Assembly: GCA_948146395.1 (NCBI GenBank)
Contig: OX411557.1
Location: 33,086,077-33,150,076, forward strand
Length of the DNA stretch: 64,000 nucleotides
Source: Fragum whitleyi
Taxonomy: Eukaryota > Mollusca > Bivalvia > Cardiida > Cardiidae
Direction: 5' to 3'
Shown here: positions 1 to 64,000 of the stretch, in pieces
Layout of the letters: each line of letters starts with the position of its first letter
Numbering within the stretch: position 1 is the stretch's first letter
Translations under genes and position numbers: made by a program
Notes under the pieces: generated by a model
Databases searched by the model: none
The model's input: only the letters and a program-made list of their open reading frames with translations
What the model was told of the DNA's origin: nothing

Positions 1-1044
1 TACATATGGAAACTGCACCTTCCTAACAAATGAATATGCTTTACTTTGAAGACTCATCACTTCCAGATAAACCTATCCCTCTAGCCAATTCAAGCTTAAC
101 AAGAGGGTAACTGCCTTCATAATCGCTATTCAGCCCCAAGTGTAAGTTTTCAATATCCTAAATGAAAAATATTCATTTAACCAACAGAAATATTGTGGCA
201 ATTCCTGTATTCTAAAAACTCATATGAATTATTGCAACCCTGTTTTATAAAATTGTATAGATTATCCCCAGCAATCCAATATGATCCAAATCCGATTTTT
301 TTCCAGTCAAACTTATTAAGTGGATGTGTAAAAATCTTAAAAAAATGTTTATCCACATGACACACATTGTTTACCCCTTGATGAAGAGCTGAACATTTCA
401 TTGCCATGGAGAATATTGCCCTGAATTGGAAATTTGTTCAAATTTCTTTTACATTTATTGTCTGATCCAGGATTTGACTAATTATCTCCACATAGAAGAA
501 GCAATGAAAGTAATACCAATATTCTTATACTTTTACTAGTCAAAGTCAATACCAAGAAGAAGTATTTTCCCATACAATAGCTGTAGCTTTTTTTATGAAT
601 ACCGTTTAAGTTTCTTCCAGGAGTGAAACATTCTATTTCTATTTTTCCATTGAGATATTTCGATCTCCATTTCAGGTTATTCTCCTTGCATATGGTCTTA
701 CTTAGTAGAAAATTATTTTTACTACAAAATAATATATAAACCTGTTAAGACAACCAACCTTTCAGGCCTTTTCCACGGGACTGCTTTTCTAGATCAAGAT
801 TCGGATTGAACTATCCGGTGAACTATCAATTTTGACAAAACTGCCAAAATGACAGATCGTTAAATGAAATCCCGAGCTACAACATTACCACCTTGAGTAG
901 AATTCTTTCCAAGTCCACTCCAGAATGTTACAAATAAATCCATTCCAGTTTCCAAAACAGTTTCTGTTATTGTCAGAAAATTGTCGAAAACAAAAGCGGA
1001 AACTCAAAACCGGGGTCGCGCATGCGTGGTACTACTGTATAGGC

Positions 1045-1208
1045 CATTCGGAACACCACTCGGCCAATCTAACGCATTCGTCACAACTCGGCCGATTCCG
1101 TTACCTACATTTATCTGAGACTTCGGAGATCGCCCGATGATTGCCGAGTGAATATCACGATCACGATCTGTTGCCGTTTACGGAAATGACCGAGTGATGT
1201 TCCAAATG
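1045..1208. mobile_element. MITE-like element with 21 bp terminal inverted repeats
   Basis: The left end CATTCGGAACACCACTCGGC and the right end (as its reverse complement CATTTGGAACATCACTCGGT) match with a few changes. The interior is locally CpG-rich, unlike its AT-rich surroundings. No coding capacity is seen. A clear target site duplication was not identified. Confidence 0.6.
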
Positions 1209-2094
1209 CTGTACAATATGGATAGACAAAACAAGCCTAATAATAAAGTAATTTGATAAGCCATCGAAATTTCTCCGCAAATCCAAGTAAAAATTCAAAC
1301 CTAGGAAATTCCAAGGGTTTATGAGTTTATTCAAATAGCCTTTTGCTATTTTAGTTTTTATCCATTTACACTACGAAAGGCCCGGGAGACGGATAAATTT
1401 ATAAAGCAACCTTAAGGACACACAAACATACAATTTTACGAGAAATAGGGAGTCTAAAATGGGGAACTGAAAATAGCTTGCCGATGCTATGTATAAAAAC
1501 AGTTGTAGGTTGCAATTGAAAATTTGGAGCAAATGCAAAAGATTGCAGCTGAAAACGCCCTAAAACGGCACCACTTACGAATGTAAAACACGTTTATGCA
1601 GGCAACTTCTGCATAGATCACGTGTTCACTCCCCTGAGGTCCCCGCCAGAATTTAGGTCAGCACCAAATTTTTACGGTATAAAGCTACACTATTGATTAT
1701 TTTTGCCGCGTTTATTTTTATGAATGGGTCTACTTTTTTGAGCGTAATGACACATGTAGGTTTGTTATCAGAATCCGATGGCGACGATCCCTATATTGAA
1801 AGACAGGTAAACCTGTCTTCAATAAAAATTAGGATATTTTGGGGAATCTTAGGGACACTTGACAAGCAGTAGATAAAAAAAAAAAACTCAGAAATATTTT
1901 TTCCAAGTACAGAATTTCAAAAGAATGAATTTTTGACAACTTCTTTTTATGAAATATTTTATACATATTACCATCATGAAAGAGTTGGTCATACTGTGGA
2001 TGGGTCATAAAAGCCATATTCTTAAGTATTTATTCAAGATTGTCCTAAAAACAATTTCAGAATTCACTCATAACTGTATATAAAGTAATAGTAA

Positions 2095-2475
2095 CTAGAG
2101 CTGTCACAAGCGGACTTATACCCCCCACCAGTGCTTTGTCAAAACATAAGTCCTATTGAAGTTTCATGATTCTATGTTGCTTGGTTCACGAGTTAGAGTC
2201 TGGACATGAAAACTGAGCAAAAGCTGACGGTGACCTTGACCTTTGATCTATGTGCACCAAAAACAATAGGGTGCTTCCTTGAGTCACAAGCAACATTTTT
2301 ATGAAGTTTCATGATTCTAGGTCATCATCTTAGGTTAGAGTCTGGAAACAAAAAGGTCTACAGACGGACAGACAGAAGAATGTATGGATAGACTGACTGG
2401 TGGACAGAAAGACAGACATGGTGAAACCAATATACCCTCCTCTACTTTGTAGGTGGGCGGTACAAGAAAATAAAC
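2095..2475. repeat. Dispersed repeat with GACGGACAGACAG tail
   Basis: The stretch contains repeated GAAGTTTCATGATTCTA blocks, GACCTTGACCTTTGA, then a GACGGACAGACAGA run and a purine/GGTGGGCGGTA end. The piece at 12783-13072 shares the GACCTTGACC and ACGGACAGACAGACGG parts. It looks like a non-autonomous mobile repeat. Confidence 0.5.
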
Positions 2476-2584
2476 AGTTGAGACAAACCAACACACATAT
2501 CTAGGGGTAAGCACAATTCTTAAGTGTATTTGTGGCATGTCTTCATCACTCCGAACAGGCTTCATAATTATGTAAATTACTTAC

Positions 2585-2652
2585 TAAAAGTTGAGAACTT
2601 CACAAGAATAGAAATCATTCCTCCAATCACTCCTCATAATAATTCCCTCCAT
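2585..2652 (-). CDS. Gene 1 exon 12: SEA 3, middle
   Basis: This 68 bp exon lies between TTCTTTACAG and TTTTA|GTAAGT, phase 0 in and phase 2 out. It encodes MEGIIMRSDWRNDFYSCEVL, matching the YSC/HSC core of the other SEA middles. I see no C-terminal SEA 3 exon in 1-2584, so it should lie to the left of the window. Confidence 0.75.
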
Positions 2653-5600
2653 CTGTAAAGAAAAACATGATAACTACAGCAAATACTGCCTATCTGGCAT
2701 ATCACAGGGGTCAACACTATCTTTTTTCACATGTTAAACCAATGAAATTCCTTCTGATTATCAAGGGGATCCCTCCAGTTAGTCAGAGATTTCTTCCTTA
2801 ATTGACTAGATATTCATACAAGTGAGCAATTCTAGGATGAGTTAAACCCACATGTCAAAGATCAGTAAAGAAAGGATCTTCTCTTTAATGGGAACCAAAA
2901 ATGAGATGTTCAAATCTTATAGATTTTATTTTGATTGTTTCTGGATCTAGACTCCACTTTCAACAATATTTCAATCAAGTATAACCTAGCAGAGAATAGA
3001 CTTAACCACGTTTCTGAATACCATTTTTCACAACATTTACAATAACATTCCATACAAGCCATAAGCTGCATATAGCTGCTTATTTAATCAAAGATACTTC
3101 TATTCATTCCCCCATTTGTGGGAGAAAAATGACTTATTTCGCATAACGTAAGTCAAATATTGAATGAAAGATGACCAAGCCTGCGAATTCAAATTAAAGA
3201 ATTATGAAATAACAGCCAAATGTATTACCAACATAGCTAACCATGTTTAGAAAAATCTTACAGCAGGGGTGTGAATGTGGAATTTCCATGCACTACTTGT
3301 CCAAAACGGACTTTTCTTGTAACCTCTGGACAGTACACTTTTCAAAAGTATACGGCTGTGGCAATGTAAACTATAACTCTTTGAATGGTACCAATTATTT
3401 GAAGAGATTTATTATCTAAAGGTTTGTTATGTCTATATCTTTGTCTATCAAAGGGAAGAAAACATTGTTTATAATGAAGAAAATGCTGGATTCCAGCATT
3501 TCCTTCCTTAAAAACAATGTTTTCTCAATATCATGTTTTACTCCTTTTTGCAGACAACTTCATTTTGATCCTGGACAAGTAGAAAATTAGATTTTTCTTG
3601 TCAAAGGACAAGTGGTGAAAATCTGTATTTCCACATCCCTGTATAGAGATCAGAACAAAAGCACCACAAGCAGATGCAATGCTTGACTGCAGGTCCTTGA
3701 AATATTCTTAGTTGGAATAGGGACATATTTCTCACAAAAATGAATTTAGCATTTCCAACTTAATAGAATTAATTGCTCATCTAAAGAAGAATACACATAC
3801 TTAAAACCAAGCAAATATTTATCATCAATAATAACTGAGATATGACCAAGGTTAAAGTTTGTCTCACATTGAATGTCTACGCCTTCAACTACAACTAGGC
3901 CTACATTGACAATCAAAGGGTGGTCTTACAACTGCAAAACAGTCAAGTTAATTTTTAGCCTTTTGTTTTATTATTATAAGGAATTATTGGTTGATATAAC
4001 ATACAGAGAAAGTTAAACATACATCCTTGCAAAATCTGTTTTCAAGATAGTTAAAATAATTGCTGTTATAATCTCCCATACTGGAATTGAACTCTAAACC
4101 TGTATACTTCAAGAACATTTCCATATAAGGCATGCCTCCTGCAAATACAGTTTAATATAAAATAAGAACAAGAGCTGTCGGAGGGCAGCAAAGCTGGTCT
4201 TTTCCTAGTGCTGGATAGCAAATGCAAATTATTCCTCTTCAGCTTTGCATGTGCTTTCATAGGAATGAATAACAAATGGTATTGGATGTAATATACTGTA
4301 TATTTTGTCAATTGAAAAAATATGTGGGTAATTGTTATTTAAGCATTTTTTCCACAGAGGTCAAATTTGGGTCAAATAAACCAAGGTATACATCAGTTGC
4401 AAGTAAAATCTTAAACAAGATTTCTTTCTAAGTCTAAAAAGGGTTAAAATTCCACTAAATTCAACATCAGAGTAATGAATCTTTGTCTAGACGCTGATAC
4501 TTTGGTCACAAAAGCATGTGCAAAGTTTCAAAACAATTGCTTTAATAAAAACATAGATAGAACAGATTTACAACAAGTGCTTGTCTAATCTTAAATGAGA
4601 ATTTCTTAGTCTAAAAAGGGTTAAAATTCCACTAAATTTAATATCAGAGAAATGAATCTTTGTCTAAAGGCTGATATTATGGTCACAGAAGCATGTCCAA
4701 AGTAAACAGCGTAAGTAGAAACAGAGATTAGACACAGTTAAACGTAAAACCTTAACCAAAGTACAATGCTGACGCCTGGAACACCGATGCCGAGGTGACG
4801 GGAATATCACCCCTATTCTTTGAATAATTGAGCTTAAAAGGAACATCAAACAAACACAAGAAATTTTCAAAAATAATTCAAATAAAGGTCAATTTAAGAA
4901 AGGTATAGATTCATGAGCAGACTACCCTGAATTTTTTTTTTTTTTTTTTTTTGCTTGAGTATTCCGAGACTATTTGAGCCGATTACAATATGATGTCTAT
5001 CAATTGAAAAAGAGCAAAGGAAAAAATTGTTGAAAAAATTTATAACAGAAAAATGATCTTACTTCTCCAGAATGGAGGTCTGTATGTGGTTGTTGGAGTG
5101 ATGGTTATATCTGGATTTACTGGTATAGGAACAACAACAATATCACGGTCTGTAATCAACAAGGTTCCAACAATCTTTCTGGGTATCCCCTGTACCAACA
5201 CTTGTCTAGCTCCATCAAGAATGATGGTGGAGACATCTGTTTCTAACCCTGTCACATTGTCATCCTTGAACCATACATTGACAACAGCAATATCTGGACG
5301 GAAACTATTAAATATATAAAAGAAAATATCTGTTTATTTCAGTGTAAGATTAGTTTATCTGCCATTGAGAAAATAACTAAAGATAAATTTCCACAGGTTC
5401 AAGGGTCAAGAGTTAAAAAAAATGTTTAGGAAATGAAAGAGTTATTTGTCTTACAAGAAAAACAAATGATTTTTCTATTTTTTTTTTTTAAAGAAACCTA
5501 GGTTCAGGACAACTGCAGTCAAGTGCCCAAAATAACATCAACTCAATGGTTCAGCACAAAACAGTTGTAACTGCCTATATGTTTATAGGTAGTTACAACT

Positions 5601-8600
5601 GTTTTGCGCTGAGCCTTCAATTTGAGCTTTGACCTTGATCTTTAAGCAATAGAAAAAATATTCAAATAGCACACCTACTCATGATGGAGAATAATTGCAC
5701 CAAGTTAATTCAAATCCATTCATAAGGGTTTGTGATAATCTTAATGACCTAACAATCATCCTGTAAAAGTTCCAGGAGAATCCAATAACATATGTGGCCC
5801 TTAACACATAAAAAAAATTGCACTCAGAAAAATTCCTAAGTGAAATTCCATAACACCCTGTTTCTTTTGTTTTTAGCAGGATCATCCCCAATTTCATTAG
5901 TAGCAATTTTTTTTGACCTAACAATCATTCTGTGAACGTTTCAAGGGAGTCCAATAATATTTGTAACATTTATAGGGTAAACAAGAAAAGTTAACTAATG
6001 GATGTATAGGCAGACAGATTGAGAGATGGAGGGTTGGACAGACAGACAGGAATCATACCATCCCATATGTTTCTGACCTTGGGTCAGTAGAGATTTAAAT
6101 ATTTTTGAAGAATCATTTCTATACATTTCATTAAGATAAGTCAAAGGTCAATGCATTTGGTAAAAGAGACAAACTTGCCAAAAGCAAAGATGTTTCTTTG
6201 CTAAGAAAGCTTAGAAACCAAAATTAAATCTAAAAAACTTTAGCTTACCTGAACTGTTCTACTGCACAGCTGTGAAACCTTGGACCAAGGGGACTGATGA
6301 GGAATATTCTTTCAAGCTGAAAATTGAGAAAAAGATCCTGACATGACTAATCTCATGAACCATTGTGGCTTTACAGATGACATTTTATCTAGAATAAATG
6401 GCACTATAATTAGATAATCCATTAATGAATATAGGCATCCTTGTGCTTATCAACACATTTGTTGTCAAGCAAACCTTCTCTGTGCTGTGAAAAACTTTTC
6501 ACAATGCACATACAACTGTTATTATTGCAAGAAAAGCACAGATAATATTTCAGAAATCCAATTTCATTTACCTACATTTGAAGCCCAAGAAGTTTCTTTG
6601 GCATCTGGCCAGTGGTTCAGGAGATGCTGTTCAAAGATTTCAGACACAAAATAAGCCACACCCATATTCATGGACCAATCAAAATTTTGCAAACAACTTT
6701 AAGAGGGGCACCCAAGAAACATTCTTGTAATGTTTCATTGAAATTGGCCAAGTGGCTCAGGAGGGGATGTCATTTTAAAGACTTTGGGCTCAAAATAAGC
6801 CCCACCCTGCCACCTCTATCTTTAAGGGCCAATCAAAATTGTGCAAATGATTTTTGAAGAGGGTCACCCAAGGAACATTTTGTTAAGTTTCATTGAAATC
6901 AACCTGGAAGTTCAGGAGGAGATGTCATTCAAAGATTTCAAAGTGAAAAAATGCCATACCCAAATTTATGTGCCAATCAGTATTTTGTGAACAATTTCTA
7001 AGGGTCACACTAGGAACATTTTGTCAAGATTGCATTGAAATCTTCCCGGTGGTTCAGGAGGCAATAAAGTTTTTAAGATTGTTGATGACAGAATCAGAGT
7101 GATCATAAAAGCTCTCTTTGAGCATGTTAGGCTCAGGTGAGCTAAAAAACAATAAAACAAATTAAATAATTTAGACCAAATGTCTTATTCTTTGCAAGTA
7201 TAGGAAAGATATTCATTAGTGGTGGACTTTAAGCTGCAGATATGTCAACAATGTCAATTTGATTGTAGTTTTATGTCCAATATATTTTTCAAGTTTATCA
7301 ACTTTGGTAACTGAATTAGCCTTCTTTGAAGGAGGTTAGAAGTGGTGGCCATAGACTGGTTTTGAATGAAGGATCTCACATATAAGGGATTTTATTGTAC
7401 TCACATCTCTACAGAATGGTCTGGCCAGTTCATTAAACTTCTCACTATCTCTGACAGTCAGGTCTGGTGAGTATGTCATGTTGTACACCCAGATTGACAG
7501 ATTTGCCAAAACCCCAACTGAAATAAAGAGTCACTCTACTTGCAGAAATTGACTAAGCAGCCTTATGAAGAAAAAAAGACAATTGCATACACATTGTAAA
7601 AGAAGGGTAAAGAGAGAGAGGAGAGTCCTGAGGGGAGGGAAACAATGGAGAAATAGAAAATATACGAGTACAGAGTCCAAACTACAGAATTCTTATTCAG
7701 AGAGTTCAAGGGGAGATAATTCCAGAACAAGGAGGATTTGAGACTTCAAATAGTGTCTTGTAATACTTCAATTTGATATGATTAGTTTAGAATTTAAGTG
7801 TTTTAAGTGTGTCTCTACATTTCTTTTTTTCCTTTAAGATTAATAGGTCACCTGCTGAAATATTTCTGCAAAGTAATATTCATGATTATGTTTTAGAAAA
7901 TTGCCCTCCATTTATTAAATACATATTTTTCATCAAATGACAAAAATTTTGTGCAGTCAATGAGTAATGATTATCAAAGGAACTTTCTGTTGAAATTCAG
8001 TTGATATCCATCACATAAGGTTCTGAGAAAATGATTTTTAAAGTTTCAACTACATGTATAAAATATATAGAAAAATTACCTCTGCTCATAAGCAGGGATT
8101 ATTTTGGGATGGGCTGTACTGATTTTGTGGAAAAAATTTAATTCTAGACTAAATCTGATTACAGTTTTGGATGGGCCCCATATATAATCTATTCAAATCT
8201 GATGCTTATTTTGATCTAGGGTAGGTATTAAGGATTCTTGGGCCCACCACTTTTTCCTAATGGCCCATCAATTTTGCAGATGGCCCATCAAAATCTTAGA
8301 TTTTACATCTAAATGATTGGGATATGGGCCATTGGCCCATTTTAATGGCCCATCATGAAACTGATCCAAAAATATCCCTGCATAAGATACTTATTTTTCA
8401 TCTAATCACAATATTTTTCTGCAGTCCAATTTAGGGTCACCCAAGGTTCACCTAAGTCAAATTTCCTTGATATCCATCACTAAGGTTATGAGAAAATGAT
8501 TTTAAAAATTGCCACCATATAACAATAACTTCGTCCATAGTAAATAGAAAATAACCAAAGTATAATATGTATATCTCTATGGATACTGAGTCATTCTGTG

Positions 8601-11600
8601 AAGTTTGAATCAAATCCCTATATCATTGCTTTGAAATGGATGGACTAGTTTTTCATCAAAGGGACATAAGTCTATGCAAAGAAAATGGACTATAACCAAA
8701 ATACAATATGCACATCTCTGCTTAATACTGAGCATATCTAAGAAGATTGAATTAATTCCCTTTGCTAGTTTGCTGAGACATTGAGCTACAGAGTAAATTT
8801 CCTTGGTCCAATTAAAAGCTGACTCCTATCCCCCAAACATAGTTTTTTTTGCGTTTTTGGGAAAGGTTTAATAACAAAGTCATCCACCATAATAACCTCA
8901 AAATCCTGACCAGTGATTAACCTTGAACCTACCTCTGGGTGGTGTTACAGTGGGTAGAGGCTTTAAGTTACTCCTGACATCAATAACAAAGTCATCCACC
9001 ATAATAACCTCAAAATCCTGACCAGTGATTAACCTTGAACCTACCTCTGGGTGGTGTTACAGTGGGTAGAGGCTTTAAGTTACTCCTGACATCAATAATA
9101 AAGTCATCCACCATGATAACCTCAAAATCCTGACCAGTGATTAACCTTGAACCTACATAGACCGTACAACCGGTTGCGGCGATGACGGGTGAGAGTCAAC
9201 GATGACAGCATCGGAACATTATGCCGAAGAGACGGTAGGTCAAATAAATTTATTCGTGTAAATAAACGATAGAAGCTTTGGTATTCTAAAGCAGATAAAT
9301 GATCGTGTAAGTGTTCAGCGCTTCTATATAATACATCTCTACTCATATCCCTCCCAAATAAGGCCACAGTCATTGATTATTTCGGAGGTTTCCCATGAAA
9401 AGTTACGAAATTAGACTTTATGCTCTCATAATTCGCCTATCTCTCAATAAATGCTATTTTAACTTGTACACAGCTAAAGTCTAATTATCCGCCGATATTT
9501 CTTCCAAATTTGAAGCCATAATTCAAAAAAATAAACACACGGCGGGTCCTCAAAGACGACATGTAGTAAGAAAAATGTTGCCTCTGTAGACAGTCGGAAT
9601 TTCACGGGGTTGCGTAGATGACAGAACTGAATTATTTGTGATTGCCGATGTCGACAGACCCATATTCAGATTCTCGCATAAAAATGATCATTTTTAGTGT
9701 CGTATTTTTCAATTACACACCAAAATAATTTAGATCGACCTACATGCTGACATTCATGTCCACTATTTTTCAAATGACGTGTCATATCGAAAAATAATTC
9801 AAGGGATTTAATGTAGGATTTCAAATACTCACAAACCAAGAAAAAACAATTGTGATCAGACTGAATATCTCGTATACGTTTTTTACTTGTAATTCCAGTG
9901 ACTTAGTATACATTCGACGAGTCAAAAAAGCATTTCTATTGGGAAACATAGTTGGCCTGTCTTTCATTATCTTTCGTTAACTTTCGAAAATATCCACGGG
10001 TTCACAAGAATGATTTTTATTTTAGATAAAATAAAATCTTGCTAACATAGCCAGAGTTTGAAAAAGGAGGATTATGAAAAATGAAAAATCTATCCGTGAC
10101 TTTTCTTAAACCTATTTTTATTTTATGTAAAAGCCACTGAGCAATAGGTAATTACTTCATGTAGATATATAAGAAAAGGTGAGAGGGAGATTCGATCTTC
10201 GGACCTCTGCACTGCGAATCTCTGACCTTATGGATACATCTCATTCTATTTTGTTATCACAATTGGTTATATAATGTGACTTGAATGTAATGTTTGCCTT
10301 TTTTTGATCCATATAAGGAAGTGGGTTTCGAATATTGAAGAAGGTAAGCAGGAATATTAAATGAGCCACAGGCCAACAATGTTATATATAAACAAATTTG
10401 TTTACAAATATAAATAAAAACGGCGATTAAGGTCCTAAATCTATTTCTATATAATAACGCTTTCTGACGCTAAACAATAAAAATGCATAAAACGAAGAAG
10501 AAGAAGAAGATAAAGAAGAAGTAGTTGGTTAGATTTCCACCATTAAATCAGTGTATAAAGTCAGTTTCAAATGCATAGGGTGTTTTTTTTATTTGAACTT
10601 GAAACAAAATGTTGGATTATTTTTGAGAACATGAAAAGGATATGTGTACAAAATTGAAATACACACTTCATGCGTGAATCACTGACATGCATATCAAATG
10701 CTAGAGAAACATGTGTATTTTTTTTTCGAATCAACAATCTTAAAAAGGCGCACATGTTCCTCGAAAAAAACTAACCGCTGCTGAAAGTTAGACATTCCAA
10801 ATCACGAGATCAAAATCCTTTCAATTTGACACTCGCAGAGGGAGTTTTATTAAAATTAACCAATGTTTTTTGGGATGTAAAATGCAACATGGAATAGAAA
10901 TTTCACATTTTACTAAGGCGTTTTCTTCTTTGCGTCAGTATGAAATAAAGTGTAAAGGAACACATTACAAAACACATGTTTTGTTACAAGGGTCAACGTA
11001 AAACTCCTTTCAAATTGTCCTAAATTTGTCAACTTTGAAAGTTATCGGTCTCTCACCAATGCGTTGATAATCGTTAACCTATGTGAGATAGCAGCTGGAG
11101 GCTAGGAAAGGATGTGGTGGTTGTACTGGTGAGAGAAATACCAGGAATCCATTGTTAGGTGCTCCAGCCGTTGCGATTTAACCAGAAAAATGTTGAAATC
11201 AGCGTTAAACTCCATTCAATCAATGAATTAATATTCCTGCTTACCTTCTTAAGTATTTGAAACCCACTTCCTTATATGGATAAACAATAAGCAAACATTA
11301 CATTCAAGTAACAATATATACCCAATCGTGATAACAGAATAGAATAAGATATATGCATGAGGTCAGAGACTCGCAGTGCAAGGTCCGAAGATCAATCTCC
11401 CTCTCACCTTTTCTTATATATCTACATGAAGTAATTTCCTATTGCTCAGTGACCCATACATAAAATGAAATAAGCCTTTAGAAAAGTAACAGATAGTTTT
11501 TTCATTTTTCATAATCCTCCTTTTTCGATCTCTGGCTATGTTAGCAAAATTTTATTTTATCTAAAATAAAAATCATTCTTGTGAACCCGTGGATATTTTC

Positions 11601-14600
11601 GAAAGTTAACGAAAGATAATGAAAGACAGGCCAACTATGTTTCCCAATAGAAATGCTTTTTTGACTCGTCGAATGTATACTAAGTCACTGGAATTACAAG
11701 TAAAAAACGTATACGAGATATTCAGTCTGATCACAATTGTTTTTTCTTGGTTTGTGAGTATTTGAAATCCTACATTAAATCCCTTGAATTATTTTTCGAT
11801 ATGACACATCATTTGAAAAATAGTGGACATGAATGTCAGCATGTAGGTCGATCTAAATTGTTTTGGTGTGTTATTGAAAAATACGACACCAAAAATGATC
11901 ATTTTTATGCGAGAATCTGAATATGGGTCTGTCGACATCGGCAATCGGCAATCACAAATAATTCAGTTCTGTCATCTACGCAACCCCATGAAATTCCGAC
12001 TGTCTACAGAGGCAACATTTTTCTTACTATGTCGTCTTTGAGGACCCGCTGTTTGTTTATTTTTTTGAATTATGGCTTCAAATTTGGAAGAAATATCGGC
12101 GGATAATTAGACTTCAGCTGTGTACAAGTTAAAATAGATTTTATTGAGAGATAGGCGAATTGTGAGAGCATAAAGTCTAATTTCGTAACTTTTCATGGGA
12201 AACCTCCGAAATAATCAATGATTGTGGCCTTATTTGGGAGGGATATGAGTAGAGATTTATTATATAGAAGCGCTGAACACTTACACGATCATTTATCTGC
12301 TTTAGAATACCAAAGCTTCAATCGTTTATTTACACAAATAAATTTATTTGACCTACCGTCTCCTCGGCATAATGTTCCGATGCTGTCATCGTTGACTCTC
12401 ACCCGTCATCGCTGCAACCGGTTGTACGTTGTGCTACCTCTGGGTGGGGTTACAGTGGGTAGAGGTTTTAAGTTACTCCTGACATCAATAATAAAGTCAT
12501 CCACCATAATAACCTCAAAATCCTGACCAGTGATTAACCTTGAACCTACCTCTAGGTGGGGTCACAGTGGGTAGAGGTTTTAAGTTACTCCTGACATCAA
12601 TAATAAAGTCATCCACCATAATAACCTCAAAGTCCTGACCAGTAATCCTGGGTGCATTAGCATCTATCACTTGTAGGATCTTTTCATTGATTTCTCTATC
12701 ATTTCCAAAATCTCCTCTAAAAGCCACATTGAAAAATGCTCTTGTATTGCCTGGCCTGAAATGTTGAAATATGTTAAAAAAGACAAGATGTGTTTGTGAA
12801 ACACGAATGCCACCTTAACGGCATTTTTTTTCAAAGTTCGACCTTGACAGATGACCTTGACCTTGTCATATGACCTTGACTTTGGTACCAGCGGATGCAG
12901 ATCATTGAGATCTATCATCATGCCAAATATTAGCTTTGTATCTTGAATAGGAAGATATTAGCAAGGTTAAGTTTTCGGGTTAAGAGTTCGGACGGACAGA
13001 CAGACGGACAGACAGACGGACATGAGTAAAACAATATGCCCCCGATCTCTCGATACGGGGGCATAAAAAAAGTTAAGTAACATGATTTTGATGATTCAAT
13101 CATAGTTAAGATAGCATTAAACTTATATGTATACATGTATGCTACTTTTGATTGTTGATAGTATTGGGGGGGGGGAACAAATATCTGTCATTCACTGAGT
13201 ATGAGAATCAAATAAAATTTTATCCTTGGTTTGGGTCTTGTTTGTTCAAATTATCTCATTTATAGGAAAATGAAGCCAGCACATAAGCCAGACTGCAGTG
13301 TAGGCCATATCAGCAAAATGTTCAAATTGAACATCATGTTTGACAAGTTTAAGAGATCCAGATGGAATTACCTTATGTGTATCAAGTTTTTTAAATGATT
13401 CAGGTGAGAGTACAGTCAATCTTGCTCGAGCAACCACATCTATTAAGTGACCATTTTTATTAAACCTTGTCATGCTGAATAAATTTTGGCTAAGAATTTG
13501 CATCAATATCAAAGGGCAAAAAACACTGATAGTACCAACTGTAGGTCAGTTTTTATTTGTAAAACTAAATCTATTGACAATTCTGGTTTGAAAGTGAGAA
13601 ACAGGTGGTGTAGACTAACATCAGACTGCATATATGTGCAGGCTGATGTTTGTCTATGGCTCCTGCCAAAGCAGAAAATTCCGGGTTCAGCATAACAAGA
13701 CCATTTTGAAAATTCCCTTTTTTAAAAAAATATCTTAATAAGTAGTCATTGTTGGTCTGAAAATAATTGAAAATGAATCCTATGTTGTTAAAACTCACCA
13801 GAAACGTTTCATGAGAGGATTCTATTGAGTTATGAAACATAAGTTATTAAAATTTTTGCAATATTATAAATAATCAATATTAAACTCTGTTTCTTATTTG
13901 TAAACAAATTGTTTATTAAGTAGCCATTTTCTTTAACAACCACCTTTTGGTGGTCCTGTTTGTGGTTGCTTTAAACAAATTTTACTGTACAAGTAGAAGT
14001 ATAACTCACTGAACTGGTTGCAGTATGCCTGCACATGAACATGGTGCCTCTGTAGCATCAGGTCTACAATATAACACACAAAATACTCTTGAGTTGCTGG
14101 GAGCATCTTGTCTTATTCACCAATTCAAAAACAACAGAATTATTTACACTGTTTAAAATTCAGATTTATAATCCACAGCAAAGATTTTTAAGTTCTCAGA
14201 GGGTATGGAATATTGTTAAGAGAAATTTCCTGGAATTAATTTGGGTAATGATCAGTGGTTCTGAAATAAGCTGCCCGAGTTGTCCAAATAAGTTGTCAAT
14301 TAAGCTGCACGGACAAGCGGAATTTCATAGCTACGTTGTCCGTTGACAAGTGAAAAAATCTCTAGAGTAAAAAAAAAATTCTTAAAAATTTAGCCAAATT
14401 TTCTGATGTTCCATGTAATTCAATGTCAACAATAAGTCTTTTGATTTCAATATTTTGCAGATTCTAAAAATTCAACAGACAAGTAAGTTTTAGCCACGGA
14501 CAAGCTAGTTTGTAATTGTAACTTGTCCGTGGCCAAGCTGACTTTCAAAATATTTCAAAACCACTGATGATAATAGAAAATATGAAAGAAAAATATGCAA

Positions 14601-17600
14601 GGATGGTTGCACAGCGGATACACCGCCACATAAATTTATTTCAAAGCCATATATAGTAAGCTATAGGGTTTTGGGAGATATATGTGTCTGTTCACGAAAG
14701 ATGTTGTCATAGTTCAAACCCCTATGGTGAAATCCTGGATCCGCCCCTGCAGTAGTGATGGGCAGATTAATCAATTAGAGTCGATGATCAGTTAGTTAGG
14801 GCTTGCAATTGTGATAATCGACTAAGAAATTTCATAATTGATTAATCATGTCATAACACATAAATGAAAGCCATATTATTTGTTTATGGAACTGATATCA
14901 ATTTAATGGCTCAGCATGAAACAGTTTAAACTACCTATATATCTATGGGCAGTTACAACTGTTTCATGCTGAGCCATGGAGTTGGTAAAAAAAATCTTCA
15001 GGATGAGTCTTAAGGTCATGATTTTTAATTAAACTTTCATATTATATTCTTCAAAGGAATGATACTGGGAGTGCCATATCAATTTCCAAGAAAACGATTG
15101 TACAATCGATCATAGTTGATAGTTGATTTACTCTACCAACTAAAAACTGATTAACGCTTGTGATTTGAAAACGATTGCCCAACACTACCATACAGTCTGA
15201 GTTTTTTTTTTAAGTTTTATAAAAAAAAAACTAGGCCTAAGTTACATAAAAAGAGATGAAACACACCTAAATAGATCAAAGATTTTGTATAATGTATAAA
15301 ACAAGAGGACCCAAGATGGTCCTAAATCACTCACCTGAAACTCTCAAATTGACTGGCCTGGGACATCACATCAATTAAATAGGCAAATGTCAAAAAGGAG
15401 ATAATTTCTACACAAAAACAAGTTTCATGAAGTTTGGTGAAAATTGTGGCCTTCAGAGTTATAACAAGAAAATTATCATTAAGACCCCTTTTCCTGTGAT
15501 ATGGCATGGATCCTTCCTATTTTCAAACTGCTTCATCCTTGTGACCTGACCAACATTCTGACCAAGTTTCATGAAGATTTGATCAAATTTGTGGCCTCTA
15601 GATCATAAACAAGAAAATTGTCATTAAGGCCCATTTTCCCGTGATATAGCATTGAGCCTCCTTTTTTATTAGGGTTCACCAGTTCATCCTTGTGACCTGG
15701 CAAACATTCTGACCAACTTTCATGAAGATTGGGCCACTTTTATGGCCTCTAAAGTGTAAACAAGTAAATTGTCAATAAGGCTTCTTTTCCTCTGATAAGG
15801 CCTGGATCCTTCTCATTTTCAATAGGCTTCATCCTTGTGACCTGGCTAACATTCAGACCAAGTTTCATGAAGATTGGGCCATATTTGTGGTCTCTAGAGT
15901 GTAACAAATAAAATTGTCAATAAGGCCCATTTTCCGGTGATTTGACATGGATCCTTCCCATTTTCAATAGGGTTTAGCATTGTGACCTGACCAACATTTT
16001 GACCCAGCTTCATGAAGATTGGATCATATTTGTGGCCTCTAGTGTGTAAACACTAAAATTGTTGACACTGGAAGACGTTCGACACATAACAGACGACGGA
16101 CATTCAATAATCACAAAAGCTCACCTTGAGCACGATGTGCTTTCAAGTGAGCTAAAAAAGTTGTTTAGGGCCGAGTAACATCAACTTACAATTAAAAACA
16201 ATGTTAATGACAAGTCAATCTAATCCAAGCAATCATATTCATGAAGGATACTCAGAATGAAATTTAGAAAGTCTGAGGCAAGGAAAGTGACAAACTCTTT
16301 CAACTTCAACTTCAACTTTTATCAGCTGGAAAATCAAAATTTATTACTGGCGGCTAGTGCTGTTAATGGTAACAGTTGTTAGTATTGGGGAAATAAGAAT
16401 AAAAGATTGTTAGTTAAAGGGGATAAAAAGGATAGAGTTCAGTGCCAAAATACTAAGTACAGGGGTTAAAAACAGAGAGGTGATTTTATGGGTGGGGGTG
16501 TGAGTCCAAGTTGCCTATGAATATGGGCAGGATTGGACTTGACTGTATGGTAATTGGAAGGCTATCGTTTTGGGGAAAAATGAGTTTACATTATAATTTG
16601 TTTTTGAGTGTGGGATGTTCAGTTGGAGATTTCTGGTTGTGGAGAGGTGGTGATTGTCGACAGCTGCTCTATTTGACCTTATTTTGTATAACATAATGAA
16701 GCTATGGTCCTTCTCTGTTCAAGGGTTTGCAAATTTAGTGTGATTTAACAATACTTAGACACTGTTTGTAAGGTCATAATCCTTGAGAACATAGCGAGCA
16801 GCTGATCTTTGGACCATTTCTACTTTGTGAATGAGATATTTCTGCCATGGGAACCAGACTGTAGCACAGTATTCGACTTGGGGGCGGACATAAGTTTTGT
16901 AAGCTGCTTCCTTGACCCGGGCATTTTTTTTTGCTGATGTTGACACCAGGCTTGGTCTGTGGACTCCTCTGTGTTATGAAGTTTATTGGGGAACAGGAAT
17001 GGTCTGCGTTTCCTGTGGATACGAAGGACCTCACACTTGTCAGGATTGAACTCCATAGCATAGTTCTAGTGACAGAAGGTCTTGTTGGAGTTTTTCTGAT
17101 GATGATTTAGAAGTAATAGAAAGATACATAATGGTGTCGTCTGCAAATAACCGTAATCTACTTTTGACACTCTCGTGCACAGGGACATGTCCCGCTGATT
17201 TTTTTTAACATTTAGATCTATATGATCATATATGTTCTAAAAAAAATCAGCGGAACATTTCCCTGTGCTCTCGGGCAGGTCGTTAATGTAGACACGGGCC
17301 CTAAAGATGTATGAGAGTCCCTGAAAGAGGTCTTTTAGTCGGATGAATCAGATTTATTTAACGCGGATATTGTCATGTTTTAATTGAAGTTTTGTTTTGA
17401 CTTTACTTACTTTTACATCATCGAAATATTTATAAACATGGTAGGAAGAAGTGTTTAGTTTTTTCCCTCTCCCCATTTTGTTGTCGTTATATTAGTTGCT
17501 GTTGTTGTTGTTTAAGCTACGAGCGGTGACAGCCCGCGAAATTTTGAAAGCCTGCACGTTGACTTCGCGACCGTTATTTGGCTAAAACAAGAGCTCTCTG

Positions 17601-20600
17601 TGGAAATATAATTCATTATATTAATCTTTCTACAGAACTCCCTAAGTAGACCAATACGATTTCCCCACCATAGGACCCTATAGCCCTTTGTAAATGAACT
17701 AAATGCACTAAATGCCATTTCGCAACTAATTTATAACTATTTATGCCAATTTTCCTAAAGTCCAATGCTAAAATTTCTTGGGATGGACGGGGAAGGGGGT
17801 TTATAAACAAAATCACTAAGTTTATTTAATAGGGCATAAAGAGCCTTATTTTCATAGTAGGCCTACGGGAGACCGGGACTAAACCGGCAACTTTTTACTC
17901 ACTTTTGATTTTCAAAATAACTTTTAAGGATATTTAACAGAATTTTACTAGATTTTTCCATTAGGGCCTACCAATGATATGCCTGGTCTACGGAACCTTA
18001 GATAAATGATTTATACATAACCTATTTTTTGTTACTTTTTTCACGTTGTTACCACATTATTATTATATCTTATAACCACTATTTGTCTTGTTTTCATCGA
18101 TGTTTCTAACGGAAATGCAAGTTTCCAAAAATAACTGCATTATATCATTGTTCTAAAAATAACTATGCGATATCATAAAAATATCTTATGGGATGTTATT
18201 ACACGGATATTTGTATATTTATAAGATAGGCCTAAATTTATTATCCATTGTTATTTTACATTCTTTATTCATTCTCATCAATAATACCATGAGCTAATTT
18301 GCATTGGACACCACTAGCCACACCTTAAAAGAAGCGCACACTTTTCGACATATTTCCCTCCTAGTAGCTTTCCACCCAAGGAAGAATGTGGACATTCTTT
18401 CAGTTGATTGATGTTAGAGATAGGCCCACATATCTACATCAAAATAAATATGCTGAAGATATACGCAAAAAAAGTTTCCATAAGCGCACGTTTCGTTCAA
18501 ATACAATAAAAGATCCGTTCTAACCTATCTTTTCGAGAGCGGCAGTGTATTAGATTTGCACTTTTTACAACTCCTGTTGACAGAAATTGACTCGAACATA
18601 CTTCTAAAATGTTGGGAACATATCTAAATAGATTTTGGAAAGATTTTAGAAAAAAATTGAATAGCATGATTTTGGTAGGGATAATTGGCGAAGATTTGCG
18701 TAGACTAGGGAATCACGTGCTTCTGCATATAAACATAGGCGTATCTAGGCCTTTGAAATTTATACGCAGCTAAACTACTAAAGAGTAAATAGGAAAAAGG
18801 GGATTTGTGGTCTGTAACAAAAGATGGATGGCCCCCCGTCCGCTCTCTTTTTATGATCTGAGCGTTGGTGAATAATCAAAACATCGTAACTACAGCTTGA
18901 ATAAGCTGTAGTTTCGATGTTATGATCATTCATCATCGATATATTTCAACAGGGGATTATTTCTTTTACGCACTTGTGTAAATTGCGTAATGGGAGCTAC
19001 GCCCTTGATAAACAAAACAATTCTTACCGTAGTTCATTCAGTCTACAACTGACATAACGGTCGGCATATTGACTGTTTCTGAAGTATTTGTCAATCTAAA
19101 ATAAAAAAAAAACTCGGAAATTAATCTAGGATGACAAATGATTAGTTGTTTGGATGTTTGTGATAAATTTATCATTTTTTGAGTCCGATGAAGTTCTATA
19201 TTGGGAAAACTATAACCCAAAATGCAGCATTATGTCCAGTGCTTTTGAACACGGTTTTAAAAACAATTTAGGCGTACTGCAATATTAATTATTCATTTGG
19301 TATAAATAACAAGCTACTGCAAATATTACTGCAGTAGGTACACACATTTCCTTGTAAATGGTGTATCGACAACTCTATTTTATGGATTTATTCAATATTT
19401 ATTTGAAAAGAACAGTTCATGTAGTCAAATAATGTTGATAATACATGTATATTTCTTGTATGATGCTATACGGTTGGACAATGAAAATGTAAAAAGACAA
19501 GGGCAAAATTATACCTCTTTACAGAAAGGCTCCGCAACTTCTTGAAAACTTCCAGAGTCGCCTGCTTGCATGGCCGAACTATAGGGTACGTTCAACAGTG
19601 GAACCGAACCATTTGTACGCGTTGAGTCTGAAACACCGACAAGAATGTTTCACCTTCTCTTCTGCTTTAATTGGTAATTAATTCGGCGATTTATACAGTC
19701 TAGCTTTTAAACTAATTCAGAGGTTAAAATAATTGGTATTTTGAAATTGTCCTTTACAGAAATTTTGAAAATTCCATGTATTTTGTGACTTTTTCAAAGT
19801 AGGGTTGTTGTTTTCTTTTGTTTGCTACGATCTTTCTGTCTGTCCCTTTTACAAAGGTCTTTCTCCTAAATTCCGTATATTGAATCGTCTTTGCATTCTT
19901 GTAAATGTGTTGAATAGAGAGAAACATACAGTGACCGTTTAGAAGTTGGTTTCAGTTTAATTTGTACATCTAACATTAAATATATAATTTCATTTTTTTA
20001 TTCCATTAATTTTGACTTTTTACTTCAGTAAAATCTGAGTCAACTCTTTCAACTGAGGTATGAATTAAATCTTTGTCAATCATTTGACTCTTACTAGAGG
20101 ATTAATTCTTACACTTTTCTAAAGACAATTGAATTTCTTTTATGGTTGTAGCAAAATATTTTCCACGTTTTGTTATCAAAAGTTGAGGAAAAGGAAAGAC
20201 ATTGTTCTTCAATTAAACTTAGGCCACCGTTGTACCATACGTTATTAATGGAGTCTTTCGAAATTTTGCTTATGTATTTTTTTATAATAAACTATGTTTT
20301 TTTTACCATTTTAATGATTTTCGTCGGAACACGACGTCTTTTAAAGTGTTAATATCATCTTTAGAGAAGCTATAGATTATATAGGTTACGTAGCAGCTTA
20401 TACGTTGAAGCTACTGATCCCATACTGCTAGCACGTCTTAAACATACTCACAGAACATTGTACATTATACCTTATAAAAGACCCAACCTCACCCCAGTGA
20501 GCGAAAACAATTGTAAACAAACATATAGAAATATCAATTATATGAACATTTAAATGTACCCCCTTTTTTAAACTGAAAGCGCAAAAAGTGTATGACAGTT

Positions 20601-23449
20601 ATTTTGAGTGCAATTACAAAAAAAAAGATATATTCCTTCTTTTGCATTTTTTGTCTGATGAGATTTCGCGAATTAACAACTCTAGAGTAGAGATACAAGT
20701 TGTCATGTACTTACAATATGATCTTGGGTCCGGATCTGAAAATGATAGGAGAGATATAGTAAATTAAATCAATGTAAAAACAGAATAAAACCAGCACGAT
20801 TTTAGAAATTTTAAAAGTTCTTTTTTTAAGCTTCTGAAGGCTATGAATAAGTGTACATTTATTTCTTATATATGTACCTAATCGATTCTTTAAACCCGTG
20901 CTAACAATGTCATCACAAATTCACTACTTAAGAATATTTCGGAAGAATGATTTAACCGGGGTGGCAATTCAAGTTAATCCGCCATAAAACCTAATACGTT
21001 TTCAATGTCATAAAACTCTTAAACGGCCTCCATCGAAATACGAGACAACCACGTGTTATTGTGTTGATCTAAAAATATAAAATTGACCTAATATTTACTC
21101 ATTTTCATCAGGTAATACACCATGACCCCTATTCCTATGGCAACCAATAACGCCCCAAGTAACAGTATCCATAGTAAACAACACGAAGAGCGCCTTCTAT
21201 AACTTCCGGTATGGGACGTTCTGAGAGAGTAACTGTCCACTTCTCGGTGCTCGGCGGTGTAGCCTTGATTCACGTGACCTCCATGGTATCGTAGCGGCAT
21301 CTGAAAAATGGTTTTACGGATAAGCATAATCATTCTTTATGCAATATATCTGACTTAATTATAAATAACAACACAATTAAGAATATATTGTAGGCGAACG
21401 AGAAGAAAGCCACACGTGTGATATTGTTTGAAATGTGTTTTGCATGTAACGTTACGCAGTAGGACTACATGTACATGTAATATTAGGGAAAATTTCGATA
21501 TTTCTTACTTTTTCATGTTTATTGGAATGAAAAAGAGAAACATTGAAGTTTTTGCCTCAAAAAGCAATTCATGAAAATGATTACGTAGGCGTAAAACACT
21601 TATTATGTAGAATGATATAATTCAATGACAGTTTCATGGGTTTCAATGTAACTTTATCGATATCAGCGTTTTCTGTGCCATAGTCTACCGACTATAATTC
21701 GTACGAGCTCTCGAAAATTGTTTTGATGGCATTATTTGTTAATGCTTGGCAACCTTGCTAGTAATAGTCTTTGGGGTATGACGAAACCTACCAGGGTGGA
21801 TGCCCAGTCTGAAACTTCGAATTAAGGTCACAATAAGGTCAAAGGTCAAAAAGGTGCGATTTCATATATAAATCGTCTTTGTGATATTTTTAATTGCTAT
21901 ACATGCTGTGTTATTAATTTATTGTGCTAAATTTTCTGAGAACTGCATCAGAGACATAACTTTATAGAAAGGTTAACTTATTATGAATATCTTGACTATC
22001 ATATGGCAAAGAAGAATGTACTTTCCGAAGCTAAAACGGCTTATGGCTGAATATTTTTGCCGTTTTAACGTTATTTGCCATGATGCCTCAGTCATATGCG
22101 TTTCTTAATTTGAGGTGGTGTTCTCTACGTTGTGTAAGGGTCTTCGAATACTGGGATTGCATTTTGCTTTTATAAACTTAACTTAATATCAGGTAGGTAG
22201 GCTTATGAAATCGGCTGAACTTGCTCACTACATAATATTGCATTTAAGCTTTAGAATTTATATCATTACAGGGTTTGAATTCTTTTAATGTTAACAAGAG
22301 TTGTGTAAAAACGTTCTTTTGATTTAAACGGGTCCTTCGTCAATTATTCCGCCAGTCGAAGCATTTTTGCATATAGGGGATACATGTATTTGGACCGACA
22401 TTTTTTTTTAATTTATTTATTGATTTAAACAGCTTTTCTTCTACATGGAAGGACTTCTTCCTGACATAAATGTCATAAACACGCTTATTTGTTCATCATA
22501 ATGATCAAACCATCATTAGTTATTTTACATTCCCTATCATGACACTGTAAACTACCGCCCATTAGCCCCGGGTTAGATAGTAAACGTTGATACAACCCAT
22601 ATCCCATTATGTGTATATTAAGTAAGAATGAAATAAAAACCTCAGCCGAGAAAGATTCCAATCTACTATTTTGTACAACGCCTATTTCACAATCATCGCC
22701 GAAGGGTACCATTTCATTTGCATATCCATAGTACATGTAATTAAATTTCGAATGGATATTTCTAGCGTAGGTTTAAATAGTGCAATATGTTTAATTGCAA
22801 TATGATCAAGTACAATTATATAACGATAATAAAAAGTAATTATTGAAATCGTCCGGAACTTCCTATATGCATTTTTTTTTTTTTTTTTTTTTTTTAGACT
22901 GTCTCCCACATCAAAGTTGGTTATCAATCCAGTCCATTCCCCCGATAGAAGTTTTGTGTCCCAAGTCTTTTTTTTTATTTCTTTTAATCTATAATGATAA
23001 ATCCCATAAAAGTTTCATCTATCTCAATCTTGTGATCAAATCATTGTCCAAATACATGTATAGTCGACTGAAAATAATTCCATACCTTTATGAAAAAAAT
23101 CTAGAATATTGAACAAGTTTTTCTTTTCATGCATAACTTTCCTGCGAAAGCCGTAAGTGAAAATTTAGCTTTTGTTGTCCACAAAATAAAGTATGAATTG
23201 ATTTTCACAAACAGCAAAAGGTTATGCTATTTCTTTAATTGCAAAAATGAGCGAAAAGCAAAATGTTTGGTATTTTGCACGTGATTACTAAGCAACGTAA
23301 TGGCGCCATTTATTTGTTATGTCCCGCTTAGATAAGGTTTAAATATGGTAGAATGAACGAAAGCAGGTTTGACTATACTATTTTCATCTGTTATTTTCGC
23401 CATGTAAGCGAGCAAAATTACACACACAAATAAGAAAAAAAAACACACA

Positions 23450-23486
<37 letters not shown>

Positions 23487-26322
23487 AGATGAAAAAATTT
23501 TACAAGAAGCAATATACATGTAAAACGCACAATGAAAAGAGTGACATTAAAGTACAATGACATCAAATAATGTAATATAGAACCCTTTTTCATACGTTCA
23601 TTAATTTCATGACCCTTAAATCATGTATGTGATGATGAAGTTTAATAAAAGAAACTGCTTAAAATGGATAATTTCACTGGTCAAGCGGTGAGATTATTAA
23701 GTGATATTCTGCCGTTATCTGCCGATAATCGGTTGCAAAGAACTAAAAAAAGCGTTTACTATCGTATTTGTAGTTCTTATAGTAGGTTTTCACTGATCGG
23801 CTACTCGTCACAGAATTCTAGGCCTTCGTACTTCGCACTTTTCGTATGCGTTTTTCGCTGCGTTTCATGAAATATAATTATTTACGGCGATATTTATGGT
23901 ATATTTTGACGAAAATGTGTTGTAAATTTTGTTTGTGCATATCCTAGCTCGGTTTATAGTTAATTCTAAGATTGTATCAAAAGACGGTATGTCATCGAGT
24001 AAAGTATCTTTGTACTCGGCTTATCAAAATTGTTTATTACTAGCAAAACTGGTCGAGTTCTCCCTCTTAAACACCGAAAAACAGTCCTAATCAGTATCAA
24101 AGATTTTAAAATAAATCGTTCTGAGAGAGTAACTGTCCACTTCTCGGTGCTCGGCGGTGTAGCCTTGATTCACGTGACCTCCATGGTATCGTAGCGGCAT
24201 CTGAAAATGGTTTTACGGATAAGCATAATCATTCTTTATGCAATATATCTGACTTAATTATAAATAACAACACAATTAAGAATATATTGTAGGCGAACGA
24301 GAAGAAAGCCACACGTGCGATATTGTTTGAAATGTGCTTTGCATGTAACGTTACGCAGTAGGACTACATGTACATGTAATATTAGGGAAAATTTCGATAT
24401 TTCTTACTTTTTCATGTTTATTGGAATGAAAAAGAGAAACATTGAAGTTTTTGCCTCAAAAAGCAATTCATGAAAATGATTACGTAGGCGTAAAACACTT
24501 ATTATGTAGAATGATATAATTCAATGACAGTTTCATGGGTTTCAATGTAACTTTATCGATATCAGCGTTTTCTGTGCCATAGTCTACCGACTATAATTCG
24601 TACGAGCTCTCGAAAATTGTTTTGATGGCATTATTTGTTAATGCTTGGCAACCTTGCTAGTAATAGTCTTTGGGGTATGACGAAACCTACCAGGGTGGAT
24701 GCCCAGTCTGAAACTTCGAATTAAGGTCACAATAAGGTCAAAGGTCAAAAAGGTGCGATTTCATATATAAATCGTCTTTGTGATATTTTTAATTGCTATA
24801 CATGCTGTGTTATTAATTTATTGTGCTAAATTTTCTGAGAACTGCATCAGAGACATAACTTTATAGAAAGGTTAACTTATTATGAATATCTTGACTATTA
24901 TATGGCAAAGAAGAATGTACTTTCCGAAGCTAAAACGGCTTATGGCTGAATATTTTTGCCGTTTTAACGTTATTTGCCATGATGCCTCAGTCATATGCGT
25001 TTCTTAATTTGAGGTGGTGTTCTCTACGTTGTGTAAGGGTCTTCGAATACTGGGATTGCATTTTGCTTTTATAAACTTAACTTAATATCAGGTAGGTAGG
25101 CTTATGAAATCGGCTGAACTTGCTCACTACATAATATTGCATTTAAGCTTTAGAATTTATATCATTACAGGGTTTGAATTCTTTTAATGTTAACAAGAGT
25201 TGTGTAAAAACGTTCTTTTGATTTAAACGGGTCCTTCGTCAATTATTCCGCCAGTCGAAGCATTTTTGCATATAGGGGATACATGTATTTGGACCGACAT
25301 TTTTTTTTTAATTTATTTATTGATTTAAACAGCTTTTCTTCTACATGGAAGGACTTCTTCCTGACATAAATGTCATAAACACGCTTATTTGTTCATCATA
25401 ATGATCAAACCATCATTAGTTATTTTACATTCCCTATCATGACACTGTAAACTACCGCCCATTAGCCCCGGGTTAGATAGTAAACGTTGATACAACCCAT
25501 ATCCCATTATGTGTATATTAAGTAAGAATGAAATAAAAACCTCAGCCGAGAAAGATTCCAATCTACTATTTCACAATCATCGCCGAAGGGTACCATTTCA
25601 TTTGCATATCCATAGTACATGTAATTAAATTTCGAATGGATATTTCTAGCGTAGGTTTAAATAGTGCAATATGTTTAATTGCAATATGATCAAGTACAAT
25701 TATATAACGATAATAAAAAGTAATTATTGAAATCGTCCGGAACTTCCTATATGCATTTTTTTTTTTTTTTTTTTTTAGACTGTCTCCCACATCAAAGTTG
25801 GTTATCAATCCAGTCCATTCCCCCGATAGAAGTTTTGTGTCCCAAGTCTTTTTTTTTATTTCTTTTAATCTATAATGATAAATCCCATAAAAGTTTCATC
25901 TATCTCAATCTTGTGATCAAATCATTGTCCAAATACATGTATAGTCGACTGAAAATAATTCCATACCTTTATGAAAAAAATCTAGAATATTGAACAAGTT
26001 TTTCTTTTCATGCATAACTTTCCTGCGAAAGCCGTAAGTGAAAATTTAGCTTTTGTTGTCCACAAAATAAAGTATGAATTGATTTTCACAAACAGCAAAA
26101 GGTTATGCTATTTCTTTAATTGCAAAAATGAGCGAAAAGCAAAATGTTTGGTATTTTGCACGTGATTACTAAGCAACGTAATGGCGCCATTTATTTGTTA
26201 GGTCCCGCTTAGATAAGGTTTAAATATGGTAGAATGAACGAAAGCAGGTTTGACTATACTATTTTCATCTGTTATTTTCGCCATGTAAGCGAGCAAAATT
26301 ACACACACAAATAAGAAAAAAA

Positions 26323-26356
<34 letters not shown>

Positions 26357-29213
26357 AAAACAGATGAAAAAATTTTACAAGAAGCAATATACATGTAAAA
26401 CGCACAATGAAAAGAGTGACATTAAAGTACAATGACATCAAATAATGAAATATAGAACCCTTTTTCATACGTTCATTAATTTCATGACCCTTAAATCATG
26501 TATGTGATGATGAAGTTTAATAAAAGAAACTGCTTAAAATGGATAATTTCACTGGTCAAGCGGTGAGATTATTAAGTGATATTCTGCCGTTATCTGCCGA
26601 TAATCGGTTGCAAAGAACTAAAAAAAGCGTTTACTATCGTATTTGTAGTTCTTATAGTAGGTTTTCACTGATCGGCTACTCGTCACAGAATTCTAGGCCT
26701 TCGTACTTCGCACTTTTCGTATGCGTTTTTCGCTGCGTTTCATGAAATATAATTATTTACGGCGATATTTATGGTATATTTTGACGAAAATGTGTTGTAA
26801 ATTTTGTTTGTGCATATCCTAGCTCGGTTTATAGTTAATTCTAAGATTGTATCAAAAGACGGTATGTCATCGAGTAAAGTATCTTTGTACTCGGCTTATC
26901 AAAATTGTTTATTACTAGCAAAACTGGTCGAGTTCTCCCTCTTAAACACCGAAAAACAGTCCTAATCAGTATCAAAGATTTTAAAATAAATCGTTCTGAG
27001 AGAGTAACTGTCCACTTCTCGGTGCTCGGCGGTGTAGCCTTGATTCACGTGACCTCCATGGTATCGTAGCGGCATCTGAAAATGGTTTTACGGATAAGCA
27101 TAATCATTCTTTATGCAATATATCTGACTTAATTATAAATAACAACACAATTAAGAATATATTGTAGGCGAACGAGAAGAAAGCCACACGTGTGATATTG
27201 TTTGAAATGTGTTTTGCATGTAACGTTACGCAGTAGGACTACATGTACATGTAATATTAGGGAAAATTTCGATATTTCTTACTTTTTCATGTTTATTGGA
27301 ATGAAAAAGAGAAACATTGAAGTTTTTGCCTCAAAAAGCAATTCATGAAAATGATTACGTAGGCGTAAAACACTTATTATGTAGAATGATATAATTCAAT
27401 GACAGTTTCATGGGTTTCAATGTAACTTTATCGATATCAGCGTTTTCTGTGCCATAGTCTACCGACTATAATTCGTACGAGCTCTCGAAAATTGTTTTGA
27501 TGGCATTATTTGTTAATGCTTGGCAACCTTGCTAGTAATAGTCTTTGGGGTATGACGAAACCTACCAGGGTGGATGCCCAGTCTGAAACTTCGAATTAAG
27601 GTCACAATAAGGTCAAAGGTCAAAAAGGTGCGATTTCATATATAAATCGTCTTTGTGATATTTTTAATTGCTATACATGCTGTGTTATTAATTTATTGTG
27701 CTAAATTTTCTGAGAACTGCATCAGAGACATAACTTTATAGAAAGGTTAACTTATTATGAATATCTTGACTATCATATGGCAAAGAAGAATGTACTTTCC
27801 GAAGCTAAAACGGCTTATGGCTGAATATTTTTGCCGTTTTAACGTTATTTGCCATGATGCCTCAGTCATATGCGTTTCTTAATTTGAGGTGGTGTTCTCT
27901 ACGTTGTGTAAGGGTCTTCGAATACTGGGATTGCATTTTGCTTTTATAAACTTAACTTAATATCAGGTAGGTAGGCTTATGAAATCGGCTGAACTTGCTC
28001 ACTACATAATATTGCATTTAAGCTTTAGAATTTATATCATTACAGGGTTTGAATTCTTTTAATGTTAACAAGAGTTGTGTAAAAACGTTCTTTTGATTTA
28101 AACGGGTCCTTCGTCAATTATTCCGCCAGTCGAAGCATTTTTGCATATAGGGAATACATGTATTTGGACCGACATTTTTTTTTTAATTTATTTATTGATT
28201 TAAACAGCTTTTCTTCTACATGGAAGGACTTCTTCCTGACATAAATGTCATAAACACGCTTATTTGTTCATCATAATGATCAAACCATCATTAGTTATTT
28301 TACATTCCCTATCATGACACTGTAAACTACCGCCCATTAGCCCCGGGTTAGATAGTAAACGTTGATACAACCCATATCCCATTATGTGTATATTAAGTAA
28401 GAATGAAATAAAAACCTCAGCCGAGAAAGATTCCAATCTACTATTTTGTACAACGCCTATTTCACAATCATCGCCGAAGGGTACCATTTCATTTGCATAT
28501 CCATAGTACATGTAATTAAATTTCGAATGGATATTTCTAGCGTAGGTTTAAATAGTGCAATATGTTTAATTGCAATATGATCAAGTACAATTATATAACG
28601 ATAATAAAAAGTAATTATTGAAATCGTCCGGAACTTCCTATATGCATCTTTTTTTTTTTTTTTTTTTTTTAGACTGTCTCCCACATCAAAGTTGGTTATC
28701 ATTCCAGTCCATTCCCCCGATAGAAGTTTTGTGTCCCAAGTCTTTTTTTTATTTCTTTTAATCTATAATGATAAATCCCATAAAAGTTTCATCTATCTCA
28801 ATCTTGTGATCAAATCATTGTCCAAATACATGTATAGTCGACTGAAAATAATTCCATACCTTTATGAAAAAAATCTAGAATATTGAACAAGTTTTTCTTT
28901 TCATGCATAACTTTCCTGCGAAAGCCGTAAGTGAAAATTTAGCTTTTGTTGTCCACGAAATAAAGTATGAATTGATTTTCACAAACAGCAAAAGGTTATG
29001 CTATTTCTTTAATTGCAAAAATGAGCGAAAAGCAAAATGTTTGGTATTTTGCACGTGATTACTAAGCAACGTAATGGCGCCATTTATTTGTTAGGTCCCG
29101 CTTAGATAAGGTTTAAATATGGTAGAATGAACGAAAGCAGGTTTGACTATACTATTTTCATCTGTTATTTTCGCCATGTAAGCGAGCAAAATTACACACA
29201 AATAAGAAAAAAA

Positions 29214-29247
<34 letters not shown>

Positions 29248-31025
29248 AACAGATGAAAAAATTTTACAAGAAGCAATATACATGTAAAACGCACAATGAA
29301 AAGAGTGACATTAAAGTACAATGACATCAAATAATGAAATATAGAACCCTTTTTCATACGTTCATTAATTTCATGACCCTTAAATCATGTATGTGATGAT
29401 GAAGTTTAATAAAAGAAACTGCTTAAAATGGATAATTTCACTGGTCAAGCGGTGAGATTATTAAGTGATATTCTGCCGTTATCTGCCGATAATCGGTTGC
29501 AAAGAACTAAAAAAAGCGTTTACTATCGTATTTGTAGTTCTTATAGTAGGTTTTCACTGATCGGCTACTCGTCACAGAATTCTAGGCCTTCGTACTTCGC
29601 ACTTTTCGTATGCGTTTTTCGCTGCGTTTCATGAAATATAATTATTTACGGCGATATTTACGGTATATTTTGACGAAAATGTGTTGTAAATTTTGTTTGT
29701 GCATATCCTAGCTCGGTTTATAGTTAATTCTAAGATTGTATCAAAAGACGGTATGTCATCGAGTAAAGTATCTTTGTACTCGGCTTATCAAAATTGTTTA
29801 TTACTAGCAAAACTGGCCGAGTTCTCCCTCTTAAACACCGAAAAACAGTCCTAATCAGTATCAAAGATTTTAAAATCAATTGAGCGAAGTATACACTTTT
29901 TGTCACAATATTTTTGTCGTATTGTAGTACAATTTTCTACCGCCACTGGTTAATTGATTCTTTCAACCAAATTCAACGTCATAACTTTGTAGCGTACCTC
30001 CACATGCAAAAATTATTACCACGATTGTAAAGAACAAAAAGTCAAATTTGAATTGCAAATACGTCTTCAGAATTAAAAATAAATATTATAGAATTGGAAT
30101 AAGAAGATAATATTTGTTACATCTTGCATTTATTTTCTAGGTTAACGATGTTATTGTACCATGCTTTAAATCTCATGATGTTGATCTTTCTAATTTGATA
30201 ATAAAACTGGATCATACGGCACTTTATTACAAACAGTTTTAATAAGACTTGTCGAAATAAAATAAAGCATGTAAAATAAGAAATGAACTTAATTTCTGTA
30301 ACGAAAATGCGAAATTGTAAACGTACACAAGGCTTATTCTCAAGGCTGTCAATAGAAAGGTAGCTGACAAAAGCCGGTTTAGATTCGAGCTACTCCGTAC
30401 CGGACCATACTTACACGTTTTTAACCAATCAAATCGCACTGCATACGAAGAAGCACAATCATGCAGGACCATGCGCCAACTTATTTCTGACCCTGTGCGG
30501 GTAACTGTTGTCCCGCAATATCAGAGTATCTCTCAGAAAGCGGGATACCAGCTCTAGACTGGTCCACATATCGACTATCAGAATAGCCTAAAATAGGCTA
30601 TTCTGATATTCGACAGTGAGACCAGTCTACACCCGACCCGAAAGCAGGCGAGAAATAAGTTGGCCCAATGTCACTGTATTGAACCGTACTAAAACGCATT
30701 ACACCGATATACCCCGTATACATGTCCACGGAAAAACTACGGGCTTTTGTACTAACACCTTTGTAAATCAGGAGAGACTGAGTATTGGATTCGATATTTC
30801 GATATTTCTATAGTGATACCTGAACGATACCTGCACGCGAGATGGACTTAATTCACTAAAGTAATTTGATTTTAATTGGAGATTTTAAAAGTTTGTTATA
30901 ATTGATATGATATGAAGTTGACTCACCCCACTAAACCCGTTGTAGTACCAACCATCGTCATCTCTGATGATATAATCCTCCGAGAAATTGTTCACCCAGT
31001 CGGGTGTGCGGCCTGGGTGACTCAT
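2585..31025 (-). CDS. Gene 1: multi-SEA-domain type II membrane protein (12 exons seen, 3' end outside window)
   Basis: Twelve exons on the minus strand join in frame with GT/AG borders: 30927-31025, 21099-21300, 20715-20735, 19515-19627, 19028-19095, 14010-14063, 12550-12755, 7405-7517, 6249-6316, 5063-5304, 4023-4138 and 2585-2652. They give about 456 codons with no internal stop, and the gene continues off the left edge. Residues 1-74 form a hydrophilic, probably cytoplasmic tail ending in an Arg/Ser stretch. Residues 75-97 are one hydrophobic segment, and the rest should be extracellular. SEA domain 1 covers about 118-240, SEA 2 about 258-385, and SEA 3 begins at about 398. Each SEA has the pattern F..(L/V)...FC(K/R)(D/E) then a (Y/H).SC core. 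SEA domains occur in mucin-like and type II membrane proteins and stabilise or cleave the juxtamembrane ectodomain. No protease or other C-terminal domain is visible here. Family placement beyond SEA is not possible. The splice model is inference from sequence alone. Confidence 0.75.
4023..4138 (-). CDS. Gene 1 exon 11: SEA 3, first half
   Basis: The exon is 116 bp between TATTTGCAG and GAT|GTATGT, phase 1 in and phase 0 out. It encodes MPYMEMFLKYTGLEF, an Asn/Ser turn and ENRFCKD. This fits the SEA start pattern, with one codon more than exons 4 and 8. An earlier reading frame over the same bases is a shadow. Confidence 0.75.
5063..5304 (-). CDS. Gene 1 exon 10: SEA 2, C-terminal half and linker
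   Basis: The exon is 242 bp with acceptor TTTAATAG and donor AGAA|GTAAGA, phase 2 in and phase 1 out. It encodes FRPDIAVVNVWFKDDN, a helix, LLITDRDIVVVPIPV and a Pro/Thr-rich linker. The Gly-Ser cleavage pair expected after FRP is replaced by Asp-Ile, so this SEA domain is probably not self-cleaving. Confidence 0.85.
5549..5615. repeat. Palindromic hairpin, MITE family A
   Basis: The two arms, around GGTTCAGCACAAAACAGTTG and its complement near GCGCTGAGCC, form a stem of about 30 bp with a short AT loop. A related hairpin lies at 14908-14975. Confidence 0.6.
6249..6316 (-). CDS. Gene 1 exon 9: SEA 2, middle
   Basis: This 68 bp exon lies between ATTTTCAG and TTCAG|GTAAGC, phase 0 in and phase 2 out. 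It encodes LERIFLISPLGPRFHSCAVE. Its size and phase equal those of the other two 68 bp SEA exons. Confidence 0.85.
6595..7147 (+). repeat. Degenerate tandem array of about 150 bp units
   Basis: Three to four units carry the phrases TTCAGGAG(G)AGATG, TTCAAAGATTTC, CCAATCAAAATTTTG and GTTTCATTGAAAT. The array ends in GGCTCAGGTGAGCTAAAAAA. It is the same family as 60655-61360. It lies in a gene 1 intron. ORFs over it are not genes. Confidence 0.65.
7405..7517 (-). CDS. Gene 1 exon 8: SEA 2, first half
   Basis: The exon is 113 bp between TATTTCAG and GAT|GTGAGT, phase 1 in and phase 0 out. It encodes VLANLSIWVYNMTYSPDLTV then a Ser-rich turn and LARPFCRD, the classic start of a SEA domain. It equals exon 4 in size and phase. 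Confidence 0.85.
8101..8380. repeat. Short degenerate repeat of GGCCCATCAA
   Basis: The motif (T)GGCCCATCA recurs several times within about 170 bp, with GATGGGC variants nearby. It is intronic, with no coding signal. Confidence 0.35.
8870..9155 (-). repeat. Tandem copies of exon 7 tail plus donor, left block (112 bp unit)
   Basis: Two and a half units repeat the 3' part of gene 1 exon 7 from ACTGGTCAGGA through CCCAGAG, then GTAGGTTCAAGGTTAATC, the first 18 bases of its intron. The spacing is 112 bp. Each unit keeps a usable donor but has no acceptor. The block was split from its right-hand partner (12434-12549) by the foldback element. Confidence 0.8.
9156..12433. mobile_element. 3.3 kb foldback element with ~1.2 kb inverted arms
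   Basis: Arms 9156-10360 and 11229-12433 are near-identical inverted copies, for example TCGTGTAAGTGTTCAGCGC on one side and its complement on the other. Ends read CATAGACCGTACAACC and CACAACGTACAACC. The element is flanked by CTA(C) on both sides, consistent with a 3 to 4 bp target duplication. It inserted into the 112 bp exon-tail array. No transposase is visible, and matching 83-102 codon ORFs in the two arms are mirror images of one sequence. CACA ends with a 3 bp duplication recall CACTA/EnSpm-type elements, but this assignment is weak. Confidence 0.75.
11048..11228 (+). mobile_element. SINE body (headless copy) inside the foldback spacer
   Basis: About 180 bp beginning TCTCACCAATGCGTTGAT and ending CTCCATTCAATCAAT match the body of the SINE at 63579-63832, sharing GTGAGATAGCAGCTGGAGG and CCAGGAATCCATTGTTAG. 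The tRNA-like head is missing or unrecognisable here. Its tail abuts the start of the right arm. Confidence 0.65.
12434..12549 (-). repeat. Tandem copy of exon 7 tail plus donor, right block
   Basis: This is one 112 bp unit directly downstream (in gene orientation) of exon 7's own donor. It again holds exon tail plus CCCAGAG|GTAGCAC at the element junction. It is the right flank of the foldback insertion. Reading through exon 7 into this copy meets a stop soon after GRFKVNHWSGF. Confidence 0.75.
12550..12755 (-). CDS. Gene 1 exon 7: SEA 1, C-terminal half
   Basis: The exon is 206 bp with acceptor ACATTTCAG and donor AGAG|GTAGGT, phase 2 in and phase 1 out. It encodes FFNVAFRGDFGNDREINEK, a helix, then ITGQDFEVIMVDDFIIDV and a Pro/Thr linker, the last helix and strand of a SEA domain. 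The usual autoproteolysis Gly-Ser is replaced by PGN. The 3' part of this exon, together with its donor, is repeated four times downstream (about 8870-9155 and 12434-12549). Confidence 0.85.
12783..13072. repeat. Dispersed repeat ending in a GACGGACAGACAG tract
   Basis: GACCTTGACAGATGACCTTG and an ACGGACAGACAGACGGACAG run precede CCCCCGATCTCTCGATACGGGGGCAT, a small palindrome. It lies about 28 bp upstream of the acceptor of gene 1 exon 7. Confidence 0.5.
14010..14063 (-). CDS. Gene 1 exon 6: SEA 1 insert
   Basis: This 54 bp exon lies between TATTGTAG and GTTCA|GTGAGT, phase 2 in and phase 2 out. It encodes PDATEAPCSCAGILQPV. In SEA 2 the matching part is continuous with the C-terminal half, so this is an extra exon and intron specific to SEA 1. 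The join with exons 5 and 7 is in frame. Confidence 0.7.
14269..14545. repeat. Dispersed repeat with inverted CTTGTCCGTGG motifs
   Basis: CACGGACAAGC and CTTGTCCGTGGC occur in opposite orientation around an AT-rich centre. A related pair of ACTTGTCC and GGACAAGT motifs lies at 3293-3615. Both sit in gene 1 introns and have no coding signal. Confidence 0.4.
14908..14975. repeat. Palindromic hairpin, MITE family A, second copy
   Basis: The arms GGCTCAGCATGAAACAGTTT and AACTGTTTCATGCTGAGCC enclose CTACCTATATATCTATGGG. Arms and loop resemble 5549-5615. Confidence 0.6.
15299..16158 (+). repeat. Tandem array of ~145 bp units bracketed by CTCACCTGA motifs
   Basis: The head AACAAGAGGACCCAAGATGG...CACTCACCTGAA precedes about five units with CATCCTTGTGACCTG, AACATTCTGACC, TTTCATGAAGATT and TGTGGCCTCTAGA. 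The end is AAGCTCACCTTGAGCACGAT...GTGAGCTAAAAA. It has no coding potential and lies in gene 1's large intron. Confidence 0.7.
16745..17061 (-). pseudogene. Decayed non-LTR retrotransposon RT fragment
   Basis: Across three minus-strand frames one reads FNPDKCEVLRIHRKRRP, then GVNISKK, then YKTYVRPQVEYCATVWFPW and VEMVQRSAARYVL. This is the typical region just after the catalytic YADD of CR1/Jockey-type reverse transcriptases. Frameshifts break it, so it is a dead fragment in a gene 1 intron. The clade was not resolved. Confidence 0.75.
17177..17268. repeat. Long imperfect hairpin (stem about 30 bp)
   Basis: GCACAGGGACATGTCCCGCT and AGCGGAACATTTCCCTGTGC with T-run/A-run inner stems face each other around an AT loop. 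It is probably a MITE. Confidence 0.55.
18870..18930. repeat. Hairpin with 19 bp near-perfect stem
   Basis: AACATCGTAACTACAGCTT and AAGCTGTAGTTTCGATGTT pair with one mismatch around GAAT. Weaker relatives are at 55225-55275 and 57565-57625. A small MITE family is the simplest reading. Confidence 0.5.
19028..19095 (-). CDS. Gene 1 exon 5: SEA 1, middle
   Basis: This 68 bp exon lies between a T-rich acceptor (ATTTTAG) and donor CTACG|GTAAGA, phase 0 in and phase 2 out. It encodes IDKYFRNSQYADRYVSC and a short tail. It has the same length, phase and Y/H-x-SC core as the exons at 6249-6316 and 2585-2652, which supports all three. Confidence 0.8.
19515..19627 (-). CDS. Gene 1 exon 4: SEA 1, first half
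   Basis: The exon is 113 bp between GTTTCAG and GAG|GTATAA, phase 1 in and phase 0 out. It encodes a Thr/Ser/Asn linker, then NVPYSSAMQAGDSGSFQEVA and EPFCKE, the N-terminal strand and helix of a SEA domain. It matches exon 8 (7405-7517) in length and motif layout. Confidence 0.8.
20715..20735 (-). CDS. Gene 1 exon 3: 21 bp microexon
   Basis: The acceptor ATTTTCAG and donor ATATT|GTAAGT flank only 21 bases. Read in phase 1 they give NPDPRSY and pass phase 1 to the next exon, so the frame closes exactly on both sides. The microexon lengthens the stalk just outside the membrane helix. It is short, but both splice sites are strong and the phase match is exact. Confidence 0.65.
21099..21300 (-). 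CDS. Gene 1 exon 2: transmembrane exon
   Basis: The acceptor TTTTTCAG lies immediately before ATGCCGCTACG at 21300. The exon has 67 codons plus one base and ends at a donor GTAAAT (phase 1). It encodes a polar stretch (MPLRYHGGH...), a basic RRRSSCC stop-transfer patch and a hydrophobic helix LLWILLLGALLVAIGIGVMV. The positive charges before the helix place the N-terminus inside, a type II topology. The first 84 bp of this exon (21217-21300) lie inside the triplicated unit and recur at 24117-24200 and 26992-27075. Confidence 0.85.
23265..23310. promoter_or_regulatory. Possible promoter-like motif cluster (E-box, X-box, palindrome) in each triplicated unit
   Basis: GCACGTGATTACTAAGCAAC contains a CACGTG E-box and ATTACT-A-AGCAAC, which fits the RFX X-box consensus RYYNYY-N-RRNRAC. 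ATGGCGCCAT, a GGCGCC palindrome with YY1-like cores, follows. The cluster is repeated near 26158 and 29052. Function is inferred from motifs only. Confidence 0.3.
23664..23870 (+). other. 68-codon ORF conserved in all three units, status unclear
   Basis: An ATG opens MDNFTGQAVRLLSDILPLSA and runs 68 codons to CVFRCVS. It recurs identically at 26539-26745 and 29428-29634, but this follows from the recent triplication and is not proof of selection. A donor-like CG|GTGAGA lies eight codons in, so it could also be a first exon. No family is recognised and no downstream exon was found. Confidence 0.2.
24117..24200 (-). pseudogene. Decoy copy of gene 1 exon 2 start (unit 2)
   Basis: These are the first 84 bp of exon 2 with acceptor ATTTTCAG|ATG intact. 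There is no membrane segment and no donor at the break. If spliced to exon 1 the frame continues after SYSLRT as IYFKIFDTD and stops at 24087-24089, giving a short soluble product without TM or SEA domains. Confidence 0.7.
24117..26991. repeat. Triplicated 2.9 kb segment, unit 2
   Basis: Nearly identical to unit 1 across its whole length. A 14 bp piece present in units 1 and 3 (TTGTACAACGCC region) is missing near 25569, between short direct repeats. Confidence 0.9.
26992..27075 (-). pseudogene. Decoy copy of gene 1 exon 2 start (unit 3)
   Basis: Same as the unit 2 decoy, with intact acceptor and start-like ATG. It is the first of the three acceptors reached downstream of exon 1, about 3.9 kb away. 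The frame stops soon after the repeat junction. Confidence 0.7.
26992..29876. repeat. Triplicated 2.9 kb segment, unit 3
   Basis: Nearly identical to units 1 and 2 until 29876, where the sequence leaves the repeat (TTTTAAAATCAATTG instead of TTTTAAAATAAATCG). The orientation is the same as units 1 and 2, so this is a head-to-tail array. Confidence 0.9.
30475..30664. mobile_element. Foldback MITE of ~190 bp
   Basis: GCCAACTTATTTCTG at the left and GAGAAATAAGTTGGC at the right are inverted. Inside, 30555-30629 form a second long palindrome (AGACTGGT...ATAGCC/GGCTAT...ACCAGTCT). It has no coding potential. It lies just downstream of gene 1 exon 1, in intron 1. Confidence 0.6.
30927..31025 (-). 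CDS. Gene 1 exon 1: start codon and cytoplasmic N-terminus
   Basis: On the minus strand an ATG at 31025-31023 opens a 33-codon stretch beginning MSHPGRTPDW and ending NGFSG, followed directly by a strong donor, GGG|GTGAGT. It ends in phase 0, which fits the next exon at 21300. The peptide is acidic and rich in Tyr, Trp and Asp and has no signal peptide, as expected of a type II protein. I chose this start because the next exon begins exactly at a splice acceptor, so the Met there is probably internal. A 5'UTR exon further upstream is possible but not resolved. If exon 1 were wrong, translation would start at 21300. Confidence 0.6.
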
Positions 31026-31462
31026 CCTCTAATATCGTCTGTTGGGTTGTTTTTCTGTCGAGGAATAATAAACGACTTGAAAATGCTAAAATGACGTCTA
31101 TTTTAAGTCTAAGAAGGTTGAGTCAGGTCAACATATGTAGCTTTGTCTTTGTATAATATGACCTACGTCCAGGGAGTGAAATAACCCAGCTGAATATTTT
31201 TGATATTACACGGGTGTTATAATACCAGTGGAAGAATTATGCAAATGAGCTCAGAGCGTAAATCAACGCTATTTTGTAAACGCGAGGAGTGTGTCATAAC
31301 CTGTATATTGTGACGTCAGTTTTAAAAGGCGGTTGTAAGTTTCGCAGAAAATTGAAATGTTGAATTTCAAGAGTTTTGACGATTTTTCGCTAAAAGTCGG
31401 GTCATATTATAGATAGAATATAAAATTTGTGCTCATAAAATACAGAATTTATTAAACTCGCC

Positions 31463-31540
31463 ATCTTAAACAGATAAAAACTCGACGCAGCCTCGTTTTT
31501 ATCTGTTTATAGATGTTTTTTTTTTTTTTTTTTTTTTTAA
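31463..31540. repeat. Hairpin followed by poly-T
   Basis: AAACAGATAAAAAC and GTTTTTATCTGTTT form a 14 bp perfect stem around a short GC-containing loop, followed by a run of about 23 T. It lies upstream of gene 1 exon 1. It could be a retroposon tail or MITE end. Confidence 0.4.
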
Positions 31541-31892
31541 CTAATTCGGTATTTCATGACCACACATTCAATATCGTCTATGTCTACAGTGACTTGTTAT
31601 GAGTTTTAGGTCTACACATTTGACATTTTCTTCAAGGGAAAATATCGACTGGAAAATAGGCAGAACCGAGGACGTGGACTAATTCAACACAACAATTTAA
31701 TGGTGTTTTCGATATATTTTATATCTATTCGTGAAATCAGCTTTTATGGACAGGAAATTGTGCTACGGTGCGCTTTGGAATAACACGATATCGGAAATGA
31801 AAAATCGTACCCGTGGAGTCACTGACTGGATCATGAGTTCATGTACAGACTCATCCGACCTATACGTGCTTCTTGTATGGACATATTATATA

Positions 31893-33444
31893 CTACTCAA
31901 AGTTAGCTAAGCACCAAACCTTTTCACTGTCCTACAGGAGCTGATTAAAAAAGATATTCGTGTTCGTGTTGGAAATTATACAAAAATGTATTGACAAGAT
32001 ATCTTATGTATACATTACCAAGTTTGATACGCAGTTTTCTCGCGAGACTCGTGCAAAAAGAGGAACCCTGGTTTCTTACCTGTCCTTTCTCAATTTCTAA
32101 ATGTGCAGGTTTCGTGTAGATGCTTAGTTTCTGTTTTTCAGTTCTTTATTGACTTTTAAGTCGCTACTCATAGATAATCCAAATGTCAGACGACATTTAT
32201 CTGTTGAACAATTGTGGCGTGCTATAGGTATGGTGGACCATGGGGCTTCCCACTGTGATGTTAGCATGATACAAGGGGTACACCATACTGTTGTAACCAG
32301 AGCTTCGGCACGATACAAACAGTATGGTACACCTGTAAGGAGACATGGTGGAGGTAGGAGTAGAGCTACCTCCGTCGCAGAAGACCGTTTTTTGGTAATT
32401 CAAGCCCGAAGGAACAGGTTTGCTACGGCAACGCTACTACGTTCCGACCTTCAAAACTCCTCGGAAGTGCGAGTTTCGACCAAAACCATACGAACATGGC
32501 TGTATGAGCATAACCTGAGACAAGAAGGCAATGAATCCGTATTCCGCTGTCCCGAGCGTCGGTTAACATGGGCATTGGACTACGTTGGCTGGCACATAAG
32601 ACGCTGGCGCCCCGTGCTATTCACGGATGAGTCCAGGTATTGCCTGGACTACACTGATAGGCGGGCTAGGGTGTGGAGAAGGCGAGGGGAAAGGTGTCAT
32701 GCAGCAAACATTGCTAAGCACGATCGTTATGGGGGTGGGTCAATCATGTTTTGGGGTGGCATCAGCTTGGATGGGCAGACTGATCTTGTTATTTTAGAAA
32801 GAGGTACTCTGACAGCTTGTAGGTACATTGATGAGATCCTAAATACCTACGTAAGATTTTACGCTGGTGCTATTAGGGATGGATTCAATTTAATGGATGA
32901 TAATGCCCGTCCACACACGGCCCGTATAGTCCACGAGTATCGCCAAGAAGAGGACATTCCACGTCTGGTCTGGCCTGCTCGCTCACCGGACTTAAATCCG
33001 AAAGAGCATATATGGAATGAGCTACAGGTCTGAGTTTCGGCTCGCCAGGTCCAGCCAAGCTCACACCAGGAGCTCGGCCAGGTCCTTATAGAAAAATTGT
33101 CTGTTATTCCCCAAAGAGTAATCCAGAACATAATTAGGAGTATGCAGGGGCGCTGCCAGACTGTTATTGACAGTACCGGCTCTCTTACTCGTTATTTAAC
33201 GAAATGCAATTGAAAGAACACCCTTTTTTGGTCAAATTCGATTTTTTTTCAATTTTAAAGAAAACAGACCAATTTCTCCCTGTTTGGTCAACATTTAAAG
33301 TCTTCTTTTTATTATAAAGCTTTATTTTCTTCTTTGAAATTTGATAAACTGATAAGCATTTTCCAACGTTCTTATAATCAAATTTCATTTTTTCCTGAAA
33401 TTGTAGTATGTAAAGAGTTTTGGTGCTTAGCAAACTTTGAGTAG
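31893..33444 (+). mobile_element. Tc1/mariner-like transposon, 1552 bp
   Basis: The terminal inverted repeats start CTACTCAAAGTT and run about 27 bp (CTACTCAAAGTTNGCTAAGC then ACCAAA) with one mismatch. Both ends are flanked by TA, the target duplication expected for the superfamily. The interior carries one transposase-derived ORF on the plus strand. It lies upstream of gene 1 exon 1. The near-identical ends suggest a fairly recent insertion. Confidence 0.9.
32149..33213 (+). pseudogene. Tc1/mariner (IS630 superfamily) transposase, start lost and one in-frame stop
   Basis: The frame shows an N-terminal helix-turn-helix region, then the DDE catalytic parts: FTDESR (first Asp), MDDNARPH (second Asp) and SPDLNPKEHIWNEL (third acidic). 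A TGA at 33031-33033 interrupts just after the third motif. The frame then continues without further stops to 33213 with VSARQVQPSS...TGSLTRY, the usual C-terminus. No ATG precedes the conserved HLSVEQLWRAIG start; the open frame begins near 32128 and the first ATG is about 32227. Apart from these two defects it is complete, about 350 codons. It would cut and paste DNA at TA sites if intact. Confidence 0.85.
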
Positions 33445-36002
33445 TATTTTTACGTATGTCTGTGCTTTTGCAGTATCTTGGACCGTCATTGTAGACACTG
33501 AAAACGTGCAGTTAGTTATTTCAATTGATTAACGAGAAATACAGAATTAGCAAAAGTTAGAAAATGTATGATAAAGCAAATTGTAAAAATAGGCGAAATG
33601 GATAAATACCGATACCATGTTATTAAACTCTGACTCATAATGCTACGTTTAATATTCGTTCGGAAGAGACAACTGTTTCGTTGTTATAACCATTTGAAAA
33701 AAAAACAACATTTCAGTATTCTATGCATAAAAACACAGAATAGAACACACAGGTGATACATCAAAAAGTCGAACAGGTCCTAAGTTTGCACTCTATTACA
33801 TAGGATTTTTTCACATATTGAACAATGGTTGTTCTATCGCAGAAAATATTGAACAATAGTTTTTCTTTCGCAGAAAATTTTGTATTTAATTCTTTATTTT
33901 CATTTGTTTGCGTGTTTTTATATATATATATTAAAGATCAGCGAAGAAATAATAAACATTAAATTTTATCGAAAGTGGTTAATAAACTTATTGTATTAGC
34001 ATTTTAATCAATTAAAATTTGTAAAAGACCCGAAGTTACCAATACTTACCCTTTTTTATTTTGAATTATCAGTAAATTTAAATCACAACTATGCAGGTCC
34101 TTTACGAAATAAGACGAATGGCTTATGAAATGATTCACCAATCACTTATCTCATTTCTATTCACTTTTTACGCCATTTATGTTAAAATTACCCAACGGAC
34201 ATTTTACCCTTTCACCAATGAGTGATCCCAAAAATAGAATGTACATAATTCATTCACGTATCCCATTGTAGTTTTGACAAATGAAATATTTTGATTATGA
34301 GCTTTTTGTATGATTATTCTATTGTAAGACGTCGTGTATATGTTTTTAGTCAATAAGAAATAAGAAAGTCAATTTTAGGTTCACCATCAATATCTTTCTA
34401 ATTTGTTTTTCCATAGACAAGAAAACTTAAGTTCCACCAGCTTACAAAAATGATAATCATCAAATCATAGATAGACGCTGATTATTGGCTTTGTCGGAAA
34501 ATCGTCTTCGTTGAAACCGTTCCATTCATCTCGAACAACGACTCTATGGGAGCGATGGTGAGTGAGAAATGGTGTTCAATGAGAGACCCTTCTCTTAAAC
34601 CAAGTGTGCATCATTTCAGATGGCTAGGTCACTGTGCGCAAATATTTTTTCTGTGCATTGCTAAGACAAATGGCTAACAAGAAAACAGAGTGAAGAAAAT
34701 TTGAGAAATAACTTCAATGGGTTGCAGAACCTTACTTTTTTCTCCATTTATCGAAAAGAACACAATATTTAATATAAAATATTTTAGGGATATATAGAAC
34801 AAAAGCAGTCTTAGGCTTTCAAGAGTCACTGGTAATTCAATCTAGACAAAAGCGGGAAAATTGATGACAGTCTCAATCAAGTTTATTTTTAGCGACGCGT
34901 TATGTTGTGCTTTCTAATTGGAACATTTAATCAAAACCCGAAAGGCCTAAAATGTAGACAGGATTCAACAATATAATGCGTTGAAATACTTCAAATTTTG
35001 AAGGCGCGATCTATAAATTCGAGGTAAATAACTCTTTGACATTTAGCCTTCTGCTCTATCCTCAACCTAAGGAGCACTTGTTTTTATTAAACTGAGCAGG
35101 TGTATATTCATTTTTGACAATCTGTTTCTAGGTTTTAAGAGTCAAAGGCAAGTTGACCTTTTGCAATGACATTGAAAACAGTGTACTTGCTCTCAAGATA
35201 TACATATGTGTGACGTATCTGTAAAATTCTAATATGGCTTAAGAAGTTATGCGAAAGTTAAAAGTGAGACCTATGACTACTCCCCTTATTCCAGGAGCCT
35301 TAGCTTTTGCTATGACCAAGCTCAAAGTGTCTCATATGCCAAAACTGACTGGCCAATTCAATACAGGATAAACAATTTTCTTCTTGCAGACAACATAGCA
35401 AAGATACCCCCCTCACAAACCATAGCATCTAATATAACTATTCTGTTCATATGTGTATAGTGTGGTGTTAGTATTTACCGTGGATTATTACAGAAGTGCG
35501 TACCGGTTTCGTATTTTCCCAACAATAAAATGAATGCTACAGATTTATATCAAAGTATTCCCTTCGGCAACGCACCTTGATATTTATGCAAGAAGTTGAC
35601 ATCTTACCGAGTCACGGAAAAAAGACAAAGCATATGACAAGTGTTGACAATGATATTCAGCGAATCTTGAATATCGCTCATACACGACCAAAAGAACGTT
35701 CAACCTACGTTAATGACAATATTCTTGTCATTTTGTTGTCAATAATATTTAACATTATGTGCTGCTTGAAGATGGATTTCAGATCAGTACACAAAGAGTT
35801 GTCTACAGTAATTAATATGAAGTTAACTTGAAACATCACATTGAAAGAAAGTGATTTAAAACATAATTCAACCTGTGTTCAGTGAAACGAAAATATTACA
35901 GAAACGTCCAAAAAGTGCTCTCTCGCTTAGCACATATATTCACGAGAAAAGTGGGATGACAATTTCGAACGTTCGAAAATGTTTTTTGCCTCACGATTTG
36001 TG
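33445..36002. other. AT-rich intergenic stretch, no supported gene
   Basis: This stretch lies between the mariner element and the minisatellite. Short ORFs at 35577-35831 and 34471-34679 show no recognisable family and no convincing splice context. Confidence 0.4.
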
Positions 36003-36198
36003 AAGTGAAAAAGGGCTGTTAAAGCAGTATTCACAACAGTAATAGAGTTGTAAAGTGAAAAAGGGCTGTTAAAGCAGTATTCACAACAGTAATAGATTTG
36101 TAAAGTGAAAAAGGGCTGTTAAAGCAGTATTCACAACAGTAATAGATTTGTAAAGTGAAAAAGGGCTGTTAAAGCAGTATTCACAGCAGTAATAGGAG
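36003..36198 (+). repeat. 50 bp minisatellite, four copies
   Basis: The unit AAGTGAAAAAGGGCTGTTAA followed by AGCAGTATTCACAACAGTAATAGA is repeated four times at a 49-50 bp spacing with only single-base differences. Confidence 0.85.
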
Positions 36199-37259
36199 TT
36201 GAATCACTCTTTAGAGGCAATAGCTTTTAAAAGAAGGGTATAATATCATTACGCACAATACGCGGGCGAACTAAGGTCGAACTATTTACAAAATGAAGAA
36301 TACGTTGGCTTCTCCACTTCTAGCTTCGCTTCTTGTCATCTTTCAGCTTTCGACATTCATGAAGACTCTAATATATATTTCGTCAAATTCCTTTCCTGTG
36401 TTTATTATGTAATAAAAAAAAGAAAAAAATGAAGAAGACGCACCGAGGTAAATAATGAATTTGTTTGATCACTAAGAGCTTAAGTCAAATGCAGCGTATA
36501 TCTGAATTCAAGCTTGATACCGAATGTAATTTGAAGAATGTAAAATGGTAAAAACAGAGAAAATAGTCAGAGTAACTTTTATTGAAATATCCAAAAATCT
36601 GACATTTAAATAGACCATAACCGAAATAATACGAGCCCTGCTCTTGACTAACCCAATTGTAATGTTTGACCTTAAACTGTGACATTGGAGCTAAAAATTA
36701 ATTTGAAACAGAAAATCTGCTCGTTACTTTGAATATTTATGCCAATTGCTTGAAATCTAGGCTCAAATGTAGGACAAATCGTCCCCATAAACGGAAGTAT
36801 AGACGGAAGAATTAATGGATAGACGCACTAACTGACAACTTACAAATTTCCTGCAAATAAATGATATAACCAGATCCTAATCTTTTATAATCAGATTTTA
36901 GTCTTTCGGTTCTTTAATAAGATAACCTTTATATTCATCAGTTTGGCTAGGTAGCGACTGCCTGTGGTGTCTGGTGACTGAATTATCATAAAAATGGAAT
37001 TGTTATGTTGTTAACATGAACTGAAATATTCCTTTTTGTAAGTGGTATGGACAAAGACCAATTTTGTTGTTTTCATTTTTTATCCTGCTGAATCTTAATT
37101 TTGTTTTGAATGAATTGGCAGTCTTTGGGACTCTTCTATTAGTTTGTTTATTCCAATTCCAATAGTTTATAACCTTAAATTTTGTAAAAATCTTTAGAAT
37201 TTTAAAATCCACCGTGTTAAAACGCTTCAAAAATATAAAGAAGATAAAAGGAGAGAAAA

Positions 37260-37345
37260 AGTATAGCCATCGACAAGGATTCGGATCCAAGTCACTTAGA
37301 TGAAAGGCGGACGTCTTACACCTGCTCCATTCCGCCATATTCGTG
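37260..37345 (-). other. tRNA-like sequence, probable SINE head
   Basis: On the minus strand GGCGGAATGGAGCAGGTGTA followed by AGACGTCCGCC and a B-box-like GGATCCGAATCC resemble a tRNA D-arm and T-arm. The T-loop TCCGA and weak A box argue against a working tRNA gene. Confidence 0.4.
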
Positions 37346-37576
37346 CATTGACGAAACAAATAAGTGATGTTATAAACTTGACGTAGAAGTGAGCTATTTT
37401 TATGATTCATTTGGCAATTCTAAAAAATCCTTAATTCTGCATTTAAATTTGTAGTTACAAAAATTGCAACTTTTAACTATTAATAATTGACACTTTATCG
37501 TCATTCAGACAAAACAATAAATGTATTGATACATTACCAATGTTCGGATTTGATCATGTGTGAACGAAGGAGTCCT

Positions 37577-38420
37577 ATATCTTTAAAGGCTCACCCATTT
37601 TCGAAATAGACTCTAATGATTTTTTTAATGAAAGTTCCAATCTGAACTCTCCATGAGCACATCCGCTAACTCCTATGAGCGACAAACAGGGATCCCAAAA
37701 ATATGTAAACGTTAAATTTTTATGTAAAGCGTTATTCATTTAAGAAGAAATAAGGTAATCGCTTTGTTATCGTAAACACTGAGCTCATCTGCGTTTGGGA
37801 TGACAAAACGGTGTAAACAGTGTGCACCGTTTTTTCATGCTGAGCACAAAGCAGCCCTGCGTTAGGACCACTAATCGGTGAAAATAGTTTTCGAATTATA
37901 CTCCGTATGTCACCGCACGGGCACCGGACGATTTTATTGCTATGGCGATATACAGGCGCCGTACGGGCTCCGTACGCCAAATATAAACTAGGCTTTATCT
38001 TTAAGGCTCACCCATTTTTCGAAATAGACTCTTACGATTTTTTATGACAGTTTTCAAGTGTCAATATCTTGACATATGAGCACTTCCGCTAATGCCTATG
38101 AAAAAAGGATCACCCCCTTTCTCGGGGCGACCAACAGGGATCCCAAAAATATGTAAAGCGTTATTCGTTTAAGAAGCAAAAAGGTAATCGCTTTGTGATC
38201 GTAAACAATTAGGTCATCTGCGTTTGGGATGACAGAACAGTATGCACCGTTTTGTCATACTGAGCGCAAAGCAGCCCTGCGTTCAGGATCACCAAACGGT
38301 GCAAATAGTTTTCGAATTGTACTCCGCTTTGCACGTGTACCTGCGTGCAAGGCGGGGTATAATTCGAAACCCGTTTGCATCGTTTGCTGATCCTGAACGC
38401 AGGGCTGTATTCGCCCCCTT
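37577..38420. repeat. Direct duplication of a ~418 bp repeat with internal hairpins
   Basis: Two copies, 37577-37994 and 37995-38420, share GGCTCACCCATTTT, CGAAATAGACTCT, AACAGGGATCCCAAAAATAT, GGTAATCGCTTTG and GCAGCCCTGCGTT. In the second copy 38276-38406 is a long palindrome (CCCTGCGTTCAGGATCA... and its complement). No gene is seen. Confidence 0.65.
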
Positions 38421-38594
38421 TTAATGAATATTTGTGTTATTGAAATTCAACTGACGCATTGCTTGCAATTCGGAGTTCGTGATGAAGACACAATTTCTCT
38501 TCGATGGATCCCCTTTCAAAACTGACAATTTAAAATCCGAGGTATAAAAATAAGACTGGAAACCTGATGCAAATTTTCAAAATTTTAACTCGTA

Positions 38595-39171
38595 TCACAG
38601 TATGAAAAAATGAAAATTATATAACACGATAAGATAAAGCAAAATATATAACATATATATTTCAGGTTTTGTCGCAGAACTGTTATCGATTATATAAACA
38701 TTTGAATATGTGAGTAAATCACATGACGTGAAGAGTTTATGAAACCGTTTTACTAAACCATACTTCAATTGGTCAATTAGGAAGTCATAGATGTCGCCAC
38801 CTAAACACGGATGTTGTTTAAGCCTATCAACAACAGGATAACAAGTCCGAAGACATTTATCTTCGTCACAGTACTCGAACAAGTCTCTGTATGCTTCCTG
38901 AAGCCACTGTATGTTAGTTCCACGAAATATATCCATGTAATCACATCCTTTGTATGGTAATCCATCTTCCACAAAACATTTTGGAATAGTTTTAAACGAA
39001 TTACACATGGGTTGTCGTAAACTTTGCTTTGGGTAGTACCAGATAAAGGCAAAACACATCTCATCGTCCGTGGCATTACCCCATTTTGTAAATACATTCG
39101 TTGACATAGAATTGTATTCGCATGTTGTAAGAATTTCGTCCCCAGGATGGATTTCATACGGTTGTGAAAAC
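38595..39171 (-). CDS. Gene 2 exon 8: C-domain with catalytic Met, hydrophobic tail and stop
   Basis: The acceptor ATTTTCAG precedes FSQPYEIHPGDEILTTCEYN. GNATDDEMCFAFIWYYPK holds the CuM methionine. A Cys-rich stretch follows, and the protein ends KPEIYMLYILLYLIVLYNF plus a few residues. That hydrophobic tail after an NSS could be a GPI signal or a membrane anchor. The stop is at 38595. Confidence 0.9.
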
Positions 39172-42100
39172 CTGAAAATATATTTAGTATTCTCAAATTA
39201 ATGTATTATGTGCAAATTGTCTTGAAAATAGAAAATATGTATAAGTATTGTATTTGAGAATCAAACACAGACAAGTGAAAATGTATTTCCAAAATAACTT
39301 CTCCAAAGGTACCAAAAATGAATACGTGTACTAATATTGTAAGTACATGCTTATCAATACTAGATTGGCGACATAATTTAAATGAAAGAAATAAACAACT
39401 CTTACCAAGTGAAAAGAATAAGCTTGTCTCTAAGTCAATAAAAAAGATTTTACGGTTCTTTTGATATGTTATTTTTCAACTGAGGAACTTGATAATAAAA
39501 CCAAATACATATGTACTTTAAAAAGTCTAAGCATGCGCGTGAACATGATCGAAATATTTACGTCCCTTGGTGTTTGATTTTACTTCTCTTTCAATTTGCA
39601 CATAGAACGTTTTAGCATTTCATTATGTCTCAATTTTCGTGATCTATTCACAATGTTGCGGAACTGTTGTAACTGAATTACGCATCCGATATCCCCTTTT
39701 TATCCGGAATAGTTGAACTTCTCTCAAACTTTAAAAACTCATATACACTAATTTTCCCCAGATTTACCCCCTTTGTTATAAACCTAGATAGATATCACAA
39801 TAACAAATCAAAAACAAGTAGGTAGGTAGGTAGGTATCGAATCTGTTGAACAAACCTATGTGGGTTGGGATTATCGTAATCATAATATTTGTCTTCTGCT
39901 ATAACTGTTTTCATCCCATTCCGAATAACTTCGAGCTTGATAGATTTTCCTGTAAAACAAAAGACATTAATTGCTATTTTATCCTTATGTTCCTCTCGCT
40001 TCAAAAACAAATTTCGTTATTCCAATAAGATTTTTACACATTGCCTGTGTACCATTGTATCATTTTATAGTACCACAAACCGAAGAAGAATCTTTAGATG
40101 GAATCCACTTGTAACTCATTTTCTTATGCTTTTTGTTCTGTCGATAGTAAGTCTTACTTCCAAAGACGAACAATACAAAATTTTGTGTTTATCCTATTCG
40201 TCGACAGTTATTCGGTATTTTCTCGTATGTCATATACATCATGGTGAAAACACGACGCCGAACTGTCTTATCCTTGTGCATTACGAAGTTTTCATTTCTT
40301 TATGTAAATAATGTGTGTAACTTCTTACCTAAATAATGCATGTGGTTCAGAACGCCTGATATGTAAAGACTGGATCCTGACATGTATTTCTTCGTGCACT
40401 CTTTCGCACACAGTGCTTCGGTCACATGGGACGGCACTTGCGGAGGAATATTCAAGTACACAGAACCAACCAACCAGACAGCAGCATCGTATTTTCGCAA
40501 CTTCTTGGTTAAATACATGTGCATACCCGATTTGTCTTTGTAAGTTGTGACGTTATTTGGATTATTCCAGTGAATCTGTATAATAGAAAACAAAAAAACG
40601 TCTTGTGTACAAACTGACAAGTTACATGTAAAGTAACGTCTTTTACTTTTAAAGTGGATCAAATTGAAAGAGGGGGTCAATCTACACTGAACCGGTGTAT
40701 TGATTGAAAACATGGAGCCATATATTGTGAGAAAATATCGTGAATATAAAATGCGATATAATTAGAACAAATACATGTAGGCACAGTTGTACTTGCCAGT
40801 TACAAGTAATCTATCTTGGAATAGTTGCAACACTGAAATTATTTGGTTAAAGAAAATAAGGTCACTTGATTATGAGGGAAACATCAATTATATTTTGTCA
40901 TTTTTCGAAGACAAAATGCAATATTAAAGATAATCCATCATTGTTCAGGTCTTTGCATCTTTTGAATATCTCCAAACAATGAATCAATTGTAGAAACAGT
41001 CGGTATAATCGGGGCAATCATACTCTGTGATATTGCAGTACCTGTAAAGCGACTCTCCTATATCCATCCCGTCCGACCTTGACCCCGCTGTTGTCATGGA
41101 AACAGTCATCCACCATACCAAAAGCCCATACACTTATGAGATCCTGACAAGATTCACTAGGTGTCATACCACACAGATATGGCTCGCCTGCATCTCGAAT
41201 GTAGTCAGCTGTAGTAGTAAACAAGGACTCCTATATGTAGGCAAATTTTATATAGTCTTCATATAGACACGTCATTCAACAAAGATTATTTCAATTCTAT
41301 CCATTTTGGGACCTTTTTGTAACATTTGCAAACTTGAAAAGTAGGCTCTCTTTGCCCTACGTAAATAAAATGAAATATCCGAGCATAACCTATAAAGAAC
41401 ACCCAATTACATTCAGAACCATGATACCCTTTAGATAAAAAAAATCATCAGATCCTTTTAAACATGCTAAATAAACGTTATTCAAATATACAAATTATGT
41501 AAGGATTGAATTGAAAACAAAATATACCATCTTCCCTGACGTCACATCCAAAGAGTACCATGTGATGAACGACATTTTTATTGTGTATGATCGGTGACGT
41601 AGCAACCATATGATAGGAATGACTTGTTGACATGTCGTAATCTACACAGACGTAAGTTGTCTTTTGGGCGGGAACTTCGGAATCGGGCATTACAATTTTC
41701 TTTCGTATTATATCTGAATAGAGAGAATTTGTCAAATTGTAACAGGTATAGTCATAACATTTCCTATTGTATATATGTCCGTATGATTGTTCTTCTATAT
41801 GAATATCTGGACTTAGTTTAAATGACGCATTTGAAATAGAAACGCATTGACTGCTAAATGAATAAAGAATTTATAAATGCAAGCAAAAAGGAAATAGTGA
41901 CCCTAAATCACCCACCTCAGTTTACTGCCTAAGACCTAAACAAAACAAATTTTATCTTAGATCTAATCAAAACTTTATATTGGACAAATTTCCAGTTGGA
42001 CAGAACAACAAATTTGACCTCTTGATCTCACTTCAACAAATTTCTGTCTAAGACTTAATCAAGACAACGAATTTTAGGTTGACAGAGAAAACAATAAGAC

Positions 42101-45100
42101 CTCTAGAGTGTCTCACCTAAGCACTTTTGTGTTTCGGTGGATGTCTTTCGTCAATCGCCAGTCTTCCGTCGTGCGTTGTCCGTCGTCAACATTTACCTTG
42201 TAAGAATTCTGGAGGCCATATCAACATGAAATCTGGTTAGAATGATTGTCTTGATGAAATCTTGGACGAGATCAAAATTGGGTCAACTGGGGTCAAACTA
42301 GTTTACAGAGTCAAATCTGAACATTTTTCCGATTCTTTGTCTTGATTAAGTCTTGAACCCAATCTTTAGGTTGATTGGACAAAACAAATCTCCTGGACAG
42401 TGTCTACAAGGTTTTTCAATTTTGACCTCTTGACCACAATTTTTACCCTACTGACCCACTTTTACACTTGACCAAGTTATAATCAAGATAATCAATCCAA
42501 CCAACTTTCAAGTTGACTGAGCAAAAAGTATGTCCACTAGACTGACTACAAGGTTTTTCTAAGATTTGACTTCTGGACCCCATTTTTGATCCAACTTAAC
42601 CTAATTTCGAAGTTGAACGAGTTTTATCAAGACATTAAATCCAATAAATTTTCAGGTTGATTGAGCAAAATTTGTGGCCTCTAGAGTGTCTACAGGGTAA
42701 ATGTTGAAGACGGACGACACACGACGGGCGACAGACATCACACAACTACTAAAGCTCATATTGAACCTTTCGAGCTCAGGTGAGCTAAAACATGGATATT
42801 TCTCCCAGTATTCTCAAAGTATATTTAGTTTCAATGACTTCACGCCGCTTTTAAAATTACTGGAGTCATATCGAGGTGGATGGAGCACCTTACCATAGAT
42901 TCCTGGTATTTTTGACATCAGTAGAGCTACTACCACTACAGTCATCCCTCCTGGGCATCGAGCTGATCATCCCACAAAGGTTAACGATTAATGTTACGAG
43001 ACAAATGCTAGAAGAAATATTTGCTGCGACTGGCGATCGACCCGGGGACCCACCGAGTCGAATGCCGACCGAATGAATGTAAACATATACATGCATATCA
43101 TGTACCCCTGAAATATTAAGACTAAATTCTAACAAGCAATTGAAGACCAATAACAGGCAACTTACCATCTGAATTTACAGCTGGGCAAGACATTTTGGAA
43201 CTCTTACATTCTCGTGTTATCCAACCTTCATTAGCTATCTGTGACTGGCAAAATGGACTGTTCCATGGATTACATACACCTGAAAATTAAACGAATATAC
43301 AAGACTACACTTTTTCCATTTTTTCATGATTTCAAATATTCAAATTATAGAACATTTCTAATATATCTGGTCTCAAGACAGCCTTATCCGGTGCTTTGAG
43401 ATTGTTTAAATCATGTGGATATTGTATAATTTTAGAGAAAAAAAGTTTGTATTGATTCAAGTAAATATTACTATTGCTATGATGCCACACTCTCTTCACA
43501 AACAGATTTTTTTAAAGTTAATCCATATATTCTTTAGTTTCTCTTATGCAAACAAATATCCTGTAGTAAGGTATAGCTACGTACGACCCTTTATAGCCAA
43601 ATTTCTAAACGCATCAGTTTTCAATGCAGGGGGATTGTTTCTTAATTTCGATTCTCAAATTAATAGAATTGATTAAAAAAGATATTTGATATGCTTGCTC
43701 TATTTGTTTTATTAATTTTTTCCATAAGGTTTTGATTTTTTCAAATTTTTACCCCGAAAAAAGTTAGCCTTATTGTCGGAACTCGTGCCTTAAAAAGATC
43801 AAAATCTTGAATCACTTTGTGTGACCTGACGTGACTTTTTATCATGATCTATTTATTTTCTTTTTTATTTATTTTTTTTCTAATTTCAAAGGGCATTTTT
43901 AAGTGAAACATATATGAATAGTTGTGCTTTATAAATTACAAATATTATTATATTTTTCTCTACATCTGAAAAAATGCTTTAGGGTTGTCTTATGTGGAGT
44001 TTCAATACGTTCTATAAATACCACAAACAGTATTATATCGAAAGTTGATGAAACGGAAAAAGTGTAAATGATCTATTGGTGTCATGGCAACGCAAGATGG
44101 AACTCCCTTGTTTTGAGTTTGAATTTTACATATCATATATCTAAAACAAACTATTGAGCACAATTTTATCGGGACCAAAAACACCATGCACTTACTGAAC
44201 CTGTCCCTAAATGTTATTTTAGTGCACGCGTATAAAAGGTCACGATTTTTTGTTTATGGTATTCACCCGGGGTTACCCGATACAGGGAAATCGGAGGATA
44301 CCAACATTTAGAGGTAAACAAAGAAAGGCATATGTAACGCAGGTCTCTATTTTTCACTATTCATCAATAAAAAAACATCAGGATGCTGCAAGTTTGAAAC
44401 ATCGAGTCAAGTAATCCAACGATGTAATTATGATAGATGTGAAAGATGTCATTTATGTTTAGATGAGAAAAATTGAATTTGATTTAGAGAATCGTGCTAA
44501 AGTTAATTAAAACTACACAATATGCTTAGTATCATTGACAAATCATGCATAAATTTTAAAGAATTAAACTGTATTAAAAATATAGGGTAAATTCTAAAAG
44601 GAAATTGGCTTTTCATCGTAAAATATGTAAAAATATCAATGTTTGGAGTAAATTAAAATTGGAAGTGTCCCAATTTATGATACGGGATACTCTGAGGCAG
44701 GATGTTGGGAGTTAAGAGGAAGACGGTTTAATGATAGTGGTGAACTAGGACGATAATTGTAATACGATCATTTTTATCTTACATCTTCAAACTAATACAG
44801 TTGGTTACATGGTGAAATTGACTGAATCAAAGCCCTTCTAAATCGCTCACTCAGCGCTCGATTCATTCATTCCAAACATTCATTCAAAACCATGCAAAAA
44901 CGCTCCAAAATTAATGAAAGGTGATCAAATTCTTTATGTTAAATAAATAAAGCTAGAGATAAATGCTATTCCACTGAAACAAGTGTAATTATATTTTTCT
45001 GGTTGGTTCTTAAAGAGAAGGGAAGCTAATTATAAAACTTGTAAACGTGTTTTTCTAAAGGACGGTAATGAATATCGCTACTTTTGTTCATCCTGAGCGA

Positions 45101-48100
45101 TGTTGGAGTACCTCCCTTATTTTTCAGTCAAAGCAATTCATCGTACTCATTCAATTTCATTCTTAAATCATTCAACTTGCCAATTGTACGATGCTGTTAA
45201 CTGCACGACTTTTTTTAATATATTTTGTAGTAATACTTGTGTCTACCAATTAAACGCATTAAAAAAGATGTACAAGAAATTCACACATAGCTTGGCACCA
45301 TAAAGAATTAAAAAATCAAAGGGGAAAAACAGAATTGATAAAGTGCTGACAAGAGTATCGAATGCCTGAAATGGACCATGTTGTCATAATTTGTCGTCTT
45401 TTCGTCCATTTACATGTCTTTCCACGGTTCGTTCCGGTCCGTTGATTGTTTTTGAAAGACATGGTTGTTTTTGGAAGACATAAAAAAATGCTCGACTTCA
45501 AGAAAAACTCTGATATGGCGATTCATGTTACTTTTTTCTGATCGCGTGGACGTACTAGCACATTTTTGATTCATGAGTTCGCATTGTAAAGGGTTACAGA
45601 CTATGTTTAAGTTTAGATCGAGCACATTGGTTTTTGGGTAAGATACCGATTTAGCACTTATGTTATCTATTATTCGGCCGGTAGGAGACTTTGTGTTGCC
45701 TGAAAAGAGTGCTGAGAGTGTAAGCAACAAATACACCACAATGTAATTGACAATAAAATTTAATCAAAATATTGATCAATGTTTAATGTGGTCAATGCAT
45801 GATAAATTGCATAGTCAATTCGACAGTATTATTGTAAATAAACAACATTTAAGACTAATTCATAAATTATTGCCAATAGTATAACCAAATAAAATTAATC
45901 GTTTAAGGGCATCTTAAACTCATCATTTTTATCCACCACAGAAGGTAAACGTATATCAATTTGCGTTGGTCCGTGAAAATGTCTAGTCATTTCAAAACTT
46001 CCCCTTTCATATATGTACGGATTTTCGTGAAACTTTCACAGAATGCCTCTGATAATGTGGTGGCAGAGAAAAGAGAGCATTCATGTGAATCTCTTTGTTA
46101 ATGCAATGATTCCGTCATTTTTTAATTGGATTTACATTGAATCTGTCAAAGAATGTGTGATATCGTATGGCTAAGTGCATGTTGTCACAGTTGGCCGGTA
46201 TTATATCGAGTCATGGAAAATGGGGATAAAAATGTAAGGAAAAAAAACTTGTTTGTTCAACTCCTTCTACATTTATGGATGGATTTGTGTTAAACCTTTA
46301 ACTGAATGTTCCTTATCACACGGCCATGTTCACTAATAGTGCTTTTGTAATATTATGCCGCGCAGTGGAAAACTGGCCAATCAAAAACTTTGTTTACACA
46401 ATTCCTCTTAAAAATATGGGAGGATTTACATGAAACTTTTACAGAATGTTCCTGATTTTTTTAAAGATGAAGTATTGTTGCACTTTGATAATGTTTTGAT
46501 GCGTTTTGGTTAAATGGGCCTTCCCGTTTTATTTCTCAATTAACACCCTCTTCGGCATTTACTGATGGATTTCCATTAAACTTTTACGAAATATTTTCGA
46601 TGCGATTTCTAAAAATATTTCGACTTACCGATAGTCCATATTCCCCATTAAGAATTTTCCTTGACATCTTGTAATCACATACCAATGACGTCATTCACGC
46701 TTCCCGATGAGGCATTTTTTCTTCACGTCAGTATAATATTACTTGAAATATGTAATATAGCTCATTCCGTCATCCATTCAATACAAAAATACACATTGCA
46801 AAATGAAATGTTATATAGGTATTTAGATCATGTGTAACATGCCTTTAACATAATAGTTATTATGCGTTAATTATAATAACGAACGGCGATTAACATAACG
46901 AATTAAGGTATAAATGGATAATAGTAACTAAATGTTATTTCAATAGACTGAGGCGCGCGAGTTACGAAAATTATAAATCAATCAAATTATTATAATATTA
47001 TTACAACATTCACTCATATCATTCAATAGACGGCCAATCTTATTCACTTTAGAAGATACTTGCAAGTATAGCAATAGAGACTTTACTCTACCATATCAAC
47101 CATATCTGCCTTTTGAATGTACATGCATAACAAAAAATTAGTCGGCACACCATTGTTCGGCAAAATATCAAAGCTGCTAGTTTAAATCTGCTTTTTCGAT
47201 ATTTTTGTCACTAGCCACTTATCTCATTTGATTGTAAATATTGCTTTATATGATAAAATATTATTTAATTTACCCCAAACCAGGATTTGCTCAAAGAATT
47301 ATCTCCTAATTTTGTTGTAAGTGATAGAAATTATTTAATTGTTGTTACTCAATGCACGTTTAAGATACTTCAAATCTTTATTACATCGTCATCTACACCT
47401 TCTTCAACCTAAACAGAAATGCTAGTTCACGAAAATTTCCAGTTATCAGTATCAATCCTCTAAACTCCCCGCATCATTTATTAAACTAACTCTTAATTCC
47501 TAATATCCAAAGGAAATCATACCTCGAGACGGTTTTCAAACAAAAAAAGTAATGCTTTCACACACAAGTGAAAAGGGATAGCGCATAATGACGAAAAATT
47601 TGACTGCAAACTGACATGGTCTTGCTAAAAATACGGAATTTCAACTTTTAAGATATGACACACTGATTATTCGTTTAAGAACGAGTAGAAAATGGTCATA
47701 TACTGTTTCTTAGTTACGGAAGACACACGCCTAAAAAAGTAAATTCATCCGATCTTGCCTTAAAATCGAATAATCAATAAGGAAATACAGACCTGTGTTG
47801 CATCTGTCCTTCTTTGTTTACCTCTAAATTCTGGTATCCTCCGATTTCCCTGTATCGGGTTACCTCAGGTGGTATTTCAAAACCATTTTGATGGTAAGGG
47901 TAATCAAGGCTTATTGTTATAAAACAATCCAATAGCCTATTTTTGACGTTGCCATGACAACATGAGAGAGATTTATTTTGTTGATATTTGTTATTTTCAT
48001 TCTATACATGTAACAAACTCATCCATTGAATATTTTGAAATACTAGTGAAACAAGTGGTATTTTATGAGCGACGACATATATTCGACTATAAGTATATTT

Positions 48101-51100
48101 CTTTTCAAAACTCACCACAATATTTTCTAACGGAGTTTCAAAATATCGAAGAATCAAATTTTATTTGTCTCTTATTTCTGTAGAACATAGTGTATTAGAA
48201 ATTCGGATTACACAAATATAACACAATAATACAATTCTTTACAATTTGACGGACAACAACATCTGCACATTTTTTTTATTATTTTTTTTTTTCAAAACGA
48301 AGCCTTAAATATGCAAAATATACAGATATAATGAGATATGTGATCCACGCTCTGTTCATCTTAATCGAAAGACGTAGCGCACGTTATTGGGGCGTTTACT
48401 ATTTTGCAGTTTCGCTAACTGCTATTACGTTCCTTTATTAGTCCATATAATTTATTTTCACAAGTGTTATATGAGCCCGTGCGTGACATTTCCAACAATT
48501 TGAAATGCCCGTGAGGTACAAATATTGGGTAGCATTGAAAGCCACGTGTTGTAAAATAAAGTTACCTGATGGCCTACAGATACTTTGAGGCCTTTTCTAA
48601 CCATAAATGCATAGTAAAGACTTTGGTCAGACTGTGCAGATGCACAGGCTTGTCAGAGTGTTAGCTTTGCGCATATTTGAAATTGTTGGAATTCTCACGC
48701 ACAGGCTCATATATCAAAATATTCGTAATTAAATTTTGTATTATCGAGTAACATTATCCAATTCGAAAGAACAATATTATAAGTATTTAAGCGTTGAAAA
48801 ACCGCAACGTTCTGCTAAAAATTGCATGTAAGATGTAACACGAGTTTTCTCTTTGTACCAATTAAACAGAGGTTATTTTTTAACCTTGAAGATGTATTTT
48901 ATTGAAAATTACTTCATTCTATGTCGGAAGTGACATGTATTTTTGTTTCAACGGGAAAACGAAAGCAGTTACAAATCTAAGCCATGGATAGCTTTAACAA
49001 CTGGGCTATGAAGACGTGAGATTACGAATACAAGCGTTACGTCCTTTACTTAGATGATTAGTGATCTGTAATATCTTTAATATCTTTATTTTTCGTTGCA
49101 ATTTAAAAATATTTCAGTTTGTAAATATTGTTTTTGTTTTAATTTGCGAAGATTTAATTTGAAAGAACTATTTTCAGTAGTTTTTATTTTTATTTATTTT
49201 TTTATTTAATTCTTTACGTTCGTTCGTAAACTTCAATTTTTTGTAAGGTCAAGAAAAAAACAAACAGGGTACTCAACTGCGAAATTATAGCAAATACAAA
49301 AAATTGTTTTCTCGTAGAGTTTATAGATGTAATTTGATCTGTTCTTGTAATCATTTTGGCGTGTGGAAGTCGAATGTCACGCTACTGATTTATGACGTTA
49401 ATTATGATTGAATTGTGTTTTATTGGAGATTGTGATAGAATATGGTGTAAATATTATGATAAAAAGATAATTTCTGTGGTTTGATTTTCATACATAGTAA
49501 CTGAGTATAGATTAATGTTGTAGTTAAGGATTAAGGGGAAAATCAATAAAGTTTCCTAGTAATAAGCATTTTCATGTACAATGTACCAAAATTGTTTGGC
49601 GATTAAGCACTTCCTCCATATTAAACATCAGAATAATAATAAAGCAGGCTATGATTTATGTAAATGAAACTTACATTATTTGCAAATATGTATTCTCCAC
49701 CGTAAATTCTGTAATATTGTACACTAGTTAACGGCAGACGTCGTCAAAAGTTTTTCTTTTTTTCTTTCGATAATAATAATGGTGATAATAATAGTTACTT
49801 TATTTAGAGAAGATTACATGTTAAGATATATACATGATTGCACAAATCTAACTTACCTTAACTCTTCTCATGCGCGAACAGCATTTTCATGCTGAACAAA
49901 AACCTTTGTCAGATAGAGTATATTGGGATCGGCCAGTACAGTACAGACGTGAAACCTAATCTCGGCCTATTGTGGGAAAAGCTTGTGATGAACTGCTTGA
50001 AATGTACACAAAAATGACAAGCTGATTTTATCATGATTTAGATTCATCCGGTTAACTTGTATTACAACTGTGACATACCTGGGTGTGACAATTTTGCTGT
50101 GTCTGTTATTTGTGGTTTAAATCCAGGTTTCCAGTTACAATCCGGATCTCCTAATTCCTGACCGTTAGTCATACCATCATTGTCAGAGTCCATACGACAC
50201 AGCTTCTCTGTCCATATCTGGAAATACATTAAATTTATGAAATTTCAGTAAAAAATAGCGATCTGATTGATTTTTATACTCAAATGAAAACAATTTTCAG
50301 TAAGTCATAGTGGGGAAGCATGTTCTTGAAAGTGGGGTAAAACGACCAGAAATAAATAGTTCGATGGGGTTAATGACACTTACCACATTATTGCCGTTAT
50401 ATCGCAGCGACTGGTGCATACTCATGGTTTTCTGACAATTCCCGCACTAGTACAACTACAACGTTCATCTCAGACATATATTATTTTAAAGAAGTTGACC
50501 TGTAACTGACTCGAATTGGCCTTCTTCTTGATTTATTTTAATAAATACATATGAAGTTTGTATCATTCTGATTAAAACATTTTTAAAAAATTTATATAAG
50601 TCTACAATTTTGTTGTTGATCTCTCTGGTTATATTTAGCGAAACTAAACATTCGCGCGGCTTATCTCAGTACTTGGAAATTCATATTATCAAAAGTCATA
50701 AAAAAAAATAAGTTTAAAAAATCAACTTTTCAGGTGCAACATCACGATTATCATATTCAGGATAATATATATGGCCAATAATAGTCCTCTATGAAGAAGG
50801 AATGCTTATATGAATAAGGAAAAGATTTTTTAAATGCATATATAAAGGGCGGTTGTAAAATACATTCAGTAATGAATAAATCAATTAAAAAAACAGTGAG
50901 CAAATATTTGTTAGATGGGATATGTGTAATAGAAATAATTAACCAGTTCAATTAATATCTGTGAAATATGGGTAATACGTTGTACGGTGTATACTTTTCA
51001 GCATCTGGAAGTTTCCTAGACTGCATTCAAAATAATATTAAGCAAGCCAGAAAAGCACTTTTTTCGCTTTTTGTCAAAATTTCTAACGTTAACCTTCCAG

Positions 51101-52864
51101 TCGATTTGCAACTAAAGCTTTTTGATTGTACAATCGTCCCAATCTTACTGTACGGGTGCGAAGTATGGGGTTTTGCAAATCTAGATACTTTAGAACAATT
51201 CCACTGCAACTTTCTTCGAAAAATTAGTAAAACTAGGAAAAGCACACCAAGATATATGCTTTATTGGGAGTTTGGACGTTATCCCCTAGACATAGTTATC
51301 AAAACAAGAATGATTAATTTTTGGGCAAAGCTCATTCAATCAAAAACGACCAAAATCGCGTGTCTAGTCTATAAGCATGCTATCTACCAGTCCATTGACT
51401 CCAAATGGATAATGAAAATCAAAAACATTCTTAACACTACTGGTAACTATCATCTATGGATTAACCAAAATTTTACAGTTAACAATAACACCCATAAATT
51501 GATCAAACAGACGTTGATAGACCAGTTTATGCAAAATTGGCATGAACAAACACAGTTGTCCCAGAAAGGAAAGCTTTACTCCAGTTTCAAAGTGAATTTT
51601 GGTTTGGAAATGTACCTACTTAAGCTACCCTATTCGTTGAGAATTTCTATGATGCGTTATAGAACCGGAAACAACAAATTTCCAGTCGAGATCGGCCGTT
51701 GGAAAAATAACATCAAACCATACTCAGAACGTAAATGCCATCTTTGTAATTCAGGTGATATTGGTGATGAAATGCATTTTCTTTTAATCTGTACTAAATT
51801 CGAAATGAAGAGAAAAAAGTATATAAATAGAAAATTTTATAACAGTCCAAATATTTTGAAATTCCAGGGTTTAATGAACTCGCAAAACCCTAAGGTATTG
51901 CACAAACTCGCGCTTTTTATGAAATATGTTCTAGCGTCAGTTGAATAAAGATTAATTTGTTAAACTTTTCCTAAGATCTTTTCCTACTTTTTCTCTCGTA
52001 TTCTTTTTTCATCAGTATAACTAAGAATATTCGCTTAATTGTATGTATAGATTTAAACTTATTACACGGGTCTTACATCACAGGGGAAACTGGACCCTTT
52101 ACATTCTTCAATCTATTTTCAGTCGTGAACGGTCCAGTTTTACCTTGTTTAACGGTTAAAGCATTCTAAAACAAAAAGATCACTGATTATGATTTATATT
52201 TTGAGTTAGCACGTAGTTGGCTCTAGTGCTATATACCATGGCATTGGAGAGGACAACGTGTCATCTCATAAACGGTTAAACTAGGGAAAGCTTGAATACT
52301 ATTATATCTAAACGCTAAGTTTAACACGAACTTTTACCACCTTCCCCATCTGTTCGTACTACCTATGTATAGTTTGCATTTGATTCACTTGCTCGCATGT
52401 CTTTGCAATTTGCTCTATAAACATGTTGTAAACTGTGAAAGAAATAAAGGTATTTGTATTGTATTGTATTGTATCGTTGTTTCTGAAATATTTAAAAATT
52501 CAAAAGATGATTAAACTTAATATATTCTCTCATCTCATCTGTTCGAGATTTGACTCCCACAATAAAACAAGATGAGACAAAAATTAATCATTTCTATATG
52601 GTTTTCCAAATAGTTCTCAAGAATAGAGTTGGTTTTTACAGGGTATGTCTAATTTTCACTTACCTTTCCGTTCTTTTCAAAATCCTTTCCAAAGATGTTT
52701 CTCCTACCGGCACCTGCTGACCTTTTATGTCCTAGCCCCTCCCACACCTCGCCGTCCTTACAAGGATGGGGTATTCTAGCTCCATTAGGTATCAAATCCT
52801 GGAATACTTCATAACACGATACTGGGACCAAAAACAAATAAAGCAAACACTGAGACTTCTCCAT
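38595..52864 (-). CDS. Gene 2: temptin-like module fused to copper type II monooxygenase (DBH/MOXD1-like), 8 exons
   Basis: Exons on the minus strand: 52664-52864, 50079-50217, 43166-43279, 41528-41713, 41042-41230, 40329-40575, 39856-39949 and 38595-39171, about 581 codons. Residues 1-17 are a signal peptide. Residues about 18-140 form a temptin-like module with IPNG, GHKRSAGAGRRNIFG and a calcium-loop DSDNDGMTNGQELGDP. Residues about 150-470 are the two-domain copper monooxygenase core. CuH ligands are HH in NVVHHMVLFGCD (about 202-203) and His in IHWNNPN (278). CuM ligands are NHMH (354/356) and Met in DDEMCF (428). Such enzymes hydroxylate small amines or peptides using ascorbate and O2 in the secretory pathway. 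The usual N-terminal DOMON domain of DBH is absent. The end is a hydrophobic tail, suggesting a membrane or GPI anchor. The substrate is unknown. Confidence 0.85.
39856..39949 (-). CDS. Gene 2 exon 7: monooxygenase C-domain
   Basis: The exon is 94 bp between TTTTACAG and ACATAG|GTTTGT, phase 1 in and phase 2 out. It encodes GKSIKLEVIRNGMKTVIAED, corresponding to the strand after the HxH motif, then YYDYDNPNPHR. Confidence 0.85.
40329..40575 (-). CDS. Gene 2 exon 6: third CuH ligand and HxH CuM motif
   Basis: The exon is 247 bp, acceptor TTATACAG, donor TTTAG|GTAAGA, phase 0 in and phase 1 out. It opens with IHWNNPN (family VHYHNP/VHWNNP motif, third CuH His) and ends with SGVLNHMHYL, where the two His flank one residue as in the CuM site. 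Confidence 0.9.
41042..41230 (-). CDS. Gene 2 exon 5: monooxygenase N-domain
   Basis: The exon is 189 bp between ACATATAG and TACAG|GTACTG. The open frame (phase 0) encodes GEPYLCGMTPSESCQDLISV then WAFGMVDDCFHDN, the Cys-rich part that precedes the third CuH His. The frame implied by exon 4's obvious donor hits a stop within nine codons. Confidence 0.8.
41528..41713 (-). CDS. Gene 2 exon 4: monooxygenase N-domain with HH copper motif
   Basis: The exon is 186 bp, acceptor CTATTCAG, donor GATG|GTATAT, phase 1 in. It encodes IVMPDSEVPAQKTTYVCVDY and NVVHHMVLFGCD. The double His binds CuH in this enzyme family. The phase 1 end at the annotated donor does not fit exon 5; an internal GAC|GTCAGG would end in phase 0 and fit. 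Confidence 0.85.
41880..42795 (+). repeat. Tandem array / TIR element bracketed by CTCACCTGA-type motifs
   Basis: Units of roughly 150 bp with TTGATTGAGCAAAA, TGACCTCTTGA(C/T)C and AAGGTTTTTC phrases are enclosed by inverted ends. GTCCGTCGTCAACATTTACC at 42180 matches the complement of GGTAAATGTTGAAGACGGAC at 42698, and the end is GCTCAGGTGAGCTAAAACA. It lies in intron 3 of gene 2 and has no gene. Confidence 0.6.
43166..43279 (-). CDS. Gene 2 exon 3: Cys-rich end of temptin module
   Basis: This 114 bp exon lies between ATTTTCAG and GATG|GTAAGT, phase 1 in and phase 1 out. It encodes VCNPWNSPFCQSQIANEGW and a CKSSKMSC stretch linking to the catalytic core. An even number of cysteines fits a secreted fold. 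Confidence 0.75.
44271..47866. mobile_element. Possible 3.6 kb decayed element between inverted repeats
   Basis: The inverted copies 44271-44346 and 47790-47866 share GGTTACCCGATACAGGGAAA, TCGGAGGATACCA and TTTAGAGGTAAACAAAGAA. The interior is AT-rich without coding and includes degenerate tandem repeats at about 45985-46620. It lies in intron 2 of gene 2. Confidence 0.5.
45985..46620 (+). repeat. Degenerate ~150 bp tandem repeat
   Basis: GGATTT(A/C)CAT(T/G)(A/G)AA followed by CTTTTACAGAATGTTCCT recurs four times with heavy divergence. No coding capacity. Confidence 0.45.
48468..48718. mobile_element. MITE-like element, ~250 bp with ~40 bp inverted ends
   Basis: The left end ATATGAGCCCGTGCGTGACA followed by TTCCAACAATTTGAAAT matches the complement of the right end, ...GAAATTGTTGGAATTCTCAC then GCACAGGCTCATAT. 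It lies in intron 2 of gene 2. Confidence 0.65.
50079..50217 (-). CDS. Gene 2 exon 2: temptin calcium-loop exon
   Basis: The exon is 139 bp, acceptor TTTCCAG, donor CCAG|GTATGT, phase 0 in and phase 1 out. It encodes IWTEKLCRMDSDNDGMTNGQ then ELGDPDCNWKPGF. The DxDxDG.TNG loop is the calcium-binding signature shared by temptin and thrombospondin type 3 repeats. Confidence 0.85.
50960..52475 (+). mobile_element. 5'-truncated non-LTR retrotransposon with TATTG tail
   Basis: One ORF is followed by a UTR of about 500 bp and a (GTATT)n tail at 52455-52475, typical of target-primed LINE insertions. It lies antisense within intron 1 of gene 2. Confidence 0.8.
50968..51948 (+). CDS. C-terminal part of a LINE reverse transcriptase ORF (326 codons)
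   Basis: The frame begins after the catalytic YADD region. LYGVYFSASGSFLDC, KQARKALFSLF and VPILLYGCEVWGF mark the RT thumb and connection of Jockey/CR1-like LINEs. Near the end, CHLCNSGDIGDEMHFLLIC forms a C-x2-C-x8-H-x4-C zinc-knuckle-like motif. There are no internal stops, so the truncated copy is young. It lacks the endonuclease and RT core and cannot move itself. Confidence 0.8.
   Translation: MGNTLYGVYFSASGSFLDCIQNNIKQARKALFSLFVKISNVNLPVDLQLKLFDCTIVPILLYGCEVWGFANLDTLEQFHCNFLRKISKTRKSTPRYMLYWEFGRYPLDIVIKTRMINFWAKLIQSKTTKIACLVYKHAIYQSIDSKWIMKIKNILNTTGNYHLWINQNFTVNNNTHKLIKQTLIDQFMQNWHEQTQLSQKGKLYSSFKVNFGLEMYLLKLPYSLRISMMRYRTGNNKFPVEIGRWKNNIKPYSERKCHLCNSGDIGDEMHFLLICTKFEMKRKKYINRKFYNSPNILKFQGLMNSQNPKVLHKLALFMKYVLASVE
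52664..52864 (-). CDS. Gene 2 exon 1: signal peptide and start of temptin module
   Basis: The ATG at 52864 opens MEKSQCLLYLFLVPVSCYEV, a typical signal peptide, then FQDLIPNGARIPHPC and GHKRSAGAGRRNIFGKDFEK. The donor is AAAG|GTAAGT and the exon ends in phase 0. The promoter side is AT-rich with an ATG/AAT microsatellite; no TATA box was assigned. Confidence 0.85.
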
Positions 52865-53074
52865 TTTTGTTGTGACGAACTTTTGTTTGTAATTCTACAG
52901 TAATGTTTCACGGAAGCTACAACTGTATTGACGTGCTAGGTATATAAAAGTTTAGAATTTTTTGGGTTTTTTTAGTGAAGTATTTGAATTCTGATAGAAA
53001 AACGAAAGATATAAAACAATTAAGTAATGATGATGATGATGATGATAATGATGATGATGATAATGATGACGATG

Positions 53075-53129
<55 letters not shown>

Positions 53130-55900
53130 TAAATAATAATAATAATTATAAAAATGATAATAACAATATTGAAAAAAAAAACCTATTCTAAATCTAATTA
53201 TAAAAGAAATTAAAATGATAAAAAAAAAAAAACAATATTGGCTGGTACTTTTAGATAAATTATTTTTTGACATTAGCTTAATGAATAATTCTTAAATTGA
53301 TTTTTTTTCTTGCATTGTTTAATCATATATGCCGAGAAATGAGTCTTGTTCTTATTCGCCCAGTTTCTTTAGTTGGTGAAATTGTTGATTTTGTTGTTAG
53401 TACTGAGCTCTGACGTAGGCGTTGAGTCAATTACCATAGCTACCCAAGCATTTATAAGAATTGAATGTGATCCCTCCTTTTTAACTTTGAAAGTATATGA
53501 ATGAGTAAACCTTACGATCAAAGACGAGCAATAACTTTGATGTGAACGGTAATTTATATCTTTTTTTTTTTTTTTTTTTTTAGGTATTGCTTAAACCTGT
53601 ATTATCTATTTTGAAAGAATAGCTCACCGCGCAAAATCAACTTATAGAGATGATTACTTTTGTTTTGTTTTTGTTTCTTACTTTTGATAATAGAACCCAA
53701 GTAATTCCATAAAATAACTTCACCTATGAAAATTAGTCATTTTTTTTTTTTTCGAATCAAACTTCGAACTTCAACCATCTTTCTTGACTTATTAAACATT
53801 TGAACATTAGTGGTGTCCGTGGTTGATGGATATTGCGTCGACCCGGCTCTAGACCAAGCCTTTCCGAAATCGATTACTGGAGGCGGTTATCGATCTTGGT
53901 TCCTTCATTGGCCCAAACATAAGCGCGATTTTCCAGAAAGCAGAATCGAGAGGGGTTAATCTTAATTTTAAGAAATCGTTACCCAAACGATGTAAAATAA
54001 TTATGTTAAGCATTTTAAAATCAACAAGGACCACTTCCCCGGATTTTTCACGTCTTTAAATTTCTGAAAACCCCTAAGATTTACAATAGATTTTATGTCC
54101 ATCGGACATGTTTTTATGTTTTTAAGTAGAGGTATTGAGCAGTCTAGGTTCTTCACAGAAAATAAAGAATATTTGCAAATGGTCGCAAATATTTAAACTT
54201 TAAAGTTACTTTTTATACAAAGAGTTATAGTGAAGTCACCGCTCAGACTGTGCGAATGAAGCTTACCTTTTTATCTAAGGTCCCTTTTCGGTTAATAAAC
54301 AAATATGAACAATTGAATCCCACTTTGAAAAAGAGTGAAAACAAATATAACAAACAGTTTCATATTTTCTCTTTTCAATAATTTAGCCATTTATTGATGA
54401 CTAATATATGAGATGACGCCAGACGGACTAATTTTCTCGACGATATTATTTGGTCAAAGCTTTTGATATTTCTTTTATGATATAATGTGCTTTAGTCATA
54501 TTCCGAATATAAATGGATAAGATATACAATCACGTTTAGTGCTGACATTGTTGCATCTTATCTTCGGTAAAAATAAAGTACTGTATAGAATGATTTGGAA
54601 AACATTTCATAAATGCGTTTTAAGAAAATTCGCGTGAATATTTTTTGTACATTTGTAAAAATAAGTTATTTTAAATTCAAAAATACATGTAACCGTGCTT
54701 ATATATATATTGCCACTGTATCATTCTATAATACGTGTACTTTACACATTGAATATTCTATACGTTGATTGACTATATACAAATGTAAAATTTGATCTAA
54801 CTGAATTGAGCTTCTAAACAAAAAATGATAACTAGTATACATTCTTAATCCATGCAATTATAATTCGTGTATGTGCACCTTATTTTTTTATCACTGGCAT
54901 TTTTCATTGTCCTTTCTTTCACTTTTATTTGGATAAAGCATTTAATTGCGTTACCATTGACCAATCTCGTACTCTATATAAGTTGTATTTTGATGCGTCA
55001 TATAATTCAACCAATTCCGTTACCATCATTTGAAAGTGTATCGTAATATGTAAACTATTTCGATTGCTCGAAAATGTACCAGCAATAACTTGATATCAAA
55101 TTTTGTTTTGTTTTATACTTAAAACAAATAACACGTTCAAGACTATTTTAGGTCACTTCTTTAATGAACAAAAACAACTACAAGAACGACAACAACAAAC
55201 AATTATATTGTAAGACATGTTCACAACAGCTTAACTCCAGCTTATTTAGGCTGAAGTTATGAGGTTTTGGTCAACAAGTACGATAATTTATTTGTTTGCT
55301 TTGTGAATAAATAAGTAGATGAATAATGAATAAATATATTGAGAAATGAATAAATAAATAAATAAAAAAATGAATTAATAGAAATATAAATAAATAAAAA
55401 TAACTAGATAAATGAATGAATTAATTAATAAATAATAAATTACATATCTGATTTATCATGTTGATTAAATACGTACAAACGTGTTAATTTATCTTCCAAA
55501 GTTTGATTTCAGACCACTTCCTTGATAATATTTCGTTTAATATTCCAAGAATCTAATACACCAATTTAATTTTCAATCGATCCTAATTAAATATCCTCCC
55601 CACAGAGCTATAAAACTTTCAATAAGAAACCCCGTACAACTTATACAACATAAAGTCTAGCCATTACATGTATACAGAAAGAGAAATTCCAAGTACAATT
55701 TACGTGAGGAAAGTCTGCTATCACAGTGAGGCATCATTACCGGATATGATTTAAATTCGGAAGGCGGTTCCAAAAATTCTACAGGCTTAATTGTCATCCT
55801 ACAAAAAGCGAATAGTGAGAAAGTACGAGGACTGTAGTCCTAATTCGGATGATACAAAAACAAATATTTCCTGTGTGACCCGTAAAGTATGTAACGTCGG
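52865..55900. other. AT-rich upstream flank of gene 2, no gene seen
   Basis: Apart from the trinucleotide tract and (AAATA)-type runs at 55310-55440, I see no exon or named repeat. A promoter for gene 2 should lie near 52865-53020, but no motif is convincing. Confidence 0.4.
53027..53128 (+). repeat. (GAT)n/(AAT)n microsatellite
   Basis: GATGATGAT and AATAATAAT trinucleotides run for about 100 bp just upstream of the gene 2 start. The long Ser/Leu ORF on the other strand is a shadow. Confidence 0.9.
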
Positions 55901-55909
55901 TATTCTGCG

Positions 55910-56250
55910 TTTAGCTCACCTGAGCACGTAGTGCTAAAGATTAGCTTTTAGTTGGGTCAATAACTAAGTCATTGGGTCAAATCTTAGAAAAACCTTGTAC
56001 ACACCCAAGAATCATAATTCAAATTCGGTCAGGATGATTTTCTTGATGAAATCTAGGACGAGTTCGAAAATTTCAAGTGGGGCCAAAAACTAAATCTTTG
56101 AAAAAGCCTTGTATGCACTCTAGATACCATAGTATTTGTCCTATCAACCCGACAATTGGTTAGCATGATTGTCAAGGAGAAATCCCCTACAAGTCAAGTG
56201 GGATCAAAAACTAGGTCATTGGGTCCTAAAAAAACAATGAATGGACTCTA
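55910..56250 (-). repeat. Reverse-oriented CTCACCTGAG-bracketed repeat
   Basis: It starts TTTAGCTCACCTGAGCACGT, the complement of the closing motif of the other arrays. It then holds two units with TTGGGTCAA and (G/C)ATGATTTTCTTGATGAAATC. Same family as 41880-42795. Confidence 0.55.
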
Positions 56251-56278
56251 GAAGCAACAGGTTTTGTTTGAGAGAGAT

Positions 56279-56283
<5 letters not shown>

Positions 56284-56343
<60 letters not shown>

Positions 56344-56360
56344 GAGAGAGCCAGAGAGAA

Positions 56361-56391
<31 letters not shown>

Positions 56392-56426
56392 AAGAAAGAG
56401 AGACAGAGACAGAGAGAAAGAGAGAG

Positions 56427-56521
<95 letters not shown>

Positions 56522-56550
56522 GAGAGACAGAGGCAGAGAGAGAGAGAGAC
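56284..56550 (+). repeat. (GA)n microsatellite, ~270 bp
   Basis: A nearly pure GA tract with sparse AA, CA and GG interruptions. The Arg/Glu and Ser/Leu ORFs on the two strands come from it. Confidence 0.95.
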
Positions 56551-56646
56551 CTTAACTCGGAAAAGTTGCTTTACTCGAGGCGTAATTTCAATTGAAAACA
56601 ATACTAGAATACTTACTACATGAGATAGTCAACTTTCATCCGGTGG

Positions 56647-56760
56647 ACGGACGTTTTGGCCACGGACGTTTTGGCCAGGACGTTTTGGCCAGGACGTTTT
56701 GGCCACGGACGTTTTGGCCACAATATTTTTCAAAGTAGGACCTTTTGGCCAACTTTGGCC
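56647..56760 (+). repeat. GGACGTTTTGGCC minisatellite
   Basis: GGACGTTTTGGCCA recurs five times at 14-16 bp spacing, followed by the variant GGACCTTTTGGCC. It is short, GC-rich and has no coding function. Confidence 0.85.
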
Positions 56761-57034
56761 AGTTGTAACTGCATTTAATGTTGAAGATAATGTTGAAGCT
56801 AATGTTAGACCACAAAACAAACAAACAAACAAACCACTATCTACTACCAATTTCAATTGCTTGTCCATTCCGATGATAGATCTACGTTTTCATTCAATAT
56901 TGAAATTAATTACTTTAGTTTGTTTAAAATATCTATAATGTTTCACATAATGATCACATGAACTAGATCGAACTTTGAATTCGATCATTTTAAAGAATGA
57001 TACACCAATTATTACTACGTTATTTTATTCATTA

Positions 57035-57190
<156 letters not shown>

Positions 57191-58459
57191 GTAGAGGTTT
57201 CTAGCCTTTAATTCCAAACGCATGTCATATTCAAATGACGAAATCGAGTCCCTAAATAAAATGCAAATGGTGACTATCTATTGAAAAAAAAAAGGGAAAG
57301 AAAACATACATGTATTTAATTTTCATCCTATATATATTATCTTTTTTCATAATTTTTATCTATCTTTTCATCATCATTTTTATTTTTGGTGGTAATTCTG
57401 TTCTGAATGATTGAGTAAAGTACAAAAGCCAGACAAACAAGATGTTTTGTGGAATGATACGGTACTCCAATAGACAAAACTTGTGTTTTATATGAGTGGC
57501 ATGTAAAAATGACCATCTTCTGTACGATAACGTGCCTTTGTATCGTTCACATGGTCAGTGGAAGATCAAAACCTCGTAACTACAGGATCGTTCAAGCTGA
57601 GATTACAAGGTTTGGTTGCCCAGCGACGGTGTGCCTTCACAAAGTATAAAAGTTGTCTCATAATACATAATTCTAGACACAAACGATGGCGCTCTCAAGA
57701 AAAAATAATTTGAGAAAGGATTTACTTTACACGGTGTTTTTTTTTTTTTTTTTTTTTTTTTCCTCTCATTTTCCCCCTAATTTTACAATTGATATCAATT
57801 TCAAATTTCGCAATAATGAAACTTGTTTCTATTTGATACAGCCTGTCCAAATACTTGTCGTCTGGTATATGGGTTTACAATTCAGCAGCCCGGTTATATG
57901 ATCCCATCTTGTGATGGCGACTGTTTATACTGAATGATTGGTGTTATACAAAGAAAGTTATTGCTTATGTTTCCCTTTTATATGACTGCATATCAAACAC
58001 AACTTCAACTAAATTGCTGGTCCTTTAATGCGGTTTTTGATGATCTCTACTTCATAAATAAACTAGTAACTCGGTCTAAGTGGAAAATACTTAAACAAAT
58101 AAAAAACAAGAAATATATCAAAACATACATGTACATTTCTGCAACCCGTCAGTTAAAAAAAGACCGGGGGGATTTTGAAAAATATTTCTGACACGTCAAG
58201 GGAAAGTGGATCATCTAGACTCCCCCCCCCCCCAAAAAAAAAAAAAAAAAAAAAAAAGAATAAAAAGTTTTACCCAGTAGAGGTAATCTAGAGGTCGTAT
58301 CGCCAGTACATCTGATGGTAAAACCATTTATTCTATATAGATTCAGAAAAACTACTTATACGACAATTAATCCCTCAATAAAGTAAATATTAAGTTGGAT
58401 ATTTTTCGGGATTCCCTAGTGGTCCCTTTTCTACGGAGCCCTGTAGGTGACATGATATC

Positions 58460-58725
58460 TACACATTTTTTATTTCGTTATTACGAAATACTATTTCGAT
58501 AAAAATGAAATAGTTTTTCGTTAAAACGAATTAACATTTCGTTAAAACGAATAAATACTTACTTATATCGAAATACTATTTCGTTTTAACTAAATACTAT
58601 TTTGATAGATCAAATTAGTATTTCGTTAAAACGTATACAGATATCGTTATAACGGATTCATATTTCGTAATATCGAAATACGATTCTGTTTTAATAAAAC
58701 ACTATTTCGTTTGAACGAATTTCTA
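58460..58725. repeat. Array of TTCGTT-AACGAA palindromes, left block
   Basis: About ten degenerate units of TATTTCGTTAAAACGAA spaced about 20-30 bp apart. A sister block is at 61630-61975. Confidence 0.75.
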
Positions 58726-58976
58726 TTATTCTACTAAATGTATCATTCGGAACACTCGGTTGTTATCCTTCGCAATATGAAGCCACGTACTATCCAATTG
58801 TTACATGTGCAAGAAGAGACCACTACACGTTCTCGGCATAGCTTCTTATATTTAATTCAATGCCAATATTTGAATAATGGTAGACGCTACATTGCTCGGT
58901 GGTAACCACTCTGTACATTGAGCATTTTGTTCTTTGCCCTCGCGAGTTAAGGTGGAAGAGGACAATAGCGTCTTCT

Positions 58977-60419
58977 GAGATAAGTGCACATATATCGGTA
59001 TCTATGGAAACGTTGAGTTAGCACGATCTCAACGGTTTATGTTTTTAAAGTTCAATTTAGAATTCATGTTACCATGACGTCGTTATAATGACGATTTCGG
59101 GCGTTTTTCACAAATGACCCTACGCGTTCTTAAACGCTTACCCTGATCGTATTTAAGGTGATTCAATTCAATGAAATACACCAAAATGAAGTTGAAAGAA
59201 TTGGGAACATTTGCGTGTAATAAGAAAATTGTTATATTAAAGATTAGATACACGAGATTGAATTGAAGTGAATTTTTCAAGTTTTGGCGGCCCGAAAAAT
59301 AGCTTCAAAATTATTTTTTAACAAAATGGCCCGATGAATTTTTTTTAAATAATATTTTTTGTCCTGCTTCCTTAAATAAGCTCGCATCTTTTTTTGACGT
59401 TTTACCGTACGGAATTTCTACATTTGGGCATCAAAGTTTATTACCCTAACGTCGAAAGTTGGAAAAAGACAAACGCGGTACGTCGAAAATTTCGCTAAAT
59501 TCCTTTGACAGACTTCACAAAAAGTATTTATTTGATTTCTTTATATAGAAAATTCAAATGTCAAAAAGATTTTTCGTTTTTTATAAACATGCATTGATGT
59601 TTTCCCCATTTAATTTGAAATGTTATCACTGCACCCTCAAATAGTCTTTGAACGTGCAAATTAGTGGTAACGTCATAACGTCGAGCTTTTGAAATAAACT
59701 TACAAAAGTCAATTTTTCCATAACAGCGAGGTCGACGCAAAATTATTGAAGTCACCGATCGGCAACACTAGTGTGAGGTAAATTCATGTGTACCGCAAAG
59801 TTCTCGGTGTATTAGAATAAAAATTTGAGGGCCTATTCCTTAAAGACCCTTGAACACGTCTGTGAATTTTCTTCTTTTTATTCCAATAGATCGCAAAAGC
59901 ATATAAACAAATATAAGAAAATATTAGGTGTTATTTAATCGTCGATATCATAGTTTTTACGTCAAAAGGAAAAACTTTAAATCCGGATTATGAAGAATCT
60001 GAACGGTGAAAGTTTTTAAAACTTTTCCTGTTTGTCGAATTAGAATTACTGAAAATAATATTAAAAATTGAACAAATTTTACCGTGCAATTTTTTTTAAA
60101 ATTTTGTTAAAAGTGATATTTTTGGAACAGTAAAAAATGTGAAAATTGATTTCAAGCAACTCATATGTCTATATTTTTAGTAACAAAACTTTTTTATGGC
60201 ATTTGTGTTTTGATTATTCATTTTGGCACAATTTTTGTAACAAAAACGTCTTGTATAAAATCACACTGCGCATTTAAATGGGGGAAGGGTAGTTTGTTGA
60301 AAGCGCGCCAAATCGTCATTTTTACGACGTCATGGTGACGTCAAGATGAAAAAATATTCGCCGTTGAGATCACACCAACTCGGAGTTTATATATATACCA
60401 AAATTTAATCACTTATCTC
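58977..60419. mobile_element. Non-autonomous TIR element, ~1.44 kb
   Basis: The ends GAGATAAGTG and CACTTATCTC are inverted. About 150 bp arms share GATCTCAACGG, ACCATGACGTCGT and AATGACGATTT. The interior is AT-rich with only short ORFs. No transposase and no clear target duplication. Confidence 0.6.
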
Positions 60420-60421
60420 AC

Positions 60422-61360
60422 AACAAGAGGCCCAAGAGGGCAAAGAGGGCATGTATCGCTCCACTGGCTTAAAAATCGCAAGATTTGATAGAGAGATATT
60501 GAAAATAGAAGGTAATGAAAGCCATCGGCATTTAGAAGTAATTCCGACTTTTTTAAGTTGAAACTGACTTATGAAAAAATGAACTTATTTAACTAATATG
60601 TAAAATTACAAGGAAAAAAACTATTTAGATATCACTTTAAAACAAGAGGAAAAGAATGGCCATTAACCGCTCACCTGAATTTTATTGATCCAGTGGATCT
60701 CATCCAATCATAATTTCATGAAAAAATTTGAAGAGGGTCATCCAAGGAACATGCTGGTACGGTCTCATTGAAATTGATCCAAAGGCTCAAGAAGAGATAT
60801 TGTCCAAGATATCGAGGTCAAAATAAGTCCCGCCCTGCCACGCCCATACTTGGGGGTCAATCCAAATTTCTTGAACAACTTTTAAAGAGGGTCATCAAAG
60901 GAAAATTCTGATAAAGTTTCATTGAAATTGGCCCAATGGTTCAAGAGGAGCTGTCGTTCAAAGATTTCGGGGTCAAAATAAGCCCTGCCCTGCCACGCCC
61001 ATTTTGGGGGTCAATCAAAATTTCTTGAACAACTTTTGAAGAGGGTCACCAAAGGAACATTCTGGTAAAGTTTCATTGAAATCAGCCCAATTGTTCAGGA
61101 GGAGATTTCGTTCAAAGATTTCGGGGTCAAAATAAGCCCAGCCCGGTAACGCCCATATTTGGGGGTCAATCAAAATTTCTTGAACAACTTTTGAAGAGGG
61201 TCACCAAAGAAACATTCTTGTAAAGTTTCATTGAAATCGGCCCAATGGTTCAGGAGGAGATGTCGTTCAAAGATTTCGGGGTCACAATAAGCCCCGCCCT
61301 GCCACGCCCATATTTGGGGGTCAATCCAATTTTCTTGAACAACTTTGAAAGGGGGTCACC
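60422..61360 (+). repeat. Tandem array of 155 bp units
   Basis: After two heads (AACAAGAGGCCCAAGAGGGC and AACAAGAGGAAAAGAATGGC with CCGCTCACCTGAA), four to five units repeat at 154-155 bp. They carry GAGGGTCACCAAAGGAACAT, GTTTCATTGAAAT, TTCAAAGATTTCGGGGTCAA and GCCACGCCCATA. It is related to 6595-7147. The last unit is cut near 61360. Confidence 0.8.
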
Positions 61361-61629
61361 TTTTTCGTCGAGTAATTTGTTTTTACAACATGCAAATTCA
61401 AGTCTGTAATGGCTTCTTGTAATCCGCACTATGAGAATCAACTACACGACCTCCATACATTTTCTGATTATGTTAGCCTTAAAACAATTCTGGGAAAGAT
61501 CTTTTGCCATAGGTTAAAGTTTGCATAACTTTATGGTTAGTGTGAATCTTTTTAACAATGCTGAAAAACAGACTTCAATCATTATTCAAATGAATTTGAA
61601 AACTTTAAACCTTTAGTATACATCTGTTT

Positions 61630-61975
61630 TTCGTTTTCTCGAAATACTATTTCGCTTTATATAATTAGTATTTCGTTTTAACGAATTATTATTTCGTTTA
61701 AATGAATTAATATTTCGTTTTAACGAATAAGTATTCCATTTCAACGAATATGTTTTTCGATTAATCGAAAAATTATTTCGCAATAACGGTATACTAATTG
61801 GTTATAACGAATAAAACGATAAAACGAATTCCTATTTTGTTTTTACGAAATATCACTTCGTTATAACAAATTAGTATTTCGGTATAACGAATTAGTATTT
61901 CGTTTTAACGATTAATTTATTCGTTTTATCGAATTAGTAATTTGTTAAAATCGAATTAGTATTTCGTTTTTTTTC
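61630..61975. repeat. Array of TTCGTT-AACGAA palindromes, right block
   Basis: About fourteen degenerate units of (AATTAG)TATTTCGTTTTAACGAA at about 22 bp spacing. Same family as 58460-58725, three kilobases away. Confidence 0.8.
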
Positions 61976-63150
61976 TAAATAGGAATCCGTTTCCTGTCAT
62001 AGAAGTACAGTAGCTACCAAAATGACATTTAATATTTTATAATATCCAACATGATTTGTGGCTTGATAGGTTCAGTAGACCCACCTGTTCTATGTGGAAC
62101 TCATTTACTGTGTTAGTGGGATTAATCTCAGCCGATTCGGCCTTTTAGACGGAGAATATAACTATAGACCAAGAAGCTTTCTACCCGTTGCGTCGACTTT
62201 CTGTAGAAGTAGGATAAAATCTGATTTCCCTTAACCTTAAGTGCAACGACCCGTTACTTAGGCTTAGGGCATTAATAATGGATAATACCTAATGTTGTGA
62301 CATGAAGTCCACAGACGTTCAGCTATTGATATAATTCCGTTTAAATGATAGGATTTTTTTTTTTTTCATGAGTCGAAATTTTCAATTTTCTCCTAAGACT
62401 GTCATTTTTGTGACTTTTGAATCTAAGGGTACTGGCATTTGACTCATTATTGAAGACTTTTGATGGGTGATTTTATAAAACAATTAGACAAGTTGTTGAC
62501 GCAAAGACCACTTGCTCGATAGGCAAAGTCTGAATTTGGTATAAAAGCAAGAAATAAGTGAAAAGAGTGGAAATGTAAGGTGGCCGCTTAGGACTTCTGA
62601 GTAGTGTAAACTATGTATTTCTTTAATTCCGGCCACTTCTAGAAAGAAATGAAAATATAAACTAGACCAGCCTTGGGTGGAGGTTTGAACAGTGAAAATC
62701 TTTAAATGTGTATCTAATCATGATGGTCGGTTGTTGAGTGCCTAATGTTAATATCTGTTCAACTGGTTGGTCAAATGACAATCACATGTCTAATACCACA
62801 TGTATTTACTGGAATAAACGGACTTTTTTCAATGATTCTGCAGATGTGAAGTTTTTGCTGTTTTCTCCCCATTAAATATGTCTGATCGACAATTATCACA
62901 GATTGTGCAATTTTAATGTAATGATTAAACCAGGCGTGAATATACCTACCGCATACAATATACCAGAACTACACTGACGTCGGATAAAAACGACTCAATC
63001 ATTGATTGATTTAATTGAGGTTAACTTTACAGCTTACAATTATTTAGTCTAGTCGTCACAGCTGGTATCGACATCAATGTATTCTTAGCATTTCCCCCAT
63101 TGGCATTACCTCAACATATTTTCTGGGCCTTCAGTTTCACAATACACGAT
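61976..63150. other. No feature recognised
   Basis: AT-rich sequence with no long ORF, splice-supported exon or named repeat that I can defend. Confidence 0.4.
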
Positions 63151-63189
63151 AGCCTACGGTTATCCACCCATTGTTGGGAAGAATATTCT

Positions 63190-63255
63190 ACATGGATCGA
63201 CAGCCACTCGGTGGCCCGTCGAACGTGCTACCAACTGCGCTTTAGCCCGAGGCAA
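63190..63255 (-). other. tRNA-like fragment, probable SINE head
   Basis: On the minus strand GGGCTAAAGCGCAGTTGGTA followed by GCACG resembles a tRNA A-box/D-arm, with CTGTCGATCCATG in the B-box position. It cannot fold as a full tRNA, so it is listed as a relic. Confidence 0.4.
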
Positions 63256-63573
63256 CCATTACCGTAAAAGTTCTAATAGAGCCATGTGCTCTTATAGAAC
63301 CTCCACCCCTCTTCGCGCGTCAAAATCGATACCTTTTGCAAGATTTTCAGAAAACCTGGAGCCTTTAATTAACCCCCAACTCCGCCAAATAAGTGCCACG
63401 ATAAATTCAACTATAGATCAATGTACCTTTTTACGGGTAAATTTTACGCTTTTGTGTTAATTCAATGTTCAAAAATACGTTTCTTTGGGTTTTTTTTATT
63501 TTCTGAGTTTACTATACCCTGGAATATTCAAGGACCTGTTAACCTCACTCCTACGCAATAGTAAGTTTCATGT

Positions 63574-63838
63574 GTGTAGTTGGTAGCGCGTCGGATTGTC
63601 AATCTAGAGGTCCCGGGTTCGATCCACGACGGCGGCACTCATTCTTTCCGACTATTTGTCTCTCACCAATGGGTTGATGATCGTAGACCTATGTGAGATA
63701 GCAGCTGGAGGGTAGGAAAGGATGTGATGGTTGTACTTGTGAGAGAAATACCAGGAATCCATTGTTAGAAGCTCCAGTCGCGATATAACTGAAAAGAATG
63801 TTAAAAGCGGCATAAATCTCCATTCAATCAATCATTTT
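63574..63838 (+). mobile_element. tRNA-derived SINE
   Basis: The head TAGTTGGTAGCGCGTCGGAT continues to CCCGGGTTCGATCCAC, a clear B box with T-loop TTCGA. A body of about 175 bp starting TCTCACCAATGGGTTGATG follows, with tail CTCCATTCAATCAATC. The body matches 11048-11228, showing a dispersed family. RNA polymerase III would transcribe such elements from the internal A and B boxes. Confidence 0.75.
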
Positions 63839-64000
63839 TTATCACGATTTTGCAGTCATAGTTCTATTCACATAGTAGGAATCGCTCTTGGCTAGCGAAG
63901 ATTAAGTTTACACGAAACAGTAACAGACGTTAATTTATGAGTTTTTATTATTCGATAACAGAAGCAATGTGAGGATATTTTTTTAATGATTCTAGCCTAG

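Follow-up and report, generated by a model that had tools for sequence, protein, structure and literature searches.

We identified a tandem triplication within a gene encoding SEA domains, in a 64,000-nucleotide stretch of DNA (hereafter the window; C15:33086077-33150076 of an assembly of 1,224,646,155 bases in 38 contigs). The best explanation of the locus, to which we assign a probability of about three in four, is a young intragenic event in exon 2 and intron 1 that left two extra copies of the exon 2 acceptor (hereafter decoys), which act at most as leaky splicing traps lowering the full-length output. The triplication is probably near-neutral.

Structure and divergence of the triplicated units

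Self-BLAST and a repeat search revealed three direct copies of approximately 2.9 kb within 21217-29876, at a spacing of 2.88-2.90 kb (Table 1). The copies are arranged head to tail, share a novel junction and lie inside one gene, which makes the locus an intragenic tandem triplication, as far as can be judged from an assembly. Together with the alignment of the three units, these searches bore out almost to the base the recent head-to-tail triplication proposed in an earlier note on this DNA. Because the 2.9-kb copies are approximately 99% identical, a chance origin is not an issue. When homopolymers and A/AC tracts are left out of the alignment, the pairwise substitutions between the units number 5, 7 and 8, and each of the ten substitutions in total is private to one unit (two in U1, three in U2 and five in U3). 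This count excludes position 29877, which is outside the unit, and changes within the tracts, where three columns have a substitution. The units also differ in tract lengths, as the earlier note had described along with the few base differences, and in a 16-bp deletion private to U2.

Ten substitutions over three branches give a branch length of approximately 0.12%. Because there are three copies and no outgroup, and every site is a singleton, these figures are branch lengths only, and an attempt to order the duplications by their substitutions was rejected on the same grounds. At assumed rates between 1e-9 and 4e-9 substitutions per site per year, one branch would correspond to approximately 0.3 to 1.2 million years.

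Table 1. Features of the triplication and its host gene, in window positions
Feature	Position	Strand	Remarks and basis
U1 (unit 1)	21217..24116	.	Ends in real exon 2; 4-bp filler 24113-24116 (alignment)
U2 (unit 2)	24117..26991	.	Private 16-bp deletion; 4-bp filler 26988-26991 (alignment)
U3 (unit 3)	26992..29876	.	Transcribed first; right breakpoint 29876/29877 (three-unit alignment)
Decoy in U3	26992..27075	-	Exon 2 acceptor with 84 bp; frame enters unit 2, stop 26962
Decoy in U2	24117..24200	-	Exon 2 acceptor with 84 bp; frame enters unit 1, stop 24087
Candidate exon 1	30927..31025	-	33 codons (MSHPG...NGFSG); donor GGG/GTGAGT; open frame, GC, donor score
Intron 1, present form	21301..30926	-	9.6 kb, mostly triplication; exon 1 donor to exon 2 acceptor
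Real exon 2	21099..21300	-	202 bp; membrane helix CLLWILLLGALLVAIGIGV and neighbours; hydropathy, paralogue
Candidate micro-exon 3	20715..20735	-	21 bp; splice sites and phase only; frame also kept if skipped
Exon 4, SEA domain 1 start	19515..19627	-	SEA in joined protein; genome match L028
Exon 5, SEA domain 1	19028..19095	-	SEA in joined protein; genome match
Exon 6, SEA domain 1 end	12550..12755	-	SEA in joined protein; paralogue L038
Exon 7, SEA domain 2	7405..7517	-	SEA in joined protein; paralogue L034
Exon 8, SEA domain 2	6249..6316	-	SEA in joined protein
Exon 9, SEA domain 2 end	5063..5304	-	SEA in joined protein; paralogue L026
Exon 10, SEA domain 3 start	4023..4138	-	SEA in joined protein
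Exon 11, SEA domain 3	2585..2652	-	SEA in joined protein

Breakpoints and junctions

The left breakpoint (21216/21217) is located inside the exon encoding the membrane helix, where the left flank and the unit start read GGTATGGGA/CGTTCTGAG. At the right breakpoint, the unit end and the right flank read TTTTAAAAT/CAATTGAG. Both inner junctions are alike, TTTTAAAAT-AAAT-CGTTCTGAG, with a 4-bp filler AAAT, and this junction string occurs twice in the window. Because the inner junctions are identical down to the filler, they suggest a single breakage and end-joining event whose product was later copied. The break in exon 2 would have been joined to the break in intron 1 (29876/29877) through the 4-bp filler, producing a head-to-tail duplication, and this single junction would then have been copied by a later exchange or by replication slippage to give three units. 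Since the left break lies inside exon 2, the two upstream units received the exon 2 acceptor and the first 84 bp without the exon 2 donor.

Recombination between repeats at the breakpoints was also considered and rejected. No direct or inverted repeat of at least 18 nt was found within 20900-21500 around the left breakpoint, nor was any of that length found at the right breakpoint in a search of 29600-30900, where two inverted pairs sit at 30467-30672, approximately 0.6-0.8 kb away from it. Every unit contains two dispersed repeats, neither of which reaches a breakpoint. The first (21680-22325 in U1) is present in at least 37 other places in the genome, and the second is located at about 23476-23669 in U1.

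Host gene and its paralogue

The joined exons 1-11 on the minus strand form an open frame, in which Pfam detected SEA in three stretches (4.9e-29). A raw three-frame Pfam scan of 11.4-21.3 kb gave 0 families, and SEA appears only after the exons are joined. The helix in exon 2 has a hydropathy of 2.76 over 19 residues and is preceded by RRR. Ten of the 11 exons are covered by genome matches or splice phase, the exception being the 21-bp exon 3. We consider the gene credible as one that encodes a type II membrane protein with SEA domains, a topology predicted from an apparently uncleaved N-terminal helix that is followed by a SEA domain. Type II membrane SEA proteins such as matriptase and transmembrane agrin have an N-terminal tail, one helix and a SEA domain outside the membrane. 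The predicted protein resembles them in its N-terminal tail, single helix and outer SEA domain, but the present gene has several SEA domains, EGF exons follow further along the same strand, and the domain order differs. In a protein search with the 439-aa model, none of the 3453 candidates reached E <= 0.01, in a collection whose animal share is uncertain. The EGF exons are located left of the window on the same strand (L010, L009 and L011), and further SEA-like exons were recognised by eye in L010, with a Pfam SEA raw-frame score of 19.1 against a cut-off of 26.4. These EGF and SEA-like exons appear to be part of the same gene.

A paralogue of the SEA gene is located on the same chromosome at C15:25.93 Mb, 7.2 Mb away (L026, L034, L038 and L039). 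Its membrane helix and its first two SEA domains are encoded by exons that match those of the present gene, including counterparts of exons 6, 7 and 9. All 19 genome matches were scored; 15 of them fall in the present gene (two are the decoys) and four in the paralogue. The membrane exon of the paralogue has the same acceptor position (TTTTTCAG/ATGCC), and its helix resembles that of exon 2 (33% identity, E 6.9e-4).

Exon 1 is a candidate coding exon on sequence features only: an open frame with an in-frame stop upstream, a GC content of 0.505 compared with 0.329 in the intron, and a donor at the 99.6th percentile among all GTs on the minus strand of the window. It matches only itself in the genome search, and no counterpart was found in the 10 kb upstream of the membrane exon of the paralogue, where the best chance hit had an E value of 0.92. 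Because exon 2 opens with an ATG directly after the acceptor in both the gene and the paralogue, translation could start in exon 2; the predicted product of a decoy would then be 37 aa long instead of the length given below.

Decoy exon fragments

In U1, the 84 bp that were copied correspond to 21217-21300 and have the sequence MPLRYHGGHVNQGYTAEHREVDSYSLRT; the helix is encoded in the uncopied part of the exon. The alignment therefore agrees with the earlier claim that the left breakpoint falls in the transmembrane exon and that units 2 and 3 carry its acceptor and 84 bp, with no membrane segment. Exon 1 ends at 30927, and three AG/ATG acceptors open at 27075, 24200 and 21300, the same junction coordinates as had been proposed. 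Joining exon 1 to a decoy would keep the frame and give a predicted product of 70 aa that ends in IYFKIFDTD-stop, nine codons past the copied 84 bp, which matches the stop within about ten codons that had been foreseen. The most hydrophobic 19 residues of this predicted product score -0.37, compared with 2.76 in the full protein, in keeping with the loss of the helix. An AATAAA is found 162 nt past the decoy acceptor and 49 nt past the stop.

Splice sites were scored with generic matrices that were not trained on this genome. On this scale, the decoy acceptors score 0.13 and the acceptor of the real exon 2 scores 0.03, whereas the real exon 2 donor scores -2.85. The decoy acceptors differ from the real one by a single T in the tract that precedes CAG. 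Of the GTs past the decoys, those at 126, 160 and 362 nt have scores of -1.7, -2.7 and 0.5, respectively. As a means of telling the decoys from the real site, the matrices were discarded, as they gave no separation. Because the sites of exon 2 score no better than the decoy acceptors and some of the downstream GTs, the expectation that the decoys are mostly skipped lacks backing from the site scores. Generic site strength neither favours nor excludes decoy use, and it weighs against confident claims of skipping. In most of the pre-mRNA, exon 1 would nevertheless be expected to be joined to the complete exon 2 (acceptor at 21300), and in some it may be joined to a decoy, yielding a short cytosolic peptide or a message that is lost to decay.

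Alternative readings of the locus

The three units might be an assembly artefact, as the earlier note allowed, with one or two units in the animal and the rest arising from collapsed or concatenated haplotypes. The small divergence between the units would fit this, and one unit may be an allelic copy placed in series. However, each unit has private substitutions, the middle unit has its own 16-bp deletion, and neither inner junction is a plain overlap; joined overlapping contig ends would not make the same filler at both. These unit-specific variants and the identical fillers weaken the alternative. A stray copy elsewhere is also missing from the scored candidates. With the full unit as query against the whole genome, three full-length matches were obtained, all at this locus, and no further full copy was found among the 40 candidates scored out of 1269 in the 1.22-Gb genome, where the remaining matches span unit positions 464-1109 or less. 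The repeat-poor rest of the unit gave three full-length matches and otherwise pieces of the second dispersed repeat (40 of 1148 candidates scored). A search of the unit against a plasmid collection gave no match, which is uninformative for animal DNA. We regard an artefact as improbable.

If the triplication is real, its effect on splicing may be read in several ways. The earlier note suggested, as one possibility, that the decoys switch between membrane-bound and truncated forms. In the version considered here, a membrane-anchored protein would alternate with a short N-terminal product ending at an intronic poly(A) site. The predicted in-frame 70-aa product without the helix and the AATAAA at its distance beyond the decoy acceptor and the stop would fit such a switch. 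However, a decoy is an exact copy of the 5' part of the exon and is therefore in frame by construction, and recent copying accounts for both the kept frame and the intact acceptors. A stop within ten codons follows 46% of the reading positions in intron 1, and an AATAAA lies within 170 nt of 41% of the intron 1 AGs. The decoys are also too young for their conservation to carry meaning, because the chance of zero substitutions in both is 0.72 without selection (0.12% per branch over 2 x 144 sites, comprising the acceptor and the 84 bp). Given these control rates, the features of the decoys that look designed are what a recent copy gives. The structural part of the earlier interpretation therefore stands, whereas its functional part is unsupported: frame, acceptor, stop and AATAAA are all expected from recent copying, a regulated switch is, in our judgement, very improbable, and a splice consequence of the decoys is possible. 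The decoys might instead be leaky traps that reduce the full-length output in proportion to the copy number, with no regulated switch. The decoy acceptors equal or slightly exceed the real one with the generic matrix, they are transcribed before it, and the real exon 2 donor is weak; against this, the decoys have no exon 2 donor, and we consider such proportionality unlikely, though less so than a switch. An extension of this idea, a splicing rheostat in which the number of units sets the amount of a large surface protein that is made, is improbable. If it were true, every additional unit would set a further in-frame acceptor trap before the membrane exon, and the dose would vary among individuals according to whether they carry one, two or three units. 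The reading that we prefer remains a recent, probably near-neutral triplication with decoys that are at most leaky.

Other features in the window

In intron 6, the 3' part of exon 6 and its donor are repeated as a tandem array of 112-bp copies (12434-12643 and 8870-9156). This array has four extra starts besides exon 6 (12528, 9135, 9023 and 8911, the copy at 8911 being shortened), and these fragments mirror the exon 2 case in the same gene, with donors instead of acceptors. The array is split by a fold-back element (9163-12428), the inverted arms of which (9163-10360 and 11228-12428) are approximately 1.2 kb long and 94.9% identical. Just upstream of exon 1, a 301-aa open frame on the plus strand (32128-33033) encodes a Tc1-type transposase (DDE_3, 1.3e-11). 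Exons of a copper type II ascorbate-dependent monooxygenase (Cu2_monooxygen and Cu2_monoox_C) are located at 38598-41870 on the minus strand. A 327-aa open frame on the plus strand (50965-51948), with no Pfam match above the cut-off, is presumably the end of a retroelement polyprotein. Arrays of a 21-bp unit, rich in the palindrome-like TTTCGTTTTAACGAA, are located at 58471-58727 and 61629-61970.

Comparison with known systems

Poison exons bear stops, are spliced in on both sides and are usually regulated. A decoy joined to exon 1 would likewise bring an early in-frame stop, the IYFKIFDTD-stop being located directly after the copied 84 bp. In contrast to a poison exon, which is spliced on both sides, the decoys have no evident donor, only weak GTs downstream as scored by the generic matrix, on which the real exon 2 donor scores no better.

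Tandem duplication of exons has been described as giving rise to alternative splicing (Kondrashov and Koonin 2001, as cited in PMC2592719). In such a duplication, head-to-tail copies within the gene supply new splice sites next to the original exon, as at the present locus, but the copy comprises the whole exon, acceptor and donor included, and can take the place of the original. The decoys hold the acceptor and 84 of the 202 bp of exon 2, and we therefore rejected this class for the locus; because only this part was copied, no decoy would be able to substitute for exon 2. In the dog, an 11-kb tandem duplication in intron 61 of USH2A is linked to the roan coat, and new regulation or altered splicing is put forward in that study as what it might cause (PMC7987146). 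Both cases are young, kilobase-scale tandem duplications in an intron of a large gene. They differ in that the passages available from the dog study describe no exon fragment, and in that population and phenotype data accompany it, whereas the present locus is known from an assembly. Bivalve genomes show structural variation and hemizygous regions (PMC7653742), which may be the context for young structural variants such as this one. That study deals with the presence and absence of genes, and its main text does not use the term 'tandem duplication'. A search of one literature library with chosen terms returned no description of the present locus.

If the decoys are used, the locus would provide a natural graded test of whether the first-met acceptor, lacking a donor, captures splicing at a copy number of one, two or three. 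Unused decoys would make it a clean example of identical acceptors that splicing passes over in the absence of the remaining exon sequence. In both cases, the locus is a copy-number marker for use in populations.
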